Shown piece by piece: positions 1 to 53,532 of a DNA stretch of 53,532 bases; positions within the stretch are counted from its first letter, which is position 1, and each line of letters opens with the position of its first letter. Source of the DNA: Deltaproteobacteria bacterium (GTDB lineage Bacteria; Desulfobacterota; Dissulfuribacteria; Dissulfuribacterales; UBA3076); the NCBI GenBank assembly GCA_003194485.1, contig PQXD01000017.1, positions 1 to 53,532 of the forward strand, written 5' to 3'. Below the pieces are notes generated by a model. It was not told where the DNA came from, did no database searches, and saw only the letters and a program-made list of their open reading frames with translations. A program made the translations under genes and the position numbers.

Positions 1-1656
1 ATCTCTTGATGCGGCATATGCCAGAAGGTGCTCCCGATAGGCCCCGAAACGGGGGGTGAATCCGATAGATTCCAAGTAATTAAGACTCTTTTCATACAGG
101 GCCGACACCTCCCCGGGACCAAGACCTTTTGAGACCTGATAATCAAAGATCCTGTTATAGACTCTTGATTCCGCTGCCTCCCGGATTTCGGTAATTGCAA
201 ACTTTTCAGGTTTTTTCTGGATAAGAGAACCTTCTGCCAGGACGAATTTTCCCTTGGACAGGGCATTTATGTAATCCTGATTCTTCCTCAGAAAATTCAA
301 GGTCTCATTAAATTCTGCCTCTGTCTCAGTAGGAAAACCAAACATTATGAATATCAGGTTCATCAGACCTGCATGCCTGGCATCCTGAAGGACCTTTTCC
401 ACCTCTTTGATCCTTGTTCCCTTTCTCATGAGGTTAAGGACCCGCTGGCTGGCCGACTCCACTCCCCACATGATTACACGCCCTCCGGACCGGTGAATCA
501 GCTTAAACAGATCAGTATCGAACTCCCTTGTGGGTTTGGCGTATGCTGCGTAGGAGATCTCTATTCCTTTATTAATTATGGCCTGTGCCAGGTCTCTGAA
601 ACGGTCCGGAGGGATCATCTCGTCATAAAAATTAAGAAATGGCGTCCCATAATGTTCTTTCAGGTATCTTATCTGCTTCAGACACTCCTCAATTTCAAGC
701 TCCCGATAGAGCAGGTAAGAATGATGGTGTGTGCAGAATGTGCATCTTCCCCAGGGACATCCCCTTGAACTCAAAAAAGGCAGGACCACCGCAGGGCCTA
801 TATACCTGTCCAGACGAAAGTCGCTAAAATCCGGCCCGGGTATCTGGTCGAGGTCGTGAATGACATGGGGCGGATTTTTTCTGACCTCCTGATCTTTCAC
901 ATAGACAAGATTGGGTACCTCGGCCAGATCCTTCTCATTTTGAGCCATGCAAAGATTGAGCAAGGCCTTCTCCCCTTCCCCTGGAATAAGGAAATCAACA
1001 TATTGTCCAAATTCCAACTGCCTTGTCCTGTCTTTGGTACTGAAGACCCAGGGTTCCTTGAAAAGCCTCTTCGGATAACGCATGACCCCAAGTCTGGCCC
1101 CGCCTAAAACAACCTTTATATCCTTTTTTTCTTTAATCAAAGCGGCCATAAGCAGAGCAAAAACCGTCTGGCTATTAAAAAGGACCGAAAGGCCTACCAT
1201 ATCCGGATCATAATCCAGGACCGGATCGACGAGATCCTCGAAGAATATCTTCACCCTGTCAGGTACGGAGAGTCCTATCAAATGCCTTTTTGCCATTTCG
1301 GACATGAATGCGTTAAAGATGTTCTCAAAGCTCAAAAATATCGTGACAAAATGATGATATAGCTTCAGGTCGAATTTTTCCCGTGTGCCGTGCTTAAGGA
1401 AATCTACCGCCTGGCCGACTCTTTGAGCTGTGGTCTCTTCATTCCAATCATAGAGGCGGATTTTAAAATTCCCCTTTTTCAGATCATCCAGGACTCTATC
1501 GTAGTAAAGCAGATTCAGGTCATAGGCCCTCACCTTTATATCCGGCGAATTTTTCTTCAGATATGACGACAGAACGGCAGGCCCAAGAGGAGGGCTTGCG
1601 GGCCTCATACAGGGTGGGGAGACAATAGCCAGTTTCAGTTTGGCACTTTTTGACAT
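1..1656 (-). CDS. B12-binding-domain radical SAM protein (3' end outside window)
   Basis: The frame is open from an ATG at 1656 to the first base of the window, giving 552 residues with no stop, so the C-terminus is missing. The N-terminal ~200 residues look like a cobalamin-binding domain: an opening of the form LAIVSPPCMRPASPPLG, then a YDPDMVGLSVLFNSQ segment and VLGGARLG. A radical SAM domain follows, with the cluster motif GCPWGRCTFC (C-x4-C-x2-C, one residue longer than the common CxxxCxxC) and MWGVESASQRVLNLMRKG, typical of this superfamily. Such proteins usually perform B12-assisted methylations or other radical reactions; the substrate cannot be told from sequence. The cell therefore probably uses cobalamin, which fits the corrinoid island further right. 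A fragment of a dispersed repeat lies directly upstream of the start. Confidence 0.88.
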   Translation of the reverse strand, partial: MSKSAKLKLAIVSPPCMRPASPPLGPAVLSSYLKKNSPDIKVRAYDLNLLYYDRVLDDLKKGNFKIRLYDWNEETTAQRVGQAVDFLKHGTREKFDLKLYHHFVTIFLSFENIFNAFMSEMAKRHLIGLSVPDRVKIFFEDLVDPVLDYDPDMVGLSVLFNSQTVFALLMAALIKEKKDIKVVLGGARLGVMRYPKRLFKEPWVFSTKDRTRQLEFGQYVDFLIPGEGEKALLNLCMAQNEKDLAEVPNLVYVKDQEVRKNPPHVIHDLDQIPGPDFSDFRLDRYIGPAVVLPFLSSRGCPWGRCTFCTHHHSYLLYRELEIEECLKQIRYLKEHYGTPFLNFYDEMIPPDRFRDLAQAIINKGIEISYAAYAKPTREFDTDLFKLIHRSGGRVIMWGVESASQRVLNLMRKGTRIKEVEKVLQDARHAGLMNLIFIMFGFPTETEAEFNETLNFLRKNQDYINALSKGKFVLAEGSLIQKKPEKFAITEIREAAESRVYNRIFDYQVSKGLGPGEVSALYEKSLNYLESIGFTPRFGAYREHLLAYAASRD

Positions 1657-1670
1657 AAAATATTATGGAA

Positions 1671-1690
1671 TGATTCCGCTGAAAAAACCT
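1671..1690. repeat. Fragment of a dispersed palindromic intergenic repeat
   Basis: The 20 bases match one terminus of the full-length repeat at 36531-36659 (TGATTCCGCTGAAAAAACC). Only the terminus is present; the sequence then runs into the left inverted repeat of the GxxExxY cassette. Confidence 0.6.
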
Positions 1691-1700
1691 CTCAAAATTA

Positions 1701-1732
1701 ATCACGAAAACACGAAGGTACGAAAACACGAA
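1701..1732. repeat. Left inverted repeat flanking the GxxExxY gene
   Basis: A short-period sequence built from CACGAA units (ATCACGAAAACACGAAGGTA and onward). Its reverse complement recurs almost exactly at 2189-2221 on the other side of the GxxExxY gene, so gene plus arms look like a cassette. Confidence 0.85.
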
Positions 1733-1752
1733 AACACTAATGATACCTCAAA

Positions 1753-2175
1753 TCAGTTGACAACCCGCCTTATCTCCAGAGTGGGTTTGGCAAAATTCAG
1801 CAATAAGCCCACCCTTAGACCCGCTGCTTTGAGATATGACCTGAGTTGGGCAAAATGGATATCTGTTAGCTCTTTCACGGCCTTCAATTCTACAATAATT
1901 TTCTTTTCAACAAGTAAGTCAAGCCGATGCACGCCAATTTCTACACCAAGATATTCTATCTTTATCTCTTTTTGAGAATCATAGTGCATGCTCTGTTCAG
2001 ACAATTCAATCTTCAGTGCTTCCTCATAGATGCCTTCCAAAAATCCTGGACCAAGTTCCCTGTGAACCTCGATCGCAGCTCCTATTATCCTGCTGCTTAA
2101 CTCTTCAAACTGATGCGTTTCTTTTCCCCTCGCCAAGGTTTCAATGCCTATTTCATTGAAATTCAACTCATCCAA
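1753..2175 (-). CDS. GxxExxY family protein
   Basis: This 140-residue protein contains the family signature around residues 40-52 (ELGPGFLEGIYEEAL, with G-x-x-E-x-x-Y) and a later pattern E...GVHRLDLLVEKKIIVELKAV. That second pattern resembles a PD-(D/E)XK nuclease core (D-x12 to x14-E-x-K). The family has no established function. Members are often seen as solitary genes between repeats and have been suspected of being mobile or nuclease-like, which is inference. Here the gene is bracketed by an inverted repeat at 1701-1732 and 2189-2221. The ATG at 2175 is the only start giving the complete domain. A function in the neighbouring genes' pathways is unlikely. Confidence 0.85.
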   Translation of the reverse strand: MDELNFNEIGIETLARGKETHQFEELSSRIIGAAIEVHRELGPGFLEGIYEEALKIELSEQSMHYDSQKEIKIEYLGVEIGVHRLDLLVEKKIIVELKAVKELTDIHFAQLRSYLKAAGLRVGLLLNFAKPTLEIRRVVN

Positions 2176-2188
2176 TATGTCCTATTCC

Positions 2189-2221
2189 TTTCGTGTTTTC
2201 GTACCTTCGTGCTTTCGTGAT
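2189..2221. repeat. Right inverted repeat flanking the GxxExxY gene
   Basis: Reverse complement of 1701-1732 with one or two differences. It lies just upstream of the start of the GxxExxY gene. Confidence 0.85.
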
Positions 2222-2383
2222 AATTCTTTTCTTTTTCGTGTGTTGCACAATCTGACGTGTAGCAGCAAAGGTCGCAGAGAAAATCTTTTGTGGTAATTTT
2301 TGACTTTTTACAACGGAAACATATACTAATCAATGAAGTCTTTAAACACTTAACTTTATACTGACTACAGACCTCGTTAAATA

Positions 2384-2533
2384 GTTGAGTGGTCGAGTAG
2401 TCGAGTTGGAAAAAATTATAAATAATTCAGCATATTAGGATTCGAACCAGCATCGACTGTCCAATTTTCGAACCAAAGCTATTTGCTGGTATAATAACAA
2501 CCACTTAACCACTTGACTACTTGACCACTTGAC
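2384..2533. repeat. Gene-less 150-bp unit with imperfect inverted terminal repeats
   Basis: The left arm (2384-2408, GTTGAGTGGTCGAGTAGTCG and onward) is the approximate reverse complement of the right arm (2506-2533, ACCACTTGACTACTTGACC and onward). Each arm is itself made of ~8-base units. The AT-rich interior holds no open reading frame of useful length. The right arm runs into the start region of the following methyltransferase gene. The rest of 2222-2383 shows nothing recognisable. Confidence 0.6.
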
Positions 2534-2534
2534 G

Positions 2535-3194
2535 ATGTCTGGACTAACTTTAACTATGAGCTCACTCAGACAATCTTACTACAATCTGTTTTCAAAGGTC
2601 TACGACCGTATTATTGAACTCCACTCCCGCGACGTCCAGGGCCGTCTTCGTCGTGCCCTGGCCGACAGAACAGGACTCAAGACAGGGGACGTTGCCCTGG
2701 ATCTCTGTACAGGGACAGGATCTGTTCCACCTTTCCTGGCTGAGAAGGTGGGCAGCAGTGGCCTGGTGGTTGGGCTCGACTTCTCAAGCGGAATGCTCCA
2801 GAAGGCTGCTGCGAAAATACGCAAGAGAGGCATAAAAAACATAGTCCTGATACAGGCCGAGGTCCAGCATCTCCCTTTCAAGGATAAGACTGTTTCGGCT
2901 GTAACCTGCTCCCATGCATTTTATGAACTAAAGGGGGAGGTAAGAGAGAAGACCGTTATGGAGATCAAAAGGGTCTGCCGGACCGGGGGCAGGTTCTGCA
3001 TGATGGAGCACGAGGTCCCCAAAAAAAAGTTTATTAAGGTCCTTTTTTATATCAGAATGTTGGTAGCAGGGAATTTGGGATCTAAGGCCCTTCTCAGACA
3101 GGAGGAAAGCTTCTTTAGGGGCCATTTCTCTGAAGTGAAAAAAGAGATTTTACCAGGGGGGAACACAAAGGTCATCTCCGGAGTGATCAGGTGA
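2535..3194 (+). CDS. Class I SAM-dependent methyltransferase (UbiE/MenG-like)
   Basis: About 219 residues. Motif I is DVALDLCTGTGSVPPFLAE and motif II follows as VVGLDFSSGMLQKAAAK. The segment IQAEVQHLPFKDKTVSAVTCSHAFYEL matches the post-motif region of UbiE-like enzymes. The C-terminal part FCMMEHEVPKKKFIKVLFYIR suggests a membrane-associated or lipid-like substrate, but the substrate is unknown. The start is uncertain: a TTG at 2529 and ATGs at 2535 and 2556 are all possible, and none has a clear Shine-Dalgarno. The 5' end sits in the right arm of the 2384-2533 repeat, so the promoter may be repeat-derived. Confidence 0.85.
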   Translation: MSGLTLTMSSLRQSYYNLFSKVYDRIIELHSRDVQGRLRRALADRTGLKTGDVALDLCTGTGSVPPFLAEKVGSSGLVVGLDFSSGMLQKAAAKIRKRGIKNIVLIQAEVQHLPFKDKTVSAVTCSHAFYELKGEVREKTVMEIKRVCRTGGRFCMMEHEVPKKKFIKVLFYIRMLVAGNLGSKALLRQEESFFRGHFSEVKKEILPGGNTKVISGVIR

Positions 3195-3216
3195 GCGGTT
3201 CCATCTATTGTTGGAG

Positions 3217-3306
3217 AATTTTAAATGTTGAATGTTGAATGCTGAATTAATGAATAAAAATAGTATTCTTGCAATTTAAAATTCAACATTCAAAACTCAA
3301 CATTTT
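3217..3306. repeat. Palindromic AT-rich intergenic repeat between convergent genes
   Basis: The left arm (3217-3248, AATTTTAAATGTTGAATGTT and onward) pairs with the right arm (3273-3306) as an inverted repeat. It lies between the convergent methyltransferase and nagZ genes and could act as a bidirectional terminator-like structure. It encodes the last residues and the stop codon of nagZ. Confidence 0.7.
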
Positions 3307-4281
3307 CCGCGTAAGGCTCAGGTCCAGTTTTCCGGTATCAAGTACGCCCTGGGACCAGGCTTTTTCTAATGAGTCTAATGCCTCTCTTATCCTTTGGAAC
3401 CTGTGACAAATCAGCAGGAGATCATGCCCCGCCAGAATCGCCCTTACCGCTGCCTCGCCCAAGGAGCCGTGACCGGTAATTCCCCCCATCTCAAGATCGT
3501 CGGTCAGCAATAGACCCTGAAAACCCAACTCACGGCGGAGGAGTTCATTTACTATGATCTTTGAAAAGGTGGCGGGCTCATCCGGGTCCAGTGCGGTAAA
3601 CACCACGTGAGAGGTCATTACGGCCTTGACGCCTGCCTCTACACTCGCGCGAAATGGGGACATCTCATGCATCAATGTCTTCCTCGGGGCAGTGACCACG
3701 GGTCGCTGAAAATGGGGATCTTTTCCAGCACGACCTATGCCCGGGAAGTGTTTGGCAGTGGCTCCTACTCCGTTGGCCTGCAGTGTCCGGATATACTTTT
3801 CTCCAAGGATTGATACTTCTTGGGGATCAGGCCCATAGGAACGGCCTTTCAGGATACCTTCGGTCCCGGCTGGAGCCAGATCCAGTACAGGCGCCATATT
3901 GAGCCTTATTCCCAGAGAATCAAGGATCTTTGCAGCGGTCTCTGCCTGGATATTGACCTGGGTCTCCGGATTTTTGGATAGAGCCACTTCCTGGTTGGAA
4001 AGAATTCCCGGCCAAAAAGGGGGAGCAAGTCTCTGGACAGGTCCTCCTTCCTGATCAACAGCTATCAGGGGTGGAGGAAGTCCGGCATCGGCGCAGGCCT
4101 CATTAAGGTCATCGCAGAGTTCCTTTGTCTGGTCAGGACCTCCCCTTACGTTTCTTGTAAAGAGGATGAAGTTTCCTACTCCATGCTCTCTTATAAGTAA
4201 AAGGCTTTCCGGATCCAGATCCGTGCCTGGTATGCCTATCATCAGCAACTGGCCCAAAGGGGCCTTTTTATTCGTCATCAT
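3283..4281 (-). CDS. nagZ: Beta-N-acetylhexosaminidase, glycoside hydrolase family 3
   Basis: This 332-residue protein is a single-domain GH3 enzyme of NagZ type, which removes N-acetylglucosamine from anhydromuropeptides in cell-wall recycling. Seen in the sequence: IAVDQEGGPVQRL at residues 73-85; KHFPGIGRAGKDPH at 177-190, with the Asp/His pair (D188, H190) used for acid-base catalysis in this family; and TDDLEMGGI at 260-268, where D261 is the expected nucleophile. There is no signal peptide, consistent with a cytoplasmic location. The last residues (MLSFEC) and the stop are encoded by the intergenic repeat at 3273-3306, so the C-terminus has probably been replaced or extended by repeat insertion. 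Confidence 0.93.
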   Translation of the reverse strand: MMTNKKAPLGQLLMIGIPGTDLDPESLLLIREHGVGNFILFTRNVRGGPDQTKELCDDLNEACADAGLPPPLIAVDQEGGPVQRLAPPFWPGILSNQEVALSKNPETQVNIQAETAAKILDSLGIRLNMAPVLDLAPAGTEGILKGRSYGPDPQEVSILGEKYIRTLQANGVGATAKHFPGIGRAGKDPHFQRPVVTAPRKTLMHEMSPFRASVEAGVKAVMTSHVVFTALDPDEPATFSKIIVNELLRRELGFQGLLLTDDLEMGGITGHGSLGEAAVRAILAGHDLLLICHRFQRIREALDSLEKAWSQGVLDTGKLDLSLTRKMLSFEC

Positions 4282-4333
4282 TCATTTATCAGTTTGCACT
4301 TTTTTCGAAAAAGCGTGTATTATCAAATTGAAT

Positions 4334-4402
4334 GCCGATGTCGAAACTGGAAATTCGAAATTAGGTAACGCATCTGCATCTTTGTGTTTTTCCCAATTTC
4401 AA
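4334..4402 (-). repeat. 68-bp dispersed repeat, copy A
   Basis: The reverse complement matches 23505-23573 closely, sharing TTACCTAATTTCGAATTTCC and the bases on both sides. It lies in the gap between nagZ and uppP. No reading frame or obvious hairpin explains the conservation. Confidence 0.8.
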
Positions 4403-4469
4403 ATCATGAAGGATGTTAATATTTGAAGATTTCTTTTTATCCAATATTTCATAATTGCACAATACGGAC

Positions 4470-5273
4470 ATGATCACTACAGAGGCCTTATTTCTTGGGA
4501 TCCTTCAGGGCGTTACCGAGTTTTTGCCAGTGTCCAGCTCCGGCCATCTCGTTCTGGCCGAGTATTTTCTGGGTCTCAAGGATACCTCCATTGCTTTTGA
4601 TGTCACCCTGCATCTGGGCACCTTGATCTCGGTCCTTTTATATTTTTGGCAGGACTGGTCAGGCATGGCAAAATCTCTGGTCCCTGGAAAAACGTCAAAA
4701 AAGGGAGACAGACGGCTTCTTTTCCTCGTCCTGATAGGCACTGTACCGGGAGCCCTTCTGGGTTACTTCCTGGAAGGGGCTGCTTCCACTGCATTCCGTT
4801 CCCCGTGGATAGTGGTGGCAACCCTTTCCGGATTTGCCCTGTTCCTGTGGTTGGCAGAACGCCTGGCATCCCATAAGCGCAGTTTTAAAAAATTCGGCTG
4901 GAAAGATGCCATTAGCGTTGGAACAGCGCAGGCCCTTGCCATCGTGCCCGGTGTCTCAAGGAGCGGGATAACCATGACAATAGCACTATTTTTGGGGTTT
5001 GAAAGGAGGGCCGCGGCCCGCTTCTCGTTTCTGCTCTCCGCCCCCATAATTGCAGGAGCAGGTTTATATGAAGGACTTAAGCTTTGGCAGGATGGTTTTG
5101 GGACTCTGGGCATGGACTTTCTCTGGGGCTTTATTGCTGCAGGCCTTTCCGGATACTTAGTCATAGCCTTTTTGATGCGCCACCTTGCCAGGCACACATT
5201 TTATCCCTTTGTATATTACCGTTTGATACTGGCTCTGATAGTGGCTGCGGCCATTAAAATGGGAGGACTATAG
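4470..5273 (+). CDS. uppP: Undecaprenyl-diphosphate phosphatase (bacitracin resistance protein)
   Basis: This ~267-residue polytopic membrane protein recycles undecaprenyl pyrophosphate to the monophosphate carrier for peptidoglycan and LPS synthesis. The two family signatures are present: LQGVTEFLPVSSSGHLVLAE near the N-terminus, and PGVSRSGITMTIAL in the second half. Roughly eight hydrophobic segments follow. A TTG at 4455 would extend the protein by five residues; the ATG at 4470 fits the family start (MITTEALFLGILQGVTEFLP). The gene is followed after four bases by an exported protease, so the two may be cotranscribed. The neighbouring nagZ also serves cell-wall recycling. Confidence 0.95.
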   Translation: MITTEALFLGILQGVTEFLPVSSSGHLVLAEYFLGLKDTSIAFDVTLHLGTLISVLLYFWQDWSGMAKSLVPGKTSKKGDRRLLFLVLIGTVPGALLGYFLEGAASTAFRSPWIVVATLSGFALFLWLAERLASHKRSFKKFGWKDAISVGTAQALAIVPGVSRSGITMTIALFLGFERRAAARFSFLLSAPIIAGAGLYEGLKLWQDGFGTLGMDFLWGFIAAGLSGYLVIAFLMRHLARHTFYPFVYYRLILALIVAAAIKMGGL

Positions 5274-5277
5274 ACCC

Positions 5278-6351
5278 GTGGTCGGATTCATTTCAAAATG
5301 TATCCTATTCTATGCTTTCGCTGCTGTCTTTCTGAGTCCTTTGTCCTGCATGGGACTCACGAAAGACGAACGGCATACTGTCAATCTCTGCAGGAAACTC
5401 TCAAAAGGGGTCGTAAACGTAACCAGCACAGCGATTGCGCCCGACTTTTACCTGGATCCGGTACCTCACAAAGGTTCAGGCTCCGGGTTTATCCTGGATT
5501 ATCACGGACACGTCTTAACAAATTATCACGTTGTCAGTGACGTGCACTCCATTGAAGTTGTCTTGTCTAACGGCTGCAAGTGGCCTGCCAGGCTAGTAGG
5601 AACCGATAGTGAAACCGATCTTGCAATGCTCGAGTTGCGGGCGCCTCAAAGGGAACTTGAATCCCTGGACCCGATGCAACTTGCAGCTACAAAGCCCGGC
5701 ATAGGCCAGAAGGTCTTTGCGCTGGGGAATCCTTTCGGAACAGGATACACAGTGTCACAGGGCGTGATCAGTTCCATCGGACGCAGTATTTCCAGACCTG
5801 ACGGACGTGTAGTCCACGACGTAATCCAGACTGATATATCCATAAATCCAGGCACTTCCGGTGGACCGCTCATTGATTCATCCGGCAGGGTAATCGGGAT
5901 AAATACTTTGATATTCAGTCCCTCAAGACATATCCTTGGAATGGGATTTGCTATTTCCTCTGAGACCATTGAATGGGTGGCCTCACAGCTTATTTCCAAA
6001 GGCTACGTGGCGCGTGCCTGGCTGGGGGCGAACCTGCAGAATGTCACCCCGGCCCTGGCCAGGCTTCTTGATTTGCCGGTTGAAAAAGGGGCTATTGTGA
6101 TGAATGTGGTACCCGGAGGTCCTGCTGCCAGGGGAGGTATAAAAGGGAGTGAGAAGGAGCTCCGCCTCGGGAATCGTCTCTACCCTGCAGGAGGAGACAT
6201 TATTGTTGCCATTGACGGCGAAGAAGTAACATCATATGCTACGGCAATCCGGATACTACTGACCAAAGAGCCTGAAGAAGAAGTTCTGGTCTCGATTTAC
6301 CGTGGAGAGCGTTTAAGACGCCTCAAGATCCGTTTGGGGAAGAAGCCGTGA
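5278..6351 (+). CDS. Trypsin-like S1C serine protease with PDZ domain (HtrA/DegP-like)
   Basis: A 357-residue exported protease. The N-terminal ~25 residues form a signal peptide (ILFYAFAAVFLSPLSCMG). The catalytic triad is visible: His84 in LTNYHVV, Asp114 in SETDLAML and Ser194 in NPGTSGGPL (the usual Asn before the Ser-Gly-Gly is Thr here, the nucleophile is kept). A C-terminal PDZ-like domain runs from about residue 255 (LGANLQNVTPALARLL ... GGDIIVAIDGEEV). It probably acts in periplasmic protein quality control. The start is a GTG at 5278, four bases after uppP. With one PDZ domain and ~330 mature residues it is more DegS-like in layout, but without evidence for that role. Confidence 0.92.
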   Translation: MVGFISKCILFYAFAAVFLSPLSCMGLTKDERHTVNLCRKLSKGVVNVTSTAIAPDFYLDPVPHKGSGSGFILDYHGHVLTNYHVVSDVHSIEVVLSNGCKWPARLVGTDSETDLAMLELRAPQRELESLDPMQLAATKPGIGQKVFALGNPFGTGYTVSQGVISSIGRSISRPDGRVVHDVIQTDISINPGTSGGPLIDSSGRVIGINTLIFSPSRHILGMGFAISSETIEWVASQLISKGYVARAWLGANLQNVTPALARLLDLPVEKGAIVMNVVPGGPAARGGIKGSEKELRLGNRLYPAGGDIIVAIDGEEVTSYATAIRILLTKEPEEEVLVSIYRGERLRRLKIRLGKKP

Positions 6352-6442
6352 GACCGCAACAAATGGCGCAGCGGCGTCTCGATCACATCTTACCCTTCCC
6401 ATCTCCGTCCTGCAACAAATCAGTTCCCGTAATCTGACAGGC

Positions 6443-6471
6443 TTGACATTTGTCCGTATATGTCCTACTTG
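6443..6471 (+). promoter_or_regulatory. Predicted sigma-70 promoter of the vapBC-type module
   Basis: TTGACA at 6443-6448, a 17-base spacer, then TACTTG at 6466-6471, about 40 bases before the antitoxin start. The -35 box is a perfect match and the -10 box is weak. Nothing else is seen in 6352-6513. Confidence 0.5.
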
Positions 6472-6513
6472 TTAATACTAAGTAAAGAAAAAAATGAATA
6501 GTAAGGAAAAATT

Positions 6514-6768
6514 ATGTTGGCAGGTACAGTATCATCAAAGGGTCAGGTGACCATTCCGAAAGAAATCCGTAAAATTCTCAAGGTAGGACCGTCTGACAAG
6601 GTCGTTTTTACACCGCTTGGCGAAGGAAAGGCCTTGATTACGAGCGCCAACAGGCCGGCTTCAGACATTTTTGGCATACTCAAGCACCGGAAACTCGAAG
6701 GGCCTGTTTCAATTGACGAGATGGAACTTGCTATCAAGAATCGACAGATCGGGAGAGGCAAGGCGTGA
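6514..6768 (+). CDS. AbrB/MazE-type antitoxin of a VapBC-like module
   Basis: This 84-residue protein starts with a SpoVT-AbrB DNA-binding fold: MLAGTVSSKGQVTIPKEIRKIL is the swapped-hairpin signature with KGQVTIPK. The C-terminal half (GILKHRKLEGPVSIDEMELAI) is the usual toxin-binding tail. It presumably neutralises the downstream PIN toxin and autoregulates the promoter at 6443-6471. An AAGGAAAAATT ribosome site precedes the ATG. Its TGA overlaps the GTG start of the toxin, so the two are translationally coupled. Confidence 0.9.
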   Translation: MLAGTVSSKGQVTIPKEIRKILKVGPSDKVVFTPLGEGKALITSANRPASDIFGILKHRKLEGPVSIDEMELAIKNRQIGRGKA

Positions 6769-7181
6769 TCGCGCTCGACACGAACGCCCTGGTTAGGCTC
6801 TTAATCGAGGATAATCCAGACCAGGCGAGAGCTGTCCAGGCGGCCGTAAGTCATGCAGAGGCCGGCTCCCAGCAGGTCTTGATCCTGAGCGAGGTCCTAA
6901 TTGAGACAGTCTGGGTTCTTGAGTCAGTTTACGGTTGTCCGCGGAATGAAATCGCTGGTTTTCTGGATACATTGATGTCTGCGCCGACATATGCAGTGCC
7001 GGATAAACTTGTCGTCCAGAAAGCCGCAGTTCGATACAGAGAGGGGGGAGATTTCGCGGATATAATCATCGTTGAACAGGCAAAGAAACATCAAGCACAA
7101 AAACTTTTGAGTTTCGACAAGAAATTGCAAAAGATATTTCCGGATTTCGTTGCCGCTGACGTCAGCATATGCTCCACTTAA
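6765..7181 (+). CDS. PIN-domain toxin (VapC-like ribonuclease)
   Basis: A 138-residue PIN domain. Metal-binding acidic residues are visible in IALDTNALVRLL (Asp5), in the middle LSEVLIETVWVLE (Glu), and in GGDFADIIIVEQA (two Asp). A final LLSFDKKLQKIFP matches the domain end. The family cleaves RNA, often tRNA, and is held inactive by the cognate antitoxin. It starts with GTG overlapping the antitoxin stop. Apparently intact. An IS66-like MITE is inserted about 55 bases downstream. Confidence 0.9.
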   Translation: MIALDTNALVRLLIEDNPDQARAVQAAVSHAEAGSQQVLILSEVLIETVWVLESVYGCPRNEIAGFLDTLMSAPTYAVPDKLVVQKAAVRYREGGDFADIIIVEQAKKHQAQKLLSFDKKLQKIFPDFVAADVSICST

Positions 7182-7236
7182 GAGAATTTTCCCTATTCTT
7201 TCTCTGTGTTCTTTGTAGTGAAACACAAAAGTGGGG

Positions 7237-7581
7237 GTAAATCTGCAATGAGTGAGCTTTGAACCCGAATTATGCAGCAGCCAAGTTTGCCAAAGATGCG
7301 AGGCGGAAGGCACGCAGACGTACTTTTGTACTTCAAGTGCCTGACAACAAAGCAGATTTAGTAAAATTGGCTGCCCCTTGTGGCTTCAAATACCGAACAA
7401 TTTTTAACTCCGGTGGAATGCACCTTTTGGGTGAACATTCCAAACTGGACAATACACCATAATTTACTGATTTTTCTATTTGTTCCTTATTGTTCGGTGT
7501 TTGAAGTGCATAATTTGGGTTGAAACCCGGAAAAAGGTAACCGCTCCAAGGCAGGATATAACGGGTTCACCGAATATTTAC
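7237..7581 (-). mobile_element. IS66-like MITE copy with an element nested inside it
   Basis: The ends are GTAAAT at 7237 and ...CGAATATTTAC at 7581. Both sides carry the same 8-bp target duplication AAGTGGGG (7229-7236 and 7582-7589). The right terminus matches the 21-bp end of the 401-bp MITE at 22206-22606 at 20 of 21 positions. The internal sequence 7246-7259 and 7523-7560 is colinear with 22224-22284 of that copy in reverse. Most of the MITE interior is deleted and a separate 258-bp element is inserted (7263-7520). Starting with GTAA and making 8-bp duplications is typical of the IS66 family; there is no transposase. Confidence 0.85.
7263..7520. mobile_element. 258-bp element with 14-bp inverted ends, nested in the MITE
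   Basis: Terminal inverted repeats ACCCGAATTATGCA and (reverse complement) ACCCAAATTATGCA, 13 of 14 identical, flanked by a TGA triplet duplication (7260-7262 and 7521-7523). The uninterrupted host sequence (TTTGAAACCCGG) is seen in the MITE at 22206-22606, which proves the insertion. A shorter copy lies at 26535-26686. The 67-codon open frame inside is not conserved between the copies and is unlikely to be a gene. Confidence 0.88.
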
Positions 7582-7669
7582 AAGTGGGGGCGTGACCACC
7601 ATCTCCAATTTGGTCTTAAGCAAGGCCAAGCATGATGCCTGTATTCGACTGGTTCGATTTCCCCTGGAA

Positions 7670-9826
7670 TCAAAGCAGGCCGTACGGATCCACATCCACT
7701 TCCATTCTCACGCCGGAAGGGATAATGTCCGCTTTCCTTGACAGAAGACCGGAGTACAGCGCCCTTAAATCCGAAAGCGATGCGGATTTAAGGAGTACCT
7801 GCCACCGGTAACGGTCTTTGATTTTCGCTCTGGGTGCCGGAGCGGGCCCCAGGACCTCGACCTGAGACCTTCCCCTGATACCTATTGCCAGTTTCCTTGC
7901 CAATCTTGCCGCATTATCTGCTGTATTGCAGACCCGGGCCTTTTTCCGGCCTGAGAATCGGAGATTAATCAGCCGCGCAAAAGGCGGATACCCCAGGGCC
8001 TTTCTAAACCCGGATTCCTTTTCAAAAAAGGCTTTGAAGTCATGGGTAACCGCACATTTCAGAACATAATGATCGGGCAGCCACGTCTGAATCAATACCC
8101 TGCCCGGCCGTTTCCCCCGGCCAGCCCTGCCTGCCACCTGGGCAAGGAGCTGGAAAGTCCTCTCGGCCGCGTGATATTCGGGGAAATTCAGGGATAAATC
8201 CGCCCATAATATACCTACAAGGGTAAGGCCGGGGAAGTCATGACCCTTGGTGATCATCTGCGTACCCACAAGTACATCAAGACGCCCTTTCCGGAAATCA
8301 AGGATGACCTCCTCCATATGCCTTCGGGTTCGTACGGTATCCCTGTCAAGTCTTGCGATCCTGGCACCGGGGAAAAGCCCTTTGAGATCGGCTGCGATCC
8401 TTTCGGTGCCATAACCGAAGGCCTTGACCGCCTGCCCCGCGCATTGCGGGCATACCGGCAGGGCAGCCGACTCCATCCCGCAGTAGTGACAGCGGAGCAC
8501 CCCGTCTTTCCCGCCCTTTAGTCTTCTATCTCCGCGGTGCCACGTGAGCGTGACCTCACAGTGCGGACACCTGAACACGTATCCGCAATCAGGACAGAAA
8601 ACATAGGTTGCAAAACCCCGCCTGTTGAGAAACAGAAGGACCTGCTCGCCTCTTTCCAAGGTATCCCTTGCAGCCTCTATAAGTTCTTTGGAGAGCCATT
8701 CAGGTCTTGCTGATTCCGACTTTTGATATCGGTCCCCTTTCTCTTTTTCCCTGCGGTCCACTATCACTACCTCGGGAAGAGGCCGCCCGGCCACTCGTTT
8801 TTTCATGGTAATCAGCTGGTACTTGCCGGTAAGGGTGTTCATAAAACTGGATACAGATGGAGTGGCAGACCCCAGTATCACCGTTGCATCTGACATCCGG
8901 CCGCGCAGCAGGGCCAGGTCCCTTGCCTGGTATCGGAGTTTTTCTGACTGCTTGTACGAGGGATCGTGCTCCTCGTCCACTACAATGAGACCTATATCGG
9001 ATAAGGGGGCAAAAATGGCGGATCGTGTACCGACAACTATTCTGCTCTTTCCCTCTCTTATCCTGAACCACTGATCCCTTCTCTGGGCCTCTGTCAGACC
9101 GCTGTGAAGCACTGTTACCTCATCACCAAACCTGGAGACAAACCAGCCCACTGCCTGCGTGGTCATGGCTATCTCAGGCACCAGCACCAATACGCTTCGG
9201 TTTTGCCTGACGCACGCCTCGGCGGCCCGAATATAGACCTCTGTCTTCCCGCTTCCAGTCACTCCGTGCACAAGTATGGGGTGATAGGTCCTGGTGGAAA
9301 TGGCATCACAAACGGCATTGACCGATTCTTCCTGTTCCCAGGTGAGTTGCAAGGGAATCTCAGATGTCCAGGGCAGAAACTCCGGCCGGCAGTCCCCCTT
9401 TCTCGGCAGACCGTTACTGATTTGGGATATGCGTCGATTCCGGGCAGACAAGAGACCCGGAGGCAAAGACTCTGCTATGACCTGTCCTATGGGATGAAAA
9501 TAGTATGAGGAGGTCCACTCGAGAAAACCGATAAGTGATTCAGGCAAGAGAGGACTCTGGTCAAGTATCCTTATAACCTTTTTAAAATCCACGGGAGGCG
9601 GCTTCTTTACAGGGGCTCCCCATGCCATTCCCACCATGTTTCTGCCACTTACGGGAACCAGGACCCGGCCGCTTTTAGGGGGGAAAAGGGTATCTCCCGG
9701 CAAGATATATGTAAGCGCCCTGTATATGGGCAGTGGCACTATAACATCTATAAGCTGATTGCTGCCTGGAGAATCGAGCTCAGCAGGTGTCTTGCACACG
9801 GCCAGGGGAAAATCTTCATCACTCAT
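7670..9826 (-). CDS. priA: Primosomal protein N' (replication restart helicase PriA)
   Basis: A 718-residue superfamily 2 helicase that rebuilds replication forks. Seen: an N-terminal DNA-binding region (IDVIVPLPIYRALTYILP), Walker A VHGVTGSGKTEVYI near residues 187-199, a DEEH box near residue 290 (LIVVDEEHDPSYKQSEKLRY), and the zinc-binding insert with four CxxC pairs (CPDCGYVFRCPHC ... CHYCG ... CPQC). Helicase motifs V and VI follow (GTQMITKGHDFPGLTLVGIL and QVAGRAGRG). Length and motif order are normal. The start overlaps the end of galU by 8 bases, so it is likely the second gene of a galU-priA unit. Confidence 0.96.
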   Translation of the reverse strand: MSDEDFPLAVCKTPAELDSPGSNQLIDVIVPLPIYRALTYILPGDTLFPPKSGRVLVPVSGRNMVGMAWGAPVKKPPPVDFKKVIRILDQSPLLPESLIGFLEWTSSYYFHPIGQVIAESLPPGLLSARNRRISQISNGLPRKGDCRPEFLPWTSEIPLQLTWEQEESVNAVCDAISTRTYHPILVHGVTGSGKTEVYIRAAEACVRQNRSVLVLVPEIAMTTQAVGWFVSRFGDEVTVLHSGLTEAQRRDQWFRIREGKSRIVVGTRSAIFAPLSDIGLIVVDEEHDPSYKQSEKLRYQARDLALLRGRMSDATVILGSATPSVSSFMNTLTGKYQLITMKKRVAGRPLPEVVIVDRREKEKGDRYQKSESARPEWLSKELIEAARDTLERGEQVLLFLNRRGFATYVFCPDCGYVFRCPHCEVTLTWHRGDRRLKGGKDGVLRCHYCGMESAALPVCPQCAGQAVKAFGYGTERIAADLKGLFPGARIARLDRDTVRTRRHMEEVILDFRKGRLDVLVGTQMITKGHDFPGLTLVGILWADLSLNFPEYHAAERTFQLLAQVAGRAGRGKRPGRVLIQTWLPDHYVLKCAVTHDFKAFFEKESGFRKALGYPPFARLINLRFSGRKKARVCNTADNAARLARKLAIGIRGRSQVEVLGPAPAPRAKIKDRYRWQVLLKSASLSDLRALYSGLLSRKADIIPSGVRMEVDVDPYGLL

Positions 9827-10700
9827 CCAGATCAGCGACCAGCTTCTTCAGGTATTTTTTAAATCGTCCGCCCAGATCCGAATGTTCAAGTGCAAAGCTC
9901 ACAGTAGCCTGGAGGTATCCCATCTTGTCTCCCGCGTCATATCTCTTGCCCTTAAACTCATAAGCATATAGTCCCTGTTCTTTTCGGAGACAGTCAAGGG
10001 CATCTGTCAGCTGTATTTCACCGCCCACCCCGGGAAGGGTCCTGTTCAGGCAACCATATACCTCGGGCCTTAATACATACCGGCCGATTATGGCAAGGTC
10101 GGACCTGGAGGTACCGGGCGCAGGCTTTTCAATGAGCCTCTGTACTTTGTAGATCCCTTCCGCCACTTTTTCACCCTCTATTATCCCGTATCTGTGAGTT
10201 TCATCAAAGGGGACCTTTTGCACGGCGACAATGGATTGCTGGAATTCTTCGAAGACCTTTAGCATTTGAAAGACGCACGGGACCGTTGCATCCACCAGGT
10301 CATCGCCGAGTACGACTACGAATGGTTCACCGCGGACTACCGGCTCCGTGACCTTTACAGCATGTCCGAGGCCCAGAGGTTCTTTCTGGCGGACCGAGAC
10401 AACCTCGATGAGACCGGATATATAGCGAACCTCCCTGAGAAGATCCATTTTACCCTTCTGGGCCAAAAAAGTCTCAAGCTCAAAGGAGTAATCAAAATGG
10501 TCTTCAATGGCTGATTTTCCGGAGGCAGTTACCAGAACCACCTCTTTTATGCCGGATGCAACTATCTCTTCCACAATGTACTGAATGGTTGGCCGGTCCA
10601 CTACGGTCAGCATCTCCTTTGGAATTGCCTTTGTGGCAGGCAGAAATCTTGTTCCAAGGCCTGCCACCGGGACCACTGCCTTTCTGACCTTCATCATCAT
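9819..10700 (-). CDS. galU: UTP-glucose-1-phosphate uridylyltransferase
   Basis: A 293-residue nucleotidyltransferase making UDP-glucose from UTP and glucose-1-phosphate for envelope polysaccharides. The N-terminal signature VPVAGLGTRFLPATKAIPKEML is intact, followed by VVLGDDL around the metal-binding Asp and LIEKPAPG. Full length for the bacterial GalU family. It starts at the ATG at 10700 (MMMKVRKA). It overlaps priA by 8 bases on the same strand. Confidence 0.96.
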   Translation of the reverse strand: MMMKVRKAVVPVAGLGTRFLPATKAIPKEMLTVVDRPTIQYIVEEIVASGIKEVVLVTASGKSAIEDHFDYSFELETFLAQKGKMDLLREVRYISGLIEVVSVRQKEPLGLGHAVKVTEPVVRGEPFVVVLGDDLVDATVPCVFQMLKVFEEFQQSIVAVQKVPFDETHRYGIIEGEKVAEGIYKVQRLIEKPAPGTSRSDLAIIGRYVLRPEVYGCLNRTLPGVGGEIQLTDALDCLRKEQGLYAYEFKGKRYDAGDKMGYLQATVSFALEHSDLGGRFKKYLKKLVADLDE

Positions 10701-10747
10701 CCTTCCTTATCAACTCCGAGGCACTTAAACCTGACGGATTGCTGTTA

Positions 10748-11470
10748 TTATTCAGAGACCCTGGCCAGCCTGGAATCCACAACCACCCAGTTGACTCTTG
10801 CCAGCCAGGCATCCAGATAGGCCAGAGGTTGTCCTATAAAATCCAGTACATACGCATGCTCAGCCATATCCACAACCAGTAAGGGTTCAACCCCCAAGGG
10901 CCATTCGGAGTCATTATCCAGACCGGAAATCACCGGTCGTCTTGATTGATTATCCCACCCAAGCACACCCCAAGCGCGTACTGCCATGGCAGTGGCCCTG
11001 AATTTTACCCACCACTGATCAAAAGAACCGTATGATTCCTCCAGGATCTTGCCGATCTTTTGGCCGGGCTTAAGGCTCTTGGGTGTCAATGTATCAAAAT
11101 ACAATTCATGGAGCCTGACCGCGTTGTGCAGCTCGATCCAGGTCAGGGTGTGGTTGCGCCATTTGCTGGCAAGCGGATCGGCCAAAGCAAGATCAATTGT
11201 CCGGTCCTGTGATTCCACTTCGGACAATTCATGGCGATATCTTTCAAGAAGGGCCAGATGTTCCCGGATAATAGTTGCCGAGAATCCCTTTAATGCCCCG
11301 ATTAAGCCCCTGTATTTTCGGATATCAGGAATAGCTGTCTTTTTTTGCCCGGCCCTTGCTGCCCCAGCCGGCGGATGCTCTGCTGATGCATCTGAAAGAC
11401 CGGTCAGCATGACAGCGGCACCGGCTAATCCCTGTAAAAAGCCACGACGGTCAAGGTTATATTTGTCCAT
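10748..11470 (-). CDS. Tat-exported Fe/Mn superoxide dismutase homologue
   Basis: About 240 residues from the ATG at 11470, which has a good AGAAAGGTG site. The N-terminus is a twin-arginine signal (LDRRGFLQGLAGAAVMLTG), so the folded protein would go to the periplasm. The C-terminal half aligns with Fe/Mn superoxide dismutases: SFDQWWVKFRATAMAVRAWGVLGW, then DMAEHAYVLDFIGQPLAYLD and a final RVNWVVVDSRL. The metal-ligand Asp and His of D-x-x-E-H are present, but the usual Trp of DVWEHAY is Ala. N-terminal His candidates are in IREHLALLERYRHEL and ELHNAVRLHELYF. It probably removes superoxide outside the cytoplasm, but activity is uncertain because of the substitution. An in-frame upstream extension is repeat DNA and was rejected. 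Confidence 0.8.
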   Translation of the reverse strand: MDKYNLDRRGFLQGLAGAAVMLTGLSDASAEHPPAGAARAGQKKTAIPDIRKYRGLIGALKGFSATIIREHLALLERYRHELSEVESQDRTIDLALADPLASKWRNHTLTWIELHNAVRLHELYFDTLTPKSLKPGQKIGKILEESYGSFDQWWVKFRATAMAVRAWGVLGWDNQSRRPVISGLDNDSEWPLGVEPLLVVDMAEHAYVLDFIGQPLAYLDAWLARVNWVVVDSRLARVSE

Positions 11471-11514
11471 TATACACCTTTCTGCAGGCTTTAAGCCCAG
11501 TCTCAATTCAACAC

Positions 11515-11560
11515 TGATCCCGTTGAAAATACCCCATCTGCCGCGTTGCTTCAATAAATT
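11515..11560 (-). repeat. Partial copy of the dispersed palindromic repeat
   Basis: TGATCCCGTTGAAAATACCC and the following GCCGCGTTGCTTCAA match the reverse complement of 36610-36659 with a few changes. Located upstream of the superoxide dismutase homologue. Confidence 0.7.
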
Positions 11561-11704
11561 CAAGGGCAAGTATTAAAAACAAAAATACACTGATTGATGA
11601 AGAATTGGAATGAGGTGTGAAAGACTGTTATAGAACCCCGGAAATGGTAAAAGACACAAGTTTCGAATAACTTCTTGGAACTGACTGGATATTAATCAGT
11701 TTTT

Positions 11705-12340
11705 CTAGAATATCTCCATTTCCACCTTGGCCTTGCATTCAAAAAAGACCTTGTAGGCCATTTCCTTGGCCTTGAGAGCCGGAGAGAGAATTTCGGAAAG
11801 ATGTCCTAATCCGGAAGGACTTATTGTTAAATCTACCCCTATTGAAAAGGCCTGCATGGAGTCAAAGCGATCTCCTCCCGGATGAATATAAACCACGAAG
11901 ATCTTTCTGCGCATGTCCATCATCAGAGGCCTTAAATATTTCATGATATCGACAAGATCGTCCTCCGGCTCAGGTCCATCTTGATACAAAAGAACCAGGT
12001 CGTATATATGATATCTAAATCTGAACTTGATATCATCCTGTTGATTGACAAACCTCGACTTATACCCCAGGCATGTCAGCTCTTTCTGCAGCAGTTTCCT
12101 TGTCTGGGGCCCGGGACAATAGACGAGTGCCGTCTTGCTGCCCGGCTCAAAATATTCAAAGCCTCGTGACTCATCTGTAGCCTTCTTTTCGTCTGTTGGC
12201 AGCGGTTTTGTCTTGGAGGCGGGCTTGATCTCTATCCGCTCTCTACAATTGGGACACGTAAAATACACTGTCCCGCCTGACAGCAGTTTTTCGTCAGCTA
12301 CTTTGAAATGCCTGTTACAGCCTGTACAAATTATATCCAC
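11705..12340 (-). CDS. Zinc-ribbon (MJ0042-type) protein of unknown function
   Basis: 211 residues. The N-terminal ~40 residues are a zinc ribbon with two CxxC pairs (CTGCNRHFKV ... YFTCPNCRERI), the MJ0042 pattern. A charged linker follows, then residues ~65-200 form an alpha/beta domain (TALVYCPGPQTRKLLQKELTCLG ... DLVLLYQDG ... KIFVVYIHPGG) that looks like a receiver-type or response-like fold; this is inference. It follows two PilT ATPase genes after 17 bases on the same strand, so it may belong to the twitching-motility unit. No catalytic residues can be named. Confidence 0.75.
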   Translation of the reverse strand: MDIICTGCNRHFKVADEKLLSGGTVYFTCPNCRERIEIKPASKTKPLPTDEKKATDESRGFEYFEPGSKTALVYCPGPQTRKLLQKELTCLGYKSRFVNQQDDIKFRFRYHIYDLVLLYQDGPEPEDDLVDIMKYLRPLMMDMRRKIFVVYIHPGGDRFDSMQAFSIGVDLTISPSGLGHLSEILSPALKAKEMAYKVFFECKAKVEMEIF

Positions 12341-12357
12341 CTTACAATCTCCGATGC

Positions 12358-13527
12358 TTATATGGATTTTCCCCAGTCCATATCTATGCTCAATTCATCA
12401 ATATCGGATGTCTTCTCACCTCTCCTGGCCTTGACCTGATCAATTCCCTGGCGCACGCTTGCCCGGCTGCTGGCATAAGCCATAGATGTCTCTTCGTCAA
12501 TAACACCTTGTTCGAAAAGCCGGACAATATTCTGGTCAAAGGTCTGCATATTATATGACTGACCATTTTTTATGATCTCGTAGAATGTCTTTCCTTCGCT
12601 TTCTCCGTTTATGATGGAATCCTTGACACGGATGTTATTCCGCATGATTTCAAAGATGGCCGCCCTTCCCCCCTTTATTTTGGGCAGCAGTCTCTGTCCC
12701 ACCACCCAGCGCAGCGAATCCGCCAGGCGGAACCTGACCTGATGCTCTTCTTCTGATGTGTACATACCTAAAATACGATTGATTGTGTTGCTGGCGCTTA
12801 TCGTATGAAGGGTGCTGAATACGAGATGACCTGTCTCTGCAGCGTTAAGGGCCACATCCACTGTCTCTCTGTCACGAATTTCTCCAACCAGTATCACATG
12901 AGGTGCCTGGCGCAGGGCCGCTCTCAATCCGCTCGCAAAGGCATCGAAGTCCTTGCCGAGTTCCCTCTGGTTAAAAGTCGCCTTTTTATGATGATGCACG
13001 AATTCAATTGGATCCTCCAGGGTGATCACATGGAGATGCTCACTCCTGTTGATCTCGTCCAAAATGGTGGCAAGAGACGTGGTCTTGCCGGTTCCGGTGG
13101 CACCTGTAAACAGTATTATCCCATTTTTTTCCCTGGCCATTGCCCTGAAGCAATCCGGCAATCCTAGACTCTCAATAGTAGGGACCTCGCTTTCCAGTTT
13201 GCGCATTGCAATGCTGTATACCCCTCTTTGGGAAAACACATTTACGCGAAATCTGGGGCCGTCAGGCAAATAGTAGGACAGGTCACACGAGCCGTGGCGA
13301 AACAGGTCCACCAAGAGGCGCCGGTCATCGTTCATTAAGGCCAGAGCCATTTGCTCTGTCTGGAAAGGGACCAGCTGACCTGTGACTATATTATCCATGA
13401 CAACAGGATGAAGCCTGCCATCCGCTACTATCTGACATGGCCGGCCTACTGTAAAGTTCAGATCAGATATCCTTGGGTGGACACTGATCATCCTGGTTAA
13501 AATTGAATCCAGGTCTGCCTGTTTCAT
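12358..13527 (-). CDS. PilT/PilU-type twitching ATPase
   Basis: 389 residues from the ATG at 13527. An in-frame upstream start would overlap pilT by about 70 bases and is less likely. It is a type II/IV secretion-family ATPase with Walker A GATGTGKTTS, the Asp box ITLEDPIEFVHHH, Walker B HVILVGEIRDRET and the His box ETGHLVFSTLHT. These ATPases depolymerise type IV pili. It lies one base after the stop of the first pilT and differs substantially from it, so it is a paralogue (PilU-like) rather than a recent copy. The last ~30 residues (KTSDIDELSIDMDWGKSI) are an acidic tail. Confidence 0.9.
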   Translation of the reverse strand: MKQADLDSILTRMISVHPRISDLNFTVGRPCQIVADGRLHPVVMDNIVTGQLVPFQTEQMALALMNDDRRLLVDLFRHGSCDLSYYLPDGPRFRVNVFSQRGVYSIAMRKLESEVPTIESLGLPDCFRAMAREKNGIILFTGATGTGKTTSLATILDEINRSEHLHVITLEDPIEFVHHHKKATFNQRELGKDFDAFASGLRAALRQAPHVILVGEIRDRETVDVALNAAETGHLVFSTLHTISASNTINRILGMYTSEEEHQVRFRLADSLRWVVGQRLLPKIKGGRAAIFEIMRNNIRVKDSIINGESEGKTFYEIIKNGQSYNMQTFDQNIVRLFEQGVIDEETSMAYASSRASVRQGIDQVKARRGEKTSDIDELSIDMDWGKSI

Positions 13528-13528
13528 A

Positions 13529-14614
13529 TCAACCAACCTCTGTGAAGTCGGCAGGCGCACTTCTGGCGAATGGCCTAAACTTCTCCTTATCAACACACTT
13601 GTTATAGGCCTCGTCCGGGTCTATCCAATTATTTTGCATCAGTCCCATTATGGCATCGTCCAGGGTGCTCATGCCGAATTTCTTGCCTGTCTGCATAGCT
13701 GACTGGAGCTGGTAGGTCTTTCTCTCACGTATAAGATTTCTGACAGCCGGAGTGGCAATCAAGATCTCAAAGGCAACACATCTCCCTTTTATATCAATCC
13801 TCTTGAATATTGTTTGCGATATTACGGCCCTCAGGGCATCAGAAAGGGTCGAACGGATCTGGGCCTGCTGGTGAGCTGGAAAAATCTCGATAACCCTGTC
13901 AACCGTCATTGCTGCACTGATAGTATGCAGGGTAGCCATAACCAGGTGACCTGTCATCGCCGCCTCGATAGCCAGAGAAATCGTTTCCAGATCTCTCATT
14001 TCACCTACCATAATTATGTCCGGGTCCTCACGGAGGGCCCCTCTCAGAGCCGCACTGAAGGATTTGGTATGGGAGCCCACTTCCCTGTGATTGACAAGAC
14101 ACCTTTTGCTTTCATGCACAAACTCTATAGGGTCCTCTATGGTGATGATGTGATCATTACGATTGCGGTTTGCATGATCTATAATCGCAGCCAGGGTGGT
14201 GGATTTCCCGCTTCCGGTCGGCCCTGTAACCAGAATAAGACCCCTGGGCAGCATGGCCAGCTTGGTCATGACATCAGGGAGTCCCAGTTGTTCCGAAGTC
14301 ATAATTTTACTGGGAATCTCCCTGAATACGGCACCGATGCCATTTTTCTGCATGAAAAAGTTGGCCCTGTATCTGGCAAGACCCGGGATTTCATATCCAA
14401 AGTCCACATCCCCGGTTTCTTCAAAGACCTTGATTTTATACTCAGGGGCGATTTCATAGAGCATCGCCTTTAATTCATCATTTTCAAGGACTTTGTATTT
14501 TATGCGTTTCAGGCTGCCCCTGACTCGAAATACCGGAGGAGAACCCGATACCATATGGAGGTCCGATGCCCTTTGTTCATGCAGCAATTTGAAAAAAGCA
14601 TCTATCTTGGCCAT
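13529..14614 (-). CDS. pilT: Type IV pilus retraction ATPase PilT
   Basis: 361 residues. The N-terminal PAS-like domain (LHEQRASDLHMVSGSPPVFRVRG) is followed by Walker A GPTGSGKST at 131-139, the Asp box ITIEDPIEFVHE, Walker B PDIIMVGEMRDLET and the His box MTGHLVMATLHT. It is a hexameric motor that retracts type IV pili and drives twitching. First gene of a three-gene run with the second ATPase and the zinc-ribbon gene. No pilin or assembly genes are in the window. About 190 bases upstream, shared with the divergent adenine deaminase gene, show no clear feature. Confidence 0.93.
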   Translation of the reverse strand: MAKIDAFFKLLHEQRASDLHMVSGSPPVFRVRGSLKRIKYKVLENDELKAMLYEIAPEYKIKVFEETGDVDFGYEIPGLARYRANFFMQKNGIGAVFREIPSKIMTSEQLGLPDVMTKLAMLPRGLILVTGPTGSGKSTTLAAIIDHANRNRNDHIITIEDPIEFVHESKRCLVNHREVGSHTKSFSAALRGALREDPDIIMVGEMRDLETISLAIEAAMTGHLVMATLHTISAAMTVDRVIEIFPAHQQAQIRSTLSDALRAVISQTIFKRIDIKGRCVAFEILIATPAVRNLIRERKTYQLQSAMQTGKKFGMSTLDDAIMGLMQNNWIDPDEAYNKCVDKEKFRPFARSAPADFTEVG

Positions 14615-14824
14615 AGTAAGTGAGTACCTCCCAGTGAAATGCTATTATTATTTTTCATTTACCTGAATTTGTTATCGGCCTGATATGTTGAAAGACTTAA
14701 AGTCTTATAATGAATCCCTGCTATGTTCTCCCGGTTAAGGTGTCTTGCAATCGCCCGTGAAGAGGGTTTAATGTAAAAACAGGAAGTGTCCACTTAATCT
14801 GATGTAATGTACTATGGTTCAGCA

Positions 14825-16546
14825 ATGAATATGAATCCGAGTTTAGGCGAGATCATCCGTTTTGGACGGGGCGAGGAAGCAGCGGAACTGTTGCTCAAAA
14901 ACGGCAAGGTGGTCAATGTCTTCACAGGCGAGATACTCCGGGCCGACGTGGCCGTGGCCAAAGGAATCATCACAGGTGTTGGCGAAGGATACGAAGCAAT
15001 TAATGTCCTGGATCTTTCAGGCAAGTATGTCTGCCCAGGCTTTATTGACGGCCACCTTCACATCGAGAGCACGATGCTCTCACCTTATCAGTTCGCCCGA
15101 GCCGTGGTTCCAAGAGGCACGACTGCCGTTGTCTGCGATCCCCACGAGATCGCAAACGTCCTGGGGCTCGAAGGTATCCGCTATATGCTGGAGGCCAGCG
15201 AAGGCCTGCCTCTCACAGTCTTTGTTATGGCATCTTCCTGTGTTCCCGCCACCCATCTGGAAACAGCAGGAGCAGCGCTGTCTGCACAGGATCTGGCCCC
15301 CCTTTTTGACCAGCCGCGGGTAATAGGCCTGGCAGAGATGATGAACTTTCCGGGCGTGCTTCATCGCCTTCCGGATGTTTTGGCCAAGCTGGAAATTACC
15401 ACCCAGCGGGGCCTGCCCATTGATGGACACTGTCCAGGGCTCACCGGCCGTGATCTGCAGGCGTATGTAGCTTCAGGCATAAGCTCAGACCACGAATGTA
15501 CCGGGCCTGAAGAGGCACGGGAGAAGCTTCGTGCAGGGATGTACCTCTTTATCCGCGAGGGAACCACTGTACGCAACCTGACCGAACTGTTGCCGGTGGT
15601 TACGGCTCATAACGCCCGCCGATGCCTCTTTGTGACAGACGACAGACATCCAAAGGATTTAATGGATCTCGGCCACATGGACTATTCTGTCCGCCTGGCA
15701 GTGCAGGAAGGGTTGGATCCTGTTACTGCCATTCAGATGGTAACCCTGAACCCTGCGGAACGCTTTCGCCTTTATGACAGGGGTGCAGTGGCCCCCGGAT
15801 ACCGCGCCGATCTGGTAATACTGGATGATTTGAAGGATTTCTCTGTGGAAAAGGTCTTCAGCAAAGGTCGCCTGGTGGCTGAAAATAACAGCCCGTTATT
15901 TGGTGCCCCGCAAAAGTCATGCGTTGTCTCCTCTTCTATAAATGTTGTTTCAGAGGGCCTGAGCCTTGAGATCCCGGTTCAGGGAGAGCGGATCCGCGTT
16001 ATCGGAGTGGTTGAAGGGCAGATCGTAACCGAGGCATTAGAACTGCCTGCAAGACATAGAAACGGTCTTGCCGTGGCCGACGTAGACCAGGATATCCTCA
16101 AACTCGCAGTTATCGAAAGACATCGTGCCACAGGCAACATAGGTCTGGGTTTTGTCAAGGGTATAGGCCTGAAAAAAGGCGCCTTGGCCGGCACAGTGGC
16201 CCACGACTCTCACAACCTCATAGTAGTAGGCACTAACGATGCTGACATGACCGCTGCTGCCCATGCGGTAATCGAGGTGGGAGGCGGCCTTGCGGCAGTT
16301 GCCGGCAAAGAGTTGCTGACAAGAATGTCCTTGCCGATTGCCGGCCTCATGTCAGAGGCCCCTTTTGAGATTGTACGCAAAGAGATGGATGATCTTCTGT
16401 CAGCGGCCTCTGCCCTGGGAAGTCACCTGGAGAATCCCTTCATGACATTGAGTTTTCTGGCTTTGCCGGTTATCCCTGCGCTGAAGCTGACCGACCTCGG
16501 CCTGGTGGATGTGAATAAGTTCGCATTTGTGTCTCTTTTCGTATAG
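14825..16546 (+). CDS. ade: Adenine deaminase
   Basis: About 573 residues of the amidohydrolase superfamily; converts adenine to hypoxanthine and ammonia in purine salvage. The metal-binding signature GFIDGHLHIESTMLSPYQFA is intact, followed by TTAVVCDPHEIANVLG, the ISSDHECTGPEEA region and VTDDRHP. The C-terminal domain (DSHNLIVVGTND ... MSEAPFEIV) is complete. Length is normal for the Ade family. The start is uncertain: ATG at 14807, 14825 or 14831, none with a strong ribosome site; 14825 was chosen because the family N-terminus begins close to LGEIIRFGRGEE. Confidence 0.94.
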   Translation: MNMNPSLGEIIRFGRGEEAAELLLKNGKVVNVFTGEILRADVAVAKGIITGVGEGYEAINVLDLSGKYVCPGFIDGHLHIESTMLSPYQFARAVVPRGTTAVVCDPHEIANVLGLEGIRYMLEASEGLPLTVFVMASSCVPATHLETAGAALSAQDLAPLFDQPRVIGLAEMMNFPGVLHRLPDVLAKLEITTQRGLPIDGHCPGLTGRDLQAYVASGISSDHECTGPEEAREKLRAGMYLFIREGTTVRNLTELLPVVTAHNARRCLFVTDDRHPKDLMDLGHMDYSVRLAVQEGLDPVTAIQMVTLNPAERFRLYDRGAVAPGYRADLVILDDLKDFSVEKVFSKGRLVAENNSPLFGAPQKSCVVSSSINVVSEGLSLEIPVQGERIRVIGVVEGQIVTEALELPARHRNGLAVADVDQDILKLAVIERHRATGNIGLGFVKGIGLKKGALAGTVAHDSHNLIVVGTNDADMTAAAHAVIEVGGGLAAVAGKELLTRMSLPIAGLMSEAPFEIVRKEMDDLLSAASALGSHLENPFMTLSFLALPVIPALKLTDLGLVDVNKFAFVSLFV

Positions 16547-16639
16547 ATCTATAAGTATAGCTGTGAAGCGGGGTCCTTGACATGCTATGGCCGCGGCACT
16601 AATTTTAATGATGATTAATTATACTGCAAAAACCATGAA

Positions 16640-16677
16640 ACATGATTCTGCTCAAAAAGCCCGGGATGCAAGGTATT
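16640..16677. repeat. Partial copy of the dispersed palindromic repeat
   Basis: TGATTCTGCTCAAAAAGCCC and the next bases GGGATGCAAGG match the left end of 36531-36659. It ends where the following gene begins, and it could supply that gene's ribosome site (AAGG). Confidence 0.7.
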
Positions 16678-17196
16678 ATGCAGCTGAGGTACTTCGAACC
16701 TGATCATGTCAAGGTCCTGGACGAAGCGATATCTGTCTCGGAAGACGTAATAAGCGATTACTTTTCCATTTCCAGCAACTACTGGGTAAGGAATCCCTAT
16801 GAGGTCAAGACACTCAGGGAAATCAGTTCATGGGAATACCCCGGCGAGGCCTTTGCACATCTTGTTCGTTACGGAAAGGACATAACGCAGAAACAGAGTG
16901 GCCGGGACAGCCGCAAGTTTTACAGAATTTGCCTCCATGATCACAATATCCTGGACCAGACATCCGGAGGAAAGAGAGAGAGATTGCTTCCTTTTTTAAT
17001 ATATGTAATTACCCATGAATTTGTTCACATAATGAGGTTCAGTCGTTATTTTTGTCACCCTGAATTTAATGACCGCAATGTGGAGGAGCAGAAGGTACAT
17101 CTGGTAACCCAGGACATATTGACACCTGTAAAAGTCAGAGGTCTGGATACGGTCCTTGATCGATTTCTTCCACATTCACAGTTGAATAAAAATTGA
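16678..17196 (+). CDS. Small HExxH-motif protein, possible metalloprotease
   Basis: 172 residues from the ATG at 16678. An in-frame ATG at 16642 would translate repeat DNA and was rejected. No family is recognised with certainty. The notable feature is a zincin-like motif THEFVHIMRF at residues 112-121 (H113, E114, H117), followed by a Glu pair in NVEEQKVH at 135-141 that could give the third zinc ligand. The rest (YWVRNPYEVKTLREISSWE) is compact with no signal peptide or membrane segment, so it is probably cytoplasmic. The following gene is a small zinc-ribbon protein on the same strand ~100 bases away. Proteolytic activity is inference from the motif alone. Confidence 0.7.
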   Translation: MQLRYFEPDHVKVLDEAISVSEDVISDYFSISSNYWVRNPYEVKTLREISSWEYPGEAFAHLVRYGKDITQKQSGRDSRKFYRICLHDHNILDQTSGGKRERLLPFLIYVITHEFVHIMRFSRYFCHPEFNDRNVEEQKVHLVTQDILTPVKVRGLDTVLDRFLPHSQLNKN

Positions 17197-17301
17197 GTAT
17201 CGATTATATACCTGATCTGATCCGTTGGTCTGTGCCTGTAAGGAAATAACGTCGAACGGATCCGGGGAATCCAAGTAAAATTATTGGATGGAGGTTAGCT
17301 T

Positions 17302-17598
17302 ATGCCTATCTATGAGTATGAGTGTGAATCCTGTGGAGAAGTTATAGAAAACTGGCAGAAGTTTTCTGACGCGCCGCTTACTACGTGTAAATCCTGTGGC
17401 GGCAAACTGCACAAACTGATTTCCCATTCATCCTTTCATTTGAAAGGTAGCGGCTGGTATGTAACCGATTATGGAGGAAAAAAGAGCGGAATTACTGATT
17501 CAAAAAAGTCTGAGTCAGACTCTGATAAAAAAAGCAAAAAGGACGGCAATTCCTCTTCCGGCTCATCACCCAGCAGTTCCTCCGGTACCAGTCCCTGA
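17302..17598 (+). CDS. FmdB-family zinc-ribbon regulatory-type protein
   Basis: 98 residues. The N-terminal ~45 residues are the FmdB/CxxC zinc ribbon: MPIYEYECESCGEVIENWQK ... CKSCGGKLHKLIS, with two CxxC pairs. The C-terminal ~40 residues are low-complexity Lys/Ser (SESDSDKKSKKDGNSSSGS), as is common in this family. The function is not known; members were named from formamidase/amidase operons. A strong GGATGGAGG site lies before the ATG, and an intrinsic terminator follows 30 bases after the stop. Confidence 0.88.
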   Translation: MPIYEYECESCGEVIENWQKFSDAPLTTCKSCGGKLHKLISHSSFHLKGSGWYVTDYGGKKSGITDSKKSESDSDKKSKKDGNSSSGSSPSSSSGTSP

Positions 17599-17628
17599 TC
17601 AATTTCTATATTGATATATTGATGATTC

Positions 17629-17660
17629 GGTGGCAGCCTTCAGCGCTGCCACCTTTTTTT
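17629..17660 (+). terminator. Intrinsic terminator after the FmdB-family gene
   Basis: A 9-bp perfect stem GGTGGCAGC / GCTGCCACC (17629-17637 and 17645-17653) with a 7-base loop, followed by seven T. Confidence 0.93.
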
Positions 17661-17758
17661 GATCCGCACAAGATTTTCCCAGACCTTATTTCCAGATACG
17701 GAATAATCACGGGCTTGTCAAAGTATATGCCTTATGTTAAGCATCACCTGCATTTTGA

Positions 17759-17834
17759 GGCGGCGTAGCCAAGTGGCCAAGGCGACGGTCTGCAAAACCG
17801 TTATTCCCCGGTTCAAGTCCGGGCGCCGCCTCCA
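17759..17834 (+). tRNA. tRNA-Cys (anticodon GCA)
   Basis: A full cloverleaf: acceptor stem GGCGGCG pairs with CGCCGCC, the anticodon loop is CTGCAAA with anticodon GCA, and the T arm is CCCGG-TTCAAGT-CCGGG. The terminal CCA (17832-17834) is encoded. No other RNA gene is seen nearby. The 17835-18042 gap contains only a weak resemblance to the MITE ends. Confidence 0.96.
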
Positions 17835-18042
17835 ATATCAGGCGGATTATAAGCAACCGGATCGCAATCCTTTTTTATTTTCACTCCCATGCCATGTTAC
17901 ACGCAACCAGGTGCAATCTGTGCTTTGCTGAGAACCGGGCCGGCCTGAAACCCGGGAGAAGGCTATCCACTTCGAGGCAGGCGTCGTATAATAGTAGATA
18001 CTCTATCCATTGGAAAATTACTAAAGAGCCTGATGTTATAAC

Positions 18043-19389
18043 ATGCGTATAGTCATTATTGGATCCGGTGAGGTAGGTCGTCATATCTGTCAGCAGCTCT
18101 CAGGGGAAGACCATGAAGTCGTTCTTATAGACAGAAATGCAGACCGCCTCAAGAGCCTGGAGCAAAATCTCAATATACTTACCATTGAGGGAAACGGGGC
18201 CTCTGCAGGGATCCTTGAACAAGCCGGTATTGCAAAGGCCGATCTTTTTATTGCTGTCACCGACATAGACGAGGTCAATCTGATCGCCTGCATCATGGCA
18301 AAGGAGTATGGCGTATTACGCAGCGTGGCCAGGGTCAGGAACGAGGAATATTTTTCCGGCGCTTCTCCACTGAATGAGCATCGCCTGGGCATAGATCTCC
18401 TGATTAACCCGGATCAGGTCGTGGCACATGAGATAATCAGGATCAGTGAGGTATCGGAGGCCTTTGAGGTAGTTGATTTTGCCAGCGGAGAGGTCGTACT
18501 GGTCGGGTACCAGATAAAGAAAGACAATCCTATCTGTGGTATAACCCTGGCTGATCTGAAGGATTTAAGAGGACTCTATGATTTTGTAATAGTAGCCATA
18601 GTCAGGGACGGCGAGACTATCGTTCCCAGGGGTGCCGATCTCATCCAGGCTGAGGACCGGATTTACGTAGTTGTAAGGCGCAGGGACATGGCAGCAGTGG
18701 AAGATTTGTTCAACCTGTGGAGCACGGCCCCTAAAAAGGTCTTTGTCATCGGTGGGGGCCGTGTCGGCTTTCGCGTAGCCAAGGCCATGGAACAACAGAA
18801 GGTGGACGTGGTCCTTGTAGAGGCCGATCCGATAAAATGCGAGCATCTTGCCGAGCATTTAAGCAATGCCGTAGTACTTAACTTTGACGGTCTGGACGCC
18901 CATGATTTGCTGTCAGAGGGAATAGACACGGCAGATCTCGTGGTGACTGTCACGGATGGAGATACCACAAATATCCTTTCAAGCCTCCTCGCGAAGTATC
19001 ACGGCGCAAAGAAGTGCATAACCCGCATAAGCCGTCCGGATTTTATCCCGCTCCTCGGGAAGCTGGGCATAGACGTTGCCCTCAGCCCAAGGCTTGTGGC
19101 AGCCAATATGATTCTGCGTTTTGTGAGGCGGGGCGCTGTACTTTCCGTTGCCACATTACTTGGGAGCGAGGCAGAGGTGGTGGAGCTCGTGGTCTCCGAG
19201 CGTTGGGCGCACGTAAATAAGCCTTTAAAGTCTGTAGACTTTCCTCCGGGCACCAATCTTGGGGCAGTGGTCAGGCAAGGAAAGGTAATCATTCCCTCGG
19301 GAGATACGGTGCTGAAGGCCGGAGATCGGCTGATAATCTTCAGCATGAAAAAGGCGGTTCCCATGACAGAACAGTTTCTTGCCTCATGA
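18043..19389 (+). CDS. trkA: Trk potassium uptake regulatory protein TrkA
   Basis: 448 residues. Two copies of a Rossmann NAD-binding domain plus a TrkA-C domain: GSGEVGRHICQQL at the start and VIGGGRVGFRVAKAM near residue 230, each followed by an Asp/Glu that binds the ribose (LIDRN and LVEAD). TrkA is the cytosolic, nucleotide-sensing ring that gates the TrkH potassium channel. Its stop overlaps the trkH start by four bases (ATGA), so the two are translationally coupled. Length is normal. Confidence 0.95.
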   Translation: MRIVIIGSGEVGRHICQQLSGEDHEVVLIDRNADRLKSLEQNLNILTIEGNGASAGILEQAGIAKADLFIAVTDIDEVNLIACIMAKEYGVLRSVARVRNEEYFSGASPLNEHRLGIDLLINPDQVVAHEIIRISEVSEAFEVVDFASGEVVLVGYQIKKDNPICGITLADLKDLRGLYDFVIVAIVRDGETIVPRGADLIQAEDRIYVVVRRRDMAAVEDLFNLWSTAPKKVFVIGGGRVGFRVAKAMEQQKVDVVLVEADPIKCEHLAEHLSNAVVLNFDGLDAHDLLSEGIDTADLVVTVTDGDTTNILSSLLAKYHGAKKCITRISRPDFIPLLGKLGIDVALSPRLVAANMILRFVRRGAVLSVATLLGSEAEVVELVVSERWAHVNKPLKSVDFPPGTNLGAVVRQGKVIIPSGDTVLKAGDRLIIFSMKKAVPMTEQFLAS

Positions 19390-20864
19390 GACTGGGTACT
19401 ATCGGGGCCCTGTTGGGCTGGCTCCTTATCTTCCTTTCTGCCGCCCTTCTGATCCCCATCGGATTCAGTATTTATTATGCCGATGGGATCTGGCAGGCTT
19501 TTGTCATCTCAAGTGCAATCGGATTTGTGCTTGGAGGCGGACTTGCCTGGTCTTGCGTCTCAGGGCCTGAAATAGGCCACAGAGAGGGATTTGCCATCGT
19601 GAGCTTCAGCTGGCTTGCTGCCGCTGCCCTCGGGGCACTGCCATATTATCTCTCCGGGGCCATCCCGGGCTATCTAGATGCCTATTTCGAGTCCATGTCC
19701 GGCTTTACCACCACTGGTTCCACTATATTGGAAAGGGTTGAGGCCCTGGGACCCAGTCTGCTCTTCTGGAGGGCCTTTACCCAGTGGCTTGGGGGTATGG
19801 GGATTATAGTCCTCTCACTTGCGATTCTGCCCATACTCGGAATCGGGGGCATGCAGCTCTTCCGGGCAGAAATGCCGGGCCCTACAAAAGACCGTCTTGC
19901 GCCCAGGATACAAGATACCGCCAGGATCTTATGGAGCGTATATTTTCTCTTTACCGCGCTTGAGACGGTGCTGCTTATGTTGGCCGGCATGAGTTTTTTT
20001 GATGCCGTCTGCCATGCCTTTTGCACTCTGGCTACCGGAGGCTTTTCCACCAGGACCGATAGCGTGGCCGCATTTCATAGTCCGTGGATCGACCTTATTA
20101 TAATCATATTTGTTATGCTTGCCGGAATAAACTTTTCGCTTCATTACCGCCTGCTTTCAGGTGACTGGAAGGCATTCGGCCGGAGCGAGGAGCTCCGCTT
20201 TTACCTTGGTATGGGTATTTTTGCTACCATATTGATCATGCTTGTAAACATCGTGTTCGGCACCTATGATTCATGGTTGGATAGCCTGAGATACGGCGCC
20301 TTCCAGGCCTGGTCCGTACTTACTACCACCGGTTTTGGCACAGCGGATTTTGATCAGTGGGCGCCTGCGTGCAAATTTACCCTGGTCGCCCTTATGTTCT
20401 TGGGGGGAATGGCAGGTTCTACCGGCGGTGGTATCAAACAGGTTCGAATACTTATGTTCTGGAAGTTCACGAGAGTGCAAATAAGAAAGCTGATTCACCC
20501 AAAGGCAGTGGGGGCAATCAAACTTGATAATCATAAGGTCCAGGCAGAGGTAATCCAGTCGATACTGGGATATCTCTCTTTGTATGTGGTGGTATTTATC
20601 GTTGCGACCCTGATAGTAACCGGCCAGGGAATAGATATAATTACAGGCTCTACGGCGGTAATTGCCACTTTAAATAACATAGGCCCGGGGTTGGGAGGTG
20701 TCGGCCCATGCCGGAATTTCGCAGGGCTTCCTGATCTTTCAAAGGCCGTTTTAATTTTATGTATGGTGGCAGGGCGTCTGGAACTCTATACTATAATCAT
20801 ACTCCTTATACCTTCGTATTGGAAGGATGTCCGCCGGCCCAGGTGGCGGTGGAGTAAAACCTGA
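19386..20864 (+). CDS. trkH: Trk potassium uptake membrane protein TrkH
   Basis: 492 residues, inner-membrane K+ translocating subunit. The repeated pore-loop pattern is visible: SMSGFTTTGSTI, FCTLATGGFSTR, SVLTTTGFGTADF and ATLNNIGPG, each with the selectivity-filter Gly. About ten hydrophobic segments, full length. Start ATG at 19386 inside the trkA stop region. It presumably forms the K+ uptake complex with TrkA. Confidence 0.95.
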   Translation: MRLGTIGALLGWLLIFLSAALLIPIGFSIYYADGIWQAFVISSAIGFVLGGGLAWSCVSGPEIGHREGFAIVSFSWLAAAALGALPYYLSGAIPGYLDAYFESMSGFTTTGSTILERVEALGPSLLFWRAFTQWLGGMGIIVLSLAILPILGIGGMQLFRAEMPGPTKDRLAPRIQDTARILWSVYFLFTALETVLLMLAGMSFFDAVCHAFCTLATGGFSTRTDSVAAFHSPWIDLIIIIFVMLAGINFSLHYRLLSGDWKAFGRSEELRFYLGMGIFATILIMLVNIVFGTYDSWLDSLRYGAFQAWSVLTTTGFGTADFDQWAPACKFTLVALMFLGGMAGSTGGGIKQVRILMFWKFTRVQIRKLIHPKAVGAIKLDNHKVQAEVIQSILGYLSLYVVVFIVATLIVTGQGIDIITGSTAVIATLNNIGPGLGGVGPCRNFAGLPDLSKAVLILCMVAGRLELYTIIILLIPSYWKDVRRPRWRWSKT

Positions 20865-20881
20865 TCAAAGGAGATATCATC

Positions 20882-21178
20882 ATGGCACTGATGGATATAA
20901 ACGTCTCTCCTCTGGGAACCGGATCCACAAGTGTGGGAGAATTTGTGGTAAACATACAGAGGCTGCTCGCAGAGCACGAGCTTCCATATGAGCTCACGGA
21001 CATGGGGACAATAATCGAGGGAGATATTGATCAGCTCCTTGCTGCTGCAAAGGCCTTACATGAAAGCACTTTTTCTCACGGGGCGAAACGCGTATACACG
21101 GTTATAAAGATAGATGACCGCCGGGACAAAGAGGTCCATCTGGGCCAGAAGACCCGATCGGTCAAAGAAAGGCTTTGA
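20882..21178 (+). CDS. MTH1187-family thiamine-binding protein
   Basis: 98 residues. MALMDINVSPLGTGSTSVGE and YELTDMGTIIEGDIDQLL match the MTH1187/YkoF-like ferredoxin-fold family, whose members bind thiamine-like ligands. Cytoplasmic, no signal. A strong AAAGGAGATATCATC site precedes the ATG. The stop TGA overlaps the ATG of the next small gene, which in turn abuts a 4Fe-4S membrane protein gene, so the three form a tight operon. What the trio does together is unknown. Confidence 0.87.
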   Translation: MALMDINVSPLGTGSTSVGEFVVNIQRLLAEHELPYELTDMGTIIEGDIDQLLAAAKALHESTFSHGAKRVYTVIKIDDRRDKEVHLGQKTRSVKERL

Positions 21179-21312
21179 TGAAGCGATATCTGCCTCTCTT
21201 TACCACAATCGCCTTTATTGCACTCCTGGTACTGGGAATCCGGTCAGGCGAGGTGCCTGTAGTATGGCATAAGGCCATTACTATATGCCTTAGCTGTATC
21301 GGAATAGGCTAA
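21178..21312 (+). CDS. CD1871A-like small membrane protein with CXXC motif
   Basis: A 44-residue protein starting at an ATG that overlaps the stop of the thiamine-binding gene (TGATG) and ending one base before the ATG of the 4Fe-4S gene. One hydrophobic segment (LFTTIAFIALLVLGI) is followed by a short tail ending HKAITICLSCIGIG with a C-x-x-C pair. This matches the CD1871A-type CXXC family seen beside 4Fe-4S membrane proteins. The pair may hold a metal or relay electrons; inference. Confidence 0.8.
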   Translation: MKRYLPLFTTIAFIALLVLGIRSGEVPVVWHKAITICLSCIGIG

Positions 21313-22197
21313 ATGGAACGTCTGCGCAGAAAAAGTCAGTATATCTTCCTTTTGCTGGCCAACGCTTACTGGCTTTTCCCGTGGAGAAGCCCTATATATC
21401 AGGGGCCATTTAAGAAAATCTGTTTTCCTGGGCTGAATTGTTACTCTTGTCCCGCTGCCACCATGTCCTGTCCCCTTGGCGCCTTTCAGAATTTTATGGC
21501 AACCCTGCGGCCGGGTGTTCAGACAATGCAGATCCATCCGGGGGCATATGTTTTGGGGAGTCTTGGTCTGATAGGTTCTGTTGCAGGCCGGATGCCCTGT
21601 GGCTGGATTTGCCCCTTCGGCCTGTTGCAGAAGTGGCTGTTTGCCCTTCCTGTTCCCAAACTTTCATTCTGGAGGCCACTCAGAAGGGGGCCTTATGTCT
21701 TTCTTATAATTTTCGTGGTCTTGCTTCCTTTGCTTGTTGTGGACTCATCAGGTTACGGCTCCGTCTGGTTCTGCAAGTATGTCTGTCCGGCAGGAACGCT
21801 TGAGGCCGGTCTCCCTCTGCTCTGTCTGGATCAGGGGCTACGTCGTGCTGCAGGCTGGCTGTTTGCATACAAGTTCATCTTATTGATACTCCTCTTGATC
21901 TGGTGTACTTTTACATCCCGTCCCTTCTGCCGGGCAATCTGTCCCATTGGGGCCATCTACGGCCTTTTCAACAAAGTGAGCTGGCTGCAGCTGCACTTTC
22001 ATCCTGACCGGTGTGTACAGTGCAGGGCATGTCTGAGCATATGTCCTTCCGACATATCTTTTTATAATGGTCTTGATGACATGAATTCGGCTGCCTGCAT
22101 CAGATGCCTCAGATGCTTTTCCGTCTGTCCATCTAATGCCGTGTCCCTGGAGTTTGGCCCGGTGCGGCAGCATGTCAGTAAAGCTGTCAACACATAA
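21313..22197 (+). CDS. Membrane 4Fe-4S electron-transfer protein (NapH/NosR-like)
   Basis: 294 residues with about five membrane segments and many Cys motifs. Two ferredoxin-type clusters lie at the C-terminus: CVQCRACLSICPSDI and CIRCLRCFSVCPSNAV. Further CP motifs typical of the NapH/NosR/RdxA group lie between the membrane segments (CYSCPAATMSCPLG, CGWICPFG, CKYVCPAG, CRAICPIGAIYG). It probably passes electrons across or along the membrane. The start ATG immediately follows the stop of the CXXC protein. The partner oxidoreductase is not in the window. Confidence 0.88.
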   Translation: MERLRRKSQYIFLLLANAYWLFPWRSPIYQGPFKKICFPGLNCYSCPAATMSCPLGAFQNFMATLRPGVQTMQIHPGAYVLGSLGLIGSVAGRMPCGWICPFGLLQKWLFALPVPKLSFWRPLRRGPYVFLIIFVVLLPLLVVDSSGYGSVWFCKYVCPAGTLEAGLPLLCLDQGLRRAAGWLFAYKFILLILLLIWCTFTSRPFCRAICPIGAIYGLFNKVSWLQLHFHPDRCVQCRACLSICPSDISFYNGLDDMNSAACIRCLRCFSVCPSNAVSLEFGPVRQHVSKAVNT

Positions 22198-22205
22198 CTT
22201 CTATA

Positions 22206-22606
22206 GTAAATATCCGGTGAACCCGTTATATTCTGCCTTGAAGCGGTTACCTTTTTCCGGGTTTCAAAGCTCACTCATTGCGGACCGGAGAGGCAGTGCA
22301 ATCCGGCCCGCGATCGAAACCCTGCAAAAGGCAAACCGCTCCTGCGGCAGGGCACGGATGGCAACCGTTTACTGGCAGGGGATATTTCTTTGAACAGTTT
22401 AACGGAAGCCCCCGTAGTTTTCTCGGCTTTTGCTGTGGGGGAAACTGCATCGCCTTAAGCGCAGCGTAAGGCGAATGCAGAGGGGGCAGGACATCCCCCA
22501 TGTCAAAGGCCTTAAGAAAACAAGGGGCTGAAGTGTGAAGTGAAAAGAAATATCCCCTTCCAGTGAACGGTTTGCGGAATGGACCACGGGTTCACCGGAT
22601 ATTTAC
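22206..22606. mobile_element. 401-bp IS66-like MITE with 21-bp inverted ends
   Basis: Perfect 21-bp terminal inverted repeats (22206-22226 and 22586-22606, beginning GTAAATATCCGGTGAACCCG), flanked by a perfect 8-bp target duplication CTTCTATA (22198-22205 and 22607-22614). The interior has no transposase and no convincing gene, but contains further small inverted repeats around 22450-22470 (GCCTTAAGC / GCGTAAGGC). The GTAA start and 8-bp duplication suggest mobilisation by an IS66-family transposase elsewhere. A deleted relative lies at 7237-7581. This element occupies nearly the whole 480-base gap before rdgB. Confidence 0.92.
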
Positions 22607-22677
22607 CTTCTATACTTTCCGGCGGCTGCCGGAGAGAAGTAATTAGCTGCTGTTAATACCATAGAAAGTTAAGTTGC

Positions 22678-23322
22678 ATGAAAAGGAAATTGATTCTTGC
22701 CACCCGCAACAAAGACAAGTTGAAGGAAATCCAGGCGCTTCTTTCCGATCTCGATATTGACATCATGTCTCTGGATGAAGCAGAAAACGCACCACATGTG
22801 GTAGAAGACGGCAAGACCTTCATGGAGAATGCCTTTAAGAAGGCCAAGGTCATTGCAGAGGCCACCGGGATAATGGCCCTTGCCGACGATTCCGGACTCG
22901 AGGTAGATGCACTTGACGGGGCCCCTGGCGTCTACTCTGCCCGCTACTCAGGAGAGAATGCCTCTGATGCCTCAAACAACGAAAAGCTCCTGGCTGATCT
23001 CGAGGGAGTACCTGCAGGTAAAAGAAGTGCCCACTTCAGCTGTGTGATCGTAGTCTATCATCCATCCGGCCGGTGGATAAGCACTGAGGGTAAATGTGAA
23101 GGTGAGATTACCGAAAAATCTATAGGAGACAGGGGGTTTGGATATGACCCGGTCTTCTATCTTCCTTCTCTTAATTGTACAATGGCCCAGCTTTCAGCAG
23201 AGGAAAAGAACAGCCTGAGTCACAGGGGCAAGGCCCTTGAGAAGCTGAAGTCGGAGTTGCCCGGCTTTCTGGTTCGCTTGAATCAGGATCTTAAAGAGGA
23301 GGTAATTAACAATGAAGCTTGA
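22678..23322 (+). CDS. rdgB: XTP/dITP diphosphatase (HAM1/RdgB)
   Basis: 214 residues. The N-terminal signature KLILATRNKDKLKEIQALL, the catalytic EDGKTFMENAFKKA and ALADDSGLEVDALDGAPGVYSARYSG, and SIGDRGFGYDPVFYLPS are all intact. The enzyme hydrolyses non-canonical purine nucleoside triphosphates such as ITP and XTP to monophosphates, keeping them out of DNA. Its stop overlaps the start of a 55-residue gene by 11 bases. Confidence 0.95.
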   Translation: MKRKLILATRNKDKLKEIQALLSDLDIDIMSLDEAENAPHVVEDGKTFMENAFKKAKVIAEATGIMALADDSGLEVDALDGAPGVYSARYSGENASDASNNEKLLADLEGVPAGKRSAHFSCVIVVYHPSGRWISTEGKCEGEITEKSIGDRGFGYDPVFYLPSLNCTMAQLSAEEKNSLSHRGKALEKLKSELPGFLVRLNQDLKEEVINNEA

Positions 23323-23479
23323 AATCTGCGTCAAAGAAGAATGCCTGCGACAGGCCCTTGAAATAGCCAAGGCATACGCACAATCAGGAGAAAACAAGCA
23401 CGGCCCGATGACGGAGTTCCTGGAACTGGTTTATCAGAAACTCCTGGAACTCAGGGCGGATGTCGGCAAGAATGCCTAA
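23312..23479 (+). CDS. Small conserved-looking helical protein after rdgB
   Basis: 55 residues (MKLEICVKEECLRQALEIAK ...). It has a very strong AAAGAGGAGGT ribosome site seven bases before its ATG, inside the end of rdgB, so it is almost certainly translated. Residues 8-29 and 33-50 are predicted helices; two Cys (residues 6 and 11) and no signal peptide. No family is recognised. Confidence 0.7.
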   Translation: MKLEICVKEECLRQALEIAKAYAQSGENKHGPMTEFLELVYQKLLELRADVGKNA

Positions 23480-23504
23480 GATATTTTGGCAGTGAAACTT
23501 GAAA

Positions 23505-23573
23505 CTTGAAATTGGGGAAAACAAAAAATGTAGATGCATTACCTAATTTCGAATTTCCAGTTCCGGTATCCGC
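23505..23573 (+). repeat. 68-bp dispersed repeat, copy B
   Basis: Closely matches the reverse complement of 4334-4402 (shared TTACCTAATTTCGAATTTCC). It fills the gap before the CobD-like gene and creates a spurious 38-codon in-frame extension of that gene. Confidence 0.8.
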
Positions 23574-23619
23574 CGATATTTCTAATTTAATTCCGATAGT
23601 TCAGGGAAGGCAGATATCA

Positions 23620-24699
23620 ATGATATATGGTCACGGAGGGGATATCTATTCCCTGGCAAGGGAGCTTGGGACGTCACCAGGCAATATCCTTGATTTCAGC
23701 AGCAATGTCAGCCCGCTTCCTCCGCCTGAAGGTCTCATGGAGTCACTCGTATCACACCTGGATGAGATTTGCTGCCTGCCGGAAGTGGACAGTTCGGGGC
23801 TTCGGAAGTCCCTGGCAGGGAGATACGGGCTGCCTTCAGAGCAGTTCCTTGTTGGAGCGGGGACTACGGAGTGGATCTACAGCCTTCCCAGGGTATTAAG
23901 ACCCGATAAAGTTGTGGTCCCATTGCCCACCTATTCCGACTATGCCGATGCAGCAAGATCGGCCTCGTGCCGTATTGAGACATTGGGTCCCTGGCCCCAT
24001 GCAGAACCATCTTTCAATGCGGAGATACTCGAGTCGCTTTCACAGGCTGCCGAAGGCCGGTCTCTGGTGTATCTCTGCAACCCGAACAATCCTACAGGAC
24101 GCTTTATCTCCATAAATGAATTACAACAGGTCATATCCCAATGCAGGAAAGCTACATGGGTGGTGGATGAATCCTATGCACCATTTGTGGCGCCTGACCT
24201 TGAAAGTTCTCTGATTTCAGAAAAGCTCCCGCCAAACCTCATAATTCTTCGTTCCTTCTCCAAGATTTACAGGGTACCGGGTCTCAGGCTCGGCTACGCA
24301 GCAGGTGCAGACGATCTGATCGGGGAGCTGGCCTCCGGGGCCAGGCCTTGGGCAGTAAGCCGTCTTGCCCAGATTGCAGGTGAATATCTCGTCGATCAAA
24401 CAAATTATGAGCAGGATGTAAGGGACTACTGCAGGAAAGAAAAGTCACGTCTTTTGTCAAATCTTGTTGAATTTTCCCTGTTAAGACCCATAGAGGGGAA
24501 TACGCACTTTATGCTGATCCAGGTCCTGGAGCCATGGACAGCTGCTTACGTCAAGGAAAACCTCATGAAGGTCGGCATCCTCATCAGGAACTGCGCGAAC
24601 TTTGCAGGCCTTGAAGGCGAGTACGTCAGAATCAGCCTCAGATCCAGATCAGAAAACGACTCCTTAATAGATAGGCTTAAGGAGCTGGACGTTTTTTGA
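23620..24699 (+). CDS. CobD-like threonine-phosphate decarboxylase / histidinol-phosphate aminotransferase family
   Basis: About 359 residues, a fold-type I PLP enzyme. The N-terminus MIYGHGGDIYSLARELG followed by ILDFSSNVSPLPPP is characteristic of CobD/CobC L-threonine-O-3-phosphate decarboxylases, which make the aminopropanol linker of cobalamin; histidinol-phosphate aminotransferases lack the HGG opening. The PLP-lysine motif is SFSKIYRVPGLRLGYAAG, and substrate or cofactor residues appear in CNPNNPTGRF and WVVDESYAPF. The start at 23620 has a GGGAAGG site; the in-frame ATG at 23506 lies in repeat DNA. Corrinoid biosynthesis fits the riboswitch-controlled island 25 kb away, but no other cob genes flank it. 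Confidence 0.82.
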   Translation: MIYGHGGDIYSLARELGTSPGNILDFSSNVSPLPPPEGLMESLVSHLDEICCLPEVDSSGLRKSLAGRYGLPSEQFLVGAGTTEWIYSLPRVLRPDKVVVPLPTYSDYADAARSASCRIETLGPWPHAEPSFNAEILESLSQAAEGRSLVYLCNPNNPTGRFISINELQQVISQCRKATWVVDESYAPFVAPDLESSLISEKLPPNLIILRSFSKIYRVPGLRLGYAAGADDLIGELASGARPWAVSRLAQIAGEYLVDQTNYEQDVRDYCRKEKSRLLSNLVEFSLLRPIEGNTHFMLIQVLEPWTAAYVKENLMKVGILIRNCANFAGLEGEYVRISLRSRSENDSLIDRLKELDVF

Positions 24700-24755
24700 G
24701 AGCTCTTGTAGCTGGTATGAAGAGACCACAGATTGATTACAGATACTCTTTATAC

Positions 24756-25748
24756 CTACATGGTCTCTGCTGCCCTGGACAGCCTGGCTTGATGCCAACG
24801 CACTGCATCACGAACGGACTCCTCTATCGGACGGGGCGTATGGCCAAATAGCTGCCAGGTCTTGCTTCCATTAAAGGCAAGAGAACGACGGCAGAGCTTG
24901 ACTCCTGTCACGGAGCTCTCGGGTATCCTCCCGGTTAGCTTACATATCCACTCTTCGATGTAGCTTCCGGCCAGCGCTATAGGATAAGGGACCTTGAGCC
25001 TGGGAACAGGCTTGCCGCTCGCCTGGCTCAGGAGGGAAAAAAGCTCAGCCAGGGTAAGATTGTGACCTGATAATATATGCCTGCGGCCTGGTTCACCCTT
25101 TTCCGCAGCCAGGTGATGACCTAAGGCCGCATCCCTTACATCCACGAAATTTAAGGTGCAATCAATAAAGCCGGGGATTTTCCCCTGGAGAAATCTTGAG
25201 ATCATGCGCCCGGGTGGCGTCAGATTCCGGTCACCGGGACCGATGGGCATAGTAGGGCTCACCACAACCGCAGGGAATCCTTCCTTGGCAGCCTGGAATA
25301 CCGACTGCTCGGCCAGAAACTTGGCACGGCAGTAAGGTCCGATCATGTCATCGAGAGAAACCTTGGTCTCCTCGGTGATGAATCCCTTATGGTGACGTGG
25401 TGCAAGGATCGACTCCGTGCCGGTGTAGACCAAACGCTGCACGTCGGCCTGTTTTGCGGCCCGAACGACATTCTCGGTCCCTTGGCGATTGACTTGATCA
25501 AAGATCTCGGGGTGTTGATCCCAGAGATATGGGTTGGCCGCAAGATGAAAGACCCGTTCGCATCCCTTTATGGCATTAAATAACGCTCGATAGTCCAGGA
25601 TATTGCCCAATACGGTTTCGGAAGGAGCTATTTTTTCATCCGCCGGAAAAGGATGGAGGTCAAAGACCTTCACCTCTCTCCCGTGACGCATTAACTCCCT
25701 CACCAGGTGATGACCAATTAAGCCACTACCTCCGATTACTATATCCAT
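24756..25748 (-). CDS. NAD(P)-dependent epimerase/dehydratase (extended SDR)
   Basis: 330 residues. The N-terminal Rossmann motif is GGSGLIGHHLV (G-x-x-G-x-x-G). The active-site Tyr-Lys pair is in GPYCRAKFLAEQ (Y-x-x-x-K, with C-R-A between). It resembles the dihydroflavonol-4-reductase / hopanoid-associated sugar epimerase (HpnA) branch. The substrate cannot be told from sequence. ATG at 25748. It shares an upstream region with no clear partner gene; the dodecin gene is behind it on the same strand. Confidence 0.85.
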   Translation of the reverse strand: MDIVIGGSGLIGHHLVRELMRHGREVKVFDLHPFPADEKIAPSETVLGNILDYRALFNAIKGCERVFHLAANPYLWDQHPEIFDQVNRQGTENVVRAAKQADVQRLVYTGTESILAPRHHKGFITEETKVSLDDMIGPYCRAKFLAEQSVFQAAKEGFPAVVVSPTMPIGPGDRNLTPPGRMISRFLQGKIPGFIDCTLNFVDVRDAALGHHLAAEKGEPGRRHILSGHNLTLAELFSLLSQASGKPVPRLKVPYPIALAGSYIEEWICKLTGRIPESSVTGVKLCRRSLAFNGSKTWQLFGHTPRPIEESVRDAVRWHQARLSRAAETM

Positions 25749-25791
25749 AAAAAATTACCTGAACACGAAAGTGCAAATCATCTCATCTTAT

Positions 25792-26004
25792 TTAGCCGGA
25801 ATGATACTTGAAAGACAGGCTGATCCTGACACGGTAAGCTATAACCTTTCCGTCCTCGATCTTCATATCAAGTTTCTTGACCTCTGCAATTCTCAGATCC
25901 CTGAGGGACTTGTCCGCAGTTTCAATGGCATTCTTTGCAGCCTCCTCCCAGGATACATCACTTGTTCCCACCAGTTCGATGATCTTGTAAACACTCCCAA
26001 ATAT
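25792..26004 (-). CDS. Dodecin with a non-standard ATA start codon
   Basis: 70 residues of the dodecin family, small flavin-binding dodecamers that store or buffer flavins. The body is intact: SVYKIIELVGTSDVSWEEAA, then RDLRIAEVKKLDMKI and IAYRVRISLSFKY. The family usually begins with M-x-x-S-V-Y-K. The codon at that place is ATA (26002-26004), with a perfect GGAGG six to seven bases upstream, and there is no ATG, GTG or TTG in frame before the upstream stop TAA at 26008-26010. Either ATA is used as a weak start, or a G to A change has inactivated the gene, or it is a sequencing error. Confidence 0.85.
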   Translation of the reverse strand: MFGSVYKIIELVGTSDVSWEEAAKNAIETADKSLRDLRIAEVKKLDMKIEDGKVIAYRVRISLSFKYHSG

Positions 26005-26101
26005 AGTTTACCTCCTTCTTCAATCAATGTCGCTAAAGTAAATATTCTTTAGGCTGTCTGGACTAAAACCTGAAGTTTCACCGAAATTATACCATGTAGA
26101 T

Positions 26102-27058
26102 TCAAGCAACCATGCGTAGCAAAGTATCCACGAAAGATTTTTTCAGTGCTTTGAGGTAATTGCCACAAACGGCATCAAAATTTTCACTCAGGGCGGCCTC
26201 GTCAGTAATGTGTCTCAGATCCGAGAATGCAAAACTGTTGCGTCCTCTGACTTTATGCCTACGTTCGGGGATGTTTTCCAGTCGTGCCCCATAGATCCAG
26301 GTAACGGTAGCTGCCATCATGGAAAAGTTGACGCGGTTGATCACTGCATGGGCATTACGGGTCTGGCTCTTGCTGCTGCCAATCTCCTGTTTGATTTCCT
26401 TGAAACCGGATTCGATTTTCCACCTCGCACCATAGTACCCGATGATCTGTTCAATGGACAAGTCCAGGTCAGTAGAAAAGAGGGCAATCCATTGTGTTTT
26501 ACGAAAGACCCAGACTACCCTGACAGGGCATTTAACCCAAATTATGCACTTCAAACACCGAACAATAAGGAATAAATAGAAAAATCAGTAAGTTATGGTG
26601 TATTGTCCAGTTTGGAATGTTCACCCAAAAGGTGCATTCCACCCGCCTCGCATCTTTGGCAAACTTGACTGCTGCATAATTCGTGTTTAAGGGTTTTGAG
26701 CATGACCACATTTGTAGTAGCCATCACGTCGCGGTAACGCCCATAAAGAAATACGCGACGGCATGATGCCTTTGTTTTGAGCCTTGCTGCCATTTCAGCA
26801 CACGTGCCCAGTCGTGCTCCATACTTGCGTGATCTGCTATTGGCATACCGGCAAAATGATCGGCCAATTGAGCCAACATCTCGGTCGCCTGTTCCGGCTT
26901 TGCCTGAAACAAGGTTGCTTCACCAGGGATAGCCATGTTATCTGATTTGGACGCAATCGCTTTTTTTCGGTAGATAGAACCGGTGGGCAAGAGGCAGACA
27001 CGCCCAGCGGCCCTTGATACGTTTCAGCAAACCAATTAGAGCCACATTCTGCGCCCAT
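26102..27058 (-). pseudogene. Broken IS4-like (DDE) transposase gene, interrupted by a small element
   Basis: The intact C-terminal part reads QWIALFSTDLDLSIEQIIGY then RWKIESGFKEIKQEIGSSKS, with the Glu of the DDE triad in the YREK-like segment. The N-terminal part survives only as pieces in three frames: ALIGLLKRIKGRWACLPLAH near 27000-27050, DNMAIPGEATLFQAKPEQAT near 26900, and AARLKTKASCRRVFLYGRYR near 26740. The frame changes at an A7 run (about 26962-26968) and near 26790. A 152-bp element (26535-26686) splits the remaining frame; removing it and one TAA copy rejoins MLKTL directly to KCPVRVVWVFRKTQW. Not functional. The stretch 27059-27346 holds no readable gene and may be the rest of the IS. 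Confidence 0.88.
26535..26686. mobile_element. 152-bp copy of the small TIR element, inserted in the transposase
   Basis: Ends ACCCAAATTATGCA and (reverse complement) ACACGAATTATGCA, with a 3-bp duplication TTA on the plus strand (26532-26534 and 26687-26689). It is a 106-bp internally deleted version of 7263-7520. The empty site is reconstructed exactly from the transposase reading frame. Confidence 0.9.
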
Positions 27059-27346
27059 GGATATTTGGACTGGCTGGATAACCTTTCACTGAAAAAGGCG
27101 CCGAGGCAGCCAAACGGGGTAATTTGTGCTGAAAGCGGTCGGCTGAGGCTCTTTTCCCCTTAACTCAGCTCAAAAAACTCTATTTGATCTCTTGGCAGCC
27201 CGATCCCAATCGTGATACACGATTTTCATGTCATAGGAATTGGTAGAAATGGAGTCTGAGGAGATTTTGGGCCCACAATTCACCGGTTCCTGATCAACTT
27301 GCCCCCCTAATCCCTGGAAAGCGATTTCCTGTCACTCACTCTCACT

Positions 27347-27802
27347 TCACTTCAATTTTTTGTAGCCCTTCCATCCCAGAATAGTCCCGAAAAGCCCAAA
27401 AATGATGGAGACACCCATTACGGCCTTTTGATATCTGCTACAGGAACTTACAGCGCCCTCTCCGGGCTGCTGGTCTGCCCGCAACGCCATAGTCTCATCA
27501 ACCGGCACAGTAACTTCCAGACGGTGTCCTATTTCATCATCTACCACAACCTTCCAATCGCCTGCCACATCGGGAAAGAAACAGAATCGGCCGTTCCTGT
27601 CCGTTCTTCCTGATTGAAAGGAGAGCTTTGCGCCCGGGGCGGAAATGTTTACCTTGGCGTAACTCATTGGTTCACCGGTGTCATACTGGGCCGTGACCAC
27701 CATACCTCCGGCACCTGCCATGCCCCTTACGCCGTGGGCGTAAATCACACCAGGCAGTAAAAAGATAACGCCCAAAAACATTATTAGTTGTTTACATTTC
27801 AC
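27347..27802 (-). CDS. NikL-like exported protein of Ni/Co uptake systems (tentative)
   Basis: About 151 residues from the GTG at 27802. A signal peptide (CKQLIMFLGVIFLLPGVIYA) is followed by HGVRGMAGAGGMVVTAQYDT, then a carboxypeptidase-regulatory-like beta domain (GEPMSYAKVNISAPGA ... SGRTDRNGRFCFFPDVAGDW), and finally a membrane anchor (AVMGVSIIFGLFGTILGWKG). This layout resembles NikL, an accessory component of nickel/cobalt ECF transporters; the assignment is by pattern only. The in-frame ATG at 27862 is rejected because the extra 20 codons are a mosaic of the receptor 5' end and the APC permease 3' end. No transporter core genes are adjacent. Confidence 0.65.
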   Translation of the reverse strand: MKCKQLIMFLGVIFLLPGVIYAHGVRGMAGAGGMVVTAQYDTGEPMSYAKVNISAPGAKLSFQSGRTDRNGRFCFFPDVAGDWKVVVDDEIGHRLEVTVPVDETMALRADQQPGEGAVSSCSRYQKAVMGVSIIFGLFGTILGWKGYKKLK

Positions 27803-27851
27803 TATATGCTTTTTCCTCTTGTCAAAGCAGAAATAGGCTAACAGACCCAAA

Positions 27852-28058
27852 ACTGTTTCCATTTCCCCTTCGACTTACTCCTCTTTTTCTCCTCTCATAT
27901 TTTAAATACAGTGATAGCCATGCTGCACGACACCTGGCTTGAAGCGTCAAAGCCGGATATCACCTGATGTTGTGCAGGCTATTCTTTTGGGATATCTCCT
28001 TTAAAGGCAAATTTTGCTACGAATTTTATTAAAATAACACAATTGCCATAAATGTCAA
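27852..28058 (-). promoter_or_regulatory. Duplicated leader with promoter and B12-box-like hairpin, copy 1
   Basis: Reading leftwards from 28058: TTGACA at 28053-28058, a 16-base spacer and TATTTT; then a leader with two inverted-repeat arms (CTGCACAACATC and GGTGTCGTGCAG) and between them AGGTGATATCCGG and an inner GGCTT/AAGCC stem. The segment AAGCCAGGTGTCGTGCA resembles the B12 box (AAGCCAGGAGACCTGCC). The whole is about 85% identical to 35536-35752. It could be a reduced cobalamin riboswitch or another structured leader. The remaining bases 28059-28208 hold only the 5' region of hldD. Confidence 0.55.
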
Positions 28059-28208
28059 CTTTTCGCAATTCAGGCATTTATAGTTGCACGCAGCCATGAA
28101 TACAGTATAGATTTCTGACTGTGCTGGGTGCAGAGTGGCAGAAGCAACGCTTCAAAAGCATGAAAACATATATATTCAAGACAGAACACTCAAATCGGAG
28201 GATAAGAT

Positions 28209-29186
28209 ATGATTATTGTGACAGGTGGTGCCGGTTTTATTGGAAGCGCGCTTGTATGGCGACTCAACAAGCGCGGTATTGATGATATTGTTGTTGTAGA
28301 TCACCTGGGTAAAACGGAAAAGTGGAAAAACCTTGTTTCCCTTTGCTTTTCCGATTATTTCGACAAATCCGACTTCATTGAAAGACTTGAAGCCGGATAT
28401 TTCGGAAACAGTATCAGTGCCATTTTCCATCTGGGCGCCTGCTCTTCCACAACCGAGACAAATGCTGATTATCTTATTGAAAACAATTACCGGTATACGG
28501 CCCGTCTTGCCACATGGCAGGAAAAACACCGCACCTGCAGGTTTATATATGCCTCCAGCGCTGCCACCTATGGAGAGGGTGAGCAGGGCTATCGTGATAC
28601 AGAGGATGAATTACACCTTCTTCGTCCGCTCAATATGTATGCGTATTCAAAGCACATGTTTGATCTCCTTGCCCTTCGCAAAGGATGGCTGCCACATATT
28701 GCAGGGCTGAAATATTTCAATGTCTTCGGGCCTAATGAATACCACAAAGGAGATATGAGAAGCCTCATAAATAAAGCCTATCCGCTTGTGCGTGATGAAG
28801 GGAAAATCCGGCTTTTTAAGTCATACCGTGACGAATATAAGGACGGGGAACAGCTTCGCGACTTCATCTATGTTAAGGATGCGGTTGATATGACCCTCTT
28901 TTTTCTGGATAACCCAAGAATAAACGGCATTTTCAATATCGGCTCGGGTGCTGCCCGGTCGTGGAACGAGGTGGCGGCTTCTTTGTTTCAAGCAGTCGGC
29001 AGGCCCCTTAACATTGAGTACATCCCCATGCCTGATGAACTGAAAGAAAAATACCAGTACTACACATGTGCTGATATGGCAAAACTACGATCCGCCGGAT
29101 GTTCACATACCTGTATGGATCTGGATGCGGCTGTAAAGGAATATGTTCAGGGTTATCTTGATTCAAACAAACACCTCTCTAGTTGA
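28209..29186 (+). CDS. hldD: ADP-L-glycero-D-manno-heptose 6-epimerase
   Basis: 325 residues, extended SDR enzyme that makes the heptose donor of LPS inner core. The NAD motif IVTGGAGFIGSALV opens the protein; the active site is NMYAYSKHMFDLL (Y-x-x-x-K). KYFNVFGPNEYHKGDMRS and KLFKSYRDEYKDGEQLRDFI-like residues (RLFKSYRDEYKDG ... RDFIYVKD) are diagnostic of HldD/RfaD. The ATG at 28209 has a GGAGG site. This is the only plus-strand gene inside the island and shows an LPS-bearing outer membrane. Its stop overlaps the stop of the convergent FmdE gene by a few bases. Confidence 0.95.
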   Translation: MIIVTGGAGFIGSALVWRLNKRGIDDIVVVDHLGKTEKWKNLVSLCFSDYFDKSDFIERLEAGYFGNSISAIFHLGACSSTTETNADYLIENNYRYTARLATWQEKHRTCRFIYASSAATYGEGEQGYRDTEDELHLLRPLNMYAYSKHMFDLLALRKGWLPHIAGLKYFNVFGPNEYHKGDMRSLINKAYPLVRDEGKIRLFKSYRDEYKDGEQLRDFIYVKDAVDMTLFFLDNPRINGIFNIGSGAARSWNEVAASLFQAVGRPLNIEYIPMPDELKEKYQYYTCADMAKLRSAGCSHTCMDLDAAVKEYVQGYLDSNKHLSS

Positions 29187-30075
29187 TGTCTTTTTCTGAC
29201 CCAAAGCGGTTCAGATATAATCTTTTCTTCAAACTCTCTCTCGTTCTTTCCCGCCTCACGTTAAAAAGATCTTCAGGGAGAGAAGAAAGCAATCTCTTCA
29301 CCCGGCTGTCCAGAAGCTGTTGAAACTGCACCACCTCGTCCAGTGACACCTGATCTTTCATGATCTTTTGCTCAAGTGTCCGGTATTCATTCTCATCACC
29401 ATAGTGTTGCTCCTTCAATGACAGCCTCAAGCCATTCTGTCCGTTCTTCAATAAGAATGTATAGTTGTGCCTGCCAAAATCGAAGACTTTCAAACGTTGA
29501 CTCCCCAGTGTAACCCCAAGCAAGACCTGGATGGCATCCAGGGCAGATGTGCAATTTTCCGCAATTACCGAAATTTCCCCCTCCAGGTTCCCGTTCACAG
29601 AAAGCAGTCTCCGGGCATATTCACAGGCCTTACAGCCAATCACCAACTCAGGGCACAGGTGGCCGTGGAAGTCAACGACTTTCTTGAGCGTCATATTGTT
29701 GGCCAGCATCTTTCTCTCCTCCCGATAAAGCGCCATCAATTCCCTATCGCCTAAAATTCGAAAGCTCAGGACCCAAAAACCTCTGTTAAAAGGACTCCTT
29801 TGATTCCTATCGCACCGCTGGAAGTAGAGAAAATAGACTTCATCATTATCCGCTTTGACCAGAAAACCATTGATATGACCCTTTGCCTGAGTTCTGAAAC
29901 GACCAAGAGTCTCGTGAACAATGTGCTTTTTTCCTCCAAGGGTAAAATGAACAGGCATCTGTAGGGCGTTGTCGAAATCCACCCTCACCTTCTTCTGGAT
30001 ATATTCCATTAGATCGTACCGGATAGACCGCAAAGCCTCTGCTGCATTCATATCCACACCCGTTACATTATGCAA
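29179..30075 (-). CDS. FmdE-family protein with N-terminal extension
   Basis: 298 residues. The C-terminal half from about residue 130 is an FmdE domain: VDFHGHLCPELVIGCKACEY and the metal-binding or catalytic CTSALDAIQVLLG. FmdE is named after formylmethanofuran dehydrogenase subunit E, but in bacteria its role is unknown. The N-terminal ~125 residues (MNAAEALRSIRYDLMEYIQK ...) have no recognised family. The gene follows the APC permease stop by two bases, so they are one unit at the downstream end of the island. Confidence 0.8.
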   Translation of the reverse strand: MHNVTGVDMNAAEALRSIRYDLMEYIQKKVRVDFDNALQMPVHFTLGGKKHIVHETLGRFRTQAKGHINGFLVKADNDEVYFLYFQRCDRNQRSPFNRGFWVLSFRILGDRELMALYREERKMLANNMTLKKVVDFHGHLCPELVIGCKACEYARRLLSVNGNLEGEISVIAENCTSALDAIQVLLGVTLGSQRLKVFDFGRHNYTFLLKNGQNGLRLSLKEQHYGDENEYRTLEQKIMKDQVSLDEVVQFQQLLDSRVKRLLSSLPEDLFNVRRERTRESLKKRLYLNRFGSEKDIN

Positions 30076-30077
30076 CT

Positions 30078-31466
30078 TTATACATCATTATATTGCTTTT
30101 CCCTCTTATCAAAGTAGAAATAGGCTAACAGACCCAAACCAATTGTTGCCAACCCGAACAACGAGGTTACTGGTCTGCTCTTTAAGGAAAAATATATAAT
30201 CCAGAGATTGCCTATCACGAACAGAAATGGGGTCACGGGGTATCCTACGGTCTTATAATTTCTCGTGAGCGCAGGTTGTCTTATCCTGAGCAGGATCATC
30301 CCCACCACAGTCAGCATGGCAAACAATGACAGGGTAAAACCGATGTATAAGAGAAGCTTGTCAAACGACGCCGTGATAACCATAAAAATGGCAATGGCTG
30401 CCTGCAGAAAGATGGAATATGCGGGTGTCCTGTGAACCTTGTTCACCTTACCAAAAAGCCCAAAGAAGATGCCATCTCTTGACATGGCATAATATACCCT
30501 TGGTCCGGTCATAATCATGGCGCTTAAAACAGATAGAAGTCCTATGGCAATAGCTCCGGCAAAGTATTTACTGACATGACCGCCGAACAAAGAGGCCGCA
30601 GCATTTTCCCCGACTTCGAGGACCCCGCTCATCTCCCCTGCAGGAAGTGCGTAAATATACACAACGTTCAAGAGCAGATAGAGACACATAACAATAAATG
30701 TCCCGGCAAACAGAGCGAGTGGTATGTTTCTGCCTGGCTTTCTGATCTCCCCCCCGATATAAGCTGCAGCATTCCATCCACTGTAAGCAAATGAGACAAA
30801 TATCAGGGAGATGGCAAATTTGTCTTGGAAGGCTGATCCCATGTCCAGACCTCCAGAGAAATTGCCTGTTGAACCATGACCCAGAAAAAGCCCAGCTACA
30901 ACAAATACAACGACAATACCAACCTTAAAGGCAGTCAATGCATTCTGAACCCTGCTCCCCATCAAGAGGCTGTGATAATGAACCAGCGAAAAGATAATGA
31001 TCACACCGACAGCCACCACACTCTGTGGCGATATGGCAACGATGTTGACGCCTAAGAAAGGGAGAGTCATTTCTGGACCAAGAGGAAGTGAAAATGAGCA
31101 AAATAGATAGGTGGCAAAGGCAATAGAAGCTGCTGCAATAGGAGCTGAAAAACCCACGATCAAAGATACCCAGCCGGAAAGGAAGCCCATTCCCTTGCCA
31201 AAACTCTCCCGCAGGAACACATACTCCCCGCCCGCGCGGGGGAACATGGCGCCGAGCTCCCCATAACAAAGGGCACCACACAGGGCAAATACGCCCCCGA
31301 CGAACCAGCAAAGAAGCATGGCTTGAGGATCGCCGAGCTCTTCTATAGTGAACCCTGAGGTAGTAAATATCCCGGTTCCTACCATGTTGGCGATTACCAA
31401 AATGGTGGCTGAAAAGAAACCAATTTCTCTTTTCAGGTCACTATCGCTCAAATTTTTCCTCATCAA
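30078..31466 (-). CDS. APC-superfamily amino acid permease (LAT-like)
   Basis: 462 residues with about 12 membrane segments. The N-terminus SATILVIANMVGTGIFTTSG contains the unwound G-T-G-I-F binding motif of LeuT-fold APC permeases, and GAMFPRAGGEYVFLRESFG is the conserved second segment. The substrate is unknown; amino acids or amines are usual. It is cotranscribed with FmdE. A degraded copy of its last ~20 codons lies at 27800-27855 upstream of the NikL-like gene, showing a local duplication. Confidence 0.92.
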   Translation of the reverse strand: MMRKNLSDSDLKREIGFFSATILVIANMVGTGIFTTSGFTIEELGDPQAMLLCWFVGGVFALCGALCYGELGAMFPRAGGEYVFLRESFGKGMGFLSGWVSLIVGFSAPIAAASIAFATYLFCSFSLPLGPEMTLPFLGVNIVAISPQSVVAVGVIIIFSLVHYHSLLMGSRVQNALTAFKVGIVVVFVVAGLFLGHGSTGNFSGGLDMGSAFQDKFAISLIFVSFAYSGWNAAAYIGGEIRKPGRNIPLALFAGTFIVMCLYLLLNVVYIYALPAGEMSGVLEVGENAAASLFGGHVSKYFAGAIAIGLLSVLSAMIMTGPRVYYAMSRDGIFFGLFGKVNKVHRTPAYSIFLQAAIAIFMVITASFDKLLLYIGFTLSLFAMLTVVGMILLRIRQPALTRNYKTVGYPVTPFLFVIGNLWIIYFSLKSRPVTSLFGLATIGLGLLAYFYFDKREKQYNDV

Positions 31467-31629
31467 AAATATCTTGATAGTATAGGAATTTCCATTTTTG
31501 AGACAGGATGAACAAGATCGTCAGGATGCTCGACACTAAACGAGCTGCTGCTGTATCCAACCCGGAAAAGGATCGTCTGGATGTGCCCCGTAGTGAATAA
31601 GACAAGAAATCTTGGGTTTTGCAAGCGGC

Positions 31630-32394
31630 TCACTGTACTACAAACGTGAAAGAGTAGTTGTAGCGGTAATTGTCACACTCCTCTTTGTCAGGGTAAGGCA
31701 CTTCGTACATGACATTCACCAACCAGTTTCCCTTTTCCAACAGCTTGATGCAGGCCGTTCCATCCTTGTCCGTCTTCGTGGTAATGGCAAAACTATCCGG
31801 CTGGTCTGAAAAACCTGCATAAGTAGCACGGACATCAACGGACGCAAGGGCTTTACCATCATAAATAATCTTCACGGGCAATATCTCACCCTGCTTCAGA
31901 TGTCCTCCATCTTTCAACGGAATGATTTCCAAAAGATCGCCAACAGGCTGGTCAGGCATCTTTCCCCTGTCGCCCACATTTATGAGAGCCTTGGCCCTTA
32001 TGTCGTAACGGAAGCAGGAAACCACGTTCTCCAGGCCCCTTTTGGGCTGAAGTTTGTACCCCTCTGTCGTCTTGCTCAGAAAGCCGGGATGGATATTTGC
32101 CAGTATCGCATAGCAACCTTGTGCTGCGGGGACGAATTCAAATTCAGTTGGGGATACCTGCTTCAGGGGAATCCTGGTGCCTTTTGAATCCAGGGCATAG
32201 ACCTCATTCAGATACCCCTCCTTGATCACCTCATCTTTTGGGAATTTGTGTCCCCAGCCGATCTCAATCCGAACCTTTTGCCCCACCTCCGGTTGATCAT
32301 CATCAATGTTGAGCCACAAGGAGTGTGCCTGGGCAAGAGACGCTGAAAAACAAAACGGCAACAGCAATAACAATAAAAACGTATTCTTAATCAT
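31630..32394 (-). CDS. DUF4198-family periplasmic protein (Ni/Co uptake-associated type)
   Basis: 254 residues. The signal peptide (LLLLLLPFCFSASLAQAHS) is followed by a His right at the mature N-terminus (AHSLWLNIDDD), as is usual for DUF4198 and could bind a metal. Two beta-sandwich domains follow: GQKVRIEIGWGHKFPKDEV and then KQGEILPVKIIYDGKALASVDVRAT with a YAGFS segment. The family is repeatedly found next to nickel/cobalt transporters and TonB receptors and is thought to deliver or bind metal. It is the next gene after the exported methylase. The 31467-31629 gap shows no feature. Confidence 0.82.
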   Translation of the reverse strand: MIKNTFLLLLLLPFCFSASLAQAHSLWLNIDDDQPEVGQKVRIEIGWGHKFPKDEVIKEGYLNEVYALDSKGTRIPLKQVSPTEFEFVPAAQGCYAILANIHPGFLSKTTEGYKLQPKRGLENVVSCFRYDIRAKALINVGDRGKMPDQPVGDLLEIIPLKDGGHLKQGEILPVKIIYDGKALASVDVRATYAGFSDQPDSFAITTKTDKDGTACIKLLEKGNWLVNVMYEVPYPDKEECDNYRYNYSFTFVVQ

Positions 32395-32428
32395 GAGATA
32401 TCTCCTTAAACATATTCATCAACTGCAA

Positions 32429-32468
32429 ATCCCCCAAAGCTTCTCTTGTCAGCTTGGGGAGATTTCAC
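32429..32468 (-). terminator. Intercistronic hairpin, possible weak terminator
   Basis: AAATCTCCCCAAGCT and AGCTTTGGGGGATTT on the minus strand form a near-perfect stem around a short loop, between the exported methylase and the DUF4198 gene. The T tract is short, so it may be a processing or stability element and not a terminator. Confidence 0.55.
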
Positions 32469-32498
32469 TTAAGAGGCCCTTGAGAATGTTTCAAGCCT

Positions 32499-33410
32499 TT
32501 ATTCCAGATGTTTCTGCATATGTTTCATGGCCGACTCATAGGGCTTGCCTTGCATAAAACGCCCGATAAACAACAGGCCCATGAATCTTTCCTTGTCTTT
32601 TGCGAGCTTTTCTCCCATGTCAGCCACCGTACCGCGCAAGATGCGCTCTCGATCGGGATACCCGGCCCAGTAGACCACGGCACACGGCATATCCGGCGGG
32701 AGGACTTCCTGAAGCGCAGCGAATAACTCTCGTGGCTTCCATAGGGCCATGTAAAAGACCATTGTTGAATCATATTTCGCCAGGTCCTTGAGTATTTGGC
32801 GATCTTGCATATTCCAACCCATTAGGGAAAAAGGCGCTGACTGTATAACAAAGCGGGTGCCGTGCGCCGGGATCGTGCTTTTCCCCAAGGCTGCCATGGC
32901 TGCCGCGTCGCATCCCATACCAGGGATGATGACCACGTCCTGCCGATCGAACTGTTCCGCGTACCAGTGGCTGGGACCGTAAAGACAGGGATTACCGGAG
33001 TCGAGCAGCCCTACGTCTTTACCTTCTCCCAAGAGGTTCTTGATCTTTTCCACCCTCTCATCCCTTATCCGAAAGCGTTCTACCTTGAAACAGGCAAATT
33101 CCTCCTTGCTTAGTTCATCTTGTTTCTTCCCCTTGTAGTCCCAAATCCCTGTCCATGGATCAAACAGGATAGGCTTATTGCCCACATACTCGGCAAAGAG
33201 TTTCACATGCCTATCCGGGGCCACAATAACGTCCATTTGCCTGATCGTATTCAGGGCCTGCAGTGTGGCTGTCCCGGGCCCGGCCGGACCGGTTCCAATC
33301 ACATATAAGTGACCGCGGCCCCAGGCTGCAGCCTGGGAAGCCCAACAAAGCGATCCGGCTATAGCCACAACAACCACCACAAGGAGGACAAGCCTTCTCA
33401 TTTTTTTCAT
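32499..33410 (-). CDS. Exported tetrapyrrole-methylase (CbiF/CobA superfamily) homologue
   Basis: 303 residues. Residues 1-29 are a strong signal peptide (RRLVLLVVVVVAIAGSLCWA ending SQAAA). The rest is a tetrapyrrole (precorrin) SAM-methylase fold: HLYVIGTGPAGPGTATLQAL at 34-53, the substrate-loop GLLDSGNPCLYG at 134-145, and IIPGMGCDAAAMAALG at 161-176. Normal members methylate precorrins with SAM in the cytosol; SAM is not known to be available in the periplasm, so the role here may be tetrapyrrole binding rather than methylation. Located 11 bases after the receptor and in the same direction, it probably serves as a carrier for the ligand brought in by that receptor. Function not established. 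Confidence 0.8.
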   Translation of the reverse strand: MKKMRRLVLLVVVVVAIAGSLCWASQAAAWGRGHLYVIGTGPAGPGTATLQALNTIRQMDVIVAPDRHVKLFAEYVGNKPILFDPWTGIWDYKGKKQDELSKEEFACFKVERFRIRDERVEKIKNLLGEGKDVGLLDSGNPCLYGPSHWYAEQFDRQDVVIIPGMGCDAAAMAALGKSTIPAHGTRFVIQSAPFSLMGWNMQDRQILKDLAKYDSTMVFYMALWKPRELFAALQEVLPPDMPCAVVYWAGYPDRERILRGTVADMGEKLAKDKERFMGLLFIGRFMQGKPYESAMKHMQKHLE

Positions 33411-33421
33411 GGATTTATCTC

Positions 33422-35569
33422 CTAAAACTTTACACCGACCTGGAATCCCCAGACATACTCCGGCATTTCATAACCCGCTATCTCTTCGTAATCCTCGCCT
33501 GTTACATTGTTGCAAAAGATACTGACCACGTATTCCATCTGATCAAACCTGAACTTCTGCTCAAATCCCACATCCACGGTTATGTAAGGACTCATCCCTT
33601 CACCCCTTTGAGACTTACGCGCATCAACGTATCGGGAACTCAACTGGAACCATCCATCCTCCCAGACCATATAGCGAGCAAGCAGCTTGACCTTATTTCT
33701 GGCCAGAAGGTCTGGAAGATAATACGTCCATCCGTGTTCGTAGCCAGTGTCATTTACGCTGTGTCTTTGATACACATAGGCCGCCGTGGCCCGGAAACGG
33801 TCACCCAGCTTGATTGTGGCTTCCAGTTCTCCACCGTAGAGTTTGACATGGTCAATATTGCAAAGGCAGTCAGTCCCTGCACCCGACCCTTCTGAAGGGG
33901 GAATGGTAATGCCGTTATCATTGATAAAATCATCAATGTCATAATACCAGCCAGCGGCCCTGACGGTCAGAAATTTGAAATCCTGTATGATCCCAAGCTC
34001 ATATTCCCATGCCGATTCAGGGTCCAATCTAGAATTCTCTCTGGACGCGCACCGCGCCCACCAGTAATAGTCTCAGGGACACGGGAGCCGGTAAGAGCGA
34101 CTCACTGCGGCATAGAGGGCCGTCTCCGGGGTGGCCTGGAAATCGACCTTCAGGCTTGGATAAAAGCCGTCGTCGTTATCCGTTTTGCCCGAATTATCAG
34201 CACTGAACGGCCATCCGGGAGGCTGGGAATCGTAGCCCATTTCCCACCAGCCGTAATAGACATCCATATCGACATCATAGTAACGAATGCCGGGGGTAAG
34301 GGTCCACCGGTCACCGAGGTGAATAACATCCTGGATATAGGCTGATTTGACATTGTAGATGATGGGGTCCTTGTCCGGCCAGCCCAGTTCCTGGTACTCG
34401 GTCCCTGCCGTCACGCTGTGGGAGTCGAACAGGTCGATGTCCCGGTACTCGCAGATTATCCCCTTTGTCCTGTCATCAACAAAGTCGTCTTTTTTAAATT
34501 TTTTCTCCGGGTCTTCCATTGAGGCGCCTTTGCCATAACTGCTGGTCCAGCGCCTGCCCTCGGTCCAAAACCCATGGACATTTACAATACCCGGCCCCAG
34601 GGGCATCTGAAAGATGACATCCAGATAGGAGGTATGTTTTTTCCACTCCGGACGCAGTGAACCTGTTGTGGGCAACTGAGGCCAGTTGAGGTGCCTCAGC
34701 TGGTCTGCAGACTTCTTAAATTTGGGATAGTCGTCATCATAGCGGGCAGCTACACCCGGATCAGGATCATTCGGATCATTGATAACCGGGAAGCCATAGT
34801 CGACATCGGAATACTTGGCACCTGCAGTGAAAGTGGCGTCATGAGGAAGAAAAAAGCTCAAATGCCCGTTAAGGTTATCCACTCTCTGAAAGTCGTTTCT
34901 GAGATAACCATCCGTGCCTCCTCTACTTGCTGAAAAATGGTAACCCACGATATTGCCGACACCCCCGTCAACAGAACCTGACACATTATAGGTATCATAC
35001 CTTCCATAGCCCCCCTTGAAACTCACATCAGGTTTGGGGTCATCCGTCTTTTTTCCCTTTTTCGTAATCATGTTGATCACGCCACCGATGGCAAAAGGAT
35101 GAAGCACCGAATGTCCGCCCCGGATGATTTCAATGCACTCGATATCATCCAGGTTCAACGTGGACCAGTCAACAATGTACCTGCCGTAATGGCCTGTATG
35201 GTTGATCCTGCGACCGTCGATCTCTATGACCATACGCCCTTCGTTGAGGCCACGGATGGATACCTCATCGCCCGGGCTGGCCATTAGCGGATTGCTGCGC
35301 TGCACGTCGATCCCGCCGATTTCGGTCAGCACGTCTGTCAGCGTCCTAACATCACCAGGCCTTTCGAATTTATCCAGGTTAATGATGGTCCTCTCGGTTG
35401 TTATCTCAACGCCCGGCTGCGGGGCCATCACTGTGATGGTCCCAATATCAATCGGCTTCGGTTCCTTTTCCCCAGCCAATCCAGGAATTGAGATCGCGAC
35501 CATGATAAAGGCAAGTCCGTTCACAAGAAAAACGTTCCAAAACTGTTTCCATTTTCCTTTCAACTTCAC
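33422..35569 (-). pseudogene. TonB-dependent receptor interrupted by one in-frame TGA
   Basis: A 716-codon frame starting at GTG 35569 (site GAGGAGAAAAGAAGA) with a signal peptide (LVNGLAFIMVAISIPGLAG). The plug domain is complete (TITVMAPQPG, then RTLTDVLTEIGGIDVQ and IECIEIIRGGHSVLHPFAIG), as is the barrel to the C-terminal aromatic signature (WGFQVGVKF). Codon 499 (34073-34075) is TGA, between RSYRLPCP and DYYWWARC; no frameshift is needed. It could be a recent Arg (CGA) to stop mutation, which would truncate the barrel, or a recoded selenocysteine; a hairpin follows 8 bases after the TGA. The receptor probably imports a metal chelate or corrinoid. The leader at 35536-35752 precedes it. 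Confidence 0.85.
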
Positions 35570-35752
35570 TCTTCTTTTCTCCTCTCCTATTTTAGATACA
35601 GTAATAGCCATACTGCACGACACCTGCCTTGAAGCGTCAAATCCGGATATCACCTGGTGTTGTGCAGTCTATTTTTTCGGGATATCTACGCTGAAGGCAA
35701 ATCTTGCTACGAATTTTAAAAAAGTACTACTATTGGCAGAAAATGTCAACCT
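35536..35752 (-). promoter_or_regulatory. Duplicated leader with promoter and B12-box-like hairpin, copy 2
   Basis: TTGACA at 35744-35749, a 17-base spacer and TACTTT, then the leader. The arms CTGCACAACACC and GGTGTCGTGCAG can pair; relative to copy 1 one pair changes from T-G to C-G, which preserves the stem. Between them is AGGTGATATCCGG, like the CGGTGAAAATCCGG core of cobalamin riboswitches, and AAGGCAGGTGTCGTGCA resembles the B12 box. The canonical CCCCGCAACTGT core is missing. It ends at the GTG of the receptor and the first ~12 codons are part of the repeat. Confidence 0.6.
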
Positions 35753-35802
35753 TTTGGATGATCAATTTTTCTGATGGATGGGCTTGGGGCAGATCTTGAT
35801 AC

Positions 35803-36489
35803 TCACGTAAGCTCAAACACTATGGTGAGCTCCAGGGGGATATCTCCCTTAAAAAGATGTGCAGGCGCTTTTGGAAATGGGGCAGCTTCCTTCACTGCCG
35901 TGAGCGCTGCTCCATCCAGGACCCTGTTACCTGACGTCTTTACGACCTCGGCCGACCTTATATCTCCTTCAGGCCGAATTATAAAGCGTACGGTCACACT
36001 CCCCTCTATTTGTCTGACCTTGGCACTTTCAGGATATCTCTTATATTTTTCTATTCTGAGCCGTACCATTTCCAGATAGCTGTCGGTTGTTGTGTAATCG
36101 CAGGCGGATTGATCCGGGATCCAGTCTGAGATGTCCGGGCCGGGAACATCCTGGATATCCGGCATGCTGATTCCCTCCACAAGGCCGTCCGGCAGGTCTT
36201 TCTCTACCGGCTCAAGTTTTATCGGTTTCAGGTGTGGGATAAGCTGGGTTACTCTCAGCTTTTTTATCTCCTGTGGCCGATCAGGGGGCTCGGGTCTGTG
36301 GCGCGGCCTGGGGATACTCCTTTTGGGAACTTTTGATATATTTTGAAGTGTCAACTCGATGTAAGTAAGGGTGTTTGAACTATAGAGTTTGGAAATATGC
36401 AAAAACAGGACAAGATGTATTAAAAGGGACACGCACAACAGACCGTGCAAGAGCCGGTTGGGACTTCTTTTTGTTGACCGGGATTTCAC
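35803..36489 (-). CDS. tonB: Energy transducer TonB
   Basis: 228 residues. A single N-terminal membrane segment (LLHGLLCVSLLIHLVLFLHI) is followed by a proline-rich, charged spacer (RPRHRPEPPDRPQEIKKLR ...) and a C-terminal TonB domain (YLEMVRLRIEKYKRYPESAK ... EGSVTVRFIIRPEGDIRSAEV ... GNRVLDGAALTAVKEAAPFP). It couples the ExbBD proton motor to the TonB-dependent receptors. Third gene of the exbB-exbD-tonB unit and directly upstream of the interrupted receptor. Confidence 0.94.
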   Translation of the reverse strand: MKSRSTKRSPNRLLHGLLCVSLLIHLVLFLHISKLYSSNTLTYIELTLQNISKVPKRSIPRPRHRPEPPDRPQEIKKLRVTQLIPHLKPIKLEPVEKDLPDGLVEGISMPDIQDVPGPDISDWIPDQSACDYTTTDSYLEMVRLRIEKYKRYPESAKVRQIEGSVTVRFIIRPEGDIRSAEVVKTSGNRVLDGAALTAVKEAAPFPKAPAHLFKGDIPLELTIVFELT

Positions 36490-36530
36490 TCTTTAAACCT
36501 AAAATTGATTACATTACAAAAAGTCTGAAA

Positions 36531-36659
36531 TGTGATTCCGCTCAAAAAACCCGAGATGCAAGGCACGAGATTTCCGAGAAGTGAGGCGTACTTAGCGTAC
36601 GTCGCAATGACGAGGAAATTGAAGCAACGCCGCAGATTGGGTTTTTTCAGCGGAATCAA
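36531..36659. repeat. Full-length copy of the dispersed palindromic repeat
   Basis: Inverted ends TGATTCCGCTCAAAAAACCC and GGGTTTTTTCAGCGGAATCA bracket about 90 bases containing GCGTACTTAGCGTACGTC. Partial copies lie at 1671, 11515 and 16640. On the minus strand its end supplies the TGA stop of exbD. It sits between exbD and tonB of one operon, so it may affect the mRNA between them. Confidence 0.85.
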
Positions 36660-37063
36660 AATTCCTTTTCGGTCGCCAGACACAGCCGTCCAGCCCCTGC
36701 CGCCTTGGCCACATCCATGACCTTTACGGCCTTATTGAGGATTACGGCCCGGTCAGCCCTGACAACGACCAGTTTGTCTTCCTTGCCACCGATCATCTCC
36801 TTGAGCCCGTCAAAGAGCGCAGGCATGGAGACCTCCCTGGTTCCAAGAAATGCCCTTCCCTGCCGATCCACATAGACGGTAATCACCTCCTCGGTCTGCG
36901 GTGTCGAGGCCTTGGCCTGGGGGAGCTTGACCTTGATCCCCTCTTCAACCATAAAATTAGTAGTGAGGAGAAAATAGATCAAAAGGAGAAACACGATATC
37001 AATCAGAGAGGTCAGGGGAACCTGGACTCCCATACGGGCCCTTCTTTTGGGATGAACAATCAT
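36656..37063 (-). CDS. exbD: Biopolymer transport protein ExbD
   Basis: 135 residues. One N-terminal membrane segment with the functional Asp (QVPLTSLIDIVFLLLIYFLLTTNF), then a periplasmic domain (IKVKLPQAKASTPQTEE ... VYVDRQGRAFLGTREVSMPAL ... DKLVVVRADRAVILNKAVKVMDVAKAAGAGRL). Partner of ExbB in the proton-driven TonB motor. The stop codon is made by the repeat insertion at 36531-36659. Confidence 0.94.
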   Translation of the reverse strand: MIVHPKRRARMGVQVPLTSLIDIVFLLLIYFLLTTNFMVEEGIKVKLPQAKASTPQTEEVITVYVDRQGRAFLGTREVSMPALFDGLKEMIGGKEDKLVVVRADRAVILNKAVKVMDVAKAAGAGRLCLATEKEF

Positions 37064-37070
37064 GATCAGG

Positions 37071-37685
37071 TTACCTCCCGGTGGCCTTGATGGCTGTCTT
37101 GATAAAGGTCACCATCCCGTCCTGTAGCCGGGCCTCATACTTGTCCACGCGGGACACGAGATAGCTGTGGGCCACCATGGTGGGAAGCGCTACTGCAAGG
37201 CCCAGGGCCGTGGTCAGCATGGCCTCCCAGATGCCGCCCGCAAGTACAGCGGCATTGACCTTGCCTCCCATCTGCTGAATGACCATAAAGGCCTTGATCA
37301 TGCCGATAACAGTCCCCAGCAGACCGAGCAACGGAGCAATACTGCCAATGGTGGCAAGGACCTGGAGATAGCGGGAAAGCTCCCTGACTTCCTCCCCTGT
37401 GGAGTGGACAACCACTGTCTCAAAGGTCTCCCGGTCATGATCCATGACCTCCAAGGCACTTGCCAGGATACGCGCCATGGGGGATTCGCTCCTTCTTGCA
37501 AGATCAATGGCCCGGGCAGGCTCACCATCCCGCACATACCCGGCCACCTTTTTCACCAGTCCAAAATCCCGGATGCGTACCCTGGAAAAATGTATCAATC
37601 TCTCCAGGAAGATAGCCAGGGCAACCACGGAGCACAGAAGGATCGGTCCTACAAGAATGCCGCCTTTTGCAAGAAAATCGATCAT
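37071..37685 (-). CDS. exbB: MotA/TolQ/ExbB proton channel protein (ExbB)
   Basis: 204 residues with three membrane segments: IDFLAKGGILVGPILLCSVV, then SIAPLLGLLGTVIGMIKAFM and LTTALGLAVALPTMVAHSYL. The middle one is the ExbB/TolQ signature. It forms the pentameric proton channel with ExbD. It lies 7 bases before exbD and 2 bases after the EF-hand-like repeat gene, so all four genes are one operon. Confidence 0.94.
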   Translation of the reverse strand: MIDFLAKGGILVGPILLCSVVALAIFLERLIHFSRVRIRDFGLVKKVAGYVRDGEPARAIDLARRSESPMARILASALEVMDHDRETFETVVVHSTGEEVRELSRYLQVLATIGSIAPLLGLLGTVIGMIKAFMVIQQMGGKVNAAVLAGGIWEAMLTTALGLAVALPTMVAHSYLVSRVDKYEARLQDGMVTFIKTAIKATGR

Positions 37686-37687
37686 AC

Positions 37688-39232
37688 TTACACCCCCTTG
37701 CCTGTTTCATCTTCAATAATATCCGGTCTGCCATCAAAATTGAGATCTATCGAACGTCTCACCATTGCCTCCGACCCATCGTATTCCTCCCATTGATCAG
37801 GCTTTCCGTCTGCATTTGTGTCTACCTCAACAGCGGTCAGTCTTCCATTTTGATAGTGGTACCAGGTATCCACACGGCCATCTCCCGAATGATCCTCTTC
37901 GGCCCGGATTGCCTCTCCGTCCTGGTTGTAGAACCAGGTGATGTCCAGGCGATCAACGGCCTCATGCCTTTCCTGGCTCTTGACCAGCTTTCCTTCAGCA
38001 TCGAAATGTTCCCTCAGGTCCGGATTGCCGTCACCGTCCTCATCAATCTCCCTGAGCCTCAAGACGTTCTTTTTATAATAACAGCGACCCTCCGGATTCT
38101 TATCTCTATCGGCATCCACCTCCATCACCATGGACCATGGAGACCTGTCGAACCACTGGGTGATCTCAAAGCGGCCGTCATTGTCCTCGTCCCTGACAAG
38201 CCGGTATTTCTTTTCATTCCTGTAAAAGATCTTTGAGCTGATCTTCCCGTTACCTTCGTCGTCTTTTTCCACCCTTGCAAGCAGTCCATCCTTATAATAT
38301 TCCCATGTGTCGATCCTGCCGTTGAGATCCGTATCCATTTCGACCCGCTCCTTTTCTTCCCCGGCATTAAAATAAATCGTTACATCCGGCCTTCCGTCCC
38401 GATTAAGATCCTCTGTCTGGCGACAGGCCCTTCCCTCTTCAAACAGCGTAACGGTCTCCTTGAATCCGTCACCGTCAGCATCGTAGATTACCCTGACCGG
38501 CAGACCTGCATGAAAGGTACTGATCCTGTCAATCCGGCCGGTATGCCTGGTGTCTTCCTCCATGCTTTCAGCATGGCCGTCTGCATCAAAATGGATAAAA
38601 ACATCCTTTTCCCCATCAAGGTTTGAGTCTCTCTCCTGATAGTGGGGTCTGCCGTGCCTGAACACGGTCATGATGTCATAACGGCCGTCCCCATCACCAT
38701 CCACGCGTCTCTGTGACAGTTCATCATCCTTATAGGTCTGCCAGATATTGGGTTTGCCGTCGCCGTCCGTATCTTTTGCGGACGAGGAGAGCATCCCCTC
38801 CCTGAAATGATAAATGCTGTCAAACAGGCCGTCTCCTGTAGTATCTTTTTTTATCTTCAGGGGACGCTCCTGCGAATCAAATTGAATAACTTGAGTCACC
38901 TCGCCGGTGTCGTTTGACAACCTTTCATGCCTGGTCCTTTTCCCTGCCTCAAAATAGTCCCGGCAATCAATCCGCCGGTCATGATCCGTGTCCATTTCGA
39001 CCCTTATGATCTGCCCTTTTTCGTAATACTGGAATCGATCCATGAACTCATCGGCATTGCTGTCTATCTCAAGCCTGATGAGCCTGCCGCGCCTGTCAAA
39101 AAGGGCGATCCGGTCTATCTTTCCATCCTTGTTCATATCCAGTCTCACTATCTTTTCCCGTGCCCATGCCGGTTCAGGCTGCAGCAAAGCAACTACGGTC
39201 AGCATGATAAAAAACGAGAAAAGATGCCTCAT
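37688..39232 (-). CDS. Exported protein of ~18 EF-hand-like calcium-binding repeats
   Basis: 514 residues from the ATG at 39232. A signal peptide (SFFIMLTVVALLQPEPAWA) is followed by about 18 copies of a ~25-residue unit built around a Dx[DN]xDGxxD loop, for example DMNKDGKID, DTDGDGKPN, DLNRDGRPD, DTNADGKPD. Between the loops lies a short hydrophobic/aromatic strand (as in TWEYYKDGLLARVE). This is typical of periplasmic or surface calcium-binding modules. There is no membrane anchor. It is the first gene of the exbB-exbD-tonB operon and may be an accessory envelope protein for the receptor or a calcium-stiffened spacer; inference. Confidence 0.82.
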   Translation of the reverse strand: MRHLFSFFIMLTVVALLQPEPAWAREKIVRLDMNKDGKIDRIALFDRRGRLIRLEIDSNADEFMDRFQYYEKGQIIRVEMDTDHDRRIDCRDYFEAGKRTRHERLSNDTGEVTQVIQFDSQERPLKIKKDTTGDGLFDSIYHFREGMLSSSAKDTDGDGKPNIWQTYKDDELSQRRVDGDGDGRYDIMTVFRHGRPHYQERDSNLDGEKDVFIHFDADGHAESMEEDTRHTGRIDRISTFHAGLPVRVIYDADGDGFKETVTLFEEGRACRQTEDLNRDGRPDVTIYFNAGEEKERVEMDTDLNGRIDTWEYYKDGLLARVEKDDEGNGKISSKIFYRNEKKYRLVRDEDNDGRFEITQWFDRSPWSMVMEVDADRDKNPEGRCYYKKNVLRLREIDEDGDGNPDLREHFDAEGKLVKSQERHEAVDRLDITWFYNQDGEAIRAEEDHSGDGRVDTWYHYQNGRLTAVEVDTNADGKPDQWEEYDGSEAMVRRSIDLNFDGRPDIIEDETGKGV

Positions 39233-39326
39233 AACAATGCCTCGGCAACAGGAACAAAAATAATTCAATCCCTTCTCCATAAGGAATATTAAATGAAAGA
39301 GGAACTTTAATAACACATATCATATA

Positions 39327-39355
39327 AAAGTGCTACAATTATCACGAAATGTCAA
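39327..39355 (-). promoter_or_regulatory. Predicted promoter of the EF-hand-repeat/exbBD/tonB operon
   Basis: TTGACA at 39350-39355, 17-base spacer, CACTTT at about 39327-39332. The spacer end TAATTGTAG and following CACTTTT resemble the promoters at 35744 (TAGTAGTACTTTTT) and to a lesser degree 28053, suggesting common control. Confidence 0.5.
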
Positions 39356-39427
39356 CTCCTGAGCCCCTTGCGAAATTGCCGGACCTCTTCCAAATTTCTA
39401 ATTTCCAATTCCAAGTTTTATTCAGGC

Positions 39428-40279
39428 TCAGCAAAACTTTATAAGATCCAGCGAACGTCTTAACCTGTCGAGAAATAGCTCTCGAGTCTTTTCATAAAAA
39501 CCGAGCCCTTTATAAAATCGTTCTTCTTGATACTCAACGGTCAGGCATTCCACGGAAAAACCGATTTCTTCCAGACGGCTTTTGTAGCTGTCTTGTTTCC
39601 CCAAAAGGTCCTGCTCTACATGGAGCCCGGCAACATACATGAACGGTATGATGCGGGCTCTCAACCCGGTTTTACCCGGATGAGAAGAAGAGAGAATTCG
39701 TTCAATTTTACCAAATACACCTTTGCTGCCAGGAATCCCTTCGATTGAACAGAAATAGACATTGCTGAATCTCCAGGACAGGAGGTGGTCGAGCCCTAAG
39801 TAAACAATATTTGCTGAGTCGTCAGAGAGTGGTGTGCCGTGTGCAACGAGCAGGTTGATTCCTTCTTCAGGAGAAATAAAATCCTTTGAAATGATATCCA
39901 ATACCTCTTCAACAAAATGCCACCGGTGCAACAGGATCTCCCCCACAAGCACTCTGAGACCTGGAAACGATCGGCATGAATCCGCAAGGACCTCATATTC
40001 CGTTCCCGGAAAGATCAGAAGCGGCTGGACAGCGGCCCTGGTAAAGCCTTGTTGTTCAAGGGATGCCAGGGTTTGCAGGATCCCCGGATGTCCTGTCTTT
40101 TCCCTGATGATCTCGGATGTATAGGCCCATGAAATATCGTAATCTTTGAACTCACTGCGCACTAAATTGTCGAATAGCTGGTAAACAGCCTTGCCCCTTT
40201 GGGCCGTGCCGAAGGCAGTAAGAACAATGGCAGGATGTTCTTTAAGGTTGCCTCGCCGTCTGTACTTTTTAAAGTGCAT
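39428..40279 (-). CDS. cbiK: Sirohydrochlorin cobaltochelatase CbiK
   Basis: 283 residues of the class II chelatase family (CbiK/HemH/SirB). It inserts cobalt into sirohydrochlorin in the anaerobic B12 pathway. The opening AIVLTAFGTAQRGKAVYQLF, INLLVAHGTPLSDDSANI with a metal-ligand His, and MYVAGLHVEQDLLGK with the second His are present. No signal peptide is seen, unlike the periplasmic CbiK known from Desulfovibrio, so a cytoplasmic location is likelier. It is 48 bases behind the CobN-like gene on the same strand. A truncated copy of its last ~48 codons lies at 50574-50717. Confidence 0.92.
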   Translation of the reverse strand: MHFKKYRRRGNLKEHPAIVLTAFGTAQRGKAVYQLFDNLVRSEFKDYDISWAYTSEIIREKTGHPGILQTLASLEQQGFTRAAVQPLLIFPGTEYEVLADSCRSFPGLRVLVGEILLHRWHFVEEVLDIISKDFISPEEGINLLVAHGTPLSDDSANIVYLGLDHLLSWRFSNVYFCSIEGIPGSKGVFGKIERILSSSHPGKTGLRARIIPFMYVAGLHVEQDLLGKQDSYKSRLEEIGFSVECLTVEYQEERFYKGLGFYEKTRELFLDRLRRSLDLIKFC

Positions 40280-40327
40280 GATTATCTCCCGAAAGATTCA
40301 CGTCAAGGGCACGCGATGTCAGGTTTT

Positions 40328-43300
40328 CTACCTGTATTTTTTCACACCAAAGACCACCAGCCCCAGGATCAGAATAACAAACAGGGACGCAAGCCATTGT
40401 GCGCCGGAAGACGGCAGGTCAGTGGTGTCATCTTTTGCCTTGACCTCCTCCATCTTATATCCTTCCACTCTTTCTGACTCCGTCCCTGCTTTTGAGGTGT
40501 TTTTCTGATATTCTTCACCGGCCTTGAGGGTCTTTTGATCTGATGACTGTAGTCTTTTGGTGAACCCTTCATTCAGTTTTTTCTGCAATCTCTTTCGTGC
40601 CCTGACCTGCTCGGCCAGTTGCTTGCCCACGGCCTGCTCGATGGCCAGCTTGAACCTCTCGACCATTTCAGGCGACATGACTCCCGGCAGGGAAATAATG
40701 TTTACCACCATCTGGTTGAGTACCGGATTATTGCAGGTATGATCACAGCATGCCACACCCTTCTCGATGACATTAAGGGCGTATTCTGCTGCAAGCCTTT
40801 TCTTGATCTTTTCACCGGCATTCCAGTAGCCCTTTCGGATCGATTCCAGCATGCGGGCGGTAATGGACTGATAGGCCCAGGGGTTTTCCCTGTTGAAGAA
40901 ATCCTTCATTTCGAGACCGTATTTATCTTCTACATACACATCAAAGGTCTGCTCCCATTTGGTCTTGTCGATGGCGGAGGGCACGGTCACCTGCCAGCCC
41001 CACATGTATTCCACAAAGTTCGACATCTCCCGGGCACCGGCATATTTTTCTTCCTTCATCCCCTCAATCCATTTGGGATTGAGATAACGCGTTCGAAGCT
41101 CGCGGCCGATGGTCCTGGCTACATCTTCCACCTCTACACGGTCCGAAATCCTCTGCATGGTAATCAGGGTATCGGGGACCTGCCCACTCTCTTTTTTGAC
41201 AGCCAGAGAAAGCCCTCCCAGATACTGAAACATGTCGTCATTATCCATTGCTCCATAGATGTTGGAGGATATGGAATGGACAGCCACGTCCACTCCTTTA
41301 AGGTTTTGCCTGAATATCTCCCTTGCCTCTTCTCCCCATTTTCCCTGTCCAAAGGCATAGCCAACCCGGTTTTCATATACCTTCACGATCTCATCATCCG
41401 ATTCCCAGAAACCGGAATTTCCTGTCATCTCGCAGACCCCTGTTCCATACGATCCGGGTTTCTCCGTAAATATCCTGATCCTGGAAAGGGTGTCCGCCCT
41501 TTCTTCATCCGAGCCGGATGCTATCAGCCGTGTCTTGATCTCTGCATTATGTCTGCTGATCAGGTTTTCTATATCTGTCTGGATGGCTGCCTTCCGGACC
41601 GCCTTGTCAAGAAGGAGCAGCATATTGGGGAAAAGGTCCCGGTAAAGGCCCGACGGATTTATCAGGATATCGATCCGGGGCCGATCCAGCTTTCTGCCCG
41701 GGATCACCTCTGTGCCCGTGACCCGGCCGGCCTTGTCCCAGGTAGGCTTCAGGCCCATCAGATAGAGTATTGTGCTTTCGTTGATCCCCTCGTTCCGGAT
41801 CGTCTCGGTGGCCCAAAGAACAACAGCCACCTTTTCAGGATATCGCCTCTTTTCCCTCAGGCTCTTTCTGATGATCTTCCCGGCTGCGTATTTGCCGAGT
41901 TCCCAGGCCGCTTGAGAGGGGATCCTGTCCGGGTTGAAGCCAAAGAAGTTTTTTCCAGTTGGTATTGCGTCCATGTTTCTTATCGGGTCATTCCCTTCCC
42001 CTGATAGCACGTAGCCGCCTTTCAGGGCCTTGGTGAGATAATCGATCTCCCTCGGTCCGGAATCGACAAGGCCTGTTTTTACTTTTTCTTCATTCGCCTG
42101 GCTGTTGCGCTTTGAAATGGCCTTGACCATATCCTGTAAGGCCTCACCTCCAGGCGATATGCCGAATGTATGCATACCATAGGGCATGAGGTTTTCCCTG
42201 ATCTCAAGCAGGTAATGCTCGATCTCTTCGAGCACACTATCGTCAAACTCCGTGATGCCAAGATCATTGAGGAGCCCCATGTCTGTGACAAGATCTTCTA
42301 TTTTTCCAAGCTTTCCCCCGGCTGTCCGGCTTCCAAGAGAAACAGCCCTGTTGTAGCTGTTTATCATGTCATATAATTGGCTGTATTCATGATAGAGCCC
42401 TGCCTCCCTGACCGCCGGGATCAAATGGTCAATGATGACCCCCCTGCCCCTGCGCTTGGCCTGGATCCCTTCTCCCACGTCATCCACGATGTAGGGATAG
42501 ATGTTGGGAATGTCTGTGATCAAGACTTCCGGTGGGCAGGAGGGCGAAAGCCCTGCCTGTTTCCCGGGAAGCCATTCATGGGTGGCATGTGTCCCCAGAT
42601 GGATCATGGCATCGGCATGAAAGACGTGTTTGAGCCACAAATAGGCGGCGATGTACTGGTGGTGTGGATAAAGCGTGGGATCATGATAGAGCTTGACAGG
42701 ATCATCTCCCCAGCCGCGGACAGGCTCCGGCATGATAAGGACATTTCCAAGAATAACTGCCGGAATGATGAATTCGCCGTTCTTGATCATGATGGTTGAG
42801 CCTTCTGCCTCTCCCCATTGTTTAATGACATTTTTCCTGAAATCTCCGGGGAGCCCGGAAAACCACTTCTGATAGGTCTTTACCGGGAGCCGGATGGCCT
42901 TTTTCCCCTCAAGCATCTTATCCAGTTCCCCCGGGGCCCAGCTGCCTATATTCCTGCCGTACTTCAGTACCAGATCCTTGATAGCGTCTTCGCTCAGATC
43001 CTTGTCCATGGCGACCCGATACCCCCCTTTTTTCATGCGCTGGAGGATAAGCTCAAGACTTCTGAATACATTAAGATAGCTGGCGCCCACATTCTGCTTC
43101 CCCTGGCCGTGATTATAATAAAGGATGGCCACCCTCTTGTTCTTATTCTCTTTTTTCTTCAATTGAACCCACATCTTCAGCCTGGGGATGAGCAGCTCAA
43201 TGTTTTCCTTGATAGGTCTGTGAACAAACAGGACCTTACCGGTCTCTTGGTCTAATTGCCTTACCTTGCCGGTAAGAGCAGAGGATTCGATCAGGCCTGA

Positions 43301-44266
43301 TATCTCCGGATTGGCAACAGTCCAGACCACGTCCATGGGCGGGATTCCTGTCGGATCACCACGCCATTCATCGATCGTATTTGAGTAAAGGTTAATCGCA
43401 TTAAAGACCGGGACGTTCAGATTGATTAGGGCGCGCCGGACATCGTCGTTTAAGGCCGAGTAGAATTTGAGGGAAAAAGCCAAGACCAGATCGACTCTTG
43501 CCTGTTGATTCTTATCCATAAACAGCGACGTCAAAATGTCAAAATCGCGGCCAAAGGCAGGAACCACGTTGAATCCTTCATCCTCAAGCGTCTTTATCAG
43601 GTAATCGACCTTCTCCTTCTGCCCCTCTACGAGGGAAGATGAAAAAAGCATCATGCCTATCCATGGGGCGTCTTTGATGTACTCTTTTCGATTTCCATAC
43701 CAATGAAGATATTCTTCAAGGCTTGTGAAAACCGCATCCGCACCGGCATGGTATATCCCAAGGCGCGGCAGCTTCCTGGCTTCCTCATAAGCGATGGATG
43801 AATCAAGCTCTTTATGTGCCACCCGGCAGATGAGGTTTTGGATATTAGCTACGCAGAGGTTACTGAAATACTCCTGAATATCAGGGTCAAAAATAATGCC
43901 TTGTCTCTTAAGGGCCTCATCATTCCTGGAACCTCTCACGGCATATATGTCCTTGCTCCTGATATTGACATCTTCTATCAAATACCTGCCCAGTTCACCC
44001 TGCATCACATCACAGATAATGACCTCGGAAGCATCAATAAACTCCCTTGCAGAACTATCGCTCGTGATATCATGATAAGTGAAGAATCTGACTTTGATAT
44101 TGTCGGGGAGCCGAAGCCCTTTGATTGCCTTGTTGACAAGGCAGGTGTCCGCATCAATCACCAAAAAAGATATCTGTTTTGCCAAAGTTGTCGATGGGAA
44201 CAAAAAGAGTATCGCAAGCGGTAAGAGAATATAGAATTTGTTTATGTCGTTCACTTGATCCTGCAA
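40328..44266 (-). CDS. Exported, membrane-anchored CobN-like chelatase (HmuS-like)
   Basis: 1312 residues, the large-subunit chelatase family (CobN/ChlH/BchH). Normal CobN is cytosolic and uses ATP with CobS and CobT to put cobalt in hydrogenobyrinate. This protein instead has a signal peptide (FYILLPLAILFLFPSTTLA at 11-29) and a C-terminal membrane anchor (LFVILILGLVVFGVKKYR), so the catalytic body lies outside the cytoplasm. Family motifs are clear: LYHDPTLYPHHQYIAAYLWL, MIHLGTHATHEWLPGKQAGL, GVCEMTGNSGFWESDDEIVK, NFVEYMWGWQVT and CCDHTCNNP at 1173-1181. No CobS/CobT or ChlI/ChlD gene is present. This arrangement with DUF2149 and an ExbB-type channel resembles the HmuS-type systems reported for anaerobic heme use in Bacteroidota, where such a protein removes metal from heme. 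Here the ligand may be a corrinoid. Confidence 0.9.
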   Translation of the reverse strand: MQDQVNDINKFYILLPLAILFLFPSTTLAKQISFLVIDADTCLVNKAIKGLRLPDNIKVRFFTYHDITSDSSAREFIDASEVIICDVMQGELGRYLIEDVNIRSKDIYAVRGSRNDEALKRQGIIFDPDIQEYFSNLCVANIQNLICRVAHKELDSSIAYEEARKLPRLGIYHAGADAVFTSLEEYLHWYGNRKEYIKDAPWIGMMLFSSSLVEGQKEKVDYLIKTLEDEGFNVVPAFGRDFDILTSLFMDKNQQARVDLVLAFSLKFYSALNDDVRRALINLNVPVFNAINLYSNTIDEWRGDPTGIPPMDVVWTVANPEISGLIESSALTGKVRQLDQETGKVLFVHRPIKENIELLIPRLKMWVQLKKKENKNKRVAILYYNHGQGKQNVGASYLNVFRSLELILQRMKKGGYRVAMDKDLSEDAIKDLVLKYGRNIGSWAPGELDKMLEGKKAIRLPVKTYQKWFSGLPGDFRKNVIKQWGEAEGSTIMIKNGEFIIPAVILGNVLIMPEPVRGWGDDPVKLYHDPTLYPHHQYIAAYLWLKHVFHADAMIHLGTHATHEWLPGKQAGLSPSCPPEVLITDIPNIYPYIVDDVGEGIQAKRRGRGVIIDHLIPAVREAGLYHEYSQLYDMINSYNRAVSLGSRTAGGKLGKIEDLVTDMGLLNDLGITEFDDSVLEEIEHYLLEIRENLMPYGMHTFGISPGGEALQDMVKAISKRNSQANEEKVKTGLVDSGPREIDYLTKALKGGYVLSGEGNDPIRNMDAIPTGKNFFGFNPDRIPSQAAWELGKYAAGKIIRKSLREKRRYPEKVAVVLWATETIRNEGINESTILYLMGLKPTWDKAGRVTGTEVIPGRKLDRPRIDILINPSGLYRDLFPNMLLLLDKAVRKAAIQTDIENLISRHNAEIKTRLIASGSDEERADTLSRIRIFTEKPGSYGTGVCEMTGNSGFWESDDEIVKVYENRVGYAFGQGKWGEEAREIFRQNLKGVDVAVHSISSNIYGAMDNDDMFQYLGGLSLAVKKESGQVPDTLITMQRISDRVEVEDVARTIGRELRTRYLNPKWIEGMKEEKYAGAREMSNFVEYMWGWQVTVPSAIDKTKWEQTFDVYVEDKYGLEMKDFFNRENPWAYQSITARMLESIRKGYWNAGEKIKKRLAAEYALNVIEKGVACCDHTCNNPVLNQMVVNIISLPGVMSPEMVERFKLAIEQAVGKQLAEQVRARKRLQKKLNEGFTKRLQSSDQKTLKAGEEYQKNTSKAGTESERVEGYKMEEVKAKDDTTDLPSSGAQWLASLFVILILGLVVFGVKKYR

Positions 44267-46269
44267 TAAATCCCGTTGAGCAGAGCGTTTACGGTCATAC
44301 GCAATACAAGCGGCATATCTTCAGTTTCTGTGACCTCCTTCATGTTTGCGATCTCTTTTCCTGCAATTTCCCCGGCCACCTTCTTGCACGAGAGTTCATG
44401 GCTGCTCAAATCGGCAATCAGCCCCCTTTCATAGTCGTCACTTATTGCGAAAGACGATTCCACAAATGAGGCATAACGGGGTTGGAGCAATACATCTTCC
44501 AATGCCCACAGCAGTCTTTTCCTGTCACTGTCGTCCTCCACCCTCATCGAGGTAATTAAATCAAAAAGGCTGATCTTTCGATCCCCCAGTCTCTGGAAGA
44601 TATTGCGCCGGGCGACGATACCGTTTTGCCTGTATACCGCCTCTTGAACAGCCCCATATACAGCCTTGGCAATCAGTTCGCCCATCTTTGAATGGCCGCC
44701 GGAATTGTCAACTGGTATCCCATTTCCACCCACAACTATGATGTTATCGGTTCCGGTTCCAGTAGCCTGGTGAATCCGTGGGGTGTAACTGCTTCGGATA
44801 TCAAGATCCTGTAATGCTGCGGTTTTTGCCTCCGTGGCACTTATGATGGCCCTGGTCATGGCACGCGGCGAGAGTTTCATGTTGGGCAAAATGATGATAT
44901 TGATTGTTCCGGGTTTATAGAATCTCCCTTCATCTCTAGACATCCTGACCGCATTTGACTTCACGCCGGCTGTTACAAGGGCATAGACTTCCATATCCCT
45001 GAACCTTTCCTTCTTAATGACCAGATTGTCCATGTCCGCGCCGGTGAAAAGAAAACTGGCCGTATCCTCTGATTTGCCAATAGCCTGATATACTCGCTTC
45101 CTTATTTCCTCCAAACCGAGTTTATGGCCGATCCCCCAACAAGGAGGGGAAGAATAATGGTTGCCTATCGATTCTATTCCTCTGCGCTCTCCTTCAAGGG
45201 TTGAGACCAGAGATAATGGTTCTTTAAAATCGATGATCAGGGTCTTGTTCAAAAAATCATGGATAGTACTGTACGAAATGCGGGCATCTTTTATGTAATC
45301 AAGATCGAGATCGAGCTTGCGTGATTTGAATATTTGGTCTTTGAGAACCTGCTCTTCTTTTTTGGAAAACTCATCTTCGTAAATTTTGGCAGAGAGCCAG
45401 GAAACGAAATAACCGGCACGTATCGAGGCACGGCACGTAAGGTCACACGGAAAGAAAAATATCTTATCATTTCTTACCGCTTCGACATCCTTCCATCCTG
45501 GACGGTCAAAGAGCTTTTCAGCCGTTTCTCTATCCCCGTCGCATCCGTAAATAACTTGAGGGTTGAAGCGCATCCACTCTTCTTTGGTAACGGCTGCAAT
45601 ATTCCCATCTTTACCGAGCCTTGGGGGAATACCACCGGCGAGCCTGATATATTCGTTCTGAAAGGAATCATCCCCTGGAGTCATCACCTGATCACGGCCC
45701 ATGAGCCGTATAACCCTTTTCCTTTCGGATTGAGGTATCCCGGCCACCTTCCTGTCAATAATTCGGAGTTCATTCTTTATCCTGTCGATGATCCTTGCAG
45801 AATCCTTCTCCCTGTTGAAAATCCTGCCCAACAAATTGATGTTTCTGTAGATATCTGAAATGGAATTCGCTTCAAGGTTAATCAACCTGAATCTTCCGTG
45901 GCCGAATTTTTCTCTTATTCCTTTGTGAAGCCTGGACACAAAAATAACATCAGGCTCTATCTTCTCTATAGCCCTTAAGGAAGGCGAGAAAAAGCCACCG
46001 ACTATCTCCTTTGTCGCCGCTTCTGAAGGATACGTATCGTGGCAGGTAACGGCCCTGACCGCATCGCCCGCCCCGAGCTTAAATATAATTTCGGTAATGG
46101 CTGGCACCAGGGAGACGACCCTCGAGGGCCTCTTTTCGATGGTGATTTTATTCCCATCAGAATCCGTAAATGTTACCGGATAGGAAAAAGTCGTGGCAGG
46201 ACTCCAGAAGATGGCGAATAGAATTAAGAACAATAAGGCAAAAAATCGGGAAAAGATGATTCTTTTCAT
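44251..46269 (-). CDS. Exported fusion of BtuF-like binding protein and CbiZ amidohydrolase
   Basis: 672 residues. A signal peptide (FFALLFLILFAIFWSPATTF) is followed by a BtuF/FepB-like periplasmic binding domain (PSRVVSLVPAITEIIFKLGA to about residue 300). Residues ~345-560 are a CbiZ adenosylcobinamide amidohydrolase domain: VTAGVKSNAVRMS at 432-444, GTINIIILPNMKLSPRAM at 454-471, ATEAKTAALQDLDIRS and HQATGTGTDNIIVVGG at 500-515. The last ~110 residues have no recognised family. CbiZ cleaves the aminopropanol side chain from adenosylcobinamide to give cobyric acid, normally in the cytosol. Its export and fusion suggest the periplasm captures and remodels corrinoids. The start of cobN overlaps the stop by 16 bases. 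Confidence 0.9.
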   Translation of the reverse strand: MKRIIFSRFFALLFLILFAIFWSPATTFSYPVTFTDSDGNKITIEKRPSRVVSLVPAITEIIFKLGAGDAVRAVTCHDTYPSEAATKEIVGGFFSPSLRAIEKIEPDVIFVSRLHKGIREKFGHGRFRLINLEANSISDIYRNINLLGRIFNREKDSARIIDRIKNELRIIDRKVAGIPQSERKRVIRLMGRDQVMTPGDDSFQNEYIRLAGGIPPRLGKDGNIAAVTKEEWMRFNPQVIYGCDGDRETAEKLFDRPGWKDVEAVRNDKIFFFPCDLTCRASIRAGYFVSWLSAKIYEDEFSKKEEQVLKDQIFKSRKLDLDLDYIKDARISYSTIHDFLNKTLIIDFKEPLSLVSTLEGERRGIESIGNHYSSPPCWGIGHKLGLEEIRKRVYQAIGKSEDTASFLFTGADMDNLVIKKERFRDMEVYALVTAGVKSNAVRMSRDEGRFYKPGTINIIILPNMKLSPRAMTRAIISATEAKTAALQDLDIRSSYTPRIHQATGTGTDNIIVVGGNGIPVDNSGGHSKMGELIAKAVYGAVQEAVYRQNGIVARRNIFQRLGDRKISLFDLITSMRVEDDSDRKRLLWALEDVLLQPRYASFVESSFAISDDYERGLIADLSSHELSCKKVAGEIAGKEIANMKEVTETEDMPLVLRMTVNALLNGIYCRIK

Positions 46270-46302
46270 TCAGACTTCCCTCCCCTCAATATATTCGCCT
46301 TG

Positions 46303-46641
46303 TTACTCCGGCACATAGACCATGGTCCCGTCTTCCAGCCTGTAGGCAATCCCCAGTCTCTCGCCCCTGCCTCTGACCCTCTCTTTCGTGACCTTGAGCC
46401 TCTTTATCTTTTTCCCCTTCTTGGTGATAATCTCCATCTGTCCATTCTCGGCTTTCTTCACAATTGTGATTTCAGATTTTTCACTGAAGAGGTCCTGGAG
46501 GTAATGGGCAGCAAAGAGAGCAACAATCAGTCCCACGATAAAGACAAGCCCGATGTCAAAGAGGTTGGCCACCCCTGCCATGGGATCGTTCTCACCTATA
46601 TCACCTGAAGGGTCTCCTCTCCTCTTCTTGAAGTATCTCAT
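46303..46641 (-). CDS. DUF2149 membrane protein (ExbD-like position)
   Basis: 112 residues. The DUF2149 signature GENDPMAGVANLFDIGLVFI with its membrane segment (GLVFIVGLIVALFAAHYL) lies at residues 16-45; the remainder is a basic periplasmic domain (TKKGKKIKRLKVTKERVRGR). It occupies the place where ExbD would be after an ExbB-like gene, but the sequence is unrelated apart from the single segment with an Asp (NLFDIGLVF). In Bacteroidota and methanogens DUF2149 genes co-occur with CobN-like and ExbB-like genes. It overlaps the channel gene by four bases. Confidence 0.88.
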   Translation of the reverse strand: MRYFKKRRGDPSGDIGENDPMAGVANLFDIGLVFIVGLIVALFAAHYLQDLFSEKSEITIVKKAENGQMEIITKKGKKIKRLKVTKERVRGRGERLGIAYRLEDGTMVYVPE

Positions 46642-47255
46642 CTGTGCCTTTCCTCTGAGATCTCGCTGGCCAGTATCTCGGTTGCCAGCTCAATATTTTT
46701 TATATCTTCCTCCACCCACCTTCTCTTTATCGTGTAAAAAAAATAGGCCACAATCCCCACGGCAAGACCAACCACGGTGGTGGTAAAAGCGATTACCAGG
46801 TCCGAAGACAATTTGGTCATGTCACCCTGCCCAAGGGCCGCAAGGCCTGTTCCCATGGGGATGAGGGTGCCTATTAACCCCAGGCTGGGACCGATCCGGA
46901 TAATCATCTTGATACGGTCAAGGGATTCCCAGGTTTTTAGACTCGTTTCCTGAAGGATATTTTCTATCTCCACTTCGTCCGGTGGAGATACTTTGTTCAG
47001 CAAAAGCCGCAGGTCTTCCAAATAGGAATTGACCCGGTGCGGAAAGAAATTCTGATCGTTTCCCTCTCTTATCAGCCGGGGGAGTCTTTCAGGAGAGTAT
47101 TTGACTATCCTGAGCCGTTCCAGCCATTCAGCAAAAAAAGACCCTGAAGAGATCACTATGTACACAACTAAGGCGACCAGCAAGAACAGCACCGGGTAGA
47201 GAAGAGAGGAGGCAATAAGATAGATAAGAGATTTCAACAACGCGCCTATGTCCAA
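46638..47255 (-). CDS. MotA/TolQ/ExbB-family channel paired with DUF2149
   Basis: About 205 residues from a TTG at 47255 with a good AAGGAGGAG site; an ATG at 47291 without one would add 12 residues and overlap the previous gene more. Three membrane segments: IYLIASSLLYPVLFLLVALV, then IRIGPSLGLIGTLIPMGTGL and IAFTTTVVGLAVGIVAYFFY, the latter two with the ExbB/MotA signature. It is a second, distinct proton-channel subunit in this island, different from the ExbB at 37071. It probably forms a motor with the DUF2149 protein to energise the receptor or the CobN-like protein. Confidence 0.9.
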   Translation of the reverse strand: MDIGALLKSLIYLIASSLLYPVLFLLVALVVYIVISSGSFFAEWLERLRIVKYSPERLPRLIREGNDQNFFPHRVNSYLEDLRLLLNKVSPPDEVEIENILQETSLKTWESLDRIKMIIRIGPSLGLIGTLIPMGTGLAALGQGDMTKLSSDLVIAFTTTVVGLAVGIVAYFFYTIKRRWVEEDIKNIELATEILASEISEERHR

Positions 47256-48001
47256 CCCCGTCTCCTCCTTATCTTTCTTCTCATGGCCCAAAAGCCGGTT
47301 GAAAAAAGAGTGGCCATTACTGAATAGAGCAACAGAATGTCCCTGATGTCAGTAGACTCTGCTTCACCATGGTAGGCAGCCAGTCTGTAAATCTTGCTCA
47401 GATCACTGAACTGGGGCATGATGATTATGGACAGGAAGAAGTAGACGGCAATGATCAACATAGCCGCCCCCAGATTTGATTCAGATGCAAGATTCGACCT
47501 GATACTCCATAATGTCATGCTGATTGACGTCGTAATGACAATAGCCATAAATAGAATATAGGCCCCCAACGCGGCCGGATAACCGGAATCAGGGAAGCAG
47601 GAAAGGAGAAAGGCCGCGCTGAAAAAGATGGCCGTGACACAGACAGGGCAGGGGATGGTTAGGGCCAGCCAGGCAAAACTCCTGTTCCCGGGCCCGCTTT
47701 CTCTTTTCAGCAGAACAACTCCCCAGATGATAAGCCCGCCCGCCATCAGGACGTGGATGAATATTCCTGATTTCAAAAGGCCTTGTACTATTTCGAAGTA
47801 ATGGATGATATTGATCCTTTGCAGGATGTAAGAGGAAAGCACAAAGATAATGAGATAAACAAGGCAGTACAGAGAAAGGAAGATGAGCTTTGACATCAGC
47901 TTTCTTCTCTGGATCAGGAAATAGTGCAGACCTATCCCACTCTTTATGGCAAATACGCCTATAGTAAAGACAAGGCCGAGAAACAGGCTTTTGAGCTCCA
48001 T
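47246..48001 (-). CDS. DUF2162 membrane protein, putative transporter
   Basis: 251 residues with about seven membrane segments (LFLGLVFTIGVFAIKSGIGL, then VHVLMAGGLIIWGVVLL-like and others). A Cys motif, ALTIPCPVCVTAIFFSAAFL, lies in the middle and may bind metal or heme. DUF2162 proteins are predicted transporters found mostly in anaerobes and archaea next to CobN/ExbB/DUF2149 genes; no function is established. Twelve bases after the receptor stop and overlapping the channel gene, so clearly cotranscribed. Confidence 0.86.
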   Translation of the reverse strand: MELKSLFLGLVFTIGVFAIKSGIGLHYFLIQRRKLMSKLIFLSLYCLVYLIIFVLSSYILQRINIIHYFEIVQGLLKSGIFIHVLMAGGLIIWGVVLLKRESGPGNRSFAWLALTIPCPVCVTAIFFSAAFLLSCFPDSGYPAALGAYILFMAIVITTSISMTLWSIRSNLASESNLGAAMLIIAVYFFLSIIIMPQFSDLSKIYRLAAYHGEAESTDIRDILLLYSVMATLFSTGFWAMRRKIRRRRGWT

Positions 48002-48013
48002 AACAATAATTGT

Positions 48014-50005
48014 CTAGTAATTATATCTGAGGCCAAGGAAAAAACTTCTTCCAGGCATAGGGTACCCTTGCACATATTCGTATTCCTTATCCAGGAGGTT
48101 TTGAATCGCACCTCTTAGAGTCAACCCACCGTAGTTTCCAAAATCGAGAATCCTTTTGCTGATCGTAAGATCAGCAACCGTAAAACCGCCTTTCTCTATT
48201 ACTCCATAGGACCCGCCTTCATAATCAGTGATCTTTTGTTCTCCGGTATAGGTAAAGTTTAGATTGGCAGAAAGACCATCAAAATCGGAGAATGTAATAC
48301 CATAAGACAGATTAATATCAGAGGTATACTTGAGGTCTTTGTGTGTTTCCTCATCTTCGTATTTGGTGAGATATACAAGGTTGGCGTAAGGTTTGAACTC
48401 AAATTCCCAGCCCAAAAGGGCACCCACGTCACAGAAGATGTCTGCTTCCACACCCTCTATTTCAGCTTCTCCAACGTTTTCCCACGTGGTGTCACCACCC
48501 GATGTGGAAACAGTCTGGATCTTATCCTCAAAATCAGTATAAAAATAGGTGAGGGAAGAATTGAAAGAGGCATAAGAGAAGTCCAGCCCCCCTTCGTAGG
48601 TTTCGCTTTTCTCAGGGTCCAAATCGGGGTTACCCACGAAATTGCCGGACCAGCCTGGAAAATTTCCTGCCAACTGCTTGGCGGAAGGCATCTTGAACGC
48701 CTCTCCATAGTTGGCCCTGAGTTTTAGAAAGTCTGTAAGAAGATAGGCCACGCCGGCTCGAGGAGAAACGTGATCATCGTCCTCATGCCCCCCTTGGCCT
48801 TTTTTCACTTCCACATCATATTCGTCATATCTCAAGCCACCGGCAAGTATCAATCTATTGTCCAAAAGCCTGGCTTTGGCCAGGAGAAAACCGGCGGGAT
48901 TATCATATTCAGACTTCTTTGGGTCCCAGGTGGTTTTCACTTCATAATTCACCCAGTCAAAACCCGCGGTAACAAGTATATTTTCCAGGTTTAAAGACAC
49001 CTGTGCCTGTGCCCCTTCCTGGTCGGTTTTCTGCTCGGATGGAACGCCATCGTCCCAGCCGTCCGGGTTGCTCCCGGTCGGATCAGACCATCTGTCCTCA
49101 TCCTCACCGCGAAAATATCTTGCCATCCAGGAGAATAGACCATCTGTAGTTCCGCCGTCATAAATAAAGTCAATGGACTTATTGCTTGTATCTTTATAGT
49201 CATCAAGATCGTTCTGGCTGAGATAACCCGGATTGCCCACCTGATCTCCATCAAAATAATTACAGATGACACCGATACGATTTCCGGGCAAAAACTCAAA
49301 ACCAAGATTCAGGCTGCAGTCTTCTTTTTCATCATATCCGGTATTATGATATCTTTTCCCATCCGCAGTATCATAGTCGTCCATCGATCCTGTGGTGTAA
49401 CTGCCGGAAAAATCGAATCCCTTTACCTGTCCCGAAAATCCGACACTCCCTTCCTCATGTTCGAAACTCCCCAAATAACCCTCAACAAACGCAGTTGGTT
49501 TATCCTTTCCCTGTCTGGTAATCACGTTTACGACTCCGCCCATTGCGGCCGAGCCGTATTGAACAGAGGCAGGACCCCTTACTATTTCCATCCTCTCTAT
49601 GTTTTTGGTCGTGATCTTGGCCGCATTACCGGTACCGGCCCTCCTTCCATTCAGAAGAATCAGGACATAGCCCTCAAGATCATTACCGTGAGATTCGGTC
49701 CTGAAGCCCCGGATACCGATAGGAGTCAAAGTGCCCGGATATTTTTGAATATGCCCAATATTTTTTTCGGCCAACAAATCCCCGAGATCCCTGGCTGAAG
49801 ACCTTTTGATTTCTTCTTCATCGATAACAGTCAAATTGGAGGTGATCTCCCTTTTCTTTTCCTTTACCCTGCTTGCGGTTACCACCACCTCTTCCAATTC
49901 ATGTATCTCTTCTTTTCTATTTTGGGCCAATGACCTGTTTGCCGATGACAGGACCAATAGTGCACCGCAGAAATATATAATCATAATCAGAATAATTCGT
50001 TTCAT
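48014..50005 (-). CDS. Riboswitch-controlled TonB-dependent receptor (BtuB-like)
   Basis: 663 residues from the ATG at 50005 with an AAAGGG site. A signal peptide (IILIMIIYFCGALLVLSSA) is followed by the TonB box (IHELEEVVVTASR), the plug (DLGDLLAEKNIGHIQKYPGT ... IERMEIVRGPASVQYGSAAM) and a barrel ending in YPMPGRSFFLGLRYNY. Two cobalamin riboswitches lie upstream, so the expected ligand is a corrinoid, as for BtuB. It is the first gene of the DUF2162/channel/DUF2149/CbiZ/CobN/CbiK operon. The in-frame start at 50233 is rejected because it would translate the riboswitch. Confidence 0.92.
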   Translation of the reverse strand: MKRIILIMIIYFCGALLVLSSANRSLAQNRKEEIHELEEVVVTASRVKEKKREITSNLTVIDEEEIKRSSARDLGDLLAEKNIGHIQKYPGTLTPIGIRGFRTESHGNDLEGYVLILLNGRRAGTGNAAKITTKNIERMEIVRGPASVQYGSAAMGGVVNVITRQGKDKPTAFVEGYLGSFEHEEGSVGFSGQVKGFDFSGSYTTGSMDDYDTADGKRYHNTGYDEKEDCSLNLGFEFLPGNRIGVICNYFDGDQVGNPGYLSQNDLDDYKDTSNKSIDFIYDGGTTDGLFSWMARYFRGEDEDRWSDPTGSNPDGWDDGVPSEQKTDQEGAQAQVSLNLENILVTAGFDWVNYEVKTTWDPKKSEYDNPAGFLLAKARLLDNRLILAGGLRYDEYDVEVKKGQGGHEDDDHVSPRAGVAYLLTDFLKLRANYGEAFKMPSAKQLAGNFPGWSGNFVGNPDLDPEKSETYEGGLDFSYASFNSSLTYFYTDFEDKIQTVSTSGGDTTWENVGEAEIEGVEADIFCDVGALLGWEFEFKPYANLVYLTKYEDEETHKDLKYTSDINLSYGITFSDFDGLSANLNFTYTGEQKITDYEGGSYGVIEKGGFTVADLTISKRILDFGNYGGLTLRGAIQNLLDKEYEYVQGYPMPGRSFFLGLRYNY

Positions 50006-50049
50006 AAAAAAATCCCTTTCCCCCTCGAGAAATGTTGTTAAAGATTCTG

Positions 50050-50200
50050 GTTTCGTCCAGGTCTCCTGGCTTACGTTCATCCTACTTGCCGTGCCTTCCC
50101 ATGCCGCTTCCGGCGGCACAGTGGCATGCTTGCGGCTTTCGTCCCGATCACAGTCGCGGGGCGGCGAGAGGTTTGCACTCCCTTCCCTTAGAACGAAACC
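50050..50200 (-). promoter_or_regulatory. Cobalamin riboswitch, proximal
   Basis: The minus strand shows the B12 box AAGCCAGGAGACCTGG (50053-50072), the upstream GGGAAGG(C) and ACTGT-type core and the P1 pairing GTTTCGT / ACGAAAC at the two ends. It lies about 45 bases before the receptor start, so it probably controls translation by covering the ribosome site; no terminator lies between. Confidence 0.93.
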
Positions 50201-50247
50201 GGCTAAATCATTCAGAATACTACCGGCCTTCACCTCCTTTCTTCGCT

Positions 50248-50289
50248 AATAAAAAATCCCCGGACCGAATTGAATCGATCCGGGGATTT
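50248..50289 (-). terminator. Intrinsic terminator between the two riboswitches
   Basis: AAATCCCCGGATCGATT pairs with AATTCGGTCCGGGGATTT with a T run (TTTTTTATTA) on the minus strand. It is immediately downstream of the distal riboswitch and can act as its expression platform. Confidence 0.9.
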
Positions 50290-50349
50290 CCCTTTTTTAT
50301 CCGCAAGATCTTTCGGCACACTCCCGTCCACGAAGTATTGTGCCGGTTG

Positions 50350-50510
50350 TTATTCTGGCAGGTCTTCTGGCTCCCGGTTTATCCTACTTGCCGCGCCTTC
50401 CCAACCTTCTTTGAGGTCAGTGACATTTTGCAGCGTTCGTCCCGGTCACAGCGGCGGGCCCGCTCCCGACTTTCACGGGATTCCCTATTAAGCCCATAAG
50501 GGCACCATGA
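50350..50510 (-). promoter_or_regulatory. Cobalamin riboswitch, distal
   Basis: The B12 box GAGCCAGAAGACCTGCC lies near 50356-50372 on the minus strand, with TTGGGAAGGCGCGGCAAGT and CGCCGCTGTGACCGGGACG matching the conserved core. It is followed by the terminator at 50248-50289, so transcriptional control is likely. Confidence 0.92.
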
Positions 50511-50513
50511 TTA

Positions 50514-50543
50514 TTATTACAAGAATCAACTTTGTGATGTCAA
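50514..50543 (-). promoter_or_regulatory. Predicted promoter of the riboswitch/receptor operon
   Basis: TTGACA at 50538-50543, an 18-base spacer and TAATAA at 50514-50519, immediately upstream of the distal riboswitch. Confidence 0.6.
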
Positions 50544-50570
50544 GGCAAAATCAGTCTGTCACCCGAGCCC

Positions 50571-50717
50571 TCAGCAAAATCTTATAAGGTCCAGAGAACG
50601 CCTTATCCTGTTGAGAAAGGATTCTCTGGTTTCTTCATAGAAACCGGGTCCTTTATGAAATCGTTCTTCTTTATATTGAACGGTCAGAGACTCCACAGTA
50701 AGTCCGATTTCTTCCAA
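50571..50717 (-). pseudogene. 3' remnant of a second cbiK
   Basis: The frame LEEIGLTVESLTVQYKEE ... FLNRIRRSLDLIRFC matches the last ~48 residues of the intact CbiK at 39428-40279, and the same stop is kept. The part before is unrelated sequence. A decayed paralogue upstream of the riboswitches. Confidence 0.85.
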
Positions 50718-50809
50718 ATGGGTCTTATTAACAGTGTCGGTCTCAGGGATCAGGGGATAGAGGGAAGCAATATCCTGCATTTCTTACGATGGGTCTGATC
50801 AACTAAAGG

Positions 50810-51211
50810 CTAAGGCTCCTTGCGATTGATTTTGAACTTATCAAAGTCGTGATCATAGCTATAAAGGATATTTTGTCTATCTCCTTCTAAACAGGCAACC
50901 AGATAACAATCTACAATGTCCAATTTGCTGTCATGCCAGAGTTTTATCATACGGCTAACAATTTTTTTCTCCTTAATAATAATCCCTCTATATTCCAGGA
51001 TGCCCAGCATCCCGGTTGCTATATCTTCTCTGGGAACAGAGTAAAAACTTCCCAGAACAAATATTACCTGGAACAAAACAATCAATTTCAATTCAACCCG
51101 CAAATCTCCCCGTTCCAGTGATTTAAACAAGGAATATACCCCTCGAAACTTTTTGGTTTTGTCCGATGTTAGAAAGCGAATCAAAATATTAGTATCCAAT
51201 AGCGCCGTCAT
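50810..51211 (-). CDS. PIN-domain toxin (VapC-like)
   Basis: 133 residues. Acidic catalytic residues are in TALLDTNILIRFL (Asp), LKLIVLFQVIFVLG (the usual Glu is replaced, reading F-Q-V), and LDIVDCYLVACLE (Asp); YDHDFDKF ends the fold. Because the second acidic residue seems changed, activity is uncertain. It overlaps the antitoxin stop by four bases (ATGA). Confidence 0.86.
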   Translation of the reverse strand: MTALLDTNILIRFLTSDKTKKFRGVYSLFKSLERGDLRVELKLIVLFQVIFVLGSFYSVPREDIATGMLGILEYRGIIIKEKKIVSRMIKLWHDSKLDIVDCYLVACLEGDRQNILYSYDHDFDKFKINRKEP

Positions 51212-51501
51212 TTTTCCCAGCCCTCGATAAATCCTGCTTCTGTTGCCTCACTGATATCAGCTTTTTCAAGCTTTGGCTTCCCTTTTGCGTATTTACCAAA
51301 TATTCCAAATAAGGAGTCGGTCAAAGATTTTTTTCCTTTTTTGGGGAGCATAGGTTTTAATAGGATGCCGTCGACTTTGGGAATTACATCAACATGATCT
51401 CCAATCTCAATATGGTATTTTTTTCTTAAAGCAACAGGAATGACAATCTGCCCTTTAGGGAAGACTTTCTTTTTTACAGATACTTTTGAAGTTGCGCCCA
51501 T
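51208..51501 (-). CDS. AbrB-family antitoxin of the PIN toxin
   Basis: 97 residues from the ATG at 51501 with a GGAGAAG site. The SpoVT-AbrB fold is seen in VKKKVFPKGQIVIPVALRKK, followed by IGDHVDVIPKVDGILLKP. The C-terminal half (KSLTDSLFGIFGKYAKGKPK) would bind the toxin. An upstream in-frame ATG at 51648 would add 49 residues unlike the family and was rejected. Confidence 0.88.
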   Translation of the reverse strand: MGATSKVSVKKKVFPKGQIVIPVALRKKYHIEIGDHVDVIPKVDGILLKPMLPKKGKKSLTDSLFGIFGKYAKGKPKLEKADISEATEAGFIEGWEK

Positions 51502-51655
51502 ACTTCTTCTCCATTGTGAATAGGTTATACTAAATACTTTAATAAAGTATAACCAAATGTCAAGTAGAACGGACGGGAAAATTGGTAACGGACTAGCTTG
51601 ACTCACTCTTTCGCGGGTAACCCAGCGAAAAAGCGCCGGCTTTTTCAATCAGTGT

Positions 51656-51853
51656 TCATCCGGTGTTTAGGTTTTGAGCGTCTCCCAAAACTTTCTTGGA
51701 GACAAGATTTGCATAGATTGGATTTTTTTCAGTTCGAGCAACTCTTTGTCGCCGCTCACAAATAATTCCGCATTTCCGTTTAACGTTGACACCTGAAGAA
51801 GCAATTATCGCTTTATGAAGCTCAAGAACTTCAAGGAGAGAAAGATAGCGCAT
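51656..51853 (-). pseudogene. Chimeric toxin remnant: Doc N-terminus joined to PIN C-terminus
   Basis: The first ~21 codons read MRYLSLLEVLELHKAIIASS, the N-terminus of Doc/Fic toxins; the following Fic active site is missing. In another frame, 51667-51780 reads NAELFVSGDKELLELKKIQS and onward to SPRKFWETL, the C-terminus of PIN toxins. A deletion has fused two toxin genes out of frame. The Doc start overlaps the antitoxin stop. Confidence 0.8.
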
Positions 51854-52050
51854 TATGCAAGCCGCTGATAAAGCTCTTTATTCTTAGACAATACTCGATG
51901 CATTGCTTCTTCAAAGTCTGGCTCTGGCTGGGCAATAAGATCCTCAATAGATGCTGTAACAAACTGATCTGGCAATAGACCAAACTTCTTCGCTTTTTCC
52001 GTAAGGAGTGCAGCCTTAGAGTCCTCGATTTCCACAGAGATTTTTGTCAT
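51853..52050 (-). CDS. Antitoxin of a Doc-type module (toxin degraded)
   Basis: 65 residues from the ATG at 52050. MTKISVEIEDSKAALLTEKA then FGLLPDQFVTASIEDLIAQP matches the small ribbon-helix-helix-like antitoxin that precedes Doc toxins in many genomes. Intact, but its toxin is a remnant. Start chosen over 52065 because of family length. Confidence 0.82.
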   Translation of the reverse strand: MTKISVEIEDSKAALLTEKAKKFGLLPDQFVTASIEDLIAQPEPDFEEAMHRVLSKNKELYQRLA

Positions 52051-52699
52051 AATGGATTCCTCCAATTATCAAGGCATAGGCATTATAGCCAAATACCATT
52101 TGGTCTTCAAATTTTGTTTTTCACATAATCGCGGCGGATCAGGAGCGAGACCGGAGGCAAACTTGTTTGCCGACGGGATCGTCTGCTGCACCCGCTTGTG
52201 GTACGCCCGGCATGGGCGTGAACTTATGGGGTGAAAGTCCCCTGTACATGAACCTTGCTACCTGATTTTTGAGGATAGCGAAAGTACCAGCCGAAGGCAA
52301 GGGCGTCACCGTGAGGTGGTGGTCCCTGTCTGCCGACAGGCAGGTGGAGGAAGCCGGAGCGCAACGCTGTGAGCCGACCTGTCTGCGTGCACCGCACAGG
52401 CAGGCGAACAGAAACGGCATACAAGGCCCAGTTTCCGGATAAGTCAGCACAACATGACGAAGTCCTGGGTTTAAGGAGATAGGGTAAATGCTGCGGTTGT
52501 GTAGCAAAAGATCACGTTCTTATCCGGGGAGACCTGTCCGACAGGCGGTTCAGCTAACGCTGGACAGCGTCCTGCATGGCAACATGAAGGATGACCGGAC
52601 AGGAGTCAGCAGATGTCATAATAGTTCAACGAAGGACCGAACCCAGAGAAGGGAAAAGGCCCGGTAAGCTCGGCCGCCACAAGGAACCCGACCGGGGGA

Positions 52700-53431
52700 G
52701 TGTGTGGCCGGCGCGTTACCGGCAGACCTGGCCCAGATGAAAACCTGCTGGAGCGGATTCTCTCCCGTGAAAATATGCTTAAGGCATGGAAGCGGGTAAA
52801 GGCCAATAAGGGAGCCCCTGGTATTGATAATATGCCGGTCGAGGACTTTATGGCCTATGCCCGTGAGCATTGGGACGCAATCCGTTCTTTACTTCTGGCA
52901 GGCACTTACCAACCCTTGCCGGTGAAACGATTGGAAATACCAAAACCAACGGGCGGTACCCGTCCGCTGGGCATTCCCTTGGACCGGCTGATCCAACAGG
53001 CCATTTCCCAGGTACTCCTGCCGGTCTTTGATCCGCATTTCTCGGAATCCAGCTTCGGATTCCGGCCGGGGCGTTCGGCCCATGATGCCGTCTATCAGGT
53101 GCGCGATTATATCCGTAAGGGTTATCGTGTAGCTGTTGACTGCGATTTGTCGAAATTTTTCGACACAGTGGTCCATGACGTCTTGATGTCCCGGATCAGC
53201 AGAAAGGTGCGGGATAAGCGTGTTCTGCAGCTGATCGGCAAGTACCTGAGAGCAGGGGCGGTTATCAACGGCCGCAGGCAGGACACCCATAAGGGTGTTC
53301 CGCAAGGCGGTCCGCTTTCACCCTTACTCAGCAACATCCTGCTGGATGATCTTGACAAGGAGTTGGAGCAACGAGGTCACCGCTTTGCTCGCTACTGCGA
53401 TGATTGTGCGCCACGAGCACACTCGATATAG
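52700..53431 (+). pseudogene. Group II intron reverse transcriptase/maturase, truncated at the YADD motif
   Basis: 243 codons from GTG 52700. RT motifs are clear: MLKAWKRVKANKGAPGIDNM, RRLEIPKPTGGTRPLGIPL-type (KRLEIPKPTGGTRPLGIPL), SSFGFRPGRSAHDAVYQVRD, VAVDCDLSKFFDTVVHDVLM with a catalytic Asp, GVPQGGPLSPLLSNILLDDL, and HRFARYCDDC. The motif RYCDDC would be the YADD box (Ala is Cys here), after which the normal sequence stops and APRAHSI follows. The thumb and maturase (X) domains are missing. The gene is likely inactive unless the downstream piece is an intron that is spliced out. Confidence 0.85.
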
Positions 53432-53532
53432 TTGAGATGTGCGCAACTGCACAGAAGATGAGGGTTTGGCCCCTCGAAGCCGGCTTGCAGGAGCAGGCTT
53501 CAAACCGCCTCAAGCTGCTGTGGTAAAGAGCC
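53406..53532 (+). other. Possible 5' end of a second, nested group II intron
   Basis: GTGCGCC at 53406 matches the group II 5' consensus (GUGYG). It begins exactly where the reverse transcriptase frame stops making sense. The following ~120 bases contain short inverted repeats (AGGGTTTGGCCCCTC, AAGCCGG) as expected of domain I, but no more can be said within the window. Confidence 0.4.

Follow-up and report, generated by a model that had tools for sequence, protein, structure and literature searches.

An exported, membrane-anchored CobN-like protein in a cobalamin riboswitch-led operon: a candidate ATP-free cobalt-tetrapyrrole de-chelatase

Results

The window is the whole stretch of 53,532 nt that was analysed, and all features described here lie on its minus (-) strand. 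Two cobalamin riboswitches, one distal (50340..50524; RF00174, 119.1 bits) and one proximal (50039..50211; RF00174, 86.5 bits), precede an operon encoding, in order, a TonB receptor, DUF2162, ExbB-like and DUF2149 proteins, a BtuF-CbiZ fusion, a CobN-like protein and CbiK. Such riboswitches are scarce in this genome, with only 7 in 2.55 Mb. The TonB-dependent receptor (48014..50005, counted from its signal peptide; listed ORF start 50233) matches the Pfam Plug and barrel models, and B12 and hemin receptor models give it similar scores. It is followed by the DUF2162 membrane protein (47246..48001; PF09930), which occupies the HmuT position and is its putative counterpart, a MotA/ExbB-like proton-channel protein of the HmuU type (46638..47291; PF01618) and a DUF2149 membrane protein of the HmuV type (46303..46641; PF09919). 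The PCPxC motif is invariant among DUF2162 proteins (33/33) and raised the idea of a CcdA/DsbD-type electron conduit; the AF2 model (pLDDT 87) has no significant fold match in the PDB, and the conduit was kept as an idea only.

The fusion protein at 44251..46269 joins a BtuF-like binding protein to a CbiZ amidohydrolase (PF01497 and PF01955). Like the versions found in relatives, it carries a signal peptide, and its CbiZ domain is the only CbiZ in the genome. No BtuCD was found in the operon. The CbiK-type cobalt chelatase (39428..40279; PF06180, 113 bits) retains both active-site His motifs (HGT, AGxH); this copy is without a signal peptide and was rejected as a periplasmic chelatase. Further along lie an exported DxDxDG-repeat protein (37688..39316), found elsewhere only at relative locus L007, ExbB/TolQ-type (37071..37685) and ExbD/TolR-type (36656..37063) proteins identified with NCBIfam, TonB (35803..36489; PF03544) and a second TonB-dependent receptor recognized by profile match and interrupted by one in-frame stop (33422..35653). 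Two possible operon members follow: a tetrapyrrole-methylase-family protein with a signal peptide (32499..33410; PF00590, 117.8 bits), which has a counterpart at L007, and an exported DUF4198 protein (31630..32394; PF10670).

The CobN-like ORF was first listed as 40328-44266(-), encoding 1312 aa from a TTG start at 44266. The true start is probably the GTG at 44254, four codons downstream, since it overlaps the upstream stop as GTGA and is preceded by AGGA; the gene then spans 40328..44254 and encodes 1308 aa. The full-length Pfam CobN-Mg_chel domain (PF02514) matches at 1074 bits. Signal peptide and anchor were called by hydropathy. The N-terminus, MQDQVNDINKFYILLPLAILFLFPSTTLA followed by KQ, reads as a Sec-type signal peptide (44180..44254) with predicted cleavage between TLA and KQ, and the C-terminus (...SSGAQWLASLFVILILGLVVFGVKKYR) holds one hydrophobic anchor (40343..40396) and then a positive tail, an SSG-x-W-TM-basic tail arrangement conserved in relatives. 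The N-terminal feature is present in 46/56 membrane-clade relatives and the C-terminal one in 49/56, versus 0/23 cytosolic CobN for each. Both ends thus bear out the original prediction of an exported, C-terminally anchored CobN-like ORF, and together with their recurrence in the clade they support the periplasmic body proposed for it: the protein is predicted to be extracytoplasmic and anchored in the inner membrane.

His560 (42587..42589) of the CobN-like protein aligns with the HmuS catalytic His538 and is invariant across the CobN/ChlH/HmuS superfamily; Glu599 corresponds to HmuS Glu577, and both residues are kept in all relatives. His528 is also invariant. The pair Asp1010-Asp1011 (41234..41239) forms a CobN-type DNDD at the position of HmuS Asp1208-His1209, and a CCDHTCNN motif (40727..40750) is a membrane-clade signature not seen in cytosolic CobN. 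Domain, fold and invariant His/Glu are all present, and the protein is a class I chelatase large subunit.

In the phylogeny, a membrane clade that includes HmuS is split from cytosolic CobN with SH-aLRT 99-100, and an AU test rejects placement of the CobN-like protein with cytosolic CobN (p=3.8e-5). The AF2 model (pLDDT 86) has a six-domain fold whose best Foldseek match is HmuS (9d26, TM 0.89), compared with TM 0.75 for CobN. Phylogeny and modelling, two of the checks proposed at the outset, both fall on the HmuS side, and the combination named as refuting, grouping with cytosolic CobN plus a CobST pair in the same operon type, did not appear. These results support the view that the protein belongs with the heme de-chelatase HmuS rather than with cytosolic CobN.

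Cobaltochelatase CobN (7C6O, 9UK9) shares the six-domain fold and the DNDD-type active-site motif, but is cytosolic, falls in the other clade, requires CobST or ChlID and ATP, and is without the CCxHTCxN tail and anchors of the window protein. As originally noted, no CobS, CobT, ChlI or ChlD is encoded in the window; the genome's ChlI and ChlD (C16:16259-19281) are neighbours of another CobN, which is cytosolic. Only membrane CobN is encoded in D. magnum, Desulfamplus, NaphS2 and one ANME-1 genome, and TIGR02442 gave no match above 40 bits in these four. Independence of the membrane protein from AAA+ partners is therefore supported, and a canonical cobaltochelatase role was rejected on export, phylogeny and the absence of AAA+ partners.

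Related loci were also compared. The same module is seen again in Desulfobacterota and Synergistota, a cobalamin riboswitch leads 20/35 membrane-clade loci, and sense-strand cobalamin riboswitches occur at 19 clade loci besides the window. At the Synergistaceae locus L015, BtuF, CbiZ and CobN form a single polypeptide in which the internal signal peptide is lost; this fusion shows computationally that the CobN-like protein is physically coupled to BtuF-CbiZ. In ANME-1 archaea, an operon of the order DUF2162-ExbB-DUF2149-CobN-CbiM-Q-O-T-L-F-G-H/C-D recurs in further genomes, with no BtuF-CbiZ beside CobN. Membrane CobN stands alongside CbiMQO cobalt-importer genes there and in a Poribacterium (L021) and Brocadia (L041); its linkage to genes for importing cobalt and making corrins is likewise shown computationally.

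HmuS was demonstrated in 2025 to act as a de-chelatase that depends on NADH, uses no ATP and removes heme iron without oxygen; H538A abolishes its activity (PMC12583661). The B. thetaiotaomicron protein (PDB 9D26) is likewise a periplasmic, membrane-anchored CobN fold, with His538 equivalent to His560. Its hmuSTUV partners (hypothetical/ExbB/DUF2149; PMC10434189) are matched by the window's DUF2162 (by position), ExbB-like and DUF2149 proteins, and both systems include a TonB receptor. The differences concern the heme site, compared using HmuS from residue 127 onward. The column of the heme ligand His254 holds Tyr, Ser and others in the CobN-like protein and its relatives; the LSLDHxxEFMGG motif with His1209 and Glu1212 is replaced by MDNDDMFQYLGG, placing Asp at the second catalytic His (His1209); and the methionine-rich insertion of domain IV is only a 31-residue linker. 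Strict HmuS membership was rejected, as all of these features are missing. The window operon carries a cobalamin riboswitch, BtuF-CbiZ and CbiK, whereas hmu is under iron control. B. fragilis BtuS1/BtuS2, for which a paper that credits the family to Rodionov et al. 2003 (PMC6460266) suggests a third type of CobN serving to salvage metalloporphyrins, share export, membrane anchor and CobN-like body with the window protein; BtuS2 is HmuS (PMC13227078). They were studied for heme iron, and PMC6460266 reports neither a B12 riboswitch nor a CbiZ fusion. The partner fusion is built from known domains, the CbiZ cobinamide amidohydrolase and BtuF, which differ here in being exported, fused together and once (L015) also joined to the CobN-like protein.

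Discussion

With roughly even confidence, we propose that the CobN-like protein is an extracytoplasmic, ATP-free cobalt-tetrapyrrole de-chelatase that feeds B12 synthesis: a class I chelatase running in reverse without ATP or AAA+ subunits. Low cellular cobamide would let the riboswitches permit operon expression, and the TonB receptor would import a corrinoid or other cobalt tetrapyrrole. Exported BtuF-CbiZ could then bind the imported corrinoid, cleave its nucleotide loop and pass the ring to the CobN-like protein, where His560/Glu599, His528 and the Asp1010-Asp1011 pair at the ring-binding cleft may aid cobalt expulsion. DUF2162, ExbB-like and DUF2149 would form its inner-membrane partner complex, with electron delivery by DUF2162 as a speculative addition, and freed cobalt would enter through a CbiM-type importer for re-insertion by cytosolic CbiK. 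We infer the de-chelation itself, its substrate, the direction of riboswitch control and the electron/proton coupling. Of the ATP-free, HmuS-like dechelatase originally suggested, AAA+ independence and HmuS kinship are supported, and heme is unlikely to be the substrate.

The context points to cobalt and corrins, not heme. A heme de-chelatase in the strict sense of HmuS would fit the clade, the fold, the common partner genes and a TonB receptor that scores with hemin models as it does with B12 models. Heme is nevertheless an improbable substrate, because the operon has cobalamin riboswitches, BtuF-CbiZ and CbiK, the relatives' neighbours are cobalt/corrin genes (CbiMQO and Cbi), and His254, His1209, Glu1212 and the Met-rich insertion are absent; we consider this reading very unlikely. 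The conserved active-site residues do not reveal the direction of the reaction, since they are common to metal-inserting CobN. An exported CobN driven by the proton gradient might act in the periplasm to load a metal-free or precorrin-type ring with cobalt, a reading compatible with the DNDD of cobalt-inserting CobN and with the exported CbiK and exported tetrapyrrole-methylase homologues that the genome also encodes, perhaps as its helpers. Such insertion is hardly probable, however: outside the cytoplasm there is neither ATP nor an AAA+ partner, the genome already has a full cytosolic CobN-ChlI-ChlD set, and the nearest kin is a de-chelatase.

Cobalt resists removal from intact corrins (PMC6771967), so corrin de-chelation would lack chemical precedent. 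The same difficulty favours a possible but rather doubtful alternative, a corrinoid uptake and remodelling platform in which the CobN fold only holds the corrin ring in the periplasm and presents it to CbiZ, the metal is retained, and cobyric acid passes to a proton-driven DUF2162/ExbB-like/DUF2149 transporter of the inner membrane. The BtuF-CbiZ fusion and its natural joining to CobN in L015, the TonB receptor and riboswitch, and the operon's want of BtuCD agree with it. It sits poorly with ANME-1, where CobN has no adjacent BtuF-CbiZ and is paired with genes for cobalt import and for making the corrin de novo, with a catalytic His/Glu invariant among all relatives, and with a closest characterised relative that is an enzyme. 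Two further points count against a de-chelatase: the second catalytic His of HmuS is Asp in this protein, and breaking down corrinoid when B12 is scarce looks wasteful, except where the cell cannot use that corrinoid or puts its ring to new use. We likewise regard only as tentative the strongest form of the de-chelatase proposal, a B12 demetallase that removes cobalt anaerobically and without ATP from the intact corrin ring in the periplasm, recycling it, and perhaps the metal-free corrin too, into the cell's own cobamide synthesis. If true, such an enzyme would do what chemistry has not managed without ring destruction, and cobalt leaving corrin would overturn the view of B12 cobalt as irreversibly trapped.

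The authors of the HmuS study assigned no function to most membrane or archaeal CobN-like sequences (PMC12583661); the de-chelatase proposal would give many of these a concrete role in cobalt/B12 metabolism. In the present genome, CbiD was not found, yet CbiC, CbiB, CbiA, CbiL, CbiH and CbiF-CbiG type genes are present; corrin synthesis is therefore probably mostly present, and the organism was rejected as a pure corrinoid salvager. The proposed activity, if true, would offer anaerobes a new route to cobalt or B12. Membrane CobN occurs in two settings. In sulfate reducers and Synergistota it is part of the periplasmic module led by a riboswitch. In the methane-oxidising ANME-1, corrinoid-dependent anaerobes whose growth cobalt may limit, its operon also encodes a cobalt importer and corrin-synthesis enzymes.

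An exported CobN-like protein related to HmuS

The reading frame at 40328-44266(-) is genuine (1312 codons; Pfam CobN-Mg_chel, 1074 bits), and its start was taken as the GTG at 44254 in AGGATCAAGTGAAC, since this codon lies behind AGGA and overlaps the stop of the preceding gene (stop at 44251). The signal peptide and C-terminal anchor claimed in the original prediction are both present, as a clear N-terminal export signal and a hydrophobic segment followed by KKYR, and both recur in the membrane clade of anchored CobN-like forms. By hydropathy (not SignalP), the N-terminal stretch was seen in 46 of 56 membrane-clade relatives and the C-terminal stretch in 49 of 56, several of the misses being cut contigs, versus 0/23 cytosolic proteins for each. 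Relatives were drawn from one scan of 84,980 species that gave 79 loci; these ranked highest among 328 candidate stretches and are not an even sample.

Phylogeny was assessed with ChlH as outgroup on two alignments (82 rows, and 36 rows with a mixture model). All membrane-anchored forms fall on one side (SH-aLRT 100 and 99, respectively), including HmuS, the periplasmic heme de-chelatase of B. thetaiotaomicron, here one long-branched row taken from HMMER alignments (residues 127-692 and 922-1387 only); cytosolic CobN, including the genome's own copy and that of M. tuberculosis, forms the other. Grouping with cytosolic CobN, together with a CobST pair in operons of this type, had been named as what would refute the prediction; a constraint joining the window clade to it was rejected (p=3.8e-5), and the protein lies on the HmuS side instead. 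The AF2 model (pLDDT 86) is nearest to HmuS 9d26 (TM 0.89/0.84), followed by CobN 7c6o (0.75/0.76) and ChlH.

His560 and Glu599, both invariant among relatives, correspond to HmuS His538 and Glu577, and His528 to HmuS His506. Differences from HmuS are also evident: the His254 column holds Tyr, Ser or other residues in relatives, the His1209 column Asp (35/39) and the Glu1212 column mostly Gln, while 31 residues stand in place of the Met-rich insertion. The clade is marked by a C-terminal CC[DEH]HTC[NG]N motif, which is missing from cytosolic CobN and of which HmuS keeps only C-x4-C. Cysteine ligates corrin cobalt in BtuM (PMC6072759), so by analogy a cobalt role for this motif is possible.

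CobN copies and AAA+ partners

The genome (2.55 Mb, 97% complete) carries three CobN genes: the window gene, a cytosolic copy on contig C16 adjoining ChlI, ChlD and ABC importer genes, and a second membrane-type copy on C11 adjoining DUF2162, ExbB and DUF2149. AAA+ partners, described in the original prediction as absent from the window, are thus present in the genome, but with the cytosolic CobN. No TIGR02442 match above 40 bits was found in Desulfonema magnum (a complete chromosome), Desulfamplus, strain NaphS2 or one ANME-1 genome, all of which have membrane CobN; Desulfospira is mixed, with membrane-type CobN only, yet a split ChlI/ChlD pair. In the C11 copy (L006:5180-5420), signal peptide and body lie in different reading frames, through a frameshift or assembly error.

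A riboswitch-led operon

A pair of cobalamin riboswitches, scoring 119 and 86.5 bits, precedes a minus-strand operon encoding, in order, a TonB-dependent receptor, DUF2162, a MotA/ExbB-like protein, DUF2149, an exported BtuF-CbiZ fusion, the CobN-like protein, CbiK, a DxDxDG-repeat protein, ExbB, ExbD, TonB and a second TonB receptor whose frame is interrupted. Possible further members at the downstream end are an exported homologue of tetrapyrrole methylases and DUF4198 (31630-32394(-)). The whole genome has only seven cobalamin riboswitches, one of them ahead of a protein judged by eye to resemble MetE in sequence, which indicates that the operon is part of a B12 regulon.

The receptor-DUF2162-ExbB-DUF2149-(BtuF-CbiZ)-CobN module was found again in Desulfobacterota, Synergistota and others. 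Sense-strand cobalamin riboswitches occur at 19 further window-clade loci, making 20/35 with the window counted, and at Brocadia L041; by hand tally, ~20 of the 21 window-clade loci whose contig extends far enough upstream bear one. The exception, Poribacteria L021, has its module embedded in a cbi operon, with CbiM-Q-O-D-T-L upstream and CbiF downstream. CbiM-Q-O also lies upstream of CobN in L041, and in ANME-1 locus L044 the run DUF2162-ExbB-DUF2149-CobN continues with CbiM, CbiQ, CbiO, CbiT, CbiL, CbiF, CbiG, CbiH/C and CbiD, with CobN-CbiM or CobN-CbiT-CbiL recurring in further genomes of that class. Gene order thus ties the module to cobalt and corrin synthesis in three phyla, and riboswitches do so in two others. 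The riboswitch search of relatives found none near archaeal CobN loci or L006/L063-type paralogues, and the C11 paralogue (L006) may therefore serve another metal.

In Synergistaceae L015, BtuF-CbiZ and CobN form a single 1982-residue reading frame. The CobN part begins at its mature N-terminus, and sequencing error alone would not explain this loss of the internal signal peptide; the fusion puts CobN and BtuF-CbiZ physically side by side in one compartment.

Membrane CobN-like proteins (BtuS/HmuS) are already known, and most archaeal members of the group have no known function according to a 2025 paper (PMC12583661). In a literature search that took in few subscription papers, neither the riboswitch-led module nor the exported BtuF-CbiZ fusion, the BtuF-CbiZ-CobN fusion or the CobN-CbiMQO operon turned up, so priority for these is not certain.

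Proposed function

HmuS needs no ATP to take iron out of reduced heme, and its His538 is essential (PMC12583661). Given the kinship, the same partners and the conserved catalytic residues, the CobN-like protein would, on the simplest reading, apply HmuS chemistry to a cobalt ring. Such a ring would be imported through the TonB receptor, trimmed by BtuF-CbiZ and stripped of cobalt by the CobN-like protein; the cobalt would enter via a CbiM-type importer, and CbiK would re-insert it. The chief difficulty with this scheme is the resistance of intact corrins to loss of their cobalt (PMC6771967). For this reason we retain, as a rather unlikely alternative, a corrinoid-holding uptake or remodelling platform, in which the CobN fold only holds the ring for CbiZ and hands on cobyric acid with the metal in place. 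The same resistance makes non-corrin cobalt tetrapyrroles possible substrates for de-chelation as well.

The genome has one CbiM homologue. CbiD was not detected in it, although most other corrin-synthesis genes are there. On its contig C5, an exported CbiK-type chelatase (L099:2245-3219) directly follows a cobalamin riboswitch, with BtuCDF-like and CbiL-like genes next.

Additional features of the window

The methylase homologue (32499-33410(-); tetrapyrrole (corrin/porphyrin) methylase family, with signal peptide) is also found at a further locus, L007; a SAM-dependent fold is odd in the periplasm, and it is perhaps a ring-binding protein. The second TonB receptor (33422-35653(-)) has one in-frame stop (RLPCP*DYY), reflecting a pseudogene or sequence error. 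The exported DxDxDG-type repeat protein inside the operon (37688-39316(-)) occurs elsewhere only in the nearest relative. The C-terminal fragment of a second CbiK (50574-50783(-)), a duplication remnant, lies immediately upstream of the riboswitches. The protein at 27347-27862(-) matches a NikL-type Ni/Co ECF transporter subunit model below cut-off, and group II intron domains (RF02001, RF01998, RF01999) occupy the window end (52327-53532(+)). Across 33 loci, the intramembrane PCPxC of the DUF2162 proteins is invariant.
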